Below are positions 1 to 64,000 of a stretch of DNA of 64,000 nucleotides, one piece after another. The position numbers and the translations under genes were made by a program. The stretch covers positions 62,650,533-62,714,532 of the forward strand of contig OX485804.1 of assembly GCA_950295325.1 (NCBI GenBank). Reading direction: 5' to 3'. Each line of letters starts with the position of its first letter. Position 1 is the stretch's first letter. The stretch comes from Polytrichum commune. Lineage: Eukaryota; Streptophyta; Polytrichopsida; Polytrichales; Polytrichaceae. The notes under the pieces were generated by a model. The model was given only the letters and a program-made list of their open reading frames with translations, was not told the origin of the DNA and searched no databases.

Positions 1-1039
1 CTCATTCAATTTCACATTGCCCTAGCTCCTTTTGGGTGTTCATCACATTAGTGGTTTGTGTATTTGATTGTGGAAGTACAATAGGCGTTTATAGATAAAT
101 TCTTTCATCAATGGAATACTCAATTTTGAACAGAGAGTAGAATGTTTGTCTTGCTCAAAAATAAGCTATAGCTATTATCAAAACATGCATGGTAGAGAAT
201 AATTAACAAGTGGAAAAACAATGGGACAAGTAGTTTTTTTTGTTGGTTCAAGATAATTTGAGTTTTGATTGACATCGAAACTACAAGATTCATACAAAGA
301 AAGTCTAGACAAGAACCACTTGAATCTAGAATTATCAAAATGTGGTAGACCAAAAAACTAACTCCAATTAAGGTTTGGTTTGTTGGGAGGGTTTATAAGG
401 TGTGTAGAAAATTTGGTAATATTGGTTGGAGTATAGGGATCCAATTGACTTGATGGACTATTCATGAGACATGGAGATTGGCTTATGTCAATATCAAAAA
501 GGCCAACAAGTGGACTTATGATCTTACTAATTATTTGATGAAAAACTTCTTAAGATCTTATTGGTCTTTTGAAACAATAATCACATTACCTTCTATGACA
601 TATATTGTAGACTTATATGCTTATGAGTTACATTTGGGGGATGAAAAAGTCTTCAACAACTTTATGATGAATGCTAGGATTTTGCATTTTACATGTGATA
701 GTGGTTGATTGTTATTCAAAAGCATATTTGTATACTTATGTAAATGACTATGTAGGAATGTAAACTTTTTTTCATGTATACGTATTGTCACTTGTATTTT
801 TATCATTGAAATTGTATGTGTATTGCTTGATTTTACCCCAAAAAACTTGTGTGTAAGGATTGTTGCAAACACACATGGTTCTTGGATTTTAATGAAAGGT
901 GCGCCCCGGGGTTTGGTGTTCACCTATATTTTGCAACGAGAGAACCCAAATAAAATGAATTGATTTTCAAAGTCTAGGAAGCCAAAAAGCTAGTGGGACT
1001 AAAAGTAGATTAGGATGGTGTCAAACCAACTAATTTCCG
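1..1039. other. AT-rich sequence without recognisable gene
   Basis: No reading frame here has family-like motifs and none has a supportable splice structure. The short frames (for example 478-708) contain no recognisable domain. It is probably decayed repeat sequence. Confidence 0.5.
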
Positions 1040-1560
1040 AGTTCCTTAGAGAGGCGGAGTGTGGTAGCCTAAGTGAGACAACGACTAATGTTGACTTGAT
1101 GGGTCCAATTGAAAGAAAGACTTGAGACTCCCTAATATTACATTCTCAAATAATAGTTTATATTCATATCTAATGAGGACACTTCAACACAAGATGTGCC
1201 TCATTTTCAACGACTTTATAAGAGCAAAAACGGTAAACTCTATTATCTCTAGAGATAAGGATAGTTGACCACCATCCAATTTCAATGGCAAGTCTATGAT
1301 TCAAGATGCAATGATTTGCTATAGCAATGATTTTGTGTTGTGGTGGTCTCGATGGTTGCTTGAAGTACATTTCACATTCGTATTAGAGAAAATCCTCAAG
1401 GTGGAGGTAATCTAGTTTCTACCTTGAGAGATGCAAAGAGTTATACCACTCATTAGCAAGAAAAACCTCCTTGATATCATCAAATGTGTTTATTGATGAT
1501 GTTGGGTTGTCATAGGTTCCCCAATGAGATAAACCCCAAGATGCTTTCCATACAGGTGTA
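1040..1560 (-). mobile_element. LINE-type retrotransposon remnant, 3' end of ORF2
   Basis: The minus-strand frame at 1370-1170 reads as the zinc-knuckle tail found after plant non-LTR reverse transcriptases (zf-RVT type). It has the pattern LAIEIGWWS, then ISRDNRVYRFCS, then ENEAHLVLKCP, with the usual Cys-X2-Cys spacing reduced. Only this tail is readable and the frame is broken on both sides, so it is a dead fragment. A related copy in the same orientation lies at about 9490-9990, where LALIIGHWSTIPIPR aligns to LAIEIGWWSTILISR. I infer a LINE; a degraded cellular RVT-like sequence is the alternative. Confidence 0.55.
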
Positions 1561-4191
1561 AATTTGTCCCAGGTGTGAATTCCTTGTTCTGCAAGGTGTC
1601 GGGAAAGTGAGGATGCTTGATTATGTGACCAAATAAGTTACTTGAGCCTAAAAACATCACTTTCAAAAATGTTTGCTAATTCATGTAGGTAAAATAGCTT
1701 GAAAATATTTCAAAACATTTTCATAGATTTTGGAATACTAGAAAGAGTCTACCCATTATTTTTTCAAAAAATAATATATTTATATGCAACCTCCATAAAT
1801 TTGCAAAGTTATTTAAATAAACATGCCTGTTACAATCCATAGGGGGTTTCCATTGATGTTGGATTGCTAGGTGAGAATCACCACAAAAACAATCTTATTG
1901 CAGGTGAGAGTCTTCTATTGAATGAAGGTGTTGTCCCCCTCTTTGTGGAGCAATTCTTACATTGCCTCATTGAGCAAAACTTACACTAGGGCATTGAGCA
2001 AATAGATCCTTGATTAACCATTATATTTGGCCAAAGTTCTTGATCTTTTTAAAGCTGCTACTATGAATGGCTAAAGAGTTGCTATTTTGTACTTGATGCC
2101 ACATATGATTTATTGCTTTTGACAAAGACTTACTTGATGGCACTTTTACACTCACTTGTTGTGGTTTGAAGATGAAAAATAGGTGTCACCAAAAGGAAGG
2201 TGTAATTGTAAGGCACTTGCCACCTTAGGTTGTCTTTGCAAAAAAGGAGGTTGACCATGTAAGAGAAAAATGCTATTTTCGGGGACATCTATAATTTAAG
2301 AATGCAAAATTTACTAAGGTTAATTTTTAGTTGTTTGATTAATTTTTATTGTTCTTTATTTCATTTCTAATGAAAACACTACATCCCAATTTGAATCTGC
2401 TTTACACTATTACACATGTCCAAGGCTTTTAAAATGTGACATGGATTTCTCTTGGCCATGGTCTTCAGACCGCAAACCATGATGACAATAAATCATAAAT
2501 CATTTTTTCTTGGGGTCACTGATCACGTGTGTACAATGGCCCTTAGGTCATTGCACCTGTAAGGTTTGTTGGAACCTGAAAAAGAATCTAGTAAGTCATA
2601 GTATGTAGATGTCAGCTAATCAATCAAGCACTGGAATCCAATAAACAACCACTTATCAAACCTTCTAAGACTTTTTGAGTCACCTTGGAGTAGAATAGAA
2701 TGCTACAAAAGATTACAAAATATGAGGTCTGCAAGGCACAGTCCAAAGAGATTGACCTTCATATAGGTCATCTGTCATACCTCTACAAGTGATTTATCAC
2801 ACATAAGTTGCTTTCCCACCCAATTATTTCCAACTTCATTCCCTACTGAGAAGAAAAAGATTGCTGGCATAAGAGCAACTCAAAATGTTCTCTCAATAAT
2901 CAAATTTCTAGGTTTTTTATGAGCAAAGCTACATACTCATCCCACCCACAAAGCCGAAATGACTTCCAAATCTCTATTGCCCACCAATCATTGAGAGAGG
3001 TCAAATTTACAGTGACCTCTGGAGTTACTGATGGACAATGTGTTGAGCAATCTAGGTAAGGCGTTGGTTGATAAAGGTAACAGCAATATACTCAGAGTGG
3101 GGCTTCTTGTCATTGCACTAAAGTTCCAGTAGGTTAGAGGTTTTACCAGCTCTTGAATCATCAATTTGACATGAGCACATCGTCGATGATATGTTGCATT
3201 AGGTTTGGGCCGCATCCAAATCCAAAAGGAATTTGCACACAGATTATCAAGTGCAAGGTGACACAAAGATCATCTGTGACATCAGATTTCATTTGTTTGG
3301 CTCTAGCTCTTCCTTATTCGTTGTGTCAAATTTTGACAGCATACAACCAGCAGATCATTCTGGCACCAACCACAGGACTTTAGAAACATTGCGGGAATAA
3401 AAATTCGCAAGGGTTGGTATCTCTATGTGTAAGGGAGAAAATTCATCCTGTACATGCCTCCAACTCCTTTGCAGATGGGACACAACTTCATGACAATATG
3501 TTTGAAAGTTTTGAAATCACATGCATGTATCACACAGTGGTGATGGTTGCTGTTGACGTGCGGACGAGCACAAGGGGTGTTTGTTCATCTGCATTTCCTG
3601 TAGAGTTTGCAGAACATAAAATATTGCACACTATTAGCCTTATTGCCAAATGCTTCATGTTGCATCTGACAATCTCAAAATGATATTGCAAGAGTTTAAA
3701 TTTGAGCAAGTGTTTTCGGTACATACTATTCAGGGTTTCAAATCTTTACATTGCTCATTCAAAATTTAGCCATTGATCTATCTAACATTGATTCAACTCA
3801 CATTTCATTTTTTTAGATTTTGCAATTATAAAATAAAGAGAAATAATAATTAAATTGCAATGCTACATTTGATGGGCATTGATTCAATGTTGTAATTTGA
3901 TGTGATTGAATCGGTGCTGATATATGGTTCCAGATATTTGTAATGTTCTGATGATGCATCCAGTATACACAACAGCAGCTGAAGTTCTGTTCATGCACCT
4001 TAAATTTCATATATACTGTGATCGAATGCAAAGCTAGGTCCTCAACTAAGTTTGTTATATTCTTATTCTCTAATTAGAGATGGATTTAACGATTCGACAA
4101 AAGGCTTATAAGTTTCATGTTTGTTGCAATGATCAATCCGTTTAGAAGCCAACTAAACCTGCAGCAATGCATATATTTCATGATGACTGCT
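1561..4191. other. Intergenic, no gene recognised
   Basis: Frames at 2988-3266, 3153-3383 and 3414-3683 overlap each other on opposite strands and lack domain motifs. The stretch nearest 4191 is expected to hold the 3' UTR of the downstream minus-strand gene. Nothing else can be supported. Confidence 0.5.
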
Positions 4192-7100
4192 TCAGGTACC
4201 TGCAGGGTTGTTTAGAAGAGCCGATTTGAGAGCTTTATGATCAACGCCGTTAGAAGCCTGAAAAACAGAATCAAGATAGGTTGTTAAATTTGCAATGCTC
4301 CTGAATGATAACACACCTCTAACTGTCTCCACAACTTGGTGAATGGTGATTGCATGATTCCTTATGTTGATGTGCTACCTAAGTGCATTCAGAGGTCAGG
4401 GGTTTAGGGTTTAGGGCTTAGTGGCAAGTGTTAAAAATAGATGAGATGAGCTTACTGCCAAGATCTGGACTTTCTTCAAATCATTCACATCAACAACAGC
4501 AACCTCACACCCTGTGCGCCATCACACAAAGAAGATTGGTTACTGTGAAGGAAGTTTTACATACCCTCCGGATTATCTTGCAAGCTGTACTCAAGTAAAT
4601 GACATTGTCAAAAGGAAAGTCACTGCTACAAACAAGAGACTGCATTCTAGGTGAACTTGGAAGATTTTTGCAGGCCCAAATAGACCAGTGGCTCCATGAA
4701 GAAAATGACTTTTGTTCAGGTATACATAGTATTTAAGCAATATATCAGTAACAGGTGAAGATATGAGCAGAAGGTGATAGATGGTAAGATAGAAGCCATC
4801 TAACCTGTTTTGGCTTTAAGGGCATCGACTGTATCCTGCACTCCCACCTGAAAGACATGAAATCTGCTAATCAGAAATGTTCTCCGAATCCTGAAATCAA
4901 AAACCACTACTGACAGACCGACAGGGGTAGCAAATGAGCACGTACTGGTCCAAGAGTAATAAACTGGTCATAAGGAGGTAGAGTTCCAGTGACATCATCA
5001 ATTAACCGTGCCTGCCAATGCCAAACATATCAGAAGCTCCAAATTATAAGGTTCATCCTCATTCCCATCATCTTCATCTATGAGAAGGGGTGCCTAAACC
5101 ATGACCAGAGCTGGAAATTGGGTATATACAAGCTCAGGTCTGAAGTAAGGTAAGAAAAGATGCTTTACTTTTGAAACAATCTAAGTTTTAAATCTCTGCC
5201 TCTTTGAAGAATGTGTTTCAAAGGCCAAAGATCCAACAGATTATTACGGAATAGAGCTTTCTCATCAAGAACCATGCTCCTCTTTTATGGAATGACAGTC
5301 AAAATAGATTGGTTGCAACTTCATGCTGTTGGATATGGAGCTTTGCAAGCAATCTCCCTGGAATTAGTTATCGAAACAGACTAACCTGAGCCCCTGCAAG
5401 TCTGTAGAACATGCCTCGAATACCCACCAATCTGCAGGAGCAACAAAGAGCAAGTCACACAGCCGCAGTCGACTCAAAAGAGAAGAAAACGTATGCGACA
5501 AACCAGAAAATGAATAATTCCAACTAGAATGGGATTAAGTTTATAAAGCACTCACCTTGCAACAACAGCAAAAATGACAGCAAATACAACTCTCAGTTGC
5601 CCTGTAATATCAATGAGAGACTGCAACAACCAGTAATACGAAAGTTAAGAAGCCAACTCATCACAGAAATGCCAAAATAGAGGGCTAGCTAAATTGGCTG
5701 AAAAACAAGTAAGTTTGTGTCTCTCTCTCATGACTTTGTGATACGTTGAAAAAAGAAACTCAACGAGGTGCTGCAATAAAAACCCAGGAAGTTATTTAGA
5801 CAGACATCCACCTGCATCCCACATGCAGTGGCTAGTGATGAAGTAGGATGAAACAGCTGACAAACCAACTTTGCTAACAAACCAGGCCGAACCCCTTGTG
5901 GATGCCGAAAGCGTCCTGCACACACACAGATATGAATATTTGGAAGTACAATCTTTGGGTTGCAGGACAATACGACCTTTACAAATGTAAGTCATATAGG
6001 GAACAATTTCTTATATTAGTGGCAGATAGATCAAATCTTGCTGGCTTAATATAGAATGCCAACAGCTGCCTTCAAAGACTCCTCTACTGCAAGAATCTTG
6101 AAGGACACAATTAGAATTTAGAAATAGAAATTTGAATAGCAGAGAATGGCAGAATATGAGACTTTCTGCATGGAGGCACCTTGAAATGAACTCAAAAGCT
6201 GATGCAGATGTTGCCACATTGACTTGTGTGTCGTTTTAAAGGTACAAATTAAATGAAAGACTACCAGCTATTAAGGCTTAGAACTTACCTTGCATTATTG
6301 CCAGGGGTGTTTCGCCAATAGCAATGACATCTCCGACTTTTGCATGTGGCAGCACGTACCTGCAAAGTTTATTTTGGTAAAGCTATACCTTCTCAAGCAA
6401 CATCTTATCAAATTGCTCTACACCTTGGACTAATGAAGTAAGGTGTCGAAGAGAGTATAAGTCCCAACATACACACTTTGCAACAACAATGCACAAAGAC
6501 TCTAATATGTTAAGAAATTGTCAAACTTTGCAAAGAACTACAATGGGACAAGAGAAGATCTGTACATTCGCAGTACTTGCAGTGGATCATCAAGATGGGA
6601 GAGCAGGTGTGTGCTGATTGGAAGTACGCTCCCAACATTCTCCACCCTGTTTGATTTAAATTTACAACAATTTTTCTAAAGTCCATGTATGTTGGTTTCA
6701 ATAGACCATTGGTGACTGCAAAACAAATATCAACCCTATATAGGAGATGGAAATACAGAAACATTGAAAGTGGCCTTAGAGCCACTTTAAACATTAAAAC
6801 ATTTAAAAGGAGCTAGACATTTACCCTGTACTTACTTGCGCCACTTTGCACTGCCTAAAGGCTTGACTGAATAATGAACAGGTAGTATGACATGTTGGCT
6901 ATGGGCTGTCCTGCCATGTGGACCATACGAGATATAATCCACATCAATGCGTATTGCCTGCATAACACACATTTGAGCATTAACTCTCTCTGCTGCTTTT
7001 TCTCAATGCGCAAAATAGCATGTTCCATTGTATACTGACACGAGAATTCCTCAATATGTCAAACACATATCTAGAATTCTAGGAACGTCAATTTTACTGT

Positions 7101-9164
7101 CCTAGTATGCAAGCCGCCCATCAAAGTACTCCGATGAGCATAAAACTGTAGCATCACCAAAATGATGAATTCATGCCTGAAGTTCTGCAAGAGATGCCCC
7201 ATCACTAGCTTGTATGTCCACCAGGACCTGCAAATTTAAGAATTTAAGACTTGATTCCACATCTCCATAGTCCCTGAGCTTGTAAAATGCTGCAGTGGCC
7301 TGACTACGGTGAATAGAGAAACAACTCAATAAAAAAATTGCTCAAGCAAAACTGGTCAGAGAGCTCAGCAAGAACTCATATGTGACAAATAACCAAATCA
7401 AAGATTAGCCTGTGTAGTTATATGTACTTCCATGGCTGTTGACTCTCCAGCACGAGTGATGTAAGATCGCCAGTATCCATCCTTTCGCTTTGGTGGATTA
7501 TCAGATGGATGCCTTGGAGAAATCTGAACACAAAAACAACCTTAGTCTCAAAAAGAGTGCTTAGAGAATGTGGAGTTGGATTTGATTACTTACTAAGAAA
7601 TCAGACATGGATGTGCCTGAATGCCTACTATTAGGGAAGAATTTTGGACCTGTACAGTTGCCTTAATGGAATCAAGTGATGCGCTGGACAGCATCTGTAA
7701 CTTGGCAGAGACTTCTGGTACGAAAAGCTCAAACCGACTTGAGATATTGCAGAACCTGTGTGCAACATTTTGTCATCAAATTCACTTATCTCTATGTAGA
7801 TTGAGCTGAGTTTAGATTTTTTGATGAAAAGATATGTAAGCTGTAGTTATGACGTAAAAGCAATCACCTAATAAATAGGGAACCTGCGCAGGAATGTGGA
7901 AGGGAAGGGGATCTGACAAAATGCAAATTGGACATACTGCATAAGTCCATTCATTTGGTAGTGATGTGGCTCTTGTACATCCCAGCTCCACTGGCCACGT
8001 GTCAATACCAATCCATCACCTGGACTTTTCTGCACAGCCATCCCACTCCTATTCACGCCCTCATGTTACAGGGAAGGGACTTGCAAGAATTTGAAGTCAA
8101 ACATACACATATATTCGGCTATTTTCTCAGTTCTCTGGTCCCAATGTACACTGAAAAGAAGTGAATTCCATCCCAAAAGTGCACTGGATGAATTCACATT
8201 TAGAAAAATGACAATTACATGGATATCCATATACCTCTCCCCCAGTGCTTCTATCGAAATCACAAGTACAAGGTGCAATTTCAGGGAATGGTTAGAGATG
8301 TTTTTCGCAGAACATTTGAATATCATGCAAAAGAAGCTACTCAGGGAGCCTCACAAAGGAATGTAGGAGAATGACCCATGAATGAGATATGCACACCTAC
8401 CAGAAGTATAATTCTTGAGCCTCCCAGTTCCTTTGAGAGTCTTTAAGGAGTAATTCAAAAATATCTTGAGACACCATTTGTGACCAAGTGTGACCAAGAT
8501 CCAGCGACTAAACTGCTTAAACAAATTCGGTGATTGAAATCCATGCTTCGGTGAATTTGAACCCCCACAATGTAACATCAGAATCCTATGTCCTTCATAA
8601 TTTGGGAATCGCCTTGTACATTCTAGAATTATGTCCAAGACAGTGGGTTAACTTGAATGTTAACGTGAGGAGTACTTCAAAAAAATCTTGAGACACCATT
8701 TGAGACCAAGTGTGACCAAGTTCCAGCAATTGGACTGCTTAAGCAATTCGGTGGTTGAAGTCCATGCTTAGGTATATTTAATCCCACACAATGTAACATC
8801 AGAATCCCAGGTCCTTCAGAATTTGATGAAATCATGTTTGCACATTCTAGAATTATGTCAAAGAGAGTGGGTTAACCTGCATGGTAAGAAGACGTCGCAG
8901 CTCAGACGCCAGCCAGAGCACATTGAGGCCCCCGTATGTACATTGGCGTGAAGAAGGTTTGTCGACGCTCTCGGAGGAAGATGAAGGTTGGAAATTATTC
9001 AAGGTGGTCTCCACTGCCGCACATCTGCAACCTCTGAGGGCCACCTTGAAAACATTTCCTCTCACCTCGGATGGATTTCGCAAAGAGCGTAATGGTGTTC
9101 GTGGAAGAGAATCCAGGCGAGATGAGGCGGGAGCGATCAAATTGCAATGTAATGCACTCATCAT
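4192..9164 (-). CDS. F420-0:gamma-glutamyl-ligase-like (CofE-like) protein, probably plastid-targeted; 15 exons
   Basis: Gene model (minus): 9164-8877, 8512-8401, 8019-7884, 7755-7650, 7523-7428, 7227-7177, 6957-6836, 6359-6289, 5915-5812, 5620-5556, 5431-5386, 5011-4946, 4847-4805, 4511-4456, 4257-4192. All phases join, giving 1428 nt and 475 residues. The start is the first ATG of an ATGATG pair. Residues 1-60 are rich in Ser, Arg and Ala with almost no acidic residues, like a plastid transit peptide. The C-terminal part matches CofE-like proteins of cyanobacteria and other bacteria: [17 protein letters not shown] (about 311-328), [20 protein letters not shown] (about 386-397), [12 protein letters not shown] and [11 protein letters not shown]. 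Bacterial CofE adds glutamate to coenzyme F420; plants are not known to make F420, so the true substrate is unknown. Residues 97-300 match nothing I recognise. Intron 6 appears to be GC-AG. Identification rests on remembered family motifs. Confidence 0.82.
8441..8880 (-). repeat. Tandem duplication of about 240 bp spanning exon 2 of the CofE-like gene
   Basis: Positions about 8450-8650 and 8690-8880 are two diverged copies of one segment. They share the blocks around TTGAGACACCATTTG, GTGTGACCAAG, ATGTAACATCAGAATCC and GAGTGGGTTAAC. The copy nearer the 3' end of the gene contains the exon used in the model (8512-8401). The other copy keeps an acceptor-like AG and a similar reading (TCC AAT TGC TGG onward) but reaches TAA after 23 codons, so it looks like a pseudo-exon. 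Confidence 0.75.
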
Positions 9165-9183
9165 GCTTGCGTTCTTCCTGCGC

Positions 9184-9192
9184 AAACCCTAA
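9184..9192 (+). promoter_or_regulatory. telo-box-like motif (AAACCCTAA) in the leader/promoter of the CofE-like gene
   Basis: AAACCCTAA lies 20 bp upstream of the chosen ATG (read on the gene strand as TTAGGGTTT). Telo-boxes are common near transcription starts of plant housekeeping genes. Function here is inferred only from motif and position. Confidence 0.4.
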
Positions 9193-9489
9193 TTGCACGA
9201 GTTTGTTTCTGTCCTCGATTCCTGGAATGTTATCTCCGACATGGATCGCAGACCTCATTCGGAGTCGTCTGCTTTCTCAAGACCTGTCCATCGTCTTCAT
9301 TCACTCCTCATTCCTTTCTACCGTTGAGGCCTCGGGGCACCCTATTTCATCTTTACATGTGCCATGCCGGAATGTTGTTTCCACGTGGGATACAGGTGGT
9401 AGTAGCGAATGTGAGCATGACACGTTAAAACTTTTTTATTAGGTTAAAAGAATCGTTCTCTCGGTTGAAATAGAATTCCTTCTACAGTA

Positions 9490-9990
9490 TTGATGTTCAA
9501 ATCACCCCAATATCTCACAATGACATCTGGACCAATTTGAACCCCAAAAAAAGTGTTCAATATGACTTTGCATTGTAAAGTAACAACTTATCTCTAATGG
9601 AGTTGTAGAGGAGATTTGACACTCTAATACAAAGTGTGCTTAATTTATAATTATGTTATACGAGAAAAAGTGACATAATATGTTATTTCTAGGGATTGGG
9701 ATAGTCGACCAATGGCCAATTATCAATGCAAGGTCTTAACTTCAAGGTGTGTACAGTAGCAAAGATTTTACGTTGGTGTGGTGTCAATGGTTGCTTCAAC
9801 TACGATTCACATAGTTGAGAAAGTCCTTGACATGCAAATAAACTAATCTCTTCCCTGTGAGGTGGAAAGAGTTTTACTCTTTAGCAAGAAAGGCCTCCTT
9901 GAGAGCATCATATGTGATTTTTGGTGGTCTATAAGTCTCTTATGTGACAACCACTAACTTAGTCCTAGATTTGCCATAAAGCAAGCCTAA
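9490..9990 (-). mobile_element. LINE-type remnant, second copy
   Basis: This is homologous to the remnant at 1040-1560. Matching tracts include GGTTGCTTC/GGTTGCTTG, the GCAAGAAA-GGCCTCCTTGA segment and the translated pattern LALIIGHWSTIPIPRNN. It carries several stops and is clearly inactive. It has the same orientation as the other copy and lies on the far side of the CofE-like gene. Confidence 0.55.
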
Positions 9991-10679
9991 TGGTACTAGC
10001 TATATCCCAGTTCCAAGTAATGGTGCTTAACAACTTGTTTAGTGACAAGAAATAACTTACCCTTCATTCAAGGTTTCAACACTTACAGTTCAACAATTGC
10101 CTGACTTAGTCACCTAAGTTGGAGAGAGGGGATCATTTCCATATGAATGTACCTCTCATTCATCCAACATAAAGCCCTAAACTTCTATGCAACCCGGATG
10201 TTGCTACTTTTATCTTATTTACTATTCGGCAGCATAATTAGCTTGAAAGACCCCAAGGTTGTCTTGTCCAAATCATTTGAGATGAATTGGTCAGTCACAA
10301 ACTTATAGGCATTAAGTTTTTATGTTGAATAAATGTGAGGTGCATTCATACGCGATATAATCCCCTCTCTCCACATATGTTAGTAGAAAGCTAAAGAAAA
10401 ATTCCAGTACCCATATTCATTGGAAAAAAGGGTACCTCTCATTCATTCACATGAGAACTCCAAATTATTGTGTAGCTTGGAGGTTACTTTTCAAGTTAAT
10501 TTGAACTTTAAAGACCCCAAATTAGTCTAATCCAAGTCATGTGAGATGATCTCTCTCTATGCGCAAGTTGGATGTCTAGCATGGATGAAGACAATGGTGA
10601 ACACCATTAACACATATGTACATAAGATAAAAACATATACTAAAGAGAATAGTGCTAGTAAACCTGTAATCTAGATATG
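9991..10679. other. Intergenic, no gene recognised
   Basis: AT-rich sequence with short frames only. I see no repeat unit or conserved motif that I can name. Confidence 0.45.
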
Positions 10680-10860
10680 TGAGTATGTGGCAGGGGGGAC
10701 GTTAAATACCCCCCCACGAACTTTTCGGGGTCTCAGAGTCGGGCTGGGGCAGCCGCCCGTCCAGAAAATCTGGATTTTTTGGACCCGACCGAAAATTGCT
10801 GCCCGCCCGCCCGATTTCGAAAAAAACCATTGCCCTTGCATTCTTGAAGGCCACTTACTC
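10680..10860. other. GC-rich island of unknown origin
   Basis: This is a sharply GC-rich block (poly-C/G runs, GCCCGCCCGCCCG) inside AT-rich DNA. Both strands are open over it, but no known protein motif is seen. It may be a fragment of a GC-rich DNA transposon end. Confidence 0.35.
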
Positions 10861-11189
10861 ACAAATCCCATATTGAGTGCACTTCACCTTCAAGGGCCAA
10901 AATCCAATATATATGTTCACTTCCATTGACTACATAAGCAATTGATTGGGGTTTCATTGTCAAAGTGAAACCGTCAATAAAACATGTAATTAACTTGGAA
11001 GTCAAAAATATTACAAAACCCTCACTAGCACTGAGGTTATAATTTTTGTGACTCACAATTTGGAATTGTCTTTGTCATTCTAAAATGACACTTAAATTTA
11101 GTGTGCTGATTAGTATGTGTATTTTATAATATTTTAGGTAATGCCGTCTACTTTCACAAGTATTCATACGCATTCATTAACAAATTATT

Positions 11190-11590
11190 AGAATTAATTC
11201 ATTGGACTTAATTATTAGAACTAATTCAATGGAATTAATTATTATAATTAATTCACTGGACTTAATTATTAGAACTAATTCAATGGAATTAATTATTATA
11301 ATTAATTCACTGGCATTAAATTCCAGAAATTAGTTATTATAATTAATTCACTGGAATTGATTCCAGAAATTAATTATTATAATTAATTCACTGAAATTGA
11401 TTCCAGAAATTAATTATTATAATTAATTCACTGAAATTAAATTCCAGATATTGATTATTATAATTAATTCACTGAAATTAAATTCCAGATATTAATTATT
11501 ATAATTAACTCACTGGAATTGATTCCAGAAATTAATTATTAGAATTAACTTACTGGAATTAATTCCAATAATTAATTAATTACAGTAAGT
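11190..11590 (+). repeat. AT-rich tandem repeat, period about 40 bp
   Basis: About nine imperfect units are built on ATTAATTATTATAATTAATT followed by CACTGRAATTRATTCCAGA. The first units are the most diverged. The block is nearly pure A/T and ends at a GC-rich segment. Confidence 0.85.
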
Positions 11591-11629
11591 ACATTACAGC
11601 CAACATGGCACCCCTAAATCTGCCATGCC

Positions 11630-12115
11630 TCCGGTCTTTGTACCAAAGCTTGCCCCCTCCGCTAACAATGCGGAGGGGTTCTAGGGCCGCTAATATCCAG
11701 CTGCAGTGGCATCGGATTGGCCATTGCAGGGTTTTAGTTATCTAGCCTTCCCGCCTGTCTTTACCGTTAAGACTGAAGAGGTCCACTCTCGGACTTCGAC
11801 GAGGGGAAAAGATAATCTAACCCCGCCCCAAGCTTTCTCATCAGTGCAAAGACCCTCCCCTCCTCTGAAGTGCAGAGATTTCGTCAAGAATTCCGTTGGT
11901 GTATCGCCGCCTTCATGTAGAACTGAATGGTTCAGCATACCGTTAGCCATGCGCCGGTTGAAACGGGAATCTCCCCTAAGAATTCCGGCAGAGTTAAGAA
12001 TGTAGTTAAGTAACCACGTTAAGACAGCCCCGGGTATTAGGGCCAAACCTGCCACCCTTGCTAAACCTGATGTCTGACACTAATACCCGGGTCCCGCCTA
12101 TAACGGCCGGTTTTA
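11630..12115. other. GC-rich segment with two long hairpins
   Basis: It contains CCCCTCCGC...GCGGAGGGG (about 11652-11677). It also contains an inverted pair, CCCGGGTATTAG near 12030 and CTAATACCCGGG near 12082. Frames are open on both strands (11706-12005 plus, 12055-11738 minus), but neither shows a known domain. The look is of a mobile-element fragment or a transferred organelle piece, and I could not match it to any gene. Confidence 0.4.
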
Positions 12116-13182
12116 GCTATGAGACCAGGTTTTAGATAAAGTCAGGTGGGGAGGGCCCATAAGGGCCACTTCACACACAAGCCAAGTGCCATGACCATGA
12201 AATTGTGAGGGCCCAGAATAAGTGTCCAAAGGCCGTCCCAAGACACTTCCAAAATCATATAGTGTGAAACATGCCCTCAAGTGTAGTGTGAAGTCATTTG
12301 TGACCGGGCCCTCAACCAAATGCTATTTCAAGAAATTTTCATTCATGCATGATCCTCACTCATGATAAAATATAATAAATCAGTAGTTGTGAGATTTTGG
12401 AGTGGGATAGTCTCCCAGTTTTGAGTTAGGCTGTGAGCCCAAAATGGTGCCCACATGTGGTGATTAACTCTTCGAAACCAATTTTAGTTTGACTTTGATG
12501 TGTTATGATTATTTACAAAACATAAAAAGAGTGAAGTATGGTTTGGATTTAAGTTTAGGCTTTAGAATGTGTTGTGTGATTATTTCAAGGTTGAATTCAA
12601 TAAGAGTATGCCTTGATATTGTGAGTAGGGGGTAAGGTGAAGCAAGGTGAGCTCCGCAGGTTAAATGCCCACTTTTGGATCCACCTTGGTAGTTTAGGAA
12701 GAAGGAAGCTTGGTGGAAGGGGATTAGTCCCTACTTTGAAGGTGAAGGTTAAGGGATTGTGATTGGAGATGCTAATCCTCTCACCCTATCCTCACCTCTC
12801 TCTCCCTCTCTCCCTCTTTGCTACTTAAGGTGGTTTCTCTCTCATTTTCCTCTCTCTCCATCAAGCGCTCTCAAGAGAGCAAGCTCTTAAAGAGCTTGAG
12901 CCACGTGTGTGAGACATTAGTTCTTAGTGAAGTTAATTAGTTAAGCTCTCTCTCTCAATGCCTCCCAATTGAGGGAGCTCTTAGAGTTTAAAGTTGCACG
13001 TGTTGATTAGTTAGTAGTTAGTGGAATTAGTGTGTTAGATTAGTTTATTATTTAGGAGCAAGGAAAAAGAAAGAAGAAGAAAAACTTAGAAAACATGTGA
13101 TTAGGGAAGGAGAGAGTTTGGATTAGGGTGCAAGTAGTGGTTGGGATACCCATTCGGGTATTATAACTTCATATACTGAAAT
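12116..13182. other. Repeat-derived region with CT-rich tract
   Basis: The first ~200 bp share blocks (GGGCCCATAAGGGCCACTTC, CACTTCACACAC) with the repeats near 14390 and 21020. A CT-rich tract (about 12780-12960) precedes phrases such as CTCTTAAAGAGCTTGAG. It resembles LTR or leader sequence of a retroelement, but no terminal repeats could be paired. Confidence 0.35.
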
Positions 13183-13655
13183 CAGAAGGCAGCTGGGCTT
13201 GGAGGTTAGACCACCCGGGACTGGAACAGAAGGCAGCTGGGCTTGGTAAGTTAGGCCACACCGCAACTGGAATCAAAGGCAGTTGGGCTTGGTAAGTTAG
13301 ACCACCCGGGACTGGAACAGAAGGCAGCTGGGCTCGGTAAGTTAGGCCACACCGCGACTGTAATCAGAAGGCAGCTGGGCTTGGAGGTTAGACCACCCGG
13401 GATTGGAACAGAAGGCAGCTGGGCTCGGTAAGTTAGGCCACACCGCGACTGTAATCAGAAGGCAGCTGGGCTTGGAGGTTAGACCACCCGGGACTGGAAC
13501 AGAAGGCAGCTGGGCTCGGTAAGTTAGGCCACACCGCGACTGTAATTAGAAGGCAGCTGGGCTTGGTAAGTTAGGCCACACCGCGACTGTAATCAGAAAG
13601 CAGCTGGGCTTGGAGGTTAGACCACACCCGGGACTGGAATCAGAAGGCAGCTGGG
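13183..13655 (+). repeat. GC-rich tandem repeat with a two-part higher-order unit (about 47 + 44 bp)
   Basis: Ten or so units each contain AGAAGGCAGCTGGGCT. They alternate between a form with GGTAAGTTAGGCCACACCGC and a form with GGAGGTTAGACCACCCGGG. The ~91-bp composite is repeated several times, then degrades at the ends. Confidence 0.88.
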
Positions 13656-14389
13656 TTGCCTAGCAACAATTCATTTAGACTATCTAGGGGTTAGCAAGGC
13701 TAGCTCAAGTAGTAAGTATTAGCACATAAAAAACTAGATCACATTAGGCCATCTTTAGTGGTAGCTAAGAAGTTATATTCATTTAGGCTAGTTGGTGCCA
13801 CGTGTGGGTTTGTATGAGTGTGTTTAACCATTGAGAAAAGTGTTTTTCAACACTTGCACCTCTTGGTCAAAATAACTCACTTGCATTATTAATGGAGAAT
13901 GTGGAAGATTCTTGCAATGGCAAGAAAAAGGAAGTGAAGATTAAACGAGCGAGGGGAATGTCCTTAAGGGCATGTGTGGTTAAAGCCACGGGTTGGACGC
14001 TTGAGAAAGCCAACTCTACCACAAGCCAAGAGGCTAACATTAATAAAGTACAATGAGTGGAAACAATATGTGTTCTTTTGGACATAAAAATTACTTTGCA
14101 CATGGTTCAAGTTTGTAAGAGATACATGTGACTCGCAAAGCCATCACCCGGACTAGGACGCTTAAGGGTGGTGGATTTGGCCTCACATAGGCCTACCTCC
14201 AAAAGGTGGTTTTGGAGAATAGTCCAAGTGACCATGAAACATGATCCATTTGATGCCATGTATGAGTCCGTGTAGACTTTACATCCATCTTGCATTCACT
14301 TACTCCGCCTGTCCCTCAACATCGTGTGAAGTGAACTTGGACCGGCTCCACCTTTTCCTCCATTGAGAGTGCTTGAAGTGCGATGGTCA
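13656..14389. other. Intergenic, no gene recognised
   Basis: No coding motif is seen. Frames on the minus strand (14103-13867, 14295-14107) are short and unrecognised. Confidence 0.4.
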
Positions 14390-14640
14390 CGGGCCCTCAG
14401 TCTTGTGTGTGAAGTGGACCTAATAAGGTTGGGGAAGTAAAGCCTGCCACATTGGTACTCTTGGGATCCCCTTGCTGAGAAGTGTTGCCATAGGGATTTT
14501 CCAATGGGCATTTGGAAACCAACCTCTCACAAATCCAAGGCAATTTAGCCAAAACCATGGGAGTTAAAAAGGTTCAAGACATGGGCGTCAAATAGCTAGC
14601 AACACATGCAAGGTGGCCTAGAAGACTTGTGCATGAGAAG
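14390..14640 (+). repeat. Dispersed repeat, inverted relative to about 20820-21060
   Basis: Blocks such as AATAAGGTTGGGGAAGTAAA, GTTGCCATAGGGATTTTCCA and ATGGGCGTCAAATAGCTAGC recur as reverse complements at 20820-21060. The two copies form a long inverted pair about 6.4 kb apart. I read them as two insertions of one repeat family. Confidence 0.7.
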
Positions 14641-14682
14641 TTCAAGGAAGACAGGGATCAGCCAAGCAAACAGTCTTGTCTA

Positions 14683-15334
14683 AGGAGAGTGCGCTTAAAC
14701 CAACATTTTAAGCTATTGCACATACATATGCTTATGTGGTTGAAACAAAATAAAAATCATACTAGCCTTTGGGCTAAACATAGGTATAAAGAAAATAGAT
14801 AGCCTTTGATGAATATTCAAAGTCAAAACCACTAGCTTCTTCAAACCAATCTCTAGGCCCTGTGTATGACAATCTTGTATATGATGAGGACCCCCACCTT
14901 CATTGCCTAGAACCAACATTAGATTGCCTAAAACCAACACAACATAGTTGGGTACTAGACCCAAGCTAGATCAAAGTCCAACACGGCCACCTCTATTATC
15001 CACTTGGTTCAGTTTTAAAACCGCCCCCTTGCATCTTGGCACTAACCCCCTTAGCATTGTGAGCTTGAACCGTCCCCCCCCCCCCCCAACCCTCTAGTGA
15101 ATAGAATGGCTATAATAGGCATTGACAAGCCATCCTAAACCCACCTTGAACCAACCCGAGATAAAGTGGAGGTTGTTATCAACCTCCTTTACTATAGTAA
15201 TGGAGGCTGGTAAGCGGAGGTGCCACTAGTGGCACCTAAACTTGTCACTTTGTGGGCCCATGCACTCCTTTTCCATGGGGAACAATTGTTGATTGGGAGG
15301 CGTTTATAGGTGTTTCTTTTAGCACCCTCTGCCT
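14683..15334. mobile_element. MITE-like element, copy 1 (terminal inverted repeats, TA flanks)
   Basis: It is a direct homologue of 16753-17438. The left end AGGAGAGTGCGCTTAAACC and right end AGCACCCTCTGCCT are degraded versions of the inverted termini seen clearly in copy 2. The interior shares long blocks with copy 2 (AAACCAACA, TTTGGGCTAAACATAGGTAT, TTGGGTACTAGACCCAA, AATAGGCATTGACAAGCC). No coding capacity is seen. Confidence 0.6.
15075..15089 (+). repeat. poly-C tract
   Basis: A run of about 13 C residues inside MITE copy 1. Similar C runs occur near 26615-26640, 57180, 57285 and 58190. Confidence 0.8.
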
Positions 15335-16157
15335 TTTATGATTCCCACCTGCAAAATCTTGTGAAAAAAAAAACTTGATGATGTGGCGCACTCTACAATC
15401 CAATCTTGGCACATATGGTTTCTAATAGCCCACCCACACAGACTAGTGTGGGCCACCAATGAGCGGTTCCTACCCGCATTGGTCACATCCAATGGCTCTT
15501 ACTAGCCAAACCAACTCTAAAAGTGGCCTCTACTGGTAGGAGTTGTTTGTTGGTCGCCCCCATCAATAAGTGTGGGCATGCTATAAGATTCATGTAAACA
15601 AAGACTATTTGGACAAATGCTATAAACAACATGTACAATTCGGTATGGATTCCAACAACCTACTTAATTTGCATTTCATTAGAGTTTTCCGTAAAGTTAA
15701 CCAGTTGAAACCACATGTTCAGTCCCAAACCCTGAATTTATGAGAATTAACACAAAGTCGCCCAAGTTTCTCTAATGCTTAAATTTATCCTACACAAAAG
15801 AGTGGCCTCGGACTATTAAAAACGAACTTTCTAACTTGTCCTACTAGGATAGGTGGGCCAGGCCAAGCTAAGCCTTGCATAGGCCAATTTAGGATAGTGG
15901 GTCCCATGCGCATGTCCTATTTTAGATCCTAAAATTCTCTTAAAATTTGAGAGGTGGAAAAGGGATGTCCCATAATTTTCAACCAACTTTCAAAATAGGC
16001 TCCAATTCACGACAAGATAGTGAACTCTTATTAGAGAATTTCCTCAAAGAAGGATCAAACCCACAATTTTGTGAGTTTTTGAGGGACTTTACTGAACACT
16101 CTAATATTATTGTTCAAACACAATAGAATCCCATATCGCATATAGTTTGGCAGGCTA

Positions 16158-16158
<1 letters not shown>
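15335..16158. other. Intergenic, no gene recognised
   Basis: No conserved coding motif or repeat unit is recognised. Confidence 0.4.

Positions 16159-16189
<31 letters not shown>
16159..16189 (+). repeat. (TA)n microsatellite
   Basis: About 15 uninterrupted TA dinucleotides. Confidence 0.95.
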
Positions 16190-16191
<2 letters not shown>

Positions 16192-16199
16192 CCCTGTGG

Positions 16200-16740
16200 C
16201 AGGAGAAGGGCAAATATGAATGATTTGTATGTTTCTGTGGAGCCAGTTATAAGTTTACAACCGGCGCCCTCAAGTCCCAAAGCCAGATTCAGAGTTGAGG
16301 CTGATTTAGGCCGCAACCATACAAGCGGTAGGCAGCTTGACCTGGGGCTTCTGATTGGTAGCACCCAACGTCTTGCCACCACACCGTGGGTAGCCACCTC
16401 GCCGGCAGTCCCCCGTGGCGTGGAGGAGCGGCAGCACCGGCCTACCAGGGGAAACCCACTGGTAGGAGAGGCAGCCGGTGCCACCTCGGCATGTGGCCCA
16501 CCTCCACGTCGAGTTCCCACCTCCCCCGACTCGCTGTCGACCTCCCACCTTCCCCAGCTCGCCTGCAAGTACCGGGCAGCTTCCCTCGCCGGGAGCTGCC
16601 GGCCCCCTCGTGTGGCGACATGGGTCTCCTGCGGGCCTGCGTGGCACCAAATCCCTAGCCCACGGCCTAGCCTACAGGCTCCAAGAGCCTGCCTCTAGTC
16701 TGGTAACGGCCTTAGATGCGTTGGTTATGAAGTGATGACG
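16200..16740. other. GC-rich island with open frames on both strands
   Basis: Frames of 160 codons (plus, 16216-16698) and 137 codons (minus, 16568-16155) overlap. Both are Pro/Ala/Arg/Gly-rich and show no family motif, as expected for GC-rich non-coding DNA where stops are rare. Composition recalls the GC-rich ends of the Harbinger element at 38050-41953, but no terminal repeat was matched. Confidence 0.35.
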
Positions 16741-16752
16741 TGGCTCCACATA

Positions 16753-17438
16753 AGGTAGAGGGTGCTTAAACCAACACTTTAAGCTATTGCACATACATAT
16801 GGCTATGTGGTTGACATAGAAAATATATATTCATATCAGCCTTTGGGCTAAACATAGGTATCAAGAAAGAAAAATATTTTTAGTCTCTATTGAATATTTG
16901 ATGAATATTCAAAGTCAAAACCACTAGCTACCTTGAACCAATCCATAGGCCCCGTGTATGGCAACCTTGCATATGAGGACCCCCACCTTTATTGCCTAGA
17001 ACCAACACAACGTAGTTGGGTACTAGACCCAAACTACATTAAAGCCCGAGTAATACGCAAAGCCACACGGCTACCTCCATGATCCCTCCCGGTTCGCTTG
17101 CAAAACCATCACCTTGCATCCCGGGAAATGACCCTTTTGTGCTTTGTGGGCCTACCTCCTTGGCGTTGTGAATAGAATGGTCAGAATAGGCATTGACAAG
17201 CCACCCTAATCCCACCTTGAACCAATCCAAGATAGAGTGGAACCCGTTACCTACCCTACATGGAGGTAGTGGAGGCCGCTATGAAGTGGCACCACTAATG
17301 GCACCTAAAACCGTCACTCCGCGGGCCCAGACCCTCCTACACCACCATGTACGGTTCAAGGTTGTGGAGTGTTGGCAATTGGGAGGTGTTTATAGGTGTT
17401 GGTTTTGGATGGGGTGTTGGTTTTAGCACCCTCTACCT
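16753..17438. mobile_element. MITE-like element, copy 2 (686 bp, terminal inverted repeats, TA flanks)
   Basis: The left terminus AGGTAGAGGGTGCTTAAACC is the reverse complement of the right terminus (GGTTTTAGCACCCTCTACCT) except one base. TA lies outside each end. A ~650-bp homologue in the same orientation lies at 14683. No protein is encoded. The TA flanks would fit a Tc1/mariner-type element, but TAA/TTA flanks of a Tourist type are nearly as good, so the superfamily is open. Confidence 0.7.
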
Positions 17439-18808
17439 TAGATGAATACTGGACACAACCGGTTTTTGGCTTGGTCAAGCCGTTAGATCTTTAGCATGCT
17501 AATAATGCCCCTTTCCCACCTGACTTTAGCTAAGACTAAAAGTTGGTTCTAACAACTTGGCCTTCACACCATCGACATTATCTAGTGCCAAGCCTAGTTG
17601 GCAAATGATGTGGCATGGTTTAAAAGTGGAGGTTTTTAAGCCTCAAGCACTGGTCCTCCCATCGGTACTTAAACACGAGGCAAGAATATAGGACCTTTAA
17701 AAGTGTCGCCTCCCGCCCTTGTGATTGGTTGCTTTTTAGTCTTAGCTATGAGGGCACGAGGAGCTTCATTAACAAAAACAAATGGTAAGATAGGTGAGTA
17801 ATAAGGCATTTGGAGATGGGACAAAAACTACCCAACATCTCATTGCTTGGTAGATAAAACAATGAAACATGTGTGAAAGCTACTTAACTAAAACCTACTT
17901 GAAAATCTCCGGAGCAAGTTCTTGTAGGTGCAGTGGGATAGCCGGATGCCTCCGCTATAACCGAGGGAGCTTTACCCGGTTTTTAGGAAATACATTTAGG
18001 AAATACTTAGCTAAAGTCAGGTGGGAAGGGGGCATTAGATCTGGATACTTAACTTGGAAGTCTAATTTGAGCTGTATGATGTTCAGGTCACTTTAGATCT
18101 GGACCATTAATTTGGAATTTGAGTGCTGTCTCATATATATTTGAACACCAAATCCAGAAATCGAAGCAGATTTACATTGCTTGTAAAACTTGAATCTGGA
18201 ATTCTGAATCTGTTTTCTGCAATTGAAGGGAAGAAAATTATTGAGTATGAAGAGCGCAGCGGCTATGGCTCTAAGCTGGCCTTCTCAGATCCAATGATAT
18301 CGTTGGTGAGAAAACAGCCAAAAGACTATCTATGCTCATTGGGAAGGTCTATGGATTCTACTAACTTTCACCTTGACACCAATTTCGAAACCTGTGAAGC
18401 TCATGTTGTTGCGTTAATTTCATATGTTGCATGCATTGATCAGCAGTTTGTGTTTGATTGGGAGGTCGTTTACGTTTAGCTCTGAAACTTTTGTCCACGT
18501 GATGATCCATGGCAAACTTGGGAGGCTGATCCAACCATCCATGCCACCTTCCAACTGCAAATTCTATATTGGTGCTCTCGAATTTAAAATTTAGGGCTTC
18601 AACTTGGAGAAATTGTAGATCACTCAACACGGATATCACCCAACTCACACTTTTCTGAACAATTTCATTCGACTCGGTTGCAGCGAATTTTCAGCTGCCT
18701 ATGTGGTGGTCACCTTCTCTCTTGGATTGCCTGAACCCAGGCTTGAAATCAACATATCAGCCTTTGAATTCTCCGGGAGCTTGCGTTTTCGTTGATTACG
18801 AAATATCA
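17439..18808. other. Intergenic, no gene recognised
   Basis: The 118-codon plus frame at 18123-18479 and its neighbours carry no recognisable domain. Blocks near 17515 and 18015 (TTTAGCTAA with GTCAGGTGGGA or its complement) recur near 12135, so parts are dispersed repeat. Confidence 0.4.
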
Positions 18809-18809
18809 G

Positions 18810-18915
18810 AAAAAAAATTTGGACCATTTCTCGATTTGTGCGTGTCATCCTTGCGCAGGGGCCATGCTAATCTTCTCTGTATCATTCCAATTTTATCAGA
18901 TGTCTCCGTAGAGAC
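18810..18915 (-). ncRNA. U6 spliceosomal snRNA (variant or pseudogene)
   Basis: Read on the minus strand from 18915 this is U6 RNA along its whole length. It has a 5' stem-loop, TGATAAAATTGGAATGATAC, the ACAGAGA box, AGCATGGCCCCTGCGCAAGG, GATGACACGCACAAATCGAG, AAATGGTCC and a terminal run of eight T (18817-18810), the Pol III stop. It differs from the usual plant sequence at a few bases only. The 5' stem reads GTCTC-TACG-GAGAC instead of GTCCC-TTCG-GGGAC, a paired change that keeps the stem. No clear TATA box near -30 and only a weak match to the plant upstream sequence element (ACCCATACGG about 60-70 bp upstream) are visible. It could be a live variant or a retro-copy. Confidence 0.9.
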
Positions 18916-20819
18916 AACAATCCCGGAAACCTTCCGGTACCTGAACTTTCTTCGGTTAGATGGACCAATCCGTATGGGTTCCAGGAAAAACAACCCTCAG
19001 ACTAGCAATCCAATGCTCTTGCTGGATCGAAATCTCTGTGTCATTCCACGAGAATGGAGCAATTAGAGCGTTCAACAGGGATCGTGGGAAAAGAAAGAAA
19101 CAGCTCATAATTTGATTTCCAGAACTTCATGTGCTTGAAATTCTGGATCGTTACACTCACGCTGACAACATGAATCCGCACCTGAGTTTATATCTCAGGT
19201 AGCTCCAACTGACACTCTTGTTGGGAATGAGGGGACTGAACTAAGGTCATGACAGGAATTTTGCATTTGTTGCTTGGATATGCATTAAGGTATGTGGGTG
19301 TTATCCGGTTCAATCTTCATGTTCTTTCAACCTCTACCGATTAGATTTGCATAACGAATTTTGTGCTGCAATAACAAATCTACAGTGAAGCATCGGCAAA
19401 AATCGTATTGAGATCTAGACCTCCCTTGATTTAGTTATGATTATTTGGTGTGCATGTTTGTTCATTCCTTGGATAATTACATAGGTCCTTTCAATGGTGA
19501 ACTTCACTATTGAGTGTGGATTCCTCAACTAAATTCAGAGGTCTTCCCAATTGTGTGCTTCACTATTGAGTGTGGAGTACTTAATAAAATTTGAAGACGT
19601 ACTCCAATCTCTATTCAACATGTGTCTTTATGGTACTATTTGTTCTTTGATCATCACCGTAACCACACACCAATCTGATATAGGGGTCACAATTAAGAAA
19701 AGTAACTGAATAACACCCACGTATCTCAACCCTTAAAGGCCACCGTGTTTCTTGTAAGTGAGATGACTTGAGACGAACAACATTCAATGTTCAAGTGTTT
19801 TTCAAACAAAAAAAGAGGAAGTTGTTACAAAGCACATATTACACACCATATGCACACAATTCCTTTAAAAAAAAACTCTTCTGACATGACATAATTCTAA
19901 TATGTTTAAGATTACAATTGTAAATATTTATATGAATGTATTATACAATGAGATCATGTCCCAAGGCTCAAAACTAACTTATGTACAACATAGTTTGAAG
20001 GGTTGTGAAAATGCCAATATGTGTGGAAATCTTGAAGGGTGGCTTAAATTCAAGGCCTTAACCTAGATCCCATGGGAACTTTGAAGTGAAGCTGCCTATG
20101 GCCAGAATAATCACCAAGCTATTAAGAGAACGTACATCTTTTGCAAGAGCATGTGACACACTGTGGGCAATCCAATGTGTCTATTTGGATGGAAATTACG
20201 ACCAAGAAGAAAACTAAGAAACCTCAAATGCGCATTTCATCAGTGATAATCAATGCAGCACATGGTGCAAAACCACTCACAGGATTTAAGATTCACATAC
20301 AGTAACATATGCCTGTCGGATGTAAGTAAATTGAACTCTGAATCCTGTTCAGTGATCGGGGAGATTGTTTGGGCATTCATAATCGGTTGAGATCCATGTG
20401 TTTGCAAGTGCAACCGGTTACATGTTGGCATCCTCCGGTTTTCCTTTATTAATTTGGGGTATATTCTTCTATGAATTCCTCTAAAATGATCGGTAATTTT
20501 CCTGAAGTCTCGAACTTCAACCGGATATTTCTCAAACTCAACCGGTTTATCTGTAACTAACTGCCGATTCTCCCCGATCATTGATCCTGTTCGGATGTTG
20601 TTTGGGAAGTGGTAATTATTCCCCAAAGTCCAGTAGCTCAAAAGCAATGAATGGGGAGTGGGGTTGATCAATGACAATCAGTGCACGTGAGCCTCCCTGA
20701 GACCCTTTGACAAAGTTACCATATCTCTTAAAAATGTTTAGCACCATGTTGGTTGGTGACACAAATCCGGCATTTGAACACCAGATTGATGGTTTTCTTT
20801 GTTTTCTTTTCTCGCAAAG
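18916..20819. other. Intergenic, no gene recognised
   Basis: The minus frames at 20677-20240 and 20936-20616 have no recognisable motif. The sequence is otherwise AT-rich and featureless by eye. Confidence 0.4.
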
Positions 20820-22060
20820 AGTCTTCTGGGCCACCTTGCATGTGTTGCTAGCTATTTGACGCCCATGTTTTGAACCTTTTTTGAGTCCCGTGGTTTTGGC
20901 TAAATTTCCTCGGAGTTGTGAGAGGTTGGTGCCCAAATGCTCGTTGGAAAATCCCTATGGCAACACTTCTCAACAAGTGGGTCCCAAGAGTACCAACGTG
21001 GGGGGCTTTACTTCCCCAACCTTATTAGGGCCACTTCACACACGAACTGGGGGCCTGTGACATGTCTTTGCATGTTGGAACCACATCCGGTGGTAGTGGA
21101 AGTAGTCCGTCCAGAACGGCATGTCTTCATTGTGTTTAGTGAAGATCCAATGTCACAACCCCTTGCTAGCGCCCCTTAATTGTGTTGACCATTTCTCAAT
21201 TCTAGCAAGGGTCACGAGCGCTAACCCTTCGCATTTTGCCATGCGAATGGTTAGGTCCCCATACCGCGGACCTCCAAACTCATGGCTTGGTCACCAAACC
21301 CTCCTACACATACATTTGGGACTCTCCCCTTAGTAGGTAGCCAATGGTTAGATGTGGACTTCCATTCATGGAAGTCCACTCTTGAGTTGATTATGGTGTT
21401 GCAAAAGCAACACTACAACAACCCGAAGCATAGTTGCCAAGTATGCTCCGGGTGGGGTTGGTCGGCTAAGCCACCTCACCCATATAACCCTCTAGGGCTT
21501 TGGGCAGGGCCCCTACCCCACCGTCAAGTATCCTTTTGTCTCTCTATAAGGGTTGGGGCCAAGTAGACATTTTCCCTCAACCGTTGGGGCTAGAAGCCCT
21601 GAGCAACTTCAGACCATCATAACTTCTTCATATGATCTCTAATGCTATCAAGCGACCACTTTATTGACATTTACTCTTCGTGCGGATGCCAATGGACCCC
21701 TCACTTGCCCCATTCAGGCAAATGTTGAGGAAGTTATGCATGTTCAAACCTAGCCAATCCCGTGTGTCACTCACAAGTCACTGCTATCCTAGAGCGCTAT
21801 CCCGGGACATTGCCCCACTCAAATTTCCATATCTCCTACCTCACGCCTCCGATTGAGGTGTTTATGAGCATTCTAGAATTTGGATGCCATAACGTACTCA
21901 TAACTCCTGGCCTTACCCTCATGGCTCCTAGTCTCCGTGGGTGGGAGGCATTCTCAACGCCCGGGGCCCTTACTCACACTAGGATCACTTGGGCCCTCTC
22001 ACCAATGGCGCCACAAGTCCTGGGTGTCACTCCGGGGTCCCCCTTGTGCCCATGATGTTT
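20820..22060. repeat. Dispersed repeat block, probably retroelement-derived
   Basis: Its first 240 bp are the inverted partner of 14390-14640. The rest (phrases such as CATCATAACTTCTTCATATG and CCATATCTCCTACCTCACGCC) has the look of untranslated LTR-retrotransposon sequence, but I could not find paired LTRs, a primer-binding site or a polyprotein. Frames at 21282-21566 and 21762-22055 are unrecognised. Confidence 0.4.
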
Positions 22061-23799
22061 TGGGCACTCCTCATGGAGAGGTGCACAATACTCAGTGTCT
22101 TCATTGAGTGTAAATAGTGGCTACATAACCATCAATAGCATTATCATGTTGGGTAGTTTGTAGCATGTCACTTTCAATAATTGGTTCCAAACATGATATT
22201 TGCATTAGGGAAATGATTATGATCAACGTTTATATTTGGACAAATTGGAGAATCTATGGACATAGAGTAATGGCTATCTATGTTAGTTTCCAATTAATTT
22301 TTTTTTTGCGTAGGTTTTGATGTTGGTATATTTGATGTCACACCTTGTGCTTTGCTAGCCATTATTGGAATAGGTTGCTCTTTGAGATTATTATGTAGAT
22401 ATTTGAATATTTCTCTTAATGTTTTGAATGTCTTTGTTGTGAATCTAAGGGCATTATTATGCACAAGTAAGTTCCATTGAGGTTGTACAACTCATTTCCA
22501 ACAAAGGAATTTTCTTATGTCCATTCATCCTCTACCATAAGACGAGTGAAGTATTAGGGTCCAATTCCACATAGTCCACAACCTTGATCTCAACATCTGT
22601 ATTTGGAGCCAGTTCATGTCCTATTACATCATCATCCATGTTTGGTGATCTCTTCAATATGGTGCCCTTGCACTTATCACTAAGCTCAGGGGCTCATCGA
22701 TTACAAAACATGAATTCTATTTCCCATAGTACAACCTTTGGTTGACCTTTAAGGACCCTTGGATCTTCATGGTCATGGCTTGTGGTTTGTATGTAAAGAA
22801 ACTCTTAGTCCGGTGGGCAACCTACATTGCTATGTGCAATTAGGTTGCCTTTGCAAATATGATGCCTCTTTACCCATGCAATTAACATTGGGTCAAAATC
22901 AAATCACAAAAATTGATAATTTTGTTCAATTATTCATATGTATATCAACCATAGTATAACTTAATCTTTGTATTATATTATTGTGCTATTATATTTAGAA
23001 AAATGTAGAACATCAATAAAATATCATGGGAAACTTGCTTTGCATATTTCATTACAACTTAGAGTATGTTATTTGATGACATGTTAATTAAACATTGAGA
23101 AATTGTGGTTTGGTGCATTGTAAATTAGAATATGTAAGCTTGTACTTTCATAGTAAGTCATGTGGGCCACCCCACGTTAGAAGGTCATGCCTCCCGTTCA
23201 TTTGTATTAATGTTGTTGTTGTGGGAAACCAGGGAAAGGGATGGGGTTTGGGATTGTTTTGCCCACCTTGCCCTAATCCTAGAGTGGGTCTAGCTAGGGA
23301 GGGGAGGGGATCTAATTGATGTGTGTGCATTACTATGAAATGAAATCCTCTATGTATAAAAAATTTATAGAATGAAAAAAAGATACATGGCCCCAAGACA
23401 ATTCAAGCAAATTGTTGTGATTTCTTTATTTATTTACAAGATCACATTGTCTAGTCTTTTCCCAAAACCAAAATCTTTAAAACATTCTACAAACCTCCAA
23501 ATAATATGATTAACACTAAAATCATCATGATACTATGTTGTACATACTAATGGTATGCTAGATTACAGACTCATGCAATTATGCTAAGGTTTTTAGTTTA
23601 ATAAATTAAATTCTTCCCCAAATGCTTCAAATACATACACAAATAATAATTAAATACACTTATCTTATGTGTGATCTGTTCCACTTTCAAATGAGAAGGT
23701 GCTTTATAGCATATTTTGAATGCCTCTGTGAGCAAATGAATCAAGTTAAAAAGTAAGTACTAAGAAAAAGACAAAAAAGCAAATGAGCATTACTCAACT
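22061..23799. other. Intergenic, no gene recognised
   Basis: AT-rich, with short frames only. Nothing in it can be assigned. Confidence 0.4.
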
Positions 23800-24011
23800 A
23801 TTTCCCAAATATAATTATATTTTTTACAAAGAAATTATTATTATCTTCAAGATGTTGCTAACAATAACTTGAAACATACTTAAGAGTCCATGATAATTTG
23901 TAAGGGAGATTAACTTGTACAAAAAATTCAAGGAGTATTCATAATATAAAATATGGTGTTGACTTCATATTCAACACAACTTGTAGCTTATAAATGACAA
24001 CGACGATGACA

Positions 24012-24012
<1 letters not shown>

Positions 24013-24058
<46 letters not shown>

Positions 24059-24059
24059 A
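24013..24059 (+). repeat. (TAC)n trinucleotide microsatellite
   Basis: About 15 TAC/ACT repeats without interruption. Confidence 0.95.
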
Positions 24060-24399
24060 TATGTGATCATGTTGATTAGTTCTATATGGTATGAACCAAC
24101 ATAAGTCCCAAGGCTCACCTCCAAAAAGCGTTGCCATGTAGGCATCCATGTCATAGTTGGGAGTCAAGACTTGGGACCCCGTGGGAAGTGGTAAGTCCCA
24201 ACTTTCATGCTCTCAATGGCTAAGATTGCACGATTGACCTCAAGTTACTTGGGTCCCCATGTGGACCGGCCTTAAGATACTGGAGCATTTCTTGGGTCAA
24301 CGTTACCATGCTTGCACCCATCAACATTTTACTTATACCTAATGCTACGATCTCTTGTGAGGCTCTTAACATGCTTGTAATCAAAATAATGTTCCATAA

Positions 24400-25180
24400 T
24401 GATGAACATGATATGGTTTGGGATGGTGCGTGACCTCAATTTATTAAGGTCACTCTCGATGCTTAGTCATTTTGTACAAAATGCAAGCAATAAGTTGGCA
24501 TATCTAGAAAAATCGTCTCCCAAACTCTTTCATTATTGCCATCTTTCACAAATTATCATGATGTACCTTATTTGACATGACATGATAGGGCATGTCTTTG
24601 GACGGTGCATGACGTCAATTTATCAATGTCATTTTCTATGACTCATGTACATGGATAGCAATAATGCAAGCAACAGTTGTCATGTGCAAGGTTCAAGGAC
24701 AAGCCCATGTGTCTCCTCACATCAACATTTTATTTGTTACCTATTGTTATAATCTCATGTGAGGCTCTTGTTATGCTTGAAATTTAAGTTATCTCTCTTC
24801 ATGAAACTATGACATGACATGACATGGCTATGGACGGTGCATGACCTCAATTTATCAATGTCATTTTCTATGACGTGGTCATACGTACATAGATAGCAAT
24901 AATGCAAGCAACAGTTGTCATGTGCAAGGTTCAAGGACAAGCCCATGTGTCATCTCACATCAACATTTTATTTGTTACCTATTGTTATAATTTCATGTGA
25001 GGCTCTTGTCATGCTTGAAATCAAAGTTATCTCTCTTGATGCAAAATATGACATGACATGACATAGCTATGGACGGTGCATGACCTCAATTTATCAATGT
25101 CATTTTCTGTGACTCGGTCATACGTACATGGATGGCTATAATGACCTCAATTTATCAATGTGGCTCTCAACGACTTAGTC
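24400..25180 (+). repeat. Tandem repeat, about 235-239 bp period, three to four units
   Basis: The phrase TATGGACGGTGCATGACCTC (or a one- or two-base variant) recurs at 24594, 24829 and 25068. Each unit contains GCAATAATGCAAGCAACAG and GTGCAAGGTTCAAGGACAAG. Further copies lie at about 27190-27480, 43485-43790 and 57890-58150. No coding content is visible. Confidence 0.85.
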
Positions 25181-25203
25181 GTTATAGTTGGCAAGTGGAA
25201 GAG

Positions 25204-25207
25204 TTAA
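25204..25207 (+). other. Unoccupied TTAA site, paralogue of the piggyBac insertion site
   Basis: The local sequence AGTGGAAGAG-TTAA-AGGACAAGCC matches exactly the joined flanks of the piggyBac element (AGTGGAAGAG-TTAA at its left, TTAA-AGGACAAGCC at its right). It therefore shows the pre-insertion state with a single TTAA. Confidence 0.95.
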
Positions 25208-25751
25208 AGGACAAGCCTATACAACACCTTGAAATAACAATGTCCTTATGACCAATAGTTGCAATGTCCTGTGAATTTTTTGGCATGCCCAAAAATATTT
25301 CAATCGTATTTCAAGTAGTGTATCCCTTAAAATGCCTACCCGTTGGTAGCCCCAAAATGATCTTGGAAGTTCATTTGTGAGTTTCAAACCTTTTGACAAT
25401 TGTCATGGCCAAGCCTAATGTGTTGACACCCAATCCAACCATTTATATGTTTGAAGCATAATTTAAACGATACGTGACCCAACACATTTTCCCTCATGCA
25501 AGCATCTTGTGCTAGACAATTTTAATGTTTATGTGATGAGGTGTCAAAAAGGGAGATATATTGTTTCACCCTGATTTCATATTGAGATTGATACTTTTTA
25601 AGGCTTTACATTGATTTTGTAAGATGCCAATAGAAAGGTAATAGAGAAGCCACATATATTAGGCATTTAGGGTTAATAGAGGTGACACATTATCATATGA
25701 AAATGGTAGCTACATATAATTAAACAAAATTAGGTTTGTATTTGTTTCTCT

Positions 25752-26247
25752 CCTAGGGAGTGCACTATTCATTAAAACCAAGCATCACGTGCGTGCATGC
25801 CCCTTATTAAAATACCCCTGTATACATTTTATTTTTGCTAAAATCAAGCAATATACTTACAAATCTCATTGCTTCAAAATACATTTCCATACATACACAA
25901 GGGTCCAAAAACAAATACAGAAATTGTATATAACATGTGTACAAATGTTTGGAAATGCAAAAATATGGCCCTATTATATGTATAATATCAAATCATAGAT
26001 TTTTAGTTATAAAGTCGTTACTTAGTGGATGAAAAAACACATGATTCTTGGTCCAGGTCTGACTTGAACGCGTAAACGCGTAAATGCGTACTTTACATAT
26101 ATTTTTCTATAGCCTCATGTATATCTACTTCTTGCTTAATAGCAATATGTCTCTTGTACGTACATTTTGTACATGCTTGTTTTAAATAATACCCCTTTTG
26201 TGCACCCACATGTATAAATACAGTACTTGAACAGTGCACTCCCTGGG
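25752..26247. mobile_element. 496-bp non-autonomous DNA transposon (terminal inverted repeats, 8-bp target duplication)
   Basis: Termini CCTAGGGAGTGCACTATTCA and (reverse-complemented) CCCAGGGAGTGCACTGTTCA differ at two positions. GTTTCTCT flanks both sides (25744-25751, 26248-26255). Unit B at about 56812 has the uninterrupted sequence TTTGTTTCTCTCTCATTG, which proves a precise insertion. An 8-bp duplication suggests hAT, or MULE if the repeat is taken as 9 bp. No protein is encoded. Confidence 0.85.
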
Positions 26248-27049
26248 GTTTCTCTCTCATTGTGTCATCCTACCTTCTTTGATACTTTTACCATCATACA
26301 CATAACAACATTACCGAGTCCAAGATTGTAGCTATGTATTATGAGGCAATAATAGAGGCATGCAAGAAACAATGACGTACCCAAGGAAAGTAAAACACAT
26401 GAAACCATTATTTGACACAAGAAACGATGTATATAGATGGCCGCGATTGTTCACTAAATCCTTGAATTTGATAGCAGGGGTCGTGATTGTCCATCCATGC
26501 GCACATGGCCCGATAAGTTTTGGTGTCAATTTCTCACTCATTTTTTTAAGGCTCATACCACTCATAGATCCTTGCTCTCATTGCTTGTTGATATTAAGAT
26601 TCTAAATATTTATCCCCCACCCTCTCCCCCCCCACCCCCCAAGGACTTCAATTTTTTCTTGCAAAGGGTTGGAAATACGTAGAAATGGTTTTCATGAAGT
26701 GAAAATAGCATCTCAATGCTAAGTGGGTGCATGTGCATAGAATGAGATTCAAATCTACATCCTTCCATTTCAAAAGATATACTTGCTATGCTCACTTATT
26801 CTTCGCGGAGATCAACTGCAAAAAGGAAGACCGTAATATGAAAAAAAAGGCGAAAATCTTTGGGACCACAAAACATTATTACTGTGGAAAATTGCAACAT
26901 TAAAGCACTACTATAAGGTAACAATGGTGTAACAATCAAACATTGCCAACATAATATTTAATGGAGAGATGGTATCACACATGTGTCAAAATCTTGTAGC
27001 GGCATGGGTAGGCATGGTAGATAATGAAAGAATCATGGGGTTAGGCACA

Positions 27050-27480
27050 CAATAGATGTTGCTTCTAATTATCAACATCATTTTCAAAGTCATCCAAATC
27101 TTACTTGCAAAGTTGGCAAATCTAGAAAAATCTTCTCCAAATCTCTTTCATTATTGCCATCTTTCACAAATTATCATGATGTACATGACTGACACGACCC
27201 CAATTTATCAATGTCATTCTCAATGACTCGGTCATATGTATGGATGGCAATAATGCAAGCAACAGTCATCATGTGCAAGGTTCAAGGACAAGCCCAAGTG
27301 TCACCTCATATCAACATTTTACTTATTACCTAATATTGTAATCTCTTGTGAGGCTCTTGACATGCTTGAAATCATAGTTATCCTACGTCATGAAGAACAT
27401 GACATGACATGACATGATTATGGACGGTGCATGGCTTCAAATTATCAATGTCACTCTCCACTATAATAATGCAAGCAATA
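27050..27480 (+). repeat. Second array of the ~235-bp repeat in unit A
   Basis: It contains the same modules as 24400-25180 (GCAAGGTTCAAGGACAAGCC, TATGGACGGTGCATGGC) and is paired with 57790-58150 in unit B. Confidence 0.75.
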
Positions 27481-29890
27481 AGTAGCATGTGCAAGAGTCA
27501 AAGTCGGACAAGTCTATGCGTTACCTTCAAATATCATTATCCTTATTACCCATTTTTCCAATGCCCCATAAATATTAACTTGCTCATATTTTGTTTTACC
27601 TTTGCTTCAAGTAATGGATGCCCTTAAAGAATGTCCCACATCATTATAATGTTCTAAACATGACATTACAACAATCTCATAAAACAAATAGTGAACTTAA
27701 TGTAAATAATGAAAATCCGAATGGTACATGCACTTTGGTTGGTGATTGCCTCCCCCTCCCTCCAAAATTAACGTTGTTGTCCGTTTGATTTTGTCATACC
27801 TTGCATGTTTAAAAGAGAAAAGGGAAACTCTCATTATAGATACCCAAACAACATCCAAAAAAGGACAATTCTATACAAACACTACTCTTAAACAATTGGC
27901 CTCTACTTAATCCCTTAAGGACTGTAGGGCCAAATTTGGATATTTGGCCATTTTTTACTTGGTCCATAGACTTTGTCTCCCCTTGGATTTGAGTACTTAG
28001 GAAATGTGTTTTTTGTGGAATAAATTTCTCAAGTCAACCCATATTTGATATTTTCCCCAAAGCAAGCCTAGGGAACACATTAAACAACTCCAAAAGTAAC
28101 TATTTCCATCTTGTAGATGGGCCAAACTCACATGTGGAGGTCTAGAAGGAGAAAGATCACCTCGGAAACAATAATACGACTATCAATGAGGCAATACCAA
28201 CCAAACACTAGATTTGAACATCCCATAGATTATTCCATCATTGGGTTTTCACACCTTGATCTCAATAGTCAAAACACTCTAAAATAATATAGGAATAAGA
28301 TATCGGCACCCTCAATACTACTATATCTAACCCATGACGATGGCTTGGAAAAACATTCCTAGACTAACACCAACTTTAACGTCCACAATTTAAAACATAA
28401 AAATTGTTGTAAGTTCTACTTTGCTCTAAACATGTTTGTTTAGGGGTTAATCAACAAGTTCACCCCATAATACCTAAGACAAGCCCAAACACTATTCCCT
28501 CTTATATACTTGGTAACTCTTTAAAGGAACTTTCTATGTGGAGTTCTTTGGAGGTTCTTGTGTTGGTGCCTAATTTTAAAAAATGGGTGAATCTCCTTGA
28601 ACATATTTGAAGGTAGCCAACATGTAGGTAGTCAAAGTAGAAAACTTCCATGGAAACCTTTGAAATCTCAAAAATATTTTATGTGTATTTTAGCACATTC
28701 TAGCCCCGAACTAGAGGAATTAGCATGCCATACCAACATACACATTTGTGTTATATATCTTCAAATGTGGGACACCTGGATGGTTAAAATTTTGTATGAA
28801 CAATCCTAACCACATGAAGATTCTCTCTTTATAGTCAAATCTACCATTAGAGGTACAAATCTTCCTGAATGAGCTGATGTATTGGAATAGACTATTTAAG
28901 ACAATTTTGGGTAGATTTCACTTCAACATTTAGAGGTTAAGCGGGGATGAATCTATCATAAACATGTTATGGGTAGGGTTTCAATGGACCCTCTTGCATG
29001 CCACCACATAACCTCCACACGGTATGTCCACTGCATATATAGTGACATGGTGCTCAAGGAGCATTCAAAGTACATTGTAGACCATATATGATTGCTCTCC
29101 TAAATTTGACACCTATATTTGGATAGTACATGGTAGCGCGCGTGGTTAAGAATGCACACTAACTTATTGGACAATATGCACAATATGATATGAAGAGTCA
29201 TCCTTAGCAAAAGAAAAAAATCTAGATGTACTAGCTATTGAACTTCCTTGTCTATGATATTATTCGATTGATCCTATATGTTAGGTGGGGCCGGGAATAA
29301 ACTAGGTTCTATACATAATTATACTCAAATTATTCTCATAGGAGAGCACTACATTAGTAGATTTAAGCTGAAGAAACTGGGGTGAAGCAGTGTACTGTTA
29401 TTACTAGAATGAAACAATTGATAGCAACTAAATAATGTTAGGTCACCTCCAGAAATTTGATAAAACCAATTCATGAAGGGTTTGCATATCAATTGGTTCA
29501 AGAATTAATTTCCAACTAGGTTTCTAGTCATATTAAACATTTAATTTGAGATGGCCTTTAAGATCCCCTACTCTGTAACAATGCCACTATAACTAGTCCA
29601 CTAATTATTTGATTTAATGACACTTTATATTTGGAGTTACACAATGCTATATCTTTGTAAATTCTTACCAAGGTAAGATGTTAGTGTTCTATAATGTCCA
29701 AACAACCAATTTGACGTTTTGTCATAACAATATTATGTTATACAATATTTAGTATTGAAGCATCTTATGTTGTATTGTTTCAAATCTGCCCCGGAGCTAC
29801 CCCTTTGCCGCATTGAATTCGCACATGCTTGAGAAATAACAATCAATAGTCTCATCAAACCCTCTATTGATACATTGCATTGTCATGCCT
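27481..29890. other. Unit A interior without recognisable gene
   Basis: It is collinear with 58150-61265 of unit B apart from B-specific insertions. The plus frame at 28597-28809 is not conserved as a frame in B, which argues against coding. Confidence 0.55.
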
Positions 29891-30029
29891 TAAATGCAAA
29901 TTTTGGTGAAATTCAATGGTCCAAGTTGTTGTAATCTAGCATTCAAAATGGGCTTTCCTCATTGATGAACTTTATGGATTGGTCCGAGAGATCCTAATTG
30001 GGACTAACAAACTACAAATTCACATAGTT

Positions 30030-30250
30030 GATCACAAGGAAAGAGGTACATTAAACATTGTATTTAGTGTCACCAATTCTATTTGTCTCACTCGATACTG
30101 ATTGTAAACCGCCTGTGTAGTGTCACCGACACTAAATGTAAACCTATCAATATTTGTCATTTTTGTGTAAGAAGATTTGGGCATTATAGATCTACAATGT
30201 GGCAATTATTGTAACTTAATCAGTGGATTTTCATCCAAATTTCAATCATC
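30030..30250 (-). repeat. Dispersed repeat family (AGTGTCACCAACACTAAATG type), inverted copy
   Basis: It is the reverse complement of 31815-32045 (plus). Further copies lie at 61270-61490 (plus) and 35360-35590 (minus). Shared blocks are GTAAACC...GTGTAGTGTCACC and ACACTAAATGT followed by TTTGTCATT. No terminal structure was fixed. Confidence 0.75.
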
Positions 30251-30294
30251 CATGACAATATTCTATTATGGAGTTGGTCATATGCGTAATATAA

Positions 30295-31516
30295 GGGGCG
30301 GTTTACACTATGGACCATGAAGTTGGACCAGGGCTCTGCAAGGCAGCTGATTGGTTCTTGAAGTTGTCCCGGGACAACTTCGGTTTACACTAAGGAAAAA
30401 ATGGCAGAGGGACCACGGAGGTTGAGGTCCCCAAAATATAATTTTTAAGGCCTAATAAATGCACTGACATGGTCCAACGGGTTTTTCGTTGAGAGAGGCA
30501 AGAGAGGTGGTCTGGTAGGAAAAGGCAAGGGCCCATGTCAGAGAAATGCCATTTCACGAATGTTTTAATGAATCTACCTTTTATGTGCCTTAATTATATT
30601 ATAGCCCATGAGACACACCAGCACTACCTTGCCCTACCCTTTAAACCCGCTTACACGTGTTTCATCAAACAACGCGGGACATCTAGAACTCAAGAATTCA
30701 AGTGCAGATTTGTTTTTTTGGTCTACCAGCTGCAATGTTTGGAATTTGGAGGCGTGTAATATACCATTGGAAAGGTCTTGAAAATACCTTTCCAACGGTA
30801 TATTACACGCTCCAAAATGTTTAAAACATACAGTTGAAAAAGAAATAAGAAAATACATAGTCGTTTAGTGACTGTAGATCAGGGTGGTCAAAAGAAGCGC
30901 AATGGGAAATCTTCTAACATTAATTATCAAAGAATTGAAATTTAGTGTTGAGGAAGGTTGGGTGGTAACAACATCAAATATAATCAAACACTAAATATCC
31001 TATTTAGTGTAGTGAAACACAAGGTACATGTCACATGTAAATTACATTGAACATTTACAATTGCATCGCTCATTTTTTTTTTGTAAAAATTGTTGTGAGA
31101 AGATTTGCAAGCCACATCTTCGACACATTTAACAAAAAGTGAAGACAATTGAAGCCCAAGAGATGACAAGAGAATGATCAAACTTTAAGGTGAAAAGAAG
31201 AAAAAACTAATTGACAAGATAAGTGAAGGCATGTGTAGGCAAGTGAAGGCAAATTGAAGTCAACAAAATGCTCAAACTTCATTTTCCCCCAAAACTGCCC
31301 TTTTTGGGCTTATATTAAAAAAATCAGCACATCCACTTCTTGCCGCATGGTCATTCTTCATGGTCCACATTCGGTTTACACCTAGTGAAGGGCCCATGAA
31401 CCATGAAAACTAATATTTTAGTAACTCGGACCATGGAAGTCGTCCCATGAAGTCGTCCCACGCAAAATAGACCTCTTACATGGGACGACTTCATGGTCCA
31501 TAGTGTAAACCGCCCC
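30295..31516. mobile_element. 1222-bp Tourist/Harbinger-type non-autonomous element
   Basis: The termini are a 29-bp perfect inverted repeat starting GGGGCGGTTTACACTATGG (30295-30323 and 31516-31488). TAA flanks both ends (30292-30294, 31517-31519), the 3-bp target typical of PIF/Harbinger. There is no transposase frame. Additional degenerate copies of the terminal motif (GGTTTACACC, GGACCATGAA) lie just inside the right end. Its ends differ from those of the autonomous Harbinger at 38050, so it is probably mobilised by another family member. Confidence 0.85.
30745..30816. repeat. Long near-perfect hairpin inside the Tourist-type element
   Basis: Two ~31-base arms (30745-30775 and 30785-30815) pair around a 9-base loop, with one mismatch and one bulge. 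The arms read TTTGGAGGCGTGTAATATAC and its complement. A transcript would fold into a strong stem. Confidence 0.85.
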
Positions 31517-31814
31517 TAAGTACCTAACTTTGTTTCAATGTTTGGCATGGATGTCATCCAAGTTTCAGTCATCCATGACGGCACTTGTGCATTTATCTAT
31601 AAGAAGTGTCATTAGGAGTTACATGCTGGGAACTCTAATCCCATTTATTCAAGGTTTTGGTGCTTCAAACTTTCACATTTGGTGGGGAGAGATATGGGGA
31701 GGTGGTTTGAACAACTACGCTATATATTGTATTTTAGTGTCATATGGTATGTTATGTCATTGTGATAACTTTTCTAATGACAGTCCTTATGAATAAGTTT
31801 ACAAGTGTTAAAAA

Positions 31815-32045
31815 TCATATGGTAATATATCAAGGATAATTGAAAATTGGATGAAGAATCACTTTGTAAGTGACAATAAATGCAAGATTGTAGATCTATA
31901 ATGCCCACTTTCTTTTTACAAGGAATGACAAATACATGTTAGCTTTACATTTAGTGTTGGTGACACTACATAGACGGTTTACAATGAGTATTGAGCAAGA
32001 CAAATAGAATTGGTGACACTATATACAATATTCAGTGTACCATTG
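31815..32045 (+). repeat. Dispersed repeat family copy shared by units A and B
   Basis: It is paired with 61270-61490 of unit B and is inverted relative to 30030-30250. Blocks include GGATAATTGAAAATTGGATG and GATCTATAATGCCCACTTTC. Confidence 0.7.
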
Positions 32046-33260
32046 GCACTAATTAGGATCTTAACGTCCCTTTTTAATGTGTGTGCCTCTAATTTTACTA
32101 CTATAATCAAGAACTTTTGAATAAAGTGTGGGATAGATGTGTGAATTTGTTAGGTTAGTGCACAAACTGTTATAGTGCACGTAATGTGCCCAAATATCAT
32201 TTAAGTCACAAATTTTAAACGTAATATCCATTTTTCTCTTGCAATAGTAAATGTGGTAATTCTAGTATGATTTCAACCCCATAATTGAATACACAATTTT
32301 TAAAGATATCCATATAGTCCAGATGTTGTTAACCGAGTCTCCAAACCATATGATATTAATGCACAACTTTCAACTCAAGAAACCATTTTCAAACAATGCA
32401 ATTCTTAGAAGTACAGGATTTTAGATTACCATAGACCATTCAATTGTCACTCATTTATGATCCTTCAGGAGTTGAGGTGCTTGCTAACACTAGTTTAAAT
32501 ACGGTTAAATGTTGGCATCATGTGGTCATTCTTTTTTATCAGACACATATGTTTGAAAGATATATCAGAATATAGACATCATTCTAGGTTTAATAGCTAA
32601 CAAAATTGACAAGATTTATGTGGTCATTCACAGAGAAAAGGAACTCTCACTTCGATCTCTTATAATTTTTGCATCTCAACTCTGATGATACCAAATCTTG
32701 GGATCACAATTGTTTTTTTTTTTTTTTTAAAATAATAATTTTGGAAGCATGTGGTGTTTTCCATCCTTATAAAAAATGGCACCTCAAAAAGCAACTCATT
32801 AATCTCAAGCCATGCTCGAGAGAGCAACAAGTAGAAAACCCACAACACGACCGAACCTAATGTGCACGTTGTCACACAAACAACACAAACCAAACTCCCA
32901 TAAATCCAAGTAACACAAAGCAAACCAAAGGCCAAGAGCCGCCAACTCCATCTCAACATGGTTGGCGGCACAAATCATGAAGTTAATCTTGTTTACATCA
33001 TGTCACTCCACACCATAACTAGTCTATGACAAATTTTGCACCTCATAATTGCTAACTGTATGACAAAAGTCCCGAACTTATCCAATGTACATAATTATCC
33101 ATGCAGTTGGAGGGGCTTAACCCACTAAAAAAGGGCATGTTTTACACGAAAGGCATTAGGACATGGCTCTTAAATGACCAGGGTACCCCACTTTCTGGAT
33201 GACACCATCGAGAAGTCCATGGTCCAAAGTCTTTTGAAGGGCACAAGCCCTTAGTGCAAA
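32046..33260. other. Unit A interior with an A-specific ~590-bp insertion, no gene
   Basis: Sequence up to about 32665 matches 61490-62105. Then 32668-33262 has no counterpart in unit B, which passes from CTTATAAACCTAAATTC to the matching sequence. The insertion contains a T-run at 32711-32728. I found no clear inverted termini, so its nature is unknown. Confidence 0.5.
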
Positions 33261-33727
33261 CCCGAATTCATGTTGCAAATTTCATTGTGCTTACTTTCAA
33301 GAGCCGTCCCTAAAAAGATACCCTACAATCCCGGCCAACTCTATCCACACTTGCCATGTGGAAATCCATGTAGATTTTTCATCCATTGAAGATGTTATGG
33401 GCCGTGGTCCAAAACTACCCTCATGTAAACCTAAAGTGGATAGCCTGCGACGCTCTCAACCAAGGAGGATTCAAGGATTGTTAAGAGCCATGGCCTACTG
33501 GCTCTCGTGTAAACAGGCCCTACGGCTACTTAAACTTAGCTTACCTTAGAAAAACAACTTGCATCTCACACTGGTCAGAGACCAGGTTGTAAAAACCATC
33601 ACTTCTTCAACGTCATCTTCACCTGACTTGAGATCGGTTAAAATCACGAGCTCTCACACTTCAGAGAAACAACAATTTACGAGGGACATAACCAATGAAG
33701 GTAACTCCAACCAAGTCAGCCAGCCTG

Positions 33728-33734
33728 TATATAA
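33728..33734 (+). promoter_or_regulatory. Candidate TATA box in a conserved segment (unit A)
   Basis: TATATAA lies within GCCTGTATATAACTGAGGAG, followed by a CT-rich leader-like tract. The same motif is kept in unit B at 62556-62562. It could be the promoter of an old retroelement or gene; no linked coding sequence on the plus strand is evident. Confidence 0.35.
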
Positions 33735-34021
33735 CTGAGGAGTGAGCTGCGAGACTCCATAGCTCATCTTCGCCTTCTGCACGCTCTTTGTGCTCCTCTC
33801 CTACTCTCCGTTCCTCAACATCTCACACTCGCTGACTCAGTAGAGAAGTCCTGTAGACCTAGACTTCTTGGGCAGGATAGAATTCTCTTTGAAGTATCGA
33901 CAAATCTTATATCTCAGCTGGTCCTTTAGTTCCTTACACAATAGAAGAGAACTTGTCCATTACAACCATCCGTTGCAGCTTGTCCATCGCAAACTCATAT
34001 CGAGAATATGCATGAACAAAT

Positions 34022-34561
34022 TTATTTTGTTGTCAAGCTGAGGTTTTTGGTTACATGTTTTGGGTAACCTTCAATTGAAGACCTCTTGTTGACAACCACA
34101 ATGATGAATTTATGCATTTTCTCATCATGAGCTGCGATGTACGAATTGCAATGGTCGGTGACTTGATAATGGGCAAGATAATCCCACCTTCCTTCAATCC
34201 ACACTCTTTGCTTTCCTCCTCCTTGGTGTGAGATGAGCTCCCTTTGATATTCAGCTGAAGAAGGAGACTTTCTTTTCAAAAGTTTTGCATTTGGTTACTA
34301 CAAGGAGCGTGTAGCCACAATTGCCACTGGTTCATTGCCATTAGGATTTAGATTGTTGGTCTCAAAATCAACTCGACAAATACATCTGGATACCAAAAAA
34401 CTACCTGTGTGGCGAAGAACCAGCGAAGAATCAACGATACATGATCCCTGCAGTGAGTGAAAGGGAAAAAAACATTGTCCATTCACTTGGTAGGGAATAG
34501 CTGTTGCCTCACCAATGATCACACTCTTGCAAAACATTCTGGGAGTATGATGGATAAGCAA
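34022..34561 (-). pseudogene. Unrecognised coding-like remnant (two adjacent minus frames)
   Basis: Minus frames at 34561-34298 (87 codons) and 34279-34022 (85 codons) abut. Their composition is protein-like, for example QGGGKQRVWIEGRWDYLAHY and SRCICRVDFETNNLNPNG. The homologous DNA in unit B (about 62870-63350) has frameshifts and stops, so the copy there is dead. I do not recognise the family. It may be transposon-derived or simply chance open sequence. Confidence 0.3.
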
Positions 34562-35359
34562 GCAACTACTTGTACTAGGTAACTTGTACGTTCCACAACT
34601 CCATGTCTCAACAGTCAGTCTTTGGAGTATGAAAAATTGAGGTAAAACTAAAGATTAAGAGCAAGGTGCTGTAGTTTTGAATCTTAATTATTAGTATTAG
34701 GCCTTGTTATACCTCACAAGTTAGAAGATAGGTGAACTTGTTGAAATGTGGCGTCAAGGAAGCGTTCTGGTTTCTGTGCATTTAAATCAGTGATGGATAG
34801 GCCTTGCTCAGATGTTCACTACTGGCCATCATGGATCTTGTTTAGAAATCTTCCTTCGCAAGATAAAATTGCACTGTAGATTAACTTTTTGTGTTCCTGA
34901 GGAGGTTAACAATGCTGGAGGACCCTCTGTGACTCATATATTTGTTCACTAAATCCCCTTGCTCTGGCATCCAGTTGCAATGGAAGGCAAGTGATGGAGA
35001 TGAGAGAGAAGGAACTCAATGTTTATAAAATAGTCCTTCTCATAGTTTCGAGTTGAAGATGTTTACATTTCTTGATGTAATAATAATTGTGACAATTTTA
35101 TTTGAACCAGAGGTGTGGAGGGCGCGATTTCAACATCTCAACTTCATACAACTACTTTGATGTTTAGGGTGGTGCGAGCCGGAAATGCAACTGTGGTTTC
35201 TTGTTTGCTTCTTGTGGTTGAGGAGCGTAAAGTAGACAGGTGAGAAGCCAATTCCTCATTTCTGAATTGTTGTATGACAAGCTTCCACTAAGCATTCATG
35301 GCCTTCTTCTCGCGTTTATTACTCTCAAAATTTTGAGATAGATTGTAGATCCCTCATCT

Positions 35360-35590
35360 TGATATGAGAACTACACTAAATATGATATGAAGTGTCACCA
35401 ATTCTACTTGTCTGTCCCAATACTAATTGTAAACCACGGTGTAGTGTCACCAACACTAAATGTTAACTCAACATTATTTGTCATTCCTTGTAAAATTTAT
35501 GGGGGATTATACATCTAAAGTGATGCAATTACTAACGCTTACCATGTGATTTTTCATAAAATACCATATGACACCGTATATCATATGTAG
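35360..35590 (-). repeat. Dispersed repeat family copy (AGTGTCACCAACACTAAATG type)
   Basis: It is in inverted orientation relative to 31815-32045, more diverged than the other copies, and just outside the matched part of unit A. Confidence 0.65.
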
Positions 35591-38046
35591 TGTAGTAAGA
35601 TCTTAGTATGAACTTTGGTACATGTGAAGACTCTTTTGGTTAGTGCGTTTTGACTGAGTGAATGCCACCTTACTGCACACCATAATGTCACAAAGTGGGC
35701 ATTCTAAGCTTCTGTTGAGAGAGAATATCCACTTTTTGACATTGTAATGTGGAGTAAGGTGACAATCAATTCAGTCAAGACGCATTTAAAGTGTGCCCAG
35801 TTAAGTTATTGCGAGCCATTGGCATGCAGTTCAGTGTGTAGACTTTTGAGAGATTTCTTGATGTTGAGGCGGAGATGCATAAATTCATGGGGTGATCTAG
35901 TTAGTGTCATGGAAGGCCGGGTTTCCAATTGTGATCCTGGAAATTTGTTTCACTGTCCAACTAAGAGAGGGAAGTCCATCGATTTCGTCAATAGCAATAT
36001 CACATTTAATTCATTGCATTTACCAGCAGTTTCTTCAACCTAGCCCTTGAGATGTTGCAATGCTTGTACACATGTTGTCCATAGAATCTAGTGAACTTTT
36101 TTTTATAGCGGAATAATTTTTCAAGATTAGTAGTTGATCCTTGACCAAATTGTTTGTTGATTCCTGGTGGTTGCAGGTCTAAAACCAAAAAAGGGGGGGG
36201 CGTCAATGGAAACTCCAGATGATGAATGCTAGTTTTGTGAAGGTTTTGCACGTAGTGCATGGAGTATTATTTCCCAGTTCTTTCTTCATTTGAATTCGTC
36301 ATTAGAGTTATCCTTTGATTCAGCCGGAGCTTTGGTTGTAAGTTGGTTGCTTTGCATACAAATTTTTTCATGTTTCCGCAATGTGTTTGGGGCATACTTT
36401 AATTTGGTGTGGAGGTTTCAACACCGAACATTCCATATTGATTCATTGGTGCCAATTTCATTCAGGCATGGCAAGAGGTTGTAAAATGAGTTCGGCCCCG
36501 AATGAACCAATACAAGATGTCCTTTGTTCAAAACTCCACAACGATTTCAAACATGCACCCAACACTTTACGGAAACATGGAAAGTTTTGTAGGCAAAACA
36601 ACCAACTCGCAACCAAAACTCATGTTGAACGAAAATGATAAGTCTATTTAGCAGCAAGAATCTATAGCACGACTTCTTCTCCACGCAAAGCAAAAAAATT
36701 GGATGGACACTCCAATGTTGATGTAGGTGTAGAATCATCTGCATGAAACTTGAAACATGTTGTGATACATTGAATGTTTTTGCCTAGTGCTTGAGATTCT
36801 TTCATGTTACTTGTAGTGGCATTGCTAGAATGATGTTCCGCCTTAAAACTGCATGCAATCGAACCATGAAAAGTTGTGCTATCAAGGGTCATATCCATTT
36901 GGAATGTTTTTACTGTGCATGTTGATTTCATTTAATGTACACCTTAGAGCTTAGAAAGGAGGGTTAGCTTGTCTTTATGGATGGATGGATGCATGCGTTG
37001 TGCATAGTTACATTTCAGTCTAAATTAATTGGGTATTTGTCATAAGGACTTGGGCCTCTTTATTGGTCGGAAGTGGCTGCAGTAACCTAATGTATGTGTG
37101 TGTATACATGAAAATTGCAAACTTATGAGGGGATCATTTTAATTCCAGTAGAGATACCATGAGGTATGTGACATGCTCATTTTGAGTACTTCCACTTCCA
37201 CCTCCACAAACCATGACTAAATGATGAGGGCATTGCCACGGCCTAGGGCATCTTGATCTTTATAAGATAAGTAAACCACCATCCTAGTTTGCTAGTCGTA
37301 AAAGCTTGCCTTGACAGGGGTCCACTTCATGTAGAGAACCAAAAACACATGAGTGCATAACTTTGACTCCATAAATTTAGTAAACACAATTGATATAGAA
37401 GAAAATATGAAAATAGAATATTCATGTTAAAAGTTGTGCAAATTCTATGTGGTAAAAAATGTATTCATAATGTGTTGTCATTTATGTTCTGAGCTGTTGA
37501 AAACATTACAATTCACCCCAAGTCTTGAAGACCACATTTAATATGGATGTTGTTTCTCATCAAATGAAACAATTGTGAGTGAATTATGAGATAATATCCA
37601 ACAAAAATTGGACCCTAAAAATTGTCATGGTAAATGTACATATGGAGGCATTACCATATTTTCACATTCACGTGCTTGTGGTATTTGAGTTTTGCTTAGG
37701 CTATTTTAATGTATTTGGGTAGCTACTTTCAATGCTTAAAATTAAATATGTCAGTTTCTAGGACGAAACTAATGCCAAGTGGTGGTAAAGGTTCTAGTCT
37801 AGGCTAAATTACGATATAAACATATCCAAATAGCTATAAAGCAACGGGAAAGTTAGTGAGGTCACAAAGGTAGTTGCACTTTTTGGAAGAGTCTCCCGAC
37901 ACTTGCATTAGAATCCTCTTTGATACCTTTTTGAAGCTATTATATTTGATTGATTTTCCATTCATTCACCCTTGCTTTGCAAACTTTTCCCTTCTTGTTG
38001 AGGTAATATTATGGGTACTCAAAGGGTACCATGCTAGCATTGCTAC
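35591..38046. other. Spacer between unit A and the Harbinger element, no gene recognised
   Basis: Frames at 35747-36043, 36260-36006, 36290-36484 and 36931-36662 show no recognisable motif and no supportable splicing. Sequence is AT-rich. Confidence 0.4.
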
Positions 38047-38367
38047 TTAGGCCCTTGCCAGACGACCGGCAGGGCTTTCTGCCGGCTTGGCTAGGCGCCT
38101 GGGTCTCATAGATGTGCCCCGTAGGAAGCTGCCTGCCACCGGCACCACACGACCGGCCCTGGCAGGCCGTCATCACCGGGTCGCCACGTCATACCCTGCA
38201 CCACAGCTGCGGCTTCCTCCAGCAGACCCACTCCAGCAGGCTTCCTCCAGCAAGCAGTCTGTCCTCCAACAGAGACCTCCAACAAACCCTCATCTCGCAA
38301 ACTTTCATTTTTTGATGCGAATTCAAGGCAGCTGCACCTCACATTAGCAATCTGGAACTCTCTCGTA

Positions 38368-39774
38368 ATGGATGTTGAGGTCCAAAGGCTCTTAACATGT
38401 CTTATATTTCAGCTTACTTTGTTCTCCACTTTGGAAACGTTCTCAAGAGATGAGGGAGCGCTTCTTGTTTGGCATTGGCAACAACTTTGTTGCTTGACTC
38501 TCGTGATGCAAGGATTGAAGAGACTTCAAGGAAGGCAGCCTCGACGATTGTGGGCACACGACCGAGGTTTGCACCGTCCCGGATTTTTTGATCAAAACTT
38601 GTTAGGGTCTTTTAATACGAGAGAGTTCAAAGGTCGAATGCGCATGGACGTGTCGAGCTTCGAATATTTGTGTAGCACTCTCGCGCCATTGCTACAGAGG
38701 CAAGATACAAACATGAGAGCTGCCATTCCAGTTCAGGTTGAGGTTGCAGTGTCGATATCGAGGTTGGCCACAGGCAATTCTATGCAAAACATTACAGATT
38801 TGTATAAAATTGGGCTATCTACCGGTCAACTTGCAGTGTCACAATTTTGTGGTGCCATTAAAACACTTTTGCTCAGAAAATTTATATGTTGGCCTTCAAT
38901 TGAGAAGATGGACAAGTTCGCCAAAGAATTTGAAAGCTTACATCAAATTCCATATGTCGTGGGAATTGTTGATGGTTCCCACATTCCAATTGTGGCGTCC
39001 CGTCTGCATGCCGCTGATTACTACAATCGGAAAGGTTTCCATTCCGTTCTCTTGCAGGGTGTTGTGTCAAGCACATGTTTGTTTTGGGATTTCGATATTG
39101 GTTGGGCCGGGTCGATGCACGATGCCAACTTGTGGGCAAGGTCAGACATCGGACAATTTTGTGAGGCCGGGAGATTGTCGCCTTACGCCCTAGTGGGGGA
39201 TGCAGCCTATCCTTGCCGGCCATGGATGTTGGCCCCCTTCAAGGGCCACAAAGATGGCCTCTCACGTGAAGAGTACAACTAGAACTACGCACAAAGCTCG
39301 ACACGCATGTGCATTGAACGAGCCTTTGGAATGCTAAAGGGAAGGTGGAGGATACTTTTAAAGAGGATTGATGTGCATTTGAGAAATGTTCCTGACCTAG
39401 TGGCCACATGTTTGGTTCTTCATAATATGTGTATTATTTTTGGAGACGGATTTTGGAAGAGTGAGTGGATGCAAGAGGCGACGGATGAAGTCCACACCGG
39501 AATGTCACACAACCTCGGTGCAAGTACATCCACACAAGAGAGAATAGTTGTGGCCAACCATGCCCTAGAGAGCTTGGCGGGAATCGATGAAAATGCACGT
39601 GAATCTTTGGAGTACAAAAAACAAGAAGCTGCAATGGAGTACGAGATCGCTATGAGCACCGATGGCAAGACATTCAAGGAACTTTGTGCGAGAAGAAATG
39701 GAATAGCAAGAAGCCTATGGATGGCCAAAACAAAAGCTTGTATTGCAGAAACATTTACAATGGATAGTGATTGA
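38368..39774 (+). pseudogene. PIF/Harbinger transposase (DDE) with one in-frame TAG
   Basis: The frame starts at ATG 38368 and runs 304 codons, meets TAG at 39280-39282, then continues in the same frame for 164 codons to 39774. Residues 121-165 resemble the helix-turn-helix of the family (VAVSISRLATGNSMQNI). The DDE catalytic triad is visible: Asp202 in GIVDGSHIP, Asp252 in GSMHDANLWARS, and Glu317 in RMCIERAFGMLKGRWR, which lies after the stop. Without readthrough the catalytic Glu is lost, so this copy should be inactive; everything else is intact. The protein cuts and pastes the element together with the Myb-like partner, and pairs with the convergent gene ending at 39787, only 12 bp away. 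Confidence 0.9.
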
Positions 39775-39786
39775 CACGTAGTGCAC

Positions 39787-41327
39787 TTAAAGTTTTTCTA
39801 CCAACTTCTGCATAGTAGCTTGCATGCTCATCAATAAAGACATTTTCATGTCATCGCTCGCCTTTAAGCTTTCCATAAGAGTCATACTAGTCTCCCTAAT
39901 CTCCCCAATGCACCGTTCCATATACATGTCGTCCTTGCGCTTAGGTTCGGGGGACTTCAATGTGCTCTCCCGGCTTCGTGGCTCCGAAGTGTTAATGTCC
40001 GATGAAGCGTACGTATCGGACTTCGGGCCGTCGGGATTCACGGCGCTCGCGTGCGCATGAGAAACCACATTCGCCCTGTCATACATGAATTCATCCACGA
40101 GGGTGTACCACCGACACTTCTCCGATCGTTGCGACCCCGACTTCGAATTCATCGCCTTGTCCTCCTTGTAGTCGTTGTAGATGGCACTCCACTTCTTCCG
40201 GCATGCCTCGGAGTCTTTCGTGAAATCCGGGCACAACGACACCAACTTCGTGTGTAGCCGCGACCAATTGTCCACACCTGCAAGGGACCGCAATTGTGAG
40301 TGACAATGAAAATAGAGTATCAACCTATCCTTATTCCATAAATTCAATGTCATTCGTAAACAACATATACATAATGTTTTCCCTGCTGTACCTTCCATCC
40401 AAATGAACACCCAGTGGAAATTGAAAGACAACATGCAAGAGAAATATAAAAACAGCAGACCCAGGCAATGCGAATTGAGAAATTAAAACATTTCAGAGTC
40501 TGCTGCCTGCAGACTCGGAAACAATAGATTCCAGCACAGTCTGTTGTCTGCAGACTGTGGCCACATCAGCTTCCAGCCTCGAAAAAACAGAGTCTGCTGC
40601 CTGCAGACTCAGAAAGATAGAATTCCAGCACAGGCTGCTGTGTGCAGACTGTGCCTAAACCAGCTCGCAGCCCCGGAAATACAGAGTCTGCCATATTACA
40701 GCAGCAAAAACCAGATTCCGCTGCCCAGCAGCAGAAGAATAACAGACTCTGCTGCCCATCAGTAGGGTAAAAACAGAGTCTAATGTATTCGCGCAGAAGG
40801 AAAACAACCAATTCTACAAGTGCAGGGAAATAATTGCAAGAAAAAAACAAAGTGTGCTAGCGAACAGCAGGGAAAAAATTCTGCAGCCTAGCAACAAGAA
40901 ATGTGAACTATGTTATGATGGAAAGCTTGTCAGAAAGCAAAGAAGAAATCATTGAGGGAAAAAAAATTGTGAAAATAAATACATCCATACCTTGCTTGGG
41001 AGCTGCACTGAACGTGTTCTGCATCTCTCCACGGATGGACATGAGCTGGATCACCCAGTGATCCTTCCAGTGTCCCGCACTCTTCACAAGGTCCACGTCA
41101 TCTTTGGTGTCGTCCAATTCAACAATTTCAACTTTCTTGCGAGGAGCTCTCCGCTTCTTTTTGGGTTTGGATTGCTCCGCGCCGCATTCACTTGATACTC
41201 GTTTTTGCGAACCTTCCGTAAGGTCGATCGTCGTCGGTGTCGTGGCCTGGGGGGGAGGTGCGAAACCTGGTAATGCGGATGGAGGCATGAAGGGATGAGG
41301 AAACATGTACGGAACTTGATTCCCCAA
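39787..41327 (-). CDS. Harbinger Myb/SANT-like DNA-binding partner protein
   Basis: Exons 41327-40991 and 40277-39787 join as APKQ|GVDNW. The donor is GTATGGATGT and the acceptor CCTTGCAG. The product is about 275 residues: a Pro-rich N-terminus, a basic stretch (KPKKKRRAPRKK, nuclear-localisation-like), a Myb/SANT-type region with conserved aromatics (HWKDHWVIQ; VDNWSRLHTKLV; RKKWSAIYNDYKE; RWYTLVDEFMY), and a C-terminal helix-rich tail. In PIF/Pong elements this second protein binds the ends and brings the transposase to the nucleus. The frame stays open upstream of the chosen ATG with no earlier in-frame ATG before a stop; an ATG at 41463 lies in another frame, so the N-terminus may be frameshifted or start in an upstream exon. 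Confidence 0.82.
40494..40760 (+). repeat. ~97-bp tandem repeat in the intron of the Harbinger Myb-like gene
   Basis: AGTCTGCTGCCTGCAGACTC and TTCCAGCACAG..CTG..GT.TGCAGACTGTG recur at 40495 and 40591, with decayed further units up to about 40760. Each unit holds the palindrome CTGCCTGCAG/CTGCAG. The array sits inside the intron 40990-40278. Confidence 0.75.
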
Positions 41328-41956
41328 TCCGCTGAAGCCCTGGAAAAATGGCGAATGGGGAATGCTAGGCCGTGTCGAATAGAAGTCGTTGGCGGGAGCG
41401 TTGGGAGGTGCACCTGGGTTAACATTTGGGTCGCCGCTAACCCTTGGAAATCCATTGGAAAGACGATTGGGGCACGAAGAAAATTTGAGTCAGTGGCAAG
41501 CAATTGTTTTGCACTGCAAAAACCAAAAAAAAAACCCAGCAAAAACCAAAAAAAATGGCCGATGCGGTCAACAAGATGTGAAATGGTGGGAGTGCTTGTT
41601 GGCGTCTTGGAGGAGGGGTTGTGAAGAAGCAGGGTTGTCAGAAGCAGGGTCGCGAAGCAGGTTGCTGCGAGGCTGGGGACTTTGGCAGCAGCTGTTCGAA
41701 GGCGTGGCGCAAGGGACCTTGGCGAGGAGAGAGGGCGAGATGCCTATGGTGGACGGCAGAGTGGGCCCGGGCATCTCTAGCCCCGGGAGAGTAGGACTTC
41801 CAGGGGCCTTCCCCTGGAAGTTGAGCGGCAGTGTAAAGACATGCCACGTAGACCTGCCGGTCTACCACCTGCCGGCCGTCTGGTACTGCTGCCAGGCTGT
41901 GGGCCAATGGGGGCCCTCGAATCCGGCTGGCTGCCGGTCGTGGGGCATGCCCCTTA

Positions 41957-42499
41957 ATGTTGTGAGGTGATACTAAATTTCTAGTACATTATGAAATTAG
42001 TGCCACCAAAAGATCTAGGAAACATTGTTCATCTCGGTACTATCCATTGACATACTATTTATAGACGCCTTATTTATTGAAAGCACCGGCATTGTTCATC
42101 CTGACACTATTCTCTGACAAACATGTGTGTTTGCATTTTATTTTATTTTATTTTATTACTCTACAAGCACCTTAGAGCACACATTAATTTTTGGATCATT
42201 ATAATTGGTTCCACTATAAGGATCACGTGGTCATCCAAATGGACCATGTCACCAGGTTCAATATTTTAACATAAAATGGGAGAAAAGGGTTGAAACTATT
42301 GTCGCAACTAGTTTTGAGTTCATTTGAGGAGCTCAAGTGTACTAGAAAATGATTCCCACCGGATCATTATTGCGGCCCACACTAATAAGAGATACTAGTA
42401 TATCTCATTCACAAACTATAGAATACCTAAAAAATCTCTATCATATATACAATCCATTTTCACTTTCCAATGAGAGATTTTCAAAGAAAACAAATCAAC
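41957..42499. other. Spacer between the Harbinger element and unit B
   Basis: AT-rich, with a (TTTTA)n run at about 42136-42158. No gene is recognised. Confidence 0.5.
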
Positions 42500-43484
42500 C
42501 TTAGAATGTAAGTTATGATAATTTGACCATGCTACATATAAGTTGAAACATACATAAGAAACCATGGTTGTTTTTATATGGGACATGGGATAATATGTAT
42601 GGACTTCCGAGGAGTATTCATATAATAAAATATGGTCTTGAGTTCATGTTTAGAACAAATTATAACACATACGAAATGAAAACTAAAACATATATGACAA
42701 GGTTGATTGTTTATACATGATACACACCCAACATATTTTTGAATCAAGGTGTTTCATATCTCTCCAATATTCGATCTAAACATATCATAACCTTAAGTAT
42801 TGGGGTACTAGCACCTAGCTCTCGATTTCAAGGGATATTTACAAAGAACTAGAGGTTCAAGAGTCTAAGCATTGAGTGAGAAATGTAGAAGACTCTTTTG
42901 TGCAACATGCCAACCTTTTTTTTTCACTAGTATCTTTCTATTATCAATTTTGTAGCCTTTTAGAAAATGTTAGAAATTAGAGTCATCCCGGATTGGAACC
43001 CCTACACTAATTTCATGTCCAATTTGGTCACATGACTGCATTCTAGAAGTCTAATTTTTCTTATGTTGATAGTAAATAATACCTAAACATGAAAGAAAAC
43101 ACAAATATGGTCTACGTTTTGTATGAATGATTGTGCTACCTTTGCTATAAAAGAGCATCAAACTTTGCTTCCAATGTTTGATCTCCTTTGAAAAGGTAGC
43201 TTGAGGGTCAAATTTGAATAATACATGATGTTTGCTCCAATTGACTTATACATAAGAAAAATGGGCTATTTTACAATAGGGGTTAAAGCATAAACATAAA
43301 TATAGAGATACATAGGTTTCTAATTGATGTTGGCTCCAATATCAACATCAGTCTTGCTTTGCTTCAAGGTCATCGAAACCTTACAATTGGCATACCTAGA
43401 GAAATCATCTCCCAGTCTCTTGCATTATGCCATGTTTCACAAATTATCATGATGTACCTTAATTGATATGCCATGACATAACAT

Positions 43485-43800
43485 GTCTTTGGACGGTGCA
43501 TGACCTCAATTTATCAATGTCATTTTCTATGACTCACGTACATGGATAGCAATAATGCAAGCAACATTTGTCATGTGCAAGGTTCAAGGGCAAGCCCATG
43601 TGTCGTCTCACATCAACATTTTACTTGTTACCCATTGCTATAATATCATGTGAGGCTCTTGGCATCCTTGAAATTTAAATTATCTCTCTTCATGAAGAAT
43701 ATGAAATGACATGACATAACTATGGACAGTGCATGACCTTAATTTATCAATGTAACTCTCAATGACTTAGTCATTATACAATAATGCAAGCAATAGTTGG
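43485..43800 (+). repeat. ~235-bp tandem repeat array, unit B
   Basis: Copies begin at 43486 and 43721 with TGGACGGTGCATGACC or TGGACAGTGCATGACC. The array is the counterpart of 24594-25190 and runs up to the piggyBac insertion point. Confidence 0.8.
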
Positions 43801-43812
43801 CAAGTGGAAGAG

Positions 43813-43816
43813 TTAA
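43813..43816 (+). other. Left TTAA target-site duplication of the piggyBac element
   Basis: TTAA is immediately followed by the element terminus CCCTTAAAAG. The matching TTAA lies at 56267-56270 and the empty site at 25204-25207. Confidence 0.95.
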
Positions 43817-43832
43817 CCCTTAAAAGAGGTTG
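43817..43832 (+). repeat. piggyBac left terminal inverted repeat, with subterminal hairpin
   Basis: The left terminal repeat CCCTTAAAAGAGGTTG pairs with 56251-56266. Directly inside it, 43835-43847 reads CTCTG-CGA-CAGAG, a small perfect hairpin without an obvious partner at the right end. Confidence 0.95.
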
Positions 43833-43847
43833 CCCTCTGCGACAGAG

Positions 43848-44603
43848 CAGGTAGATTCTCGGTATTTTGGGGGGCAGGGTTAGGGTTTAGTCCATATGGA
43901 CCGGTATAGTTATGCCGATCAGAGACTAATTTTTTTGTCAAGTGGGCCCCGAAGTGTGCATGATACTGGTGAAGACCTTTCTGCAATTGGGTTTGATATG
44001 AATTACCCTGTAATTTTGGACTGCGGCCAGGTGCAGTGGGTCGAGGAAATTGGATACGTATACGAGACGTGTATATACGCTGTGAACAGGGGGGTTGCAT
44101 GGACGCCGTGCGGGGGTTGCGGGTCGTCCTTCGTGGCTGACGTGACACGCACCAGACAGTCCCCCGGTGACTTTGGTAACCGGGTCAGTATGTGAATGCC
44201 AATATGACGGATGTGTGTGACATCGTTCTAAAGGACTGCTGGCCCGGTGGACGAATGGGGAGAGGGTGTGAAGAGGTGCGGCACGTGGGGCCTGTCCCAC
44301 AACAACGGCTTCCCAACCGCGTAAATGTCCATGGAGTGCGGCAGGCTCTGTTTCGGTTACAAGTTTTGTGCTCATGGGATAAATGGAACATGGTGCGGAA
44401 ATTATACATTTATGTGCGCTAAACATTGTACATATAGCATGCCAAATTGGTCTTACATAGAAGGTCCACAAAAATCTTGCTATCCCACACACACAGATAG
44501 CCGCCCAATGCTGGAGTTATACTCGCTCTAACATATTAGGTGATACATCAGGCTGCCAAAACCTTCCCCGCCTCTGCGGCCTATGTACAGAGCTCATGTA
44601 TTC
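43848..44603. other. Left arm of the piggyBac element, no gene recognised
   Basis: GC-rich with open frames on both strands (43896-44195 plus; 44492-43938 minus), none with a known motif. It presumably holds transposase-binding sequence and captured or filler DNA. Confidence 0.45.
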
Positions 44604-44629
44604 ACAGTGGTATAAAGAGCCTAATTAGC
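44604..44629 (+). repeat. 26-bp direct repeat, left copy, flanking the B3 gene
   Basis: ACAGTGGTATAAAGAGCC plus TAATTAGC is identical to 46300-46325. The two copies bracket the B3 gene 1.7 kb apart. It may be a scar of how the gene entered the element (repair with short duplication), or the ends of an inner inserted piece. Confidence 0.9.
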
Positions 44630-44789
44630 GTCACTTCTAGGCTTCCTCGGGAACTAAATGTGTCGATACTGTAGATGTCAGTTAGCACTGTCGACGGTGA
44701 CGAGTCCCAGTCCGGACTGCACAAACATGAAGAAAATACGACGCCTTCACATCCGTCTTCAGGGATTCGGCTCCAACGTCCTCCTTCGT

Positions 44790-45928
44790 TCAAACCTTGG
44801 TCACTTCAAATTCGACTGCTCCAGCCTTCGCGAACAACACCGAGTCGCCCAGCTTGAGTCTGTTGGCGGTGCAGAAGCCCGCCCATCCCTCAGTGAAAGA
44901 GCAAAACCTCTGCTTCCCGATTGTGTACGTAGCACTCTTCACCATCGATCCGGACACAGGGCCTCTGAGATAGTACCACATTCCATCGAACTCCTCATGT
45001 CCGTGTTTGCGCCAGTACACCACTGGGACGTCCTGCGCCCACCCAAATCAAGCTCTCACGGGATTGAGATGAAAGCACTCTCCGAATTGACAACGACAAC
45101 GGAACGACGGTGTTCCCAGGAATCCCCAAAACTTGCTACATGTTGCCGAAATAAAAAACAATTGGAAAACCAGCTTACAATTCGGCTGGATGCACACTTC
45201 TTTACGTGCGTCTTCCGAAGTTTCTTTTCGAAGTGCGGGCGGGCATCGCCGCGGACTTCGTGGACGCCGGGCCGAGGCGAGTGATCAGGACTAAGGTCGT
45301 CCACCTCTGGCTGCTCACGGGAGTCACACGCAAGGTGTGAGGCGTCCGGAAGCTGCTGAAAAGTCTGCGGTACTTTGAGAGCTGAGCGGCGGTGGATCCC
45401 GACCACGAGGCGTCTTTCATCTACTATCTCGAACGTCAATACCGCCCCGAGGCCAAGGCGCTGGTCACTCATGAACCTCGCCCACCCCTCGCCGATGCTC
45501 GCTGCGGACACCCCCCTGCGCATATCGGTGAGGAGGCGGAATCGTAACGGCCACTCCTTCTGAATGGCAATGGACGTCACCAACGCGCAATTCTCCGAGC
45601 GTGACCAGCCAGTTTCGGTAGTGAAGGTCGCAGGTATTTCCTGCGATTCACACAGACATCACTACCTATCATCGTGAGAACGACGAGCCTGACAACGCCA
45701 TGACCCTAGACTCACTACAAGCCCGCATGCCACCTGCAAACATACATACGCAAGCACACACGACAAGGGAGGCTTGAAACCGAAGTGCACACGCTAGGGT
45801 TTTAACAAACATAGAGTACATACCAGTTTGTACCGCTGCGCTTGAGATTTCACTGTGAGGGCGAAGTAGCATGCACCGGCTTCGTCCAGCTCCCGCAACA
45901 CCTCCGACCGACTCCATGAATCCGCCAT
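44790..45928 (-). CDS. B3-domain protein, intact cargo gene of the piggyBac element
   Basis: Exons 45928-45824, 45640-45206 and 45032-44790 join in phase 0 with canonical GT-AG sites and give 260 residues without a stop. The start MADSWSRSEVL is the ATG of exon 1. A B3 domain spans about residues 20-105: YFALTVKSQAQRYKL|EIPATF (first strands, split by intron 1), SRSENCALVTS, KEWPLRFRL, GEGWARFMSDQRLGLGAVLTFEIV and VVGIHRR. After an acidic/polar linker, exon 3 (181-260) reads like the second half of another B3 domain: FTEGWAGFCTANRLKLGDSVLF...FEVTKV. B3 domains are plant DNA-binding folds (ARF, ABI3/VAL, RAV, REM); this one is closest in style to the divergent REM-like sort, but the subfamily is uncertain. 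It could regulate the element or host genes, or be a passenger. Confidence 0.8.
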
Positions 45929-46299
45929 GGATAACGAGCGCAATGTCTTCAGGATCATCCACCAGGAGCGCCCAATATCCACCACTTGACCTCAGCATAC
46001 AACCACCCCGTGAGTTCTCAATGTCCTGACCTCGGCAGCAACAACTACAATTCTCGGTGAAAGGCAGAGCAATGTGAATCACGAAAAAGTGGAGAGGGAG
46101 TGGTAACCTGGGAGCAATGACGAGCCTGGGCTGACAAGTACACAGGGCTGGCAAGTACACAGGCCAGGGTTTAGCATTATTACCAAATCGCGGAGCGATC
46201 ACCACATCATCATGCACAACATGGTCACTTCAACCATCAGTGACCTTCACATGGTCGGCGGCCCATTGATAAACAAATCCACTTGAATGCTCCTCTGGT

Positions 46300-46325
46300 A
46301 CAGTGGTATAAAGAGCCTAATTAGC
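46300..46325 (+). repeat. 26-bp direct repeat, right copy, at the CesA/B3 junction
   Basis: It is identical to 44604-44629. It lies about 35 bp from the point where CesA coding sequence is cut off (about 46360). Confidence 0.9.
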
Positions 46326-46359
46326 ATTCCAATGTACTTCATAAAAGATGTACTCACCT

Positions 46360-47617
46360 AGATATCCACATTAGCCAGCTGAGATGGTTCGCCTTCTTTC
46401 TCATACCTACAGACATGACCCAAGTTAGACATGAACGTGTAGTCACTAGTTCTGGCTATTGGCAGAAGATTGTAGACAAAAAGGCCATTTGACCTGCAGG
46501 TTTTAAAAGTGAGATTTGCTTTATCATATACAAAAAACAGACACCCTAAACTGAATGAACAGACTTATGTTGGACTCTATAAAATCCACAATAAGGATCC
46601 AAGGGTATTTGATGAACATTACTACTCACTGATTAGCAAAGTATGGTAGAACATAAAGCATTACCTACAAGCATGACAAACACAACGACAGGTTTACAGA
46701 AAGAACCTCGCATACCCAAACTGGGCAGCGTAGTGGAAAGTGAAACTGTAATTACCTGAGGGAAAGGCGGTCTAGGTAAGTCTCTCGGTTGATGGGTAAC
46801 CACTTTGGAAACTGATATAGGATCCAGGATACAGCAAACCAGATCTCACAGATGACAGATGTTAACCACAACCCATACGCCTCATTGACTGGGTTCAATA
46901 TGCGGTATCGGAAGAAGAAGCCTATTACTACAAGACGGATGACAATAATCATCATGTATGGATGAATCCTACTTGACGGAAACGGAACTCTCCTTGACTG
47001 TGGTTGCCTTGATTCATCCATTCTGTTGCAATCAAAAGCAAGGTCACAAATTTGATTTTAGTCGCAGTTCACAACCATTACAATCCACCAAAGTTAGCTC
47101 AAGAAATCCTCTAAGATTACTCCTGATTGAACATCACTTGAAGGTAAGTTCAGCAAGCTCCAGGTTTCAAAACAGAAAGATCCTACTTGAAGAATTAAAT
47201 CTATTAGACTAGTCTACATGTGTTTATAGTCATATGAAGCTGAGAAGCACGGCTGATATTATCCAACATAGGAAGTCTATGCCGGTGCAAAATATTGGTT
47301 GTTAACTGGTAACAAACCAGCAGATCGTACACACTCTTCCATCTATGGAGGTAGTATGCACATTAGATGGAATTTTTTCTGCTGATATGTGTAAACACAG
47401 TACAGGCATGATCTATACAAAGCAGTGCAATCTCTTAGCAGACGATAGAATTCACCTGGGATGCTACTATCAAGGTAAGGGATCGGATGAACCCTCTTTC
47501 CGCCCCCTGCAATCTGTGGAAGGACAAGAGCATGGTGCTCAGGTGAAGTTGCATTGGATTCACTTGTTCCAGAGACTTGCATTGAGGACATTGTCGCACT
47601 CATGAGGACAAGGCACT
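46360..47617 (-). pseudogene. Captured cellulose synthase (CesA) fragment with introns
   Basis: Three exon pieces read in order. 47617-47456 contains GGGKRVHPIPYLDSS, the variable region after the zinc finger. 47022-46756 contains [20 protein letters not shown], the first transmembrane segment [40 protein letters not shown] and [19 protein letters not shown]. 46406-46361 contains YEKEGEPSQLANVDI, where true CesA continues into FVSTVDP but this one meets TAG and unrelated DNA. Splice sites are kept (donors GTAATTAC and GTGAATTC). The exon encoding the VAWKERMEGWK-type segment, normally between the first two, is absent, as are the catalytic domain and the rest. Whole CesA proteins are about 1000-1100 residues; only about 160 are represented. 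It therefore cannot make cellulose synthase. Confidence 0.9.
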
Positions 47618-48110
47618 CTGAAATTGGCAAACTGGTTTAATTACCACTACTCAGACTGGACCTGGTTCAGACATTTCTATCAGTGATGTGTGTAAGTGTT
47701 CAATTAGTGTTCAATGCCTGGGATCAGAATAAGCACACGTGATTTCGAAACAGTTACAGACCTCCAGGTGAAGTAACCCAAAAGCTGGGAGTTGGTAAAT
47801 TTATGAACATATATTTGCATGAACTCATTTAACAATACTCCACAAGCAAACTTAGACTTGGTAAACTTCAAATGTGGAGGAATTGTATCAGATCACTAAT
47901 TGCATACAGGTGGATGCACCTGCGCCCGCGAATTGTTTTGCTTAGAGACCGACCAAGGTATCTGAATAGCACTCCCAAGAAAGTGTGACCCCCCTATCGA
48001 TCACCTGCAAAATACTCACACAAATTGGCACTAAGAAGCTGGTAAATCCTTGCACAACTTTCTCTGCAATTATCCCCAATTAAATCGTCCTTAAATCCCA
48101 AGTAAATGGT
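47618..48110. other. piggyBac interior, no gene recognised
   Basis: This may be intron sequence captured with the CesA fragment. The zinc-finger exon of CesA was looked for and not found. Confidence 0.45.
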
Positions 48111-48125
48111 CTGCTAGTATCACAT

Positions 48126-48920
48126 TCAGACGACCCGGTCTCGTCCAGGATGACCTTCACATCCACGCCGGTCTCTCTCGAGAAATGGGCAGACGTGGCC
48201 TACACGCAATTTGCCTGCACAGATTTTACAGTCCCAAAAAGTCAGTGATAGGGAGTTGTTCAGATAGCAGGAACAATTCATGCAACCTAAGAAAGGGCTT
48301 TCACAAAGGCTCTGCCTCGAGGTTGGCACTGGGACGGCGAATAGCATAAAGCCATCGTCACTCCGTTTGTGAACATAATAGATGAAACTCCAAAAACAGA
48401 GCACAAGATGCAGCATTTACAATGTTGAGCATTTACAAGCAGAGACGACGGCCTATGACATGGTCGCGACAGAGGACGGGCTGTGATATGGAGTTACAAA
48501 AAATTCTGACAGTGGAAGCTCGAACTGCAGGAAAAAAAATGCCAGTGTTCCTATACTGCATGTGACCAAGGCCAAAATGTTTCCTAAGGGAGTCCTGAAA
48601 CGCATCGACCTCCACAAAAAAATTCGGCAACTGATGTTGAGGACCACAGGTGCCTGTACATCTACGAAAAGGCTGGTAGTGAACGGGTCTACTTCTGAGA
48701 CCAACTGTCATGTGTAATTTCAGTTCATCAAAAACCCCGTCCAGGTTGAGGATACTCAAAACGATCGCCGGCGGAATCGCGGTGGAGAAGATTGCCCGCA
48801 CTGGCTCTTCGCGGAGTCCACGCCAACGCCGAGATCCAAATCTGCTTCCGCCCACATCCGCTGCAAAGCTCCTTCCTGTTACAACATTCTTCCAGCATGT
48901 TAGATGCGACACTTGCATCG
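48126..48920 (-). pseudogene. Possible second, broken B3-like fragment
   Basis: Around 48620-48560 (minus) the frame reads NFFVEVDAFQDSLRKHF. After an AG acceptor near 48205 comes ATSAHFSRETGVDVKVIL then DETG. Together they resemble the first strands of a B3 domain (FFxVxV...SLRxP...FSRETG...VxLxDxxG). No clean splice joins them, and the following domain half is missing. Long open frames at 49014-48433 may be only by-products of GC richness. Treat as tentative. Confidence 0.3.
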
Positions 48921-50065
48921 AAATATAACTATAACCTCTCGTGTTGTGCCTGGTAACATGATTCCGGGCACATCCACTTGTTTCCGCAGGAGGTGCAAAA
49001 CCACTTTTGCACACGGCCGCAGATCACACATCCTCGCTTTAATTTGGACCGCCGTAGTGTGTGGACAGGGTGATGGCGTCGAGTTCTGCGTGCAAGAGGG
49101 ACTTGCTGTCTTTGGCGGGCCTGTATTGCTTCTGTAGCAAGGTACTTGCCGACGGCGATCTTGAATGCCAGGTGTGAGGTGACGGGCAATCCGAGGTCCT
49201 CCATTTGCTTCACCCAAGTGACATAGGCGTTCACCATCGTCTGGTCCACAATGAGGTGAAAAATTTTCACCCACCACTTGTGGCACCGAAGCTGTGACGA
49301 ATAGTTGCCACGGAGCTGGTCCGTCACGTCAACTCCGCGCATGTACTCGACGTACTGCCGGTGCATGGGAGACGATGGCACCACCAATTGGCCTTGAAGG
49401 CCGGGTATTCGTCGGAGCACCTTACTGTTCGGCTCCCAAGGTGCAGCCGCAGTGCTCAGCAATGTCACCAACTTCTTGTCTTGCCAAGAAACAACGCCCA
49501 TTTGTCGATGGACGTGATTCCAGATAATCATGGATCCCCTCACGGCGGTGTCCGGGTCCCGATAGAGTCCACCGGGCAGATTTTTGCTTGTGCGGCGCAC
49601 GGTGCCCGTGGCCCATATCCCCTTGCACATGAGCTCATGGAAGAGGTTCACGCTTGCAAAAAAATTATCGATAACCAAACAGTGGCCCCGGTTTTCAAGA
49701 CCCTTCACCATCCGTTCGACCACGTGGTATCCCAACCCGTGAGGCCCCGCCCCTGTTCCTTCACCAAAATACACCTCCATTTGCCAAACAAACCTGCTCT
49801 TCGAGCTCGCCAACAACCAAACCTTAATCCCAAACCTTACAGGCTTGTCCGGCATGAATTGCCTAATGAAACAGTAACGCCCTTTGTAGGGGATGACACA
49901 CTCATCCACAGTTATCTCCCTCTCCAAATTATAAATATCCTTGGAAACGTTTACAAACATTTCTACAAGCCATCTTGTCTTGGCAATCCGATCAAACAAT
50001 GGGTCAGACACATCCCTCACTATACTGTTGTTATCCACTAGATGCAAACAACGCATGATCTGCTC

Positions 50066-50068
50066 CTA
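50066..50068 (-). other. In-frame TAG interrupting the piggyBac transposase
   Basis: The frame before and after is the same and both sides match the family without a gap (IMSLER, stop, EQIMRCLH). Family members usually have an aromatic residue here, so a TGG-to-TAG change is a simple explanation. Because the stop precedes all catalytic residues, the product would be only the N-terminal part unless it is read through. Confidence 0.9.
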
Positions 50069-51748
50069 CCTCTCTAGCGACATGATGGACGAGATGAGCG
50101 GACAATACAGGAAGGGTTGGCTACGCATCCAATACTGCCTCACGCTTGGGAGACGTTTGCACCCCATGAGGATACAAATTCCCAACCAACCCCGAATGTC
50201 GCATCGATTCACATCCTTCCACGTCCGTCCACCCTTTGTGTGTGGCAACTCATTCTCCACAGGAGGCAGAACGGCCCTCGCATACCTGTTGGTCTCAAGT
50301 ACAATTCGATCCACACAGGCATCAGTCCAGTACAAATCAAAAACCGTATGTGGCTGAGGAATTCCTTCTGGTCTAGGGGACTTCAAACCTGGCGCAGGGC
50401 CCGTGAAGTTGTCACGGGTTCTAACAAAATCCACGCTGGCAGAGTTCCAGGATTCCTTCCTGTAGTATTCAGCAAGTTCATCACTCTCCATGTGGACTGG
50501 CGTGAACGAATCCGGTGTCATGCACCACTGCTCTAAACCAGGCGCCATGTGCTCACTTTCATCTAAGTTATCAACATCGAAGTCCGAATCCGAGCTCTCC
50601 AAGGTATCACAGAACTCGGGGAGCCACTCCTCGCCACTAGAGTCCGCCGACATCATTAGCATTTCCGCATTACCGCCGGAGTGTATAGAAGTGTTAGAGC
50701 ATTGCATGTATTCTGGCAGCCCAATACTTACCTTCGGAAAAGTGTCCCTGGCTGTCGAGTCCTGCGTACCGTCGACCCCCTCAGTATCGGAGGGGGCATC
50801 GTAATCTGCAATGGGGAACTCATGTGGAACACCGGGTGTCACCTGCGCATCAAGGTTTTCAGCCACCTGCTCCGTTAGACCAGGGTCGTTGCCACTCCCC
50901 ACTCCGCTTGCAGATCCCCCTAAAAGCTCCGTGGCACTCACTCCCGCGACTGCACCAGCATAAACACCAGCCGAGTCAGGTGCAGGGCTGAAGCAGTGCT
51001 GCCTCTTCCACCAGCCGTAGCCATGTCCCCCCTCACTACCGTAGGCGCGAGCGTGCGGCCCATCTGCAACTCTTACGCTCTCCTCGTTTAGGTGGCACTC
51101 CATGTCGTATCCCCCTAGGTCGCACAACACCATCCGCTTCCCAGTCGCGGCATGCACACCCTCCCCGATGACATCCCCTTGCGTCCAAGATGGTGTGTCG
51201 CCAGTGTGGAACGAAAGCTCGGATAGAAACCTATTTGGGACTAGAACAACCCACCCTGCCCGCCTGCAACTCCACTGCACATACGTCCCTTGGAAACGGT
51301 CCGGCATAACACCGACCTCGAGAAGCACCGGCCTCTCCAAGGATCCGCCTGGGTGTGTAGCTCCAAAGCCCGTGTGCTTCGAAATAGGGGCTGCTGACCT
51401 CCAAGCGTCGTCGCGGAACACAGACTCCCAAAGGTCGATATTTACGGTATCCATGTTGCCAACGGAATGTTGCCCTTCAGGCGCCACAAAGTCTTCAAGG
51501 CCCTCGTACCCACCATAACTCGCCAACACCTCGTAGATCGCGTCGTCGTTCAGCACTTGCTGCTCATACATCGCCACTGTCCTTGCCAAAGCTCGCGTTC
51601 GAACACCGTCGGTGAGGTTAGGCTGGGGTGTTGGCGGCAACCATGCACGCGGCCTCCTCGGCTTGGAGCGCAACAGCTTCCCTTTCTCCTCCTTTGTGCA
51701 TCTTCCACTTGGAGCCCGCTGTCCACCTGTGCAGCGACGCAAGTGTCA

Positions 51749-52726
51749 GGAATCTCGAAATATATAGGCACACCTGCACATCCAACGCGACTAAACCAGC
51801 AACAACCACATTTTGCATGTCGTCAGCCAAGTTCCCCCAAGTGCACCCTTATTGGTAGAATTTACATGCAAGGTAGACAAATCAGGAGCGGTATGTGCTG
51901 TGAAGACACCATCGGGGAGATGCTACAATTCTGCTGAGACTAGTTGCGGCACTATTGACGTAAGATGGGACATTCCAGTTAGTGTTGTTTGGTGAAACTT
52001 GGACACGTTGCAATATACCCAACGATGCCCAGCCATGTCAGTGACGTGTTGAGCACATTCATAAGAGTTTTCAGCAAGCAGAAAAACGATAAATGCGCAA
52101 CACATCATTCTCCTAGTATTTGTCATCCTGCATCTTTCTCGCATTAGAGCAGTTGAAGCCTGCAAAATGGAGGGTTTGACTGTTGTATCTGTGGCATATC
52201 CGGCACTTTTTAGACTGAGAACCTGTTTCACCCTTCAAGTCTTATTGGGTTTGTGACTTGTTCAATAGGCAATATGTCTCATCTATACCCAGTGGTACTA
52301 AATATCCTTGGGACATCATTGTTCAGTTGGGAGGTCAGGTGAATTTTCGCCAACGATCCTTATACTGTCTCAATGCTCTGAAGCGTGCAATAAAATAATA
52401 AACAGAGTGCATGCTGCCTATGCTGTTGTAAACTCAATCAAACTTCCAACCACACTTCATATGTTGGCGTCACAATTATGTGCTGAACTGTGTCCCCGGG
52501 TGAAGAGTTATATATAAAGAAGTTGGTCTCTGCAAATTGGTCTATGTTATGTTTATACTAAACTGGGAAATGGGTTGTAGACATTGAGCAAGCTGTAGAC
52601 AACACGACATTGAAGAAGCTAAGTGCCCGATTGATTGTACGGCAATACATGGGAGGATTCATACTCCATCCGAGCAGCTCAGATCAAAGATTCTGAGAAG
52701 CTGCATATTGCGGAGATTATCTACAC
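51749..52726. other. Large intron 5 of the piggyBac transposase gene
   Basis: It runs between the exon 5 donor (GTGTAGATAA after 52727) and the acceptor GTCGCTGCACAG before 51726; the intron itself is 52726-51727. No separate gene is recognised in it. The AT-richer part (51900-52650) may be inserted DNA. Confidence 0.5.
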
Positions 52727-53498
52727 ATGTCTCACCACGTTGGCGTGCAGGTGTCGAATCAGGGGGGGGAGGTCCGGATTCGTTTCCCACACCGCTCTCC
52801 GGCATGGGAGTCTGCAGCATGGGCGACAGATCCTGCAAACCGCAATCCGATGTGGTCACCTTCTTCGACCTCGATGACCTTCGAGGTTTCGGCGTAGTCT
52901 CCCCCAACTCTGCGAACGCCTCCTGATGTTGTTCCTTCATCGGGCGCTTCAAGCTTGGTTTGGCAGTCGTCCAGGGTGGCTGCGTGCACTGGGCAACATC
53001 GACTGCCTCTGCTGCGCCCCCTTCGTGAACCTGGAGCAACGGACCCACAACCACCTGCAGAGGCTCCGAACAGGACAACGGAACAACGCTCAAAATTTTT
53101 AGTGTCAGGCACGACTTAATCATGCAACAACAACTATCAGGAGGCACACAACTACTCGGTGTAAGCAAAAAACCAATTACCTTCTTCGCCCTGGCCTTCC
53201 GAGTAGGCTTTGATTTCGTGATTGGCTCGACATTCTCCTTCCCACTGTCCTGACCTATCCCGCACGTATCCTACAAGGTGTTCCACGACAACAAACAGTT
53301 ATTACGAATTATGTGGATCACACCTATTTCTCTGACATCACAACACGCATATGATTGTGTGCAATCAATGTACAGGGGAACAGTGGTTTAGGAATTTGCA
53401 ACCACTACCTTGGTCTGCAGAGGCACTCGCGGGTTCAGTGGTGGCCCTCTGCTCTCGTCCGCCGTGAGAGGAAGGCATACTTCCGCCTGCCATTTCTC

Positions 53499-55174
53499 CT
53501 GGCACGCAATTACATGACGGGAAAGAGTCAGTTGCCCACCTCCGCGCATATCTCAAACACCCAAAAACAGAGTAAGTCAGATAATCAACGGAGATTGACG
53601 AAATGTACCAAAGACGAGCAGTAATCCCTTTCAAAACACTTGTCTCCAGGTTTGGGTCAGTTCCCGTGCAGGCCGTGCACAGTGATGACCGGTTACACAT
53701 ACACAACGAGGATATATAGAGTATGTAACAACATGGCGGTCGTGATTACGTGTATGCAGGAGCTACGAGAATTTTTCCTACTGCATTGGATAAATGACAA
53801 GTTGGGGAGATTTCGGTTGCACATGTGGTCCAATAGCATAATCAGAGAGCTGGTCAGATGTGTGTGCGATTCAGCAACTCTGAGAGTGCCGGAATTGAGG
53901 TTAGTCGGCATAATCCACGTCCAAGTACTACGACCAGCAATTACAGGTTCCACCCTCTAAACCTCAAAGCGACTCATATAGATTATGAGTTGCTCGGTAC
54001 TGATGTGTCTTAACATCGAATGCCGGAAAGGAGATGTGGCAAAAGAGGATTTGCAACCACATGCACCAGCTATACAAAATCTCTCCTCAGAAGATCATCT
54101 CTGCAGATATTTGGCATCCATCAGGCATACGTGGTGGCAGCCATAGCTTACACAAACGAATATGACGTGAAGAATATCGGATCAATGAACCCATATGGCA
54201 TAGAGAGTGACCCCGAACTGATGGGTGGCAACATTCTATAGATGTCACGGCCACTTCGAAGGCGGGTCGAGGATGCGAAGAAAAGTCTTCAAATAGTCGT
54301 TAATTTGCACAAGCGAGAAGTATTGCAGATATATCAAAAGCAGCACAACACACAGATGATTGTCTACATATGGTTGTACTTACCACAAGGCAGCAACAAC
54401 GTGCAGGGCAAGTGCAGGTGGACATCATAGACATTACCTTGGTCTGCAGTGGCACTCCTTGATTCACTGGTTTCATCAAAGTCTGAGCAAACACCATAAA
54501 CTCAGAGCACAAATAGGTGTTGGACTCCAAATTCCGCACGCTACCAATATGGCCCAACTGTACTTACGAATTCACCGGGCAATAACATCACCCCCATACC
54601 CGCCGAAAGAGATGATGCAGGGGATATCAGGTTTCAACAAATAGGTTTCAACAAGTTCTCACTAAGAACCTTTAACCGAGAGTGAAAATAGGTGCCGGAG
54701 TCCAACACTACCAAGATGACCCAACTATGATGCAATTCCGGAAAGAACAGTACTGGTGGCACCCTTCGCCGTCGAAGATGGTGCAGCTGACCCCCGAGCG
54801 AAACACAGGATTCAACATAGGATTCTCAAATCTCACTTAAAATCCATAAACCCACAGCGCGTATTGATGTGAGAACGATAATGACATCACCCTTACCCAC
54901 AGATTTACATGGTGAAGCACATGATCTCTTCCCACAGCGGAGAAGGAAGAAAGCACACCACATGCATACATCGAAATATAAACAGTAGCAGGAACTAAGA
55001 CAAGTTACAAAAACACACATGATGTTCTTGTCGATGTCGACCCGCCGATGTTGGTCCAGGGATCATAGCTTTTCCCGGCGATCACTTCAAAGACACCTCG
55101 CCCTCACCAACGTCACTCCCCCCACAGAAACCCAAGAGAAAATGGCCGCACTCGACACATGCTCGGGGACTTAC
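53499..55174. other. Introns 1-2 of the piggyBac transposase gene, with internal duplications
   Basis: A ~100-bp block (AAATAGGTG..GGA.TCCAA...CTACCAA.ATG.CCCAACT) occurs at about 54511 and 54690. The 3' halves of exons 2 and 3 (VPLQTK and donor) are also duplicates of each other. No independent gene is seen. Confidence 0.5.
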
Positions 55175-55264
55175 CTGCGTAGTGCTGATCGGGGTCAGCG
55201 GCGATCGATCCCGCATGTGTGTCGGCTGCGATCCTCCCCGAGCCATCCTCGCGAGGCGCTTCAT

Positions 55265-56250
55265 CCCTCCCTCCTTCAGTGAGAAAAACGTGTCCACGTA
55301 GAATGCCCGTCACAATGTCGGGGAACCTCCTGCGCTCGCACCAACCAAGAATTCGAGCCGCGTGCCTGTACCACAGATAGCGGCACCGTTCTTGGATCCC
55401 AAATGTGCCTCTGCGATTCCACCGGCTCGGGCGTGGCTGTGCCAGCAGTGTGCTCACATCAAGGAGCCCAACCGCCCGTGCTGCGCCTTCCTCCGAAACC
55501 CCCTGCCTTGTGAACCACAAACACAATTCAGACTCCAAAGAAATGCGGTTAGCGCTCTCCCAGGTGTTTCTCCTCTCCATGTATACTCGACGCACGCGGT
55601 GAAACGAACTTGGATGTGCAACCACGGATCAGCTGCAGAGTTTGAAAAGGGCAATAGGACAATCCGCCGCAACCAAAGCCTCTTGTTCACAATCCGGAAC
55701 TCCATTTCCCCCCTCTCACAAAACCCAGTACCACAGACGTGGTGGTCACGATCGCAATAGCCACACTACAACATCAAAATCGCTAGCCACACTATCACAT
55801 CAAAATCGCCGGCGCCATGACGTCCGGTCTGCACTCAACAAAACACCGAGATCTACAAGAACCCTAAACCTGGAGTGGAGAAGGTGGAAGGCGTTGCAAA
55901 AGCGGGGGAATGCCCTCGCGAATGGATGTGCCACACGAGCGTGTCCTCCCAACGACCACGACCGGAGGAGGCGGTCACCAACGGCCTCATGATAGTGCGC
56001 TGCGTCACCACGAGGACCGTCCCTGCTGGCCCGTATACGTCTATAGTATTCGACAAGAAAGCGTAGAATACACAAAAATGCTCACTTATGTCGACCCCGA
56101 CATCGCCACACGGCTCCGAAAATTCCAAGAAAAATCTTGTAGGTTGCCTCTGGGTATTGCCGACATCTCCGTAGTTTGGAGTCAGCTCTGAATCGGTGAA
56201 GACAGTTCACCTCCAGCCCTAATCGGTGCACCGTAGGCCATATTGGCTCA
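55265..56250. other. Right arm of the piggyBac element / transposase promoter region
   Basis: A minus frame (55625-55176) of about 150 codons (MERRNTW..., FGIQERCRYLWYRHAARIL) ends at the same strong donor as exon 1 (CAG|GTAAGT) but in another phase. It might be an alternative first exon, and it is not conserved with any family I know. Promoter elements cannot be placed with confidence. Confidence 0.35.
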
Positions 56251-56266
56251 CAACCTCTTTTAAGGG
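56251..56266 (-). repeat. piggyBac right terminal inverted repeat
   Basis: CAACCTCTTTTAAGGG is the exact reverse complement of 43817-43832, followed by TTAA at 56267-56270. Confidence 0.95.
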
Positions 56267-56270
56267 TTAA

Positions 56271-59212
56271 AGGACAAGCCTCTACAACACCTTGAAATAA
56301 CAATGTCCTTATGACCAATAGTTGCAATGTCGCGTGAATATTTTGGCATGCCCAAAAATATTTCAATCGTATTTCAAGTAATATATCCCTTAAAATTCCT
56401 AAATGCATACCTGTTGGTAGCCCCAAAATGATCTTGGAAGTCCATTTGTGAGTTTCAAACCTTTTGACAATTGTTATGGCCAAGCCTAATATGTTGACAC
56501 CCAATCCAACCATTTATATGTTTGAAGCATAATTTAAGCAATAAATGACCCAACACATTTTCACTCATCCAAGCATCTCGTGCTAGACAATTTTAATGTT
56601 TATGCGATGAGGTGTAAAAAATGGAGATATTGTTTCACCTTGATTTCATATCAAAATTGATACTTTTTAAGGCTTTACATTGATTTTTGTAAGACGACAA
56701 TAGAAAGGTAGTAGAGAAGCCACATATATTAGGCATTTAGGGTTAATAGATGTGACACATTATCATATGAAAATGGTAGCTACATATAATAAAAAAAGAT
56801 TAGGTTTGTATTTGTTTCTCTCTCATTGTGTCATCCTACCTTCTTTGATACTTTTATCATCATACACATTACAACTTTATTCAATCCAAGATTATAGCTA
56901 TGTATTATGAGGCAAAAATAGAGGCATGCAAGAAACGATGACATACCCAAGGAAAGTAAAACACATGCAACCATGATCTAACACAAGAAACCATGTATAT
57001 AGATGGCCGAGATTGCTCACTACATACTTGAAGTTGATAGCAGGGGTCATGATTGTCCATCCGTGCGCACATGGCCTCATAAGTTTTGGTGTCAATTTCT
57101 CACCCGTTTTTGAAGGTTCATACTACTCATAGATCCTTGCTCTCATTGCTTGTTGTAATTAAGATTCTAAATATTCATCCCCCCTCCCCCCCCTCATCTA
57201 ATGATCCAAATGGAATAAGACCCATATTAAGAGACAATGAGTTGTAATTTGCTTTCTCCTCTCAACAACACAATAGTGTTTACCCCCCCCCCCCTAGGAC
57301 TTCAATTTTCTCTCGCGAAGGATTGGAAATACGTAGAAATGATTTCCGGGAAGTGAAAATAGCATCTCAATGCTAAGTGGGTACATGTGCATAGAATGAG
57401 ATTCAAATCCATATCCTTCCATCCCAAAAGATATACTTGCTATGCTCACTTATTCTTCGCGGAGATGTGGTAAACCACTATATAAAGAAAAACCTTAATA
57501 TGAAAAAAAGAAGCCGAAAGTCTTTGGGAACACAAAACCTTATTACCGTGGAATATTACAACATTGGATCATTACTATAATGGATCATTATAACAATGGT
57601 GTAACGATTAAACATTACCAACATAATTTTTAATGGAGAGATGGTATCACCCGAATATCAACATGTGTCAAAATCTTGTAGTGGCATGGGTAGGCATCGT
57701 AGATAATAAAAGAATCATGGGGTTAGGCACACAATAGATGTTGCCTCTAATTATCAACATTATCTTCACTTTGCGTCAAAGTCATCCCAACCTTACTTGC
57801 AAAGTTGGCAAATCTAGAAAAATCTTCTGCAAATCTCTTTCATTATTGCCATCTTTCACAAGTTATCATGATGTACATGACTGACACGACCCCAATTTAT
57901 CAATGTCATTCTCAATGACTCGGTCATATGTATGGATGGCAATAATGCAAGCAACAGTCATCATGTGCAAGGTTCAAGGACAAGCCCAAGTGTCACCTCA
58001 TATCAACATTTTACTTATTACCTAATGTTATAATCTCTTGTGAGGCACTTCACATGCCTGAAATCATAGTTATCTCTCGTCATGAAGAACATGACATGAC
58101 ATGACATGATTATGGACGGTGCATGGCCTCAAATTATCAATGTCACTCTCCACTACTTAGTCATTGTAAAAAATGACTAAGCATCCTCCCCCCCCCCGCT
58201 CCCTCCTAAATTAACAATGTTGTCCATTTGATATTGTCATAAAAAAGAAATGGGAAATCCTCATTGTGGATACCCATACAACATCCAAAAAACGACAATG
58301 GCATACCAACACTGCTCTTAAACCACTGAACTCTAGTTAATCCCTAAAGGACCGAAGGGCCAAATTTGACTTTTTGCACAGTTGTTTTTTGGTCCATAGA
58401 TTTTGTCTCTCCTCTGTCTTAGAGCCACATACAAATATATATACATTAGGGGATCAATCTTCCAAGCCTTTCTCTTCTAGCTAGAAACAAAAGTCATTTG
58501 ATATTTAAAAAAAAAAATTTAGCTAACAAAAACATAGTGACGTTTGGGTTTTTTTGGACCCACTTTTAGACATTTTGGAGGCGTTTCGGCATCAAGCCAA
58601 GTAAACATGGATATGTCCAATTAATTTTATGATGGGCACATTTTTGTTTTTAAAAAACATTGTTTGTTTCTAAATATGTGCATTGTCTTATCTACCCCTT
58701 GGATTTGAGTACTTGGGACATGTGTTTTTTGTGGAATGAATTTCTCAAGTCAACCCATATTTGACATCCGCCCCAAAGCAAGCCTAGGGAACCACATTAA
58801 ATAACTCCAAAAGTAACTCTTTCCTTCTTGTAGATGGGCTAAACTCACATGTGAAGGTCTAGAAGGAGAAAGATCACCTCGAAAACAATAATGTGATTAT
58901 CAATGAGGCAATACCAACCAAACACTAGATTTGAACATCCCATAGATTATTCCATCATTGGGTTTTCACACCCTGATCTCAACAGTCAAAACGTTCTCAA
59001 ATAATTTAGGAAAAACAATATTAGCGCCCTCAATACTACTATATCTAATCCATGAGGATGGTTTGGGGAAAAACAATCCTAAACTAACACCACTTTAACG
59101 TGCATAATTTAAAACATAAAAATTGTTGTGAATTCAACTTTGCTCTAAACATGGTCCTTCAAGGGTTAATCAATAAGTTCACCTCAAAATGCCTAAGACA
59201 AGTCCAAAGTCT
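56271..59212. other. Unit B, collinear with 25208-28490 of unit A, no gene
   Basis: It lacks the 496-bp element found in A. It has extra pieces at about 57190-57290 and 58410-58690. Poly-C tracts lie near 57180, 57283 and 58188. The ~235-bp repeat recurs at 57890-58150. No conserved reading frame survives comparison between A and B. Confidence 0.6.
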
Positions 59213-59220
59213 ATGCCCTC

Positions 59221-59769
59221 CATGGGTAGATCACTCTAAGGCATTTTTGTGCACCACGTGCGGCTGGGGGTTTTTTGTTTTGGGGCTATTTACCTTCAAG
59301 GGCTGAATTAAAGCCTCCCTATAATTACTTAAATTTCAAAAATGGCCCATTTGTTTGCACCCTTCCATTACTTATATTGTCCAAGTCACTGCAATTTTTT
59401 GTACTCTATATTCCTTTTAAGTAATAAAAGCGTGGGGAAGACGACCCCAACGATGGCGCGTTCCCTCTTCATCCATTTTTGGACAGACGGAAATCCCAAT
59501 TATCATCCATCCCCGTGAGTCCTAAACCCATTTACATACCATACTAAACATACCTTGTAGGATCCTTATCTTCAGCCCCTATATTAATTTTACAAAAAAA
59601 TAATGGCCCACGTTTTATGTCCATCTAACTTACTTATAACGGGATTGTCTACATTTAATGGCCCCTTCATTATTTGGAATTCCTTTATAATTTTTATTTC
59701 AAATGATTTTAATCCTCTCTATATTATGCCGCACGTCGTTTTTAAAATGCACTAAGTGATCTACCCGTG
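59221..59769. mobile_element. 549-bp hAT-type MITE (8-bp target duplication ATGCCCTC)
   Basis: Termini CATGGGTAGATCACT (59221) and, reverse-complemented, CACGGGTAGATCACT (59769) differ at one base. ATGCCCTC flanks both sides (59213-59220, 59770-59777). Unit A at about 28492 has the single uninterrupted site (CACTATTCCCTCTTATATAC), confirming insertion. No protein is encoded. The 8-bp duplication fits hAT. Confidence 0.88.
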
Positions 59770-59777
59770 ATGCCCTC

Positions 59778-61264
59778 TTATATACTTGGTGACTCTTTAA
59801 AGGAATTTCCTATTAGGAGTTCATTGGAGGTTCTTGTGTTGGTGCCTAATTTTGAAAAATGGGTGAATCTCCTTGAACATATTTGGAGGTAGCCAACATG
59901 TAGGTAGTCAAAGTAGAAAACTTCCATGGAAACCTTTGAAATCTCAAAAATACTTTATGTGTTTTTTAGCACATTCAAGCCCCGAACTAGAGGATCGGAA
60001 TTAGCATGCCATACCAACATACACATTTACGTTATATATCTATAGATGTGGGACACTTGGATGGTTAAAATTTTGTATGAGCAATTGATCCTTACCACAT
60101 AAAGATTATTTCCATCTAGTCAAATCTACCATTAGAGGTACAAATCTTCTTGAATGAGGTGATGTATTGGAATAGACTATTTGAGACATTTTTGAGTAGA
60201 TTTCACTCCAATATTTAGAGGTTAAGTTGGGATGCATCTATCATAAACATGTTATGGGTAGGGTTTCATTGGACCCTCTAACATGTCACCACATAACCTC
60301 CACACAACATGTCCAACACACATACTATGTGATGGTGCTCAAGGAGCATTCAAGGTACATCGTGGGCGTTATATGATCGCTCTTCTAAATTTGACACGTA
60401 TATTTGGATGGTACATGGTAACGCGCAGAGTCAAGAATGCACAGTGCTAACTTAATGGACAATATGCATAATCTGATATGAAGAGTCATCCTTAGCAAAA
60501 GGAGAAAAAGAAAATTCTACATGTACTAGCTATTGAACTTTTTTGTCCATGACATTATTCAACTGAGTCTGTATGTTGGGTGGGGCCGGGAATAAGCCAG
60601 ATTCTATACATAATTATACTCAATTTATTCTCATAGTAGAGCTTTACATTGGTAGATTCAAGTTGGAAAAACTCGGATGAAGTAGTACACTCATATTATT
60701 AGAATAAAATAGCTGATAGCAACCGACTAATGTTATGTTGCCTCCAAAAGTTTGATAAAACCAGTTCATGAATGGTAATCATCCTCTTTAAATGTCATGA
60801 AGGTTTAAATCCTCAATTGATTCAAGAATTGATTTACAACTAGGTTTCCAGTCATATTAAACATTCAATTTGAGATGGCCCTTAAGATCCCCTAATCCAC
60901 AACAATGCCACTATTAAGAGTACAATAATTATTATATTTAATGTCACTTGCTATTTGGAGTTACCCAATGCTATATCTTTTTATTATTAATGTAAGTTTT
61001 TACCAAGTAAACATGTTGATGTTTGATAATGTCCAGACAACTAGTTTGACCTTTTGTTAACAAAAATTGAGATATACTATGAATAGTTATAGCATTGTGT
61101 AATTCCAAATAGTAAGTGACACTAGATACAACATTTAGTACTAGTGAATTGAAACGTGTTATGTCATATTCTTTCGAATCACGCTTTTCCCCATTGAGTC
61201 TGCACACGCTTGAGAAATTACAATCAACGATCTTATTAAAACCCTCTATTGACACATGGCATTG
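59778..61264. other. Unit B, collinear with 28500-29890 of unit A, no gene
   Basis: Short frames (for example 61255-60971) are not conserved in unit A. Confidence 0.55.
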
Positions 61265-61269
61265 TCATA

Positions 61270-61490
61270 CATAGTATATCATGGATAATTAAAAACTGGA
61301 TGAAAAATCACGTAGTAAGTGACAATAATTGCAAGATTATAGATCTATAATGCCCACTTTCTTTTTACAAAGAATGACAAATACTGTTAGCTTTACATTT
61401 ATTGTTGGTGACACTACACAGACAGTTTACAATAAGTATTGAGCAAGACAAATAGAATTGATGACACTACATAAAATATTTAGTGTACTA
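61270..61490 (+). repeat. Dispersed repeat family copy (AGTGTCACCAACACTAAATG type), unit B
   Basis: It is the counterpart of 31815-32045, with blocks GATCTATAATGCCCACTTTC and GTTGGTGACACTACA. Confidence 0.75.
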
Positions 61491-64000
61491 TTGGCACTAA
61501 TTAGGATCTTAACTTCCTTTTTTAATGTGTGTGCCTCTAATTTTAATGCTACAATCAAGAATTTTTGGATGAAATGTGGGATAGATGTGCGAATTTGTTA
61601 GGTTAGTGCACAAACTGTTATAGTGTATGTAATGAGCCCACATATCATTCAAGTCATAATTTATAACTATAATCTTGATTTTCCTTTTGCAATAGTCAAT
61701 GTGGTAGTTCTAGTATGATATCAACCCTATCATCGAATACACAATATTCAGAGTTCTCCATATACTCTAGATGTTGCTAACCGAGTTTCCAAACCATATG
61801 ATGTTAATGCATGACTTTCAACCTAATAAATAGGTTTCAAATGATTCAATTCTTAAGAGTACATGCTTTTGAATTACCATAGACCATTTCAATTGTCACT
61901 CATTTATGATATTTTAGGAGTTGAAGTGCTTGCTAACACTAGTCTATCCGGTTAGCTGTTGGGGTCGTGTGGTTGCTCTTTTTGATCAGTCACCAATATT
62001 TGAATGACATATCAAATTATAGACATCATTCTAGGTTTAGTAGCTAAAATGTTTGACAAGGTTTATGTGGTCATTCAAAGAGAAAGAGCACTGTCACTTC
62101 GATTTCTTATAAACCTAAATTCCCACTGCAAATTTCGTCAGGCCTACCTTCAAGAGTCGTCCCTAAAAAGATACCCTACAATCCTGGCCAACAATCATGT
62201 GGAAATTCATCTAGATTTTTCATCCACTGAAGATGTTATGGACTGTGGTCCAAAACTACCCTCGTGTAAACCTAGAGTGGAAAGCCTTCGGCGCTCTCAA
62301 CCAATGAAAATTCAAGAACTCTTCATAGCCATGGCCTAATGACTTTCGTGTAAACAGGCCCTACGGCTACTTAAACTTAACTTACCTTTAAAAAACAATT
62401 TGCATCTCAAAGTGGTCAGAGACCAGGTCTTAAGAACCATCACTTCTTCAACGAATCGAGATCCCTTAAAATCACGAGCTCTTACACTTCAGAGAATCAA
62501 CAATTTACGAGGGAAATAACCAATGAAGGTAACTCCAACCAAGTCAGCCAGCCTGTATATAACTGAGGAGTGAGCTGCGAGACTCCATAGCTCATTTTCG
62601 CCTTCTGCACGCTCTTTGTGCTTCTCTCCTACTCTCCATTCCTCAACATCTCACACTCGCTGACTCAGTAGAGAATTCCTTTAGACCTAGACTTCTTGTG
62701 CAGGATAGATTTCTGTTTGAAGTTTCGACAAATCTTATATCTCAGCTGGTCCTTCACTTGCTTATACAGTAGAAGAGAACTTGTCTCTTACAGCCATCCG
62801 TTGCAACTTGTCCATGGCAAACTCATATTGAGAATATGCATACACAAATTTATTCCGTTGTCAAGCTGAGGTTTTGGTTACATGTTTTGGGTAACCTGCA
62901 ACTGAAGACCTCTTGTTGACAACCACAACGATGAATTTATGCATTCTCTCATCAAGAGCTGCGATGTACAAATTGCAATGGACAAGATGTTCCCACCTTC
63001 CTTCAATCCACACTCGTTGCTTTCCTCCCCCTTGGTGTGAGATGAGTTCCCTTCATATTCAGGTAAAGGAGACTTTGATTTTCTTAGATTTAGCATTTTG
63101 TCACTACAAGGAGCGTGTAGCCCACCATTGCCATTGGTTCATTGCCATTAGGATTTAGATTGTCAGTCTCAAAATCAACTGGACAAATACATCTGGATAC
63201 CAAAAAACTACTTGTGTGGCGAAGACCCAGCGAAGAATCAACGATACATGATCCCTACAGTGAGTGGAAGAGAAAAAAACATTGTCCATTCACTTGGTAG
63301 GGAATAGCTGTTGCCTCACCAATGATCACACTCTTGCAAAATGTTCTGAGAGTATGATGGATAAGCAAGCAACTACTTGTACTAGGTAACTTGTACGTTC
63401 CACAACTCCATGTCTCAACATTCAGTCTTTGGAGTATGAAAAATTGAGGTAAAACTAAAGATTAAGAGCAAGGTGCTGTAGTTTTGAATCTTAATTATTA
63501 GTATTAGGCCTTGTTATACCTCACAAGTTAGAAGATAGGTGAACTTGTTGAAATGTGGCGTCAAGGAAGCGTTCTGGTTTCTGTGCATTTAAATCAGTGA
63601 TAGATAGGCCTTGCTCAGATGTTCGCTACTGGGTCATCATAAATCTTATTTAGAAATCTTCCTTTGCAAGATAATATTGTGCTGTAGAATGTGGATTAAC
63701 TTCGTGTATTCCTAAGGAGCTTAACAATGCTGGAGGACCCTCTGTGACTCATGAATTTTCACTAAATCGCATTGCTCTTGCATCCAGTTGCAATGGAAGG
63801 CAAGTGATGGAGATGAGAGAGAAGGAACTCAATGTTTCTAATTAGTCTTTCTCATAGTTTCAAGTTGAAGATGTTTCCATTTCTTGGTGTAACATTTCTG
63901 ACAATTTTATTTGAACCAGAGGTGTGGCGGGCGCGACTTCAAGATCGCGACTCTATACAACTACTTTGATGTTTAATGTGGCGAGAGCCAGAAATGCAAC
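61491..64000. other. Unit B right part, collinear with 32046-35200 of unit A
   Basis: It lacks the ~590-bp A-specific insertion (32668-33262) and keeps the TATA-bearing segment (62556-62562). The coding-like minus frames seen in A at 34022-34561 are disrupted here (about 62870-63350). The homology runs to the last base of the window. Confidence 0.6.
62556..62562 (+). promoter_or_regulatory. Candidate TATA box in a conserved segment (unit B)
   Basis: TATATAA in the same context as 33728-33734, with a following leader-like CT-rich tract that is highly similar in both copies. Confidence 0.35.

Follow-up and report, generated by a model that had tools for sequence, protein, structure and literature searches.

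The stretch of Polytrichum commune DNA analysed here (the window; 64,000 nucleotides) holds a piggyBac-superfamily DNA transposon of 12,450 bp at positions 43817–56266, an assignment confirmed by our analysis. Between the ends of this element lie a transposase gene, a gene encoding two B3 domains, and a fragment of a cellulose synthase (CesA) gene (Table 1).

Table 1 Features of the piggyBac element and of its empty paralogous site (window coordinates)
Feature	Position	Strand	Remarks
Single TTAA of empty paralogous site	25204..25207	.	Same flanks as element
TTAA target-site duplication, left	43813..43816	.
16-bp terminal inverted repeat, left	43817..43832	+	Perfect match to right end
26-bp perfect direct repeat, copy 1	44604..44629	.	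Brackets B3 block
B3 gene exon with second B3 domain	44790..45032	-	Stop at end; PF02362 3.7e-7 for ORF 44790-45047
Predicted B3-gene intron, 146 bp	45033..45178	-	GTAAGC..GCGCAG; relative P0116
B3 gene exon with first B3 domain	45179..45640	-	PF02362 1.3e-6, 28.7 bits, just below curated cut-off 30.1
26-bp perfect direct repeat, copy 2	46300..46325	.
CesA fragment exon C	46361..46406	-	YEKEGEPSQLANVDI then stop; CesA likeness by eye, PDB match reaching just its first residue or two
CesA fragment exon B	46756..47022	-	PDB 7d5k E 3.5e-41; 8vi0 6.1e-43
CesA fragment exon A, variable-linker region	47456..47563	-	Second stretch vs PDB 8vi0, i-E 0.005; splice donor
Transposase, whole	48929-51742	-	piggyBac-superfamily DDD enzyme
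Transposase catalytic core and Cys-rich tail, past stop	48929..50056	-	PF13843 2.6e-48; piggyBat 5.8e-19
In-frame TAG stop, residue 559	50066..50068	-
Transposase N-terminal half and start of catalytic domain	50066..51742	-	PF13843 2.3e-12; N-terminal region kept in relatives
Predicted small beta-barrel domain, residues 154-238	51029..51283	-	Fold model
16-bp terminal inverted repeat, right	56251..56266	-
TTAA target-site duplication, right	56267..56270	.

Ends of the element and its empty paralogous site

Members of the piggyBac superfamily have terminal inverted repeats (TIRs) that start with CCY. Both superfamily hallmarks, a TTAA duplication and short TIRs beginning CC(Y), are present here: the TIRs start CCC, are perfect over 16 bp and cease to match past base 16, with TTAA flush at both ends. 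The window has 338 TTAA sites, and just one pair of them, that of this element, directly adjoins a perfect inverted repeat of at least 10 bases, a result that bears out an earlier note on this DNA that had reported 16-bp perfect TIRs with TTAA on both sides. The chance level, as judged from 100 first-order Markov sequences, is a mean of 0.06 flush pairs at 10 bases and none at 12 or 16 bases, and a 17-base TIR pattern allowing up to 3 mismatches matches nothing across the window except the two element ends. A search for subterminal motifs near the ends gave results no better than chance at the 7-base level; one 8-base palindrome occurs as a single copy near each end, a level that 8 of 252 interior pairs equal.

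When the element is removed and its flanks are closed with one TTAA, the resulting sequence aligns with the site at 25204–25207, and the alignment runs ungapped across the junction. Identity to this paralogue is 93% in the right flank (514 of 551 aligned bases, with 18 gap columns) and 87–88% in the tandem-repeat part of the left flank, where a 17-base gap lies approximately 20 bases left of the TTAA. The earlier note had offered this site as an internal empty-site control; the same flanks are indeed joined there by a single TTAA, but the site belongs to a diverged paralogue rather than to an allele. Excision of piggyBac restores TTAA without a footprint. Because the site is paralogous and piggyBac excision can be traceless, it confirms the boundaries of the element and not the order of events, and it is compatible both with a site that was never filled and with one that has been excised. 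Such footprint-free excision is named for the Trichoplusia ni (T. ni) element in a passage of a recent paper (PMC12732532).

A large transposase with a conserved N-terminal region

With an X placed at the stop codon, the transposase matches PF13843 (DDE_Tnp_1_7) at 1.1e-68, and it matches the solved chains of the piggyBat and T. ni types in the PDB (9c0f and 6x67 being the chains concerned); its relative P0086 matches the piggyBat and T. ni type chains at 4.2e-32 and 1.3e-22. The catalytic aspartates are residues 613, 692 and 805 (and 808), the first three of which we take to be D268, D346 and D447 of known piggyBac. An aspartate is found at residues 613 and 692 in all 60 rows of our tree, and at 805 and 808 in 51 and 50, respectively, of the 53 rows having a residue there. 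The C-terminal tail is Cys/His-rich, with six Cys and one His, and Pfam scans of this transposase and nine relatives gave no match to a zinc-tail family. The aspartates and Cys-rich tail described previously were both seen; the one TAG that breaks the frame had not been mentioned in the earlier note. Since an autonomous element has an uninterrupted transposase frame and here a TAG stands in frame at codon 559, this copy is probably non-autonomous.

Searches returned 69 homologues of the transposase and 45 matches to its N-terminal region, together 107 distinct proteins, of which 13 are at least 850 aa long; near full-length relatives exist. Many relatives, with identities of up to 94% over the matched part, are listed on separate contigs. 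In viral contigs one pattern scan gave no match and another gave 33 pattern matches, none of which was confirmed by tblastn; the same was true of 33 pattern matches in prokaryote genomes, and the exact 20-base element end was absent from the viral contigs searched.

At its N terminus the transposase carries an additional domain that is conserved in relatives and for which fold modelling predicts a small beta-barrel, with block mean pLDDT values of 61–87 over residues 151–230 and of 47 beyond. At about residue 6 of the frame there is an acceptor-like site, at which a further exon upstream might join. Chromobarrel, Tudor and Agenet folds top the lists when this barrel is compared with known folds, all as weak matches.

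T. ni piggyBac and piggyBat are single-gene elements of approximately 2.5 kb whose terminal repeats start with CCC. The element described here shares with them the TTAA target, short CCC-starting TIRs, DDD core and Cys-rich tail. Whereas their PDB chains have 594 and 578 aa, however, the enzyme here has approximately 900 aa in an element of 12.45 kb; in relative P0086 the catalytic core begins only at around residue 466, as against residues 106–131 in the two chains; and, unlike either, this element carries host cargo and probably a B3 gene. Teratorn, a fish piggyBac carrying a herpesvirus, is likewise a very large piggyBac with content other than a transposase, but its host is an animal and its content viral.

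A probable second gene and a captured CesA fragment

The two-exon double-B3 gene (44790–45640) is probably the second gene of the transposon family rather than cargo private to this copy. At 30.4 bits its second B3 domain lies above the curated PF02362 cut-off of 30.1. The splice acceptor of the second exon was predicted by eye and by script, and in relative P0116 the first B3 domain continues, off-frame, into sequence matching that exon. There are 37 homologous proteins, whose identity ranges from 98% down to 41%, a wide spread like that of the transposases. PF02362 is present in 29 of the 37 by precomputed annotation and, at E 0.01, in all 19 aligned rows (18 homologues plus the window ORF). 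Two of the 37 have longest contigs equal in length to those of transposase homologues (P0109 and P0064, both 12,629 bases; P0115 and P0072, both 9,952 bases), and it is because of this agreement that we consider the B3 gene probably to belong to the family. When the B3 lengths were shifted at random 20,000 times, at least two such matches at 8 kb or more arose once; five of the seven long B3 contigs have no transposase contig of equal length. The 26-bp direct repeat that brackets the B3 block has no other exact copies in the window.

By sequence, the CesA fragment is clear captured host cargo: it is degenerate, contains introns, and has GT and AG splice sites flanking its exons. Its GC content is 0.41, compared with 0.49–0.54 in the four other parts of the element measured (0.54 in the B3 block) and 0.36 in the 2-kb flanks. 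Other cargo was sought with Pfam in all six frames of the element (E 0.01 or 0.05), which returned the transposase and B3 only and no family in the 4.5 kb upstream of the transposase (51743–56266), and with the three minus-strand frames of 43820–48904 against the PDB, which returned cellulose synthase family chains only; Rfam gave no match over 43000–57000 at E 0.1. The earlier idea that the element carries plant genes is correct insofar as plant gene sequence is present in the form of CesA, but the B3 gene is probably the transposon family's own.

Origin and significance of the element

Three features together suggest that the element is resident in a plant genome: the CesA fragment and the B3 gene inside it, and a Harbinger transposon of plant type in its flanks. 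We think it quite likely that this is a plant-resident piggyBac of a probably two-gene lineage that captured CesA sequence and whose present copy depends on the enzyme of a relative. One gene would specify the transposase of approximately 900 residues (an N-terminal region with the predicted barrel, a DDD core and a Cys-rich tail), which would cut at the terminal repeats and paste into TTAA, with the barrel perhaps contacting chromatin. The other, with its two exons, would encode a double-B3 DNA-binding protein that may serve as an accessory factor, binding element DNA and either aiding transposition or regulating expression. Between the two genes a genomic, intron-containing piece of host CesA would have been acquired. 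The ends of the copy look usable and, given the stop in its transposase, it would move only by means of the enzyme of an intact relative. The ends, the TTAA duplication and the homology of both genes are read from sequence, and the co-occurrence of B3 and transposase homologues solely from equal contig sizes in two other records. More tentatively, and with doubt outweighing confidence, the lineage might be a deep plant one that took on the B3 protein as a partner in transposition or against silencing, joined a chromatin-reader barrel to its transposase, and can move pieces of host genes; a transposon of animal type would then have been refitted with regulatory parts from plants.

The element could instead be a single-gene piggyBac that captured an unrelated host B3 gene along with the CesA fragment, in this copy or in recent ancestors, in the manner of Pack-type elements. 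The B3 domain is known chiefly from plant transcription factors, the adjacent CesA sequence is host-derived, the 26-bp repeat could be the trace of a capture or of a repair, and most long B3 contigs lack a transposase counterpart of equal length. We nevertheless regard this account as unlikely, given the wide spread of the B3 homologues, the two contigs equal in length to those of transposases, and a GC content that is element-like in the B3 block but not in CesA. That foreign DNA (animal, fungal or algal) entered the plant contig by contamination or chimeric assembly is very improbable: GC content does shift at both boundaries, from 0.36 to about 0.50 inside, but each boundary is exactly TTAA plus a perfect TIR, closing them gives an unbroken paralogous site, and a plant CesA fragment with introns lies within. 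We give still less credence to a domesticated transposase locus that is no longer a mobile element, as the retained catalytic aspartates might suggest, since the TIRs are perfect and abut TTAA, the frame contains a stop, and there are many relatives, up to 94% identical over the matched part, on separate contigs. A last alternative concerns history only and is compatible with the plant-resident two-gene reading: the insertion may predate duplication of the surrounding unit, in which case footprint-free excision would have left the bare TTAA at 25204. We consider this rather unlikely, insertion after the duplication being the simpler history, though the window contains no feature that would distinguish these histories.

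Pack-type elements such as Pack-MULE and Pack-CACTA carry host gene fragments inside their TIRs. The intron-containing CesA exons found inside the TIRs here resemble such cargo; however, whereas Pack-type elements lack transposase coding sequence, this copy keeps a transposase frame, albeit with a stop. Several plant DNA transposons have two genes, among them En/Spm (TnpA and TnpD), MuDR (mudrA and mudrB), PIF/Harbinger (a transposase and a Myb-like protein) and VANDAL. The present element would resemble these in that its transposase is accompanied by a distinct DNA-binding or regulatory protein, but its transposase is of another superfamily and its partner would be a double-B3 protein.

In the literature searched, no paper mentions both Pack-TYPE and piggyBac. 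Plant repeat tables and reviews of MITEs contain piggyBac-related entries (PMC6890710; PMC10004981), including 1,230 PiggyBac pieces in a fern repeat table that total 122,417 bases, about 100 each, and the passages giving these entries do not describe a coding family with ends. Transposons of the piggyBac kind are best known from animals; accounts of their natural range list animals, fungi and protists and touch on plants only in passing, and passages of one paper name red algae (PMC12732532). Because papers already mention piggyBac in plants in passing, its presence there is not in itself new. No coding land-plant family appeared among the matches listed, which comprised titles and abstract starts mostly from outside subscription journals. 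Two candidate reports were set aside: in the portion of a moss paper that matched, the word is 'piggybacking' (PMC10619864), and in another paper the term is confined to the reference list (PMC8232201).

The piggyBac transposon is a workhorse of gene transfer. If plants have a coding family of it with exact ends, its known range would broaden, and plants could become a source of native ends and enzymes for editing that leaves no footprint. The B3 partner, if true, would add to the plant transposons in which a transposase is accompanied by a distinct DNA-binding protein. The CesA fragment shows that intron-containing host DNA can be held by a piggyBac element.

Ends of the element and the empty site

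The element spans 12,450 bp (43817-56266) and carries perfect 16-bp inverted repeats at both termini, with TTAA immediately outside each; past base 16 the sequences of its two ends differ. The window holds 338 TTAA sites, and the only pair flush with an inverted repeat of at least 10 bases is the element's own. In a chance control of 100 first-order Markov sequences, the mean number of TTAA-flush pairs was 0.06 at 10 bases and zero at 12 or 16. The exact, TTAA-flanked ends described in the earlier note are borne out.

The region 43387-64000 is paralogous to a unit at 24495-35191 (83-92% identity in the main matching blocks); this large duplication accounts for a good part of the window's right half, and piggyBac is present only in the copy at 43387-64000. 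The other copy carries the element's junction as a single TTAA (25204-25207). When the element's flanks are closed with one TTAA and aligned to this site, the alignment is gap-free at the junction, with a 17-base gap approximately 20 bases to the left, confirming the earlier claim that the same flanks are joined there by one TTAA and giving a strong argument that the boundaries are not a simple assembly join. The age of the insertion cannot be read from the empty site: piggyBac is able to exit without a footprint, and the site is paralogous, not allelic.

The transposase and its relatives

The transposase is a single minus-strand frame of 937 residues (51742 to 48929) whose only in-frame stop is a TAG at residue 559; the window copy is probably non-autonomous. 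Pfam DDE_Tnp_1_7 was found in both parts of the protein (1.1e-68 with the stop read as X), and the solved chains it matches are piggyBat (5.8e-19) and 6x67 ('Transposase', 594 aa; 1.1e-17), which we take to be the T. ni enzyme. The catalytic aspartates at 613 and 692 are conserved in all 60 rows of our tree, and among the 53 rows having a residue there, D occupies 805 in 51 and 808 in 50. The tail contains six Cys and one His, and no Pfam zinc family matched it in the window transposase or nine relatives. The catalytic aspartates of the earlier note are upheld, and its Cys-rich tail is present in the sequence. An acceptor-like CAG at about residue 6, close to where homology begins, makes an additional upstream exon likely. 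Upstream of the transposase lie 4.5 kb of element DNA without an assigned gene (51743-56266); stop-to-stop ORFs of 203 aa (52659-53270) and 171 aa (55113-55628) have mildly transposase-like codon use.

A search with the catalytic core returned 69 proteins and one with the N-terminal region of the homologue P0064 returned 45, giving 107 distinct proteins; 13 of these have at least 850 residues, indicating that near full-length copies of the family exist. No relatives were confirmed in the viral or prokaryote contigs searched. Rows entered the tree if they covered 250 or more of the 391 core positions, which kept 60 of 108 (the 107 hits plus the window) and dropped 48. The window pairs with P0086 (96% across 390 core columns, 84.6% at full length) in a grouping whose support of 98/75 is under the tree's threshold; both fall within a 34-row clade with support of 100/100, in a tree whose bootstrap is still not fully settled and which has several long outer branches.

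The B3 gene and the CesA fragment

Features of the element and its surroundings
Feature	Position	Strand	Remark
B3-domain stretches	within 45179-45640 and 44790-45032	minus	two stretches
CesA exon A	47456-47563		
CesA exon B	46756-47022		E 3.5e-41 to solved CesA
CesA exon C	46361-46406		
U6 spliceosomal RNA	18813-18915	minus	full-length match, 110 bits
PIF/Harbinger-type transposon pair	38125-40482		
Minisatellite array	11183-11578		40/81-base units
Minisatellite array	13175-13655		91/47-base units
Minisatellite array	24577-25143		238-base units

A predicted 146-bp intron with GT..AG ends links both B3 stretches into a single 234-residue frame. Used as a query, the first B3 exon returned 37 proteins with identities between 98% and 41%. 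Precomputed PF02362 was present in 29, and the domain matched at E 0.01 in the window ORF and in all 18 homologues aligned with it. One homologue, P0116, leaves the frame after the first B3 and goes on into sequence that corresponds to an off-frame reading of the second B3 exon in the window, which indicates that the order of the two domains is common to both.

Two B3 homologues share longest-contig sizes with transposase hits (P0109 and P0064, both 12,629 bases; P0115 and P0072, both 9,952), and five of the seven B3 homologues on contigs of at least 8 kb have no transposase hit on a contig of equal size. In 20,000 trials that displaced the B3 contig sizes at random by no more than 10% (or 50 bases, whichever was greater), at least two matches arose in 1 trial for contigs of at least 8 kb and in 1,532 over all sizes. 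We regard the long-contig result as the telling one, though the 8-kb cut was set after the matches had been seen. B3 is probably the second gene of the transposon family. Plant transposons with two genes are known, and by analogy with them the B3 protein would be an accessory DNA-binding protein.

The DNA separating the B3 gene from the transposase contains pieces of a cellulose synthase (CesA) gene, exons A, B and C in order. The exons are bordered by GT and AG splice sites, and across the B/C intron the frame continues as CesA-like sequence, ending in a stop; about 50 residues of the solved chain 8vi0 (191 to 245), between the parts matched by exons A and B, were left unmatched. The presence of introns shows that this piece was acquired as DNA. 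The CesA block has a GC content of 0.41; the B3 block and the transposase both have 0.54, the left end 0.50 and the upstream part 0.49. The 2-kb flanks stand at 0.36, and individual 500-base windows elsewhere in the element go down to 0.43. A perfect 26-bp direct repeat (44604-44629 and 46300-46325) flanks the B3 block and adjoins the CesA block; at a guess, it may be a scar of CesA capture.

Host and a probable two-gene piggyBac lineage

The CesA fragment, the B3 gene and, outside the element, a Harbinger element with a Plant_tran match point to a plant host. The PIF/Harbinger pair has DDE_Tnp_4 in two adjacent plus-strand ORFs, one also matching Plant_tran, and a minus-strand Myb/SANT-like ORF under the Pfam cut-off.

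That piggyBac occurs in plants has been reported before: published accounts list plants without detail (PMC3902484), tabulate 1,230 PiggyBac pieces totalling 122,417 bases among fern repeats (PMC6890710) and place PiggyBac among angiosperm MITE groups (PMC10004981). Among the literature matches listed, drawn mostly from outside subscription journals, there was no description of a coding land-plant piggyBac family with a B3 gene. The piggyBac element of the earlier note is real and the note's core interpretation right; we refine it to a probable two-gene piggyBac lineage, of transposase and B3, whose copy in the window holds a captured CesA fragment.
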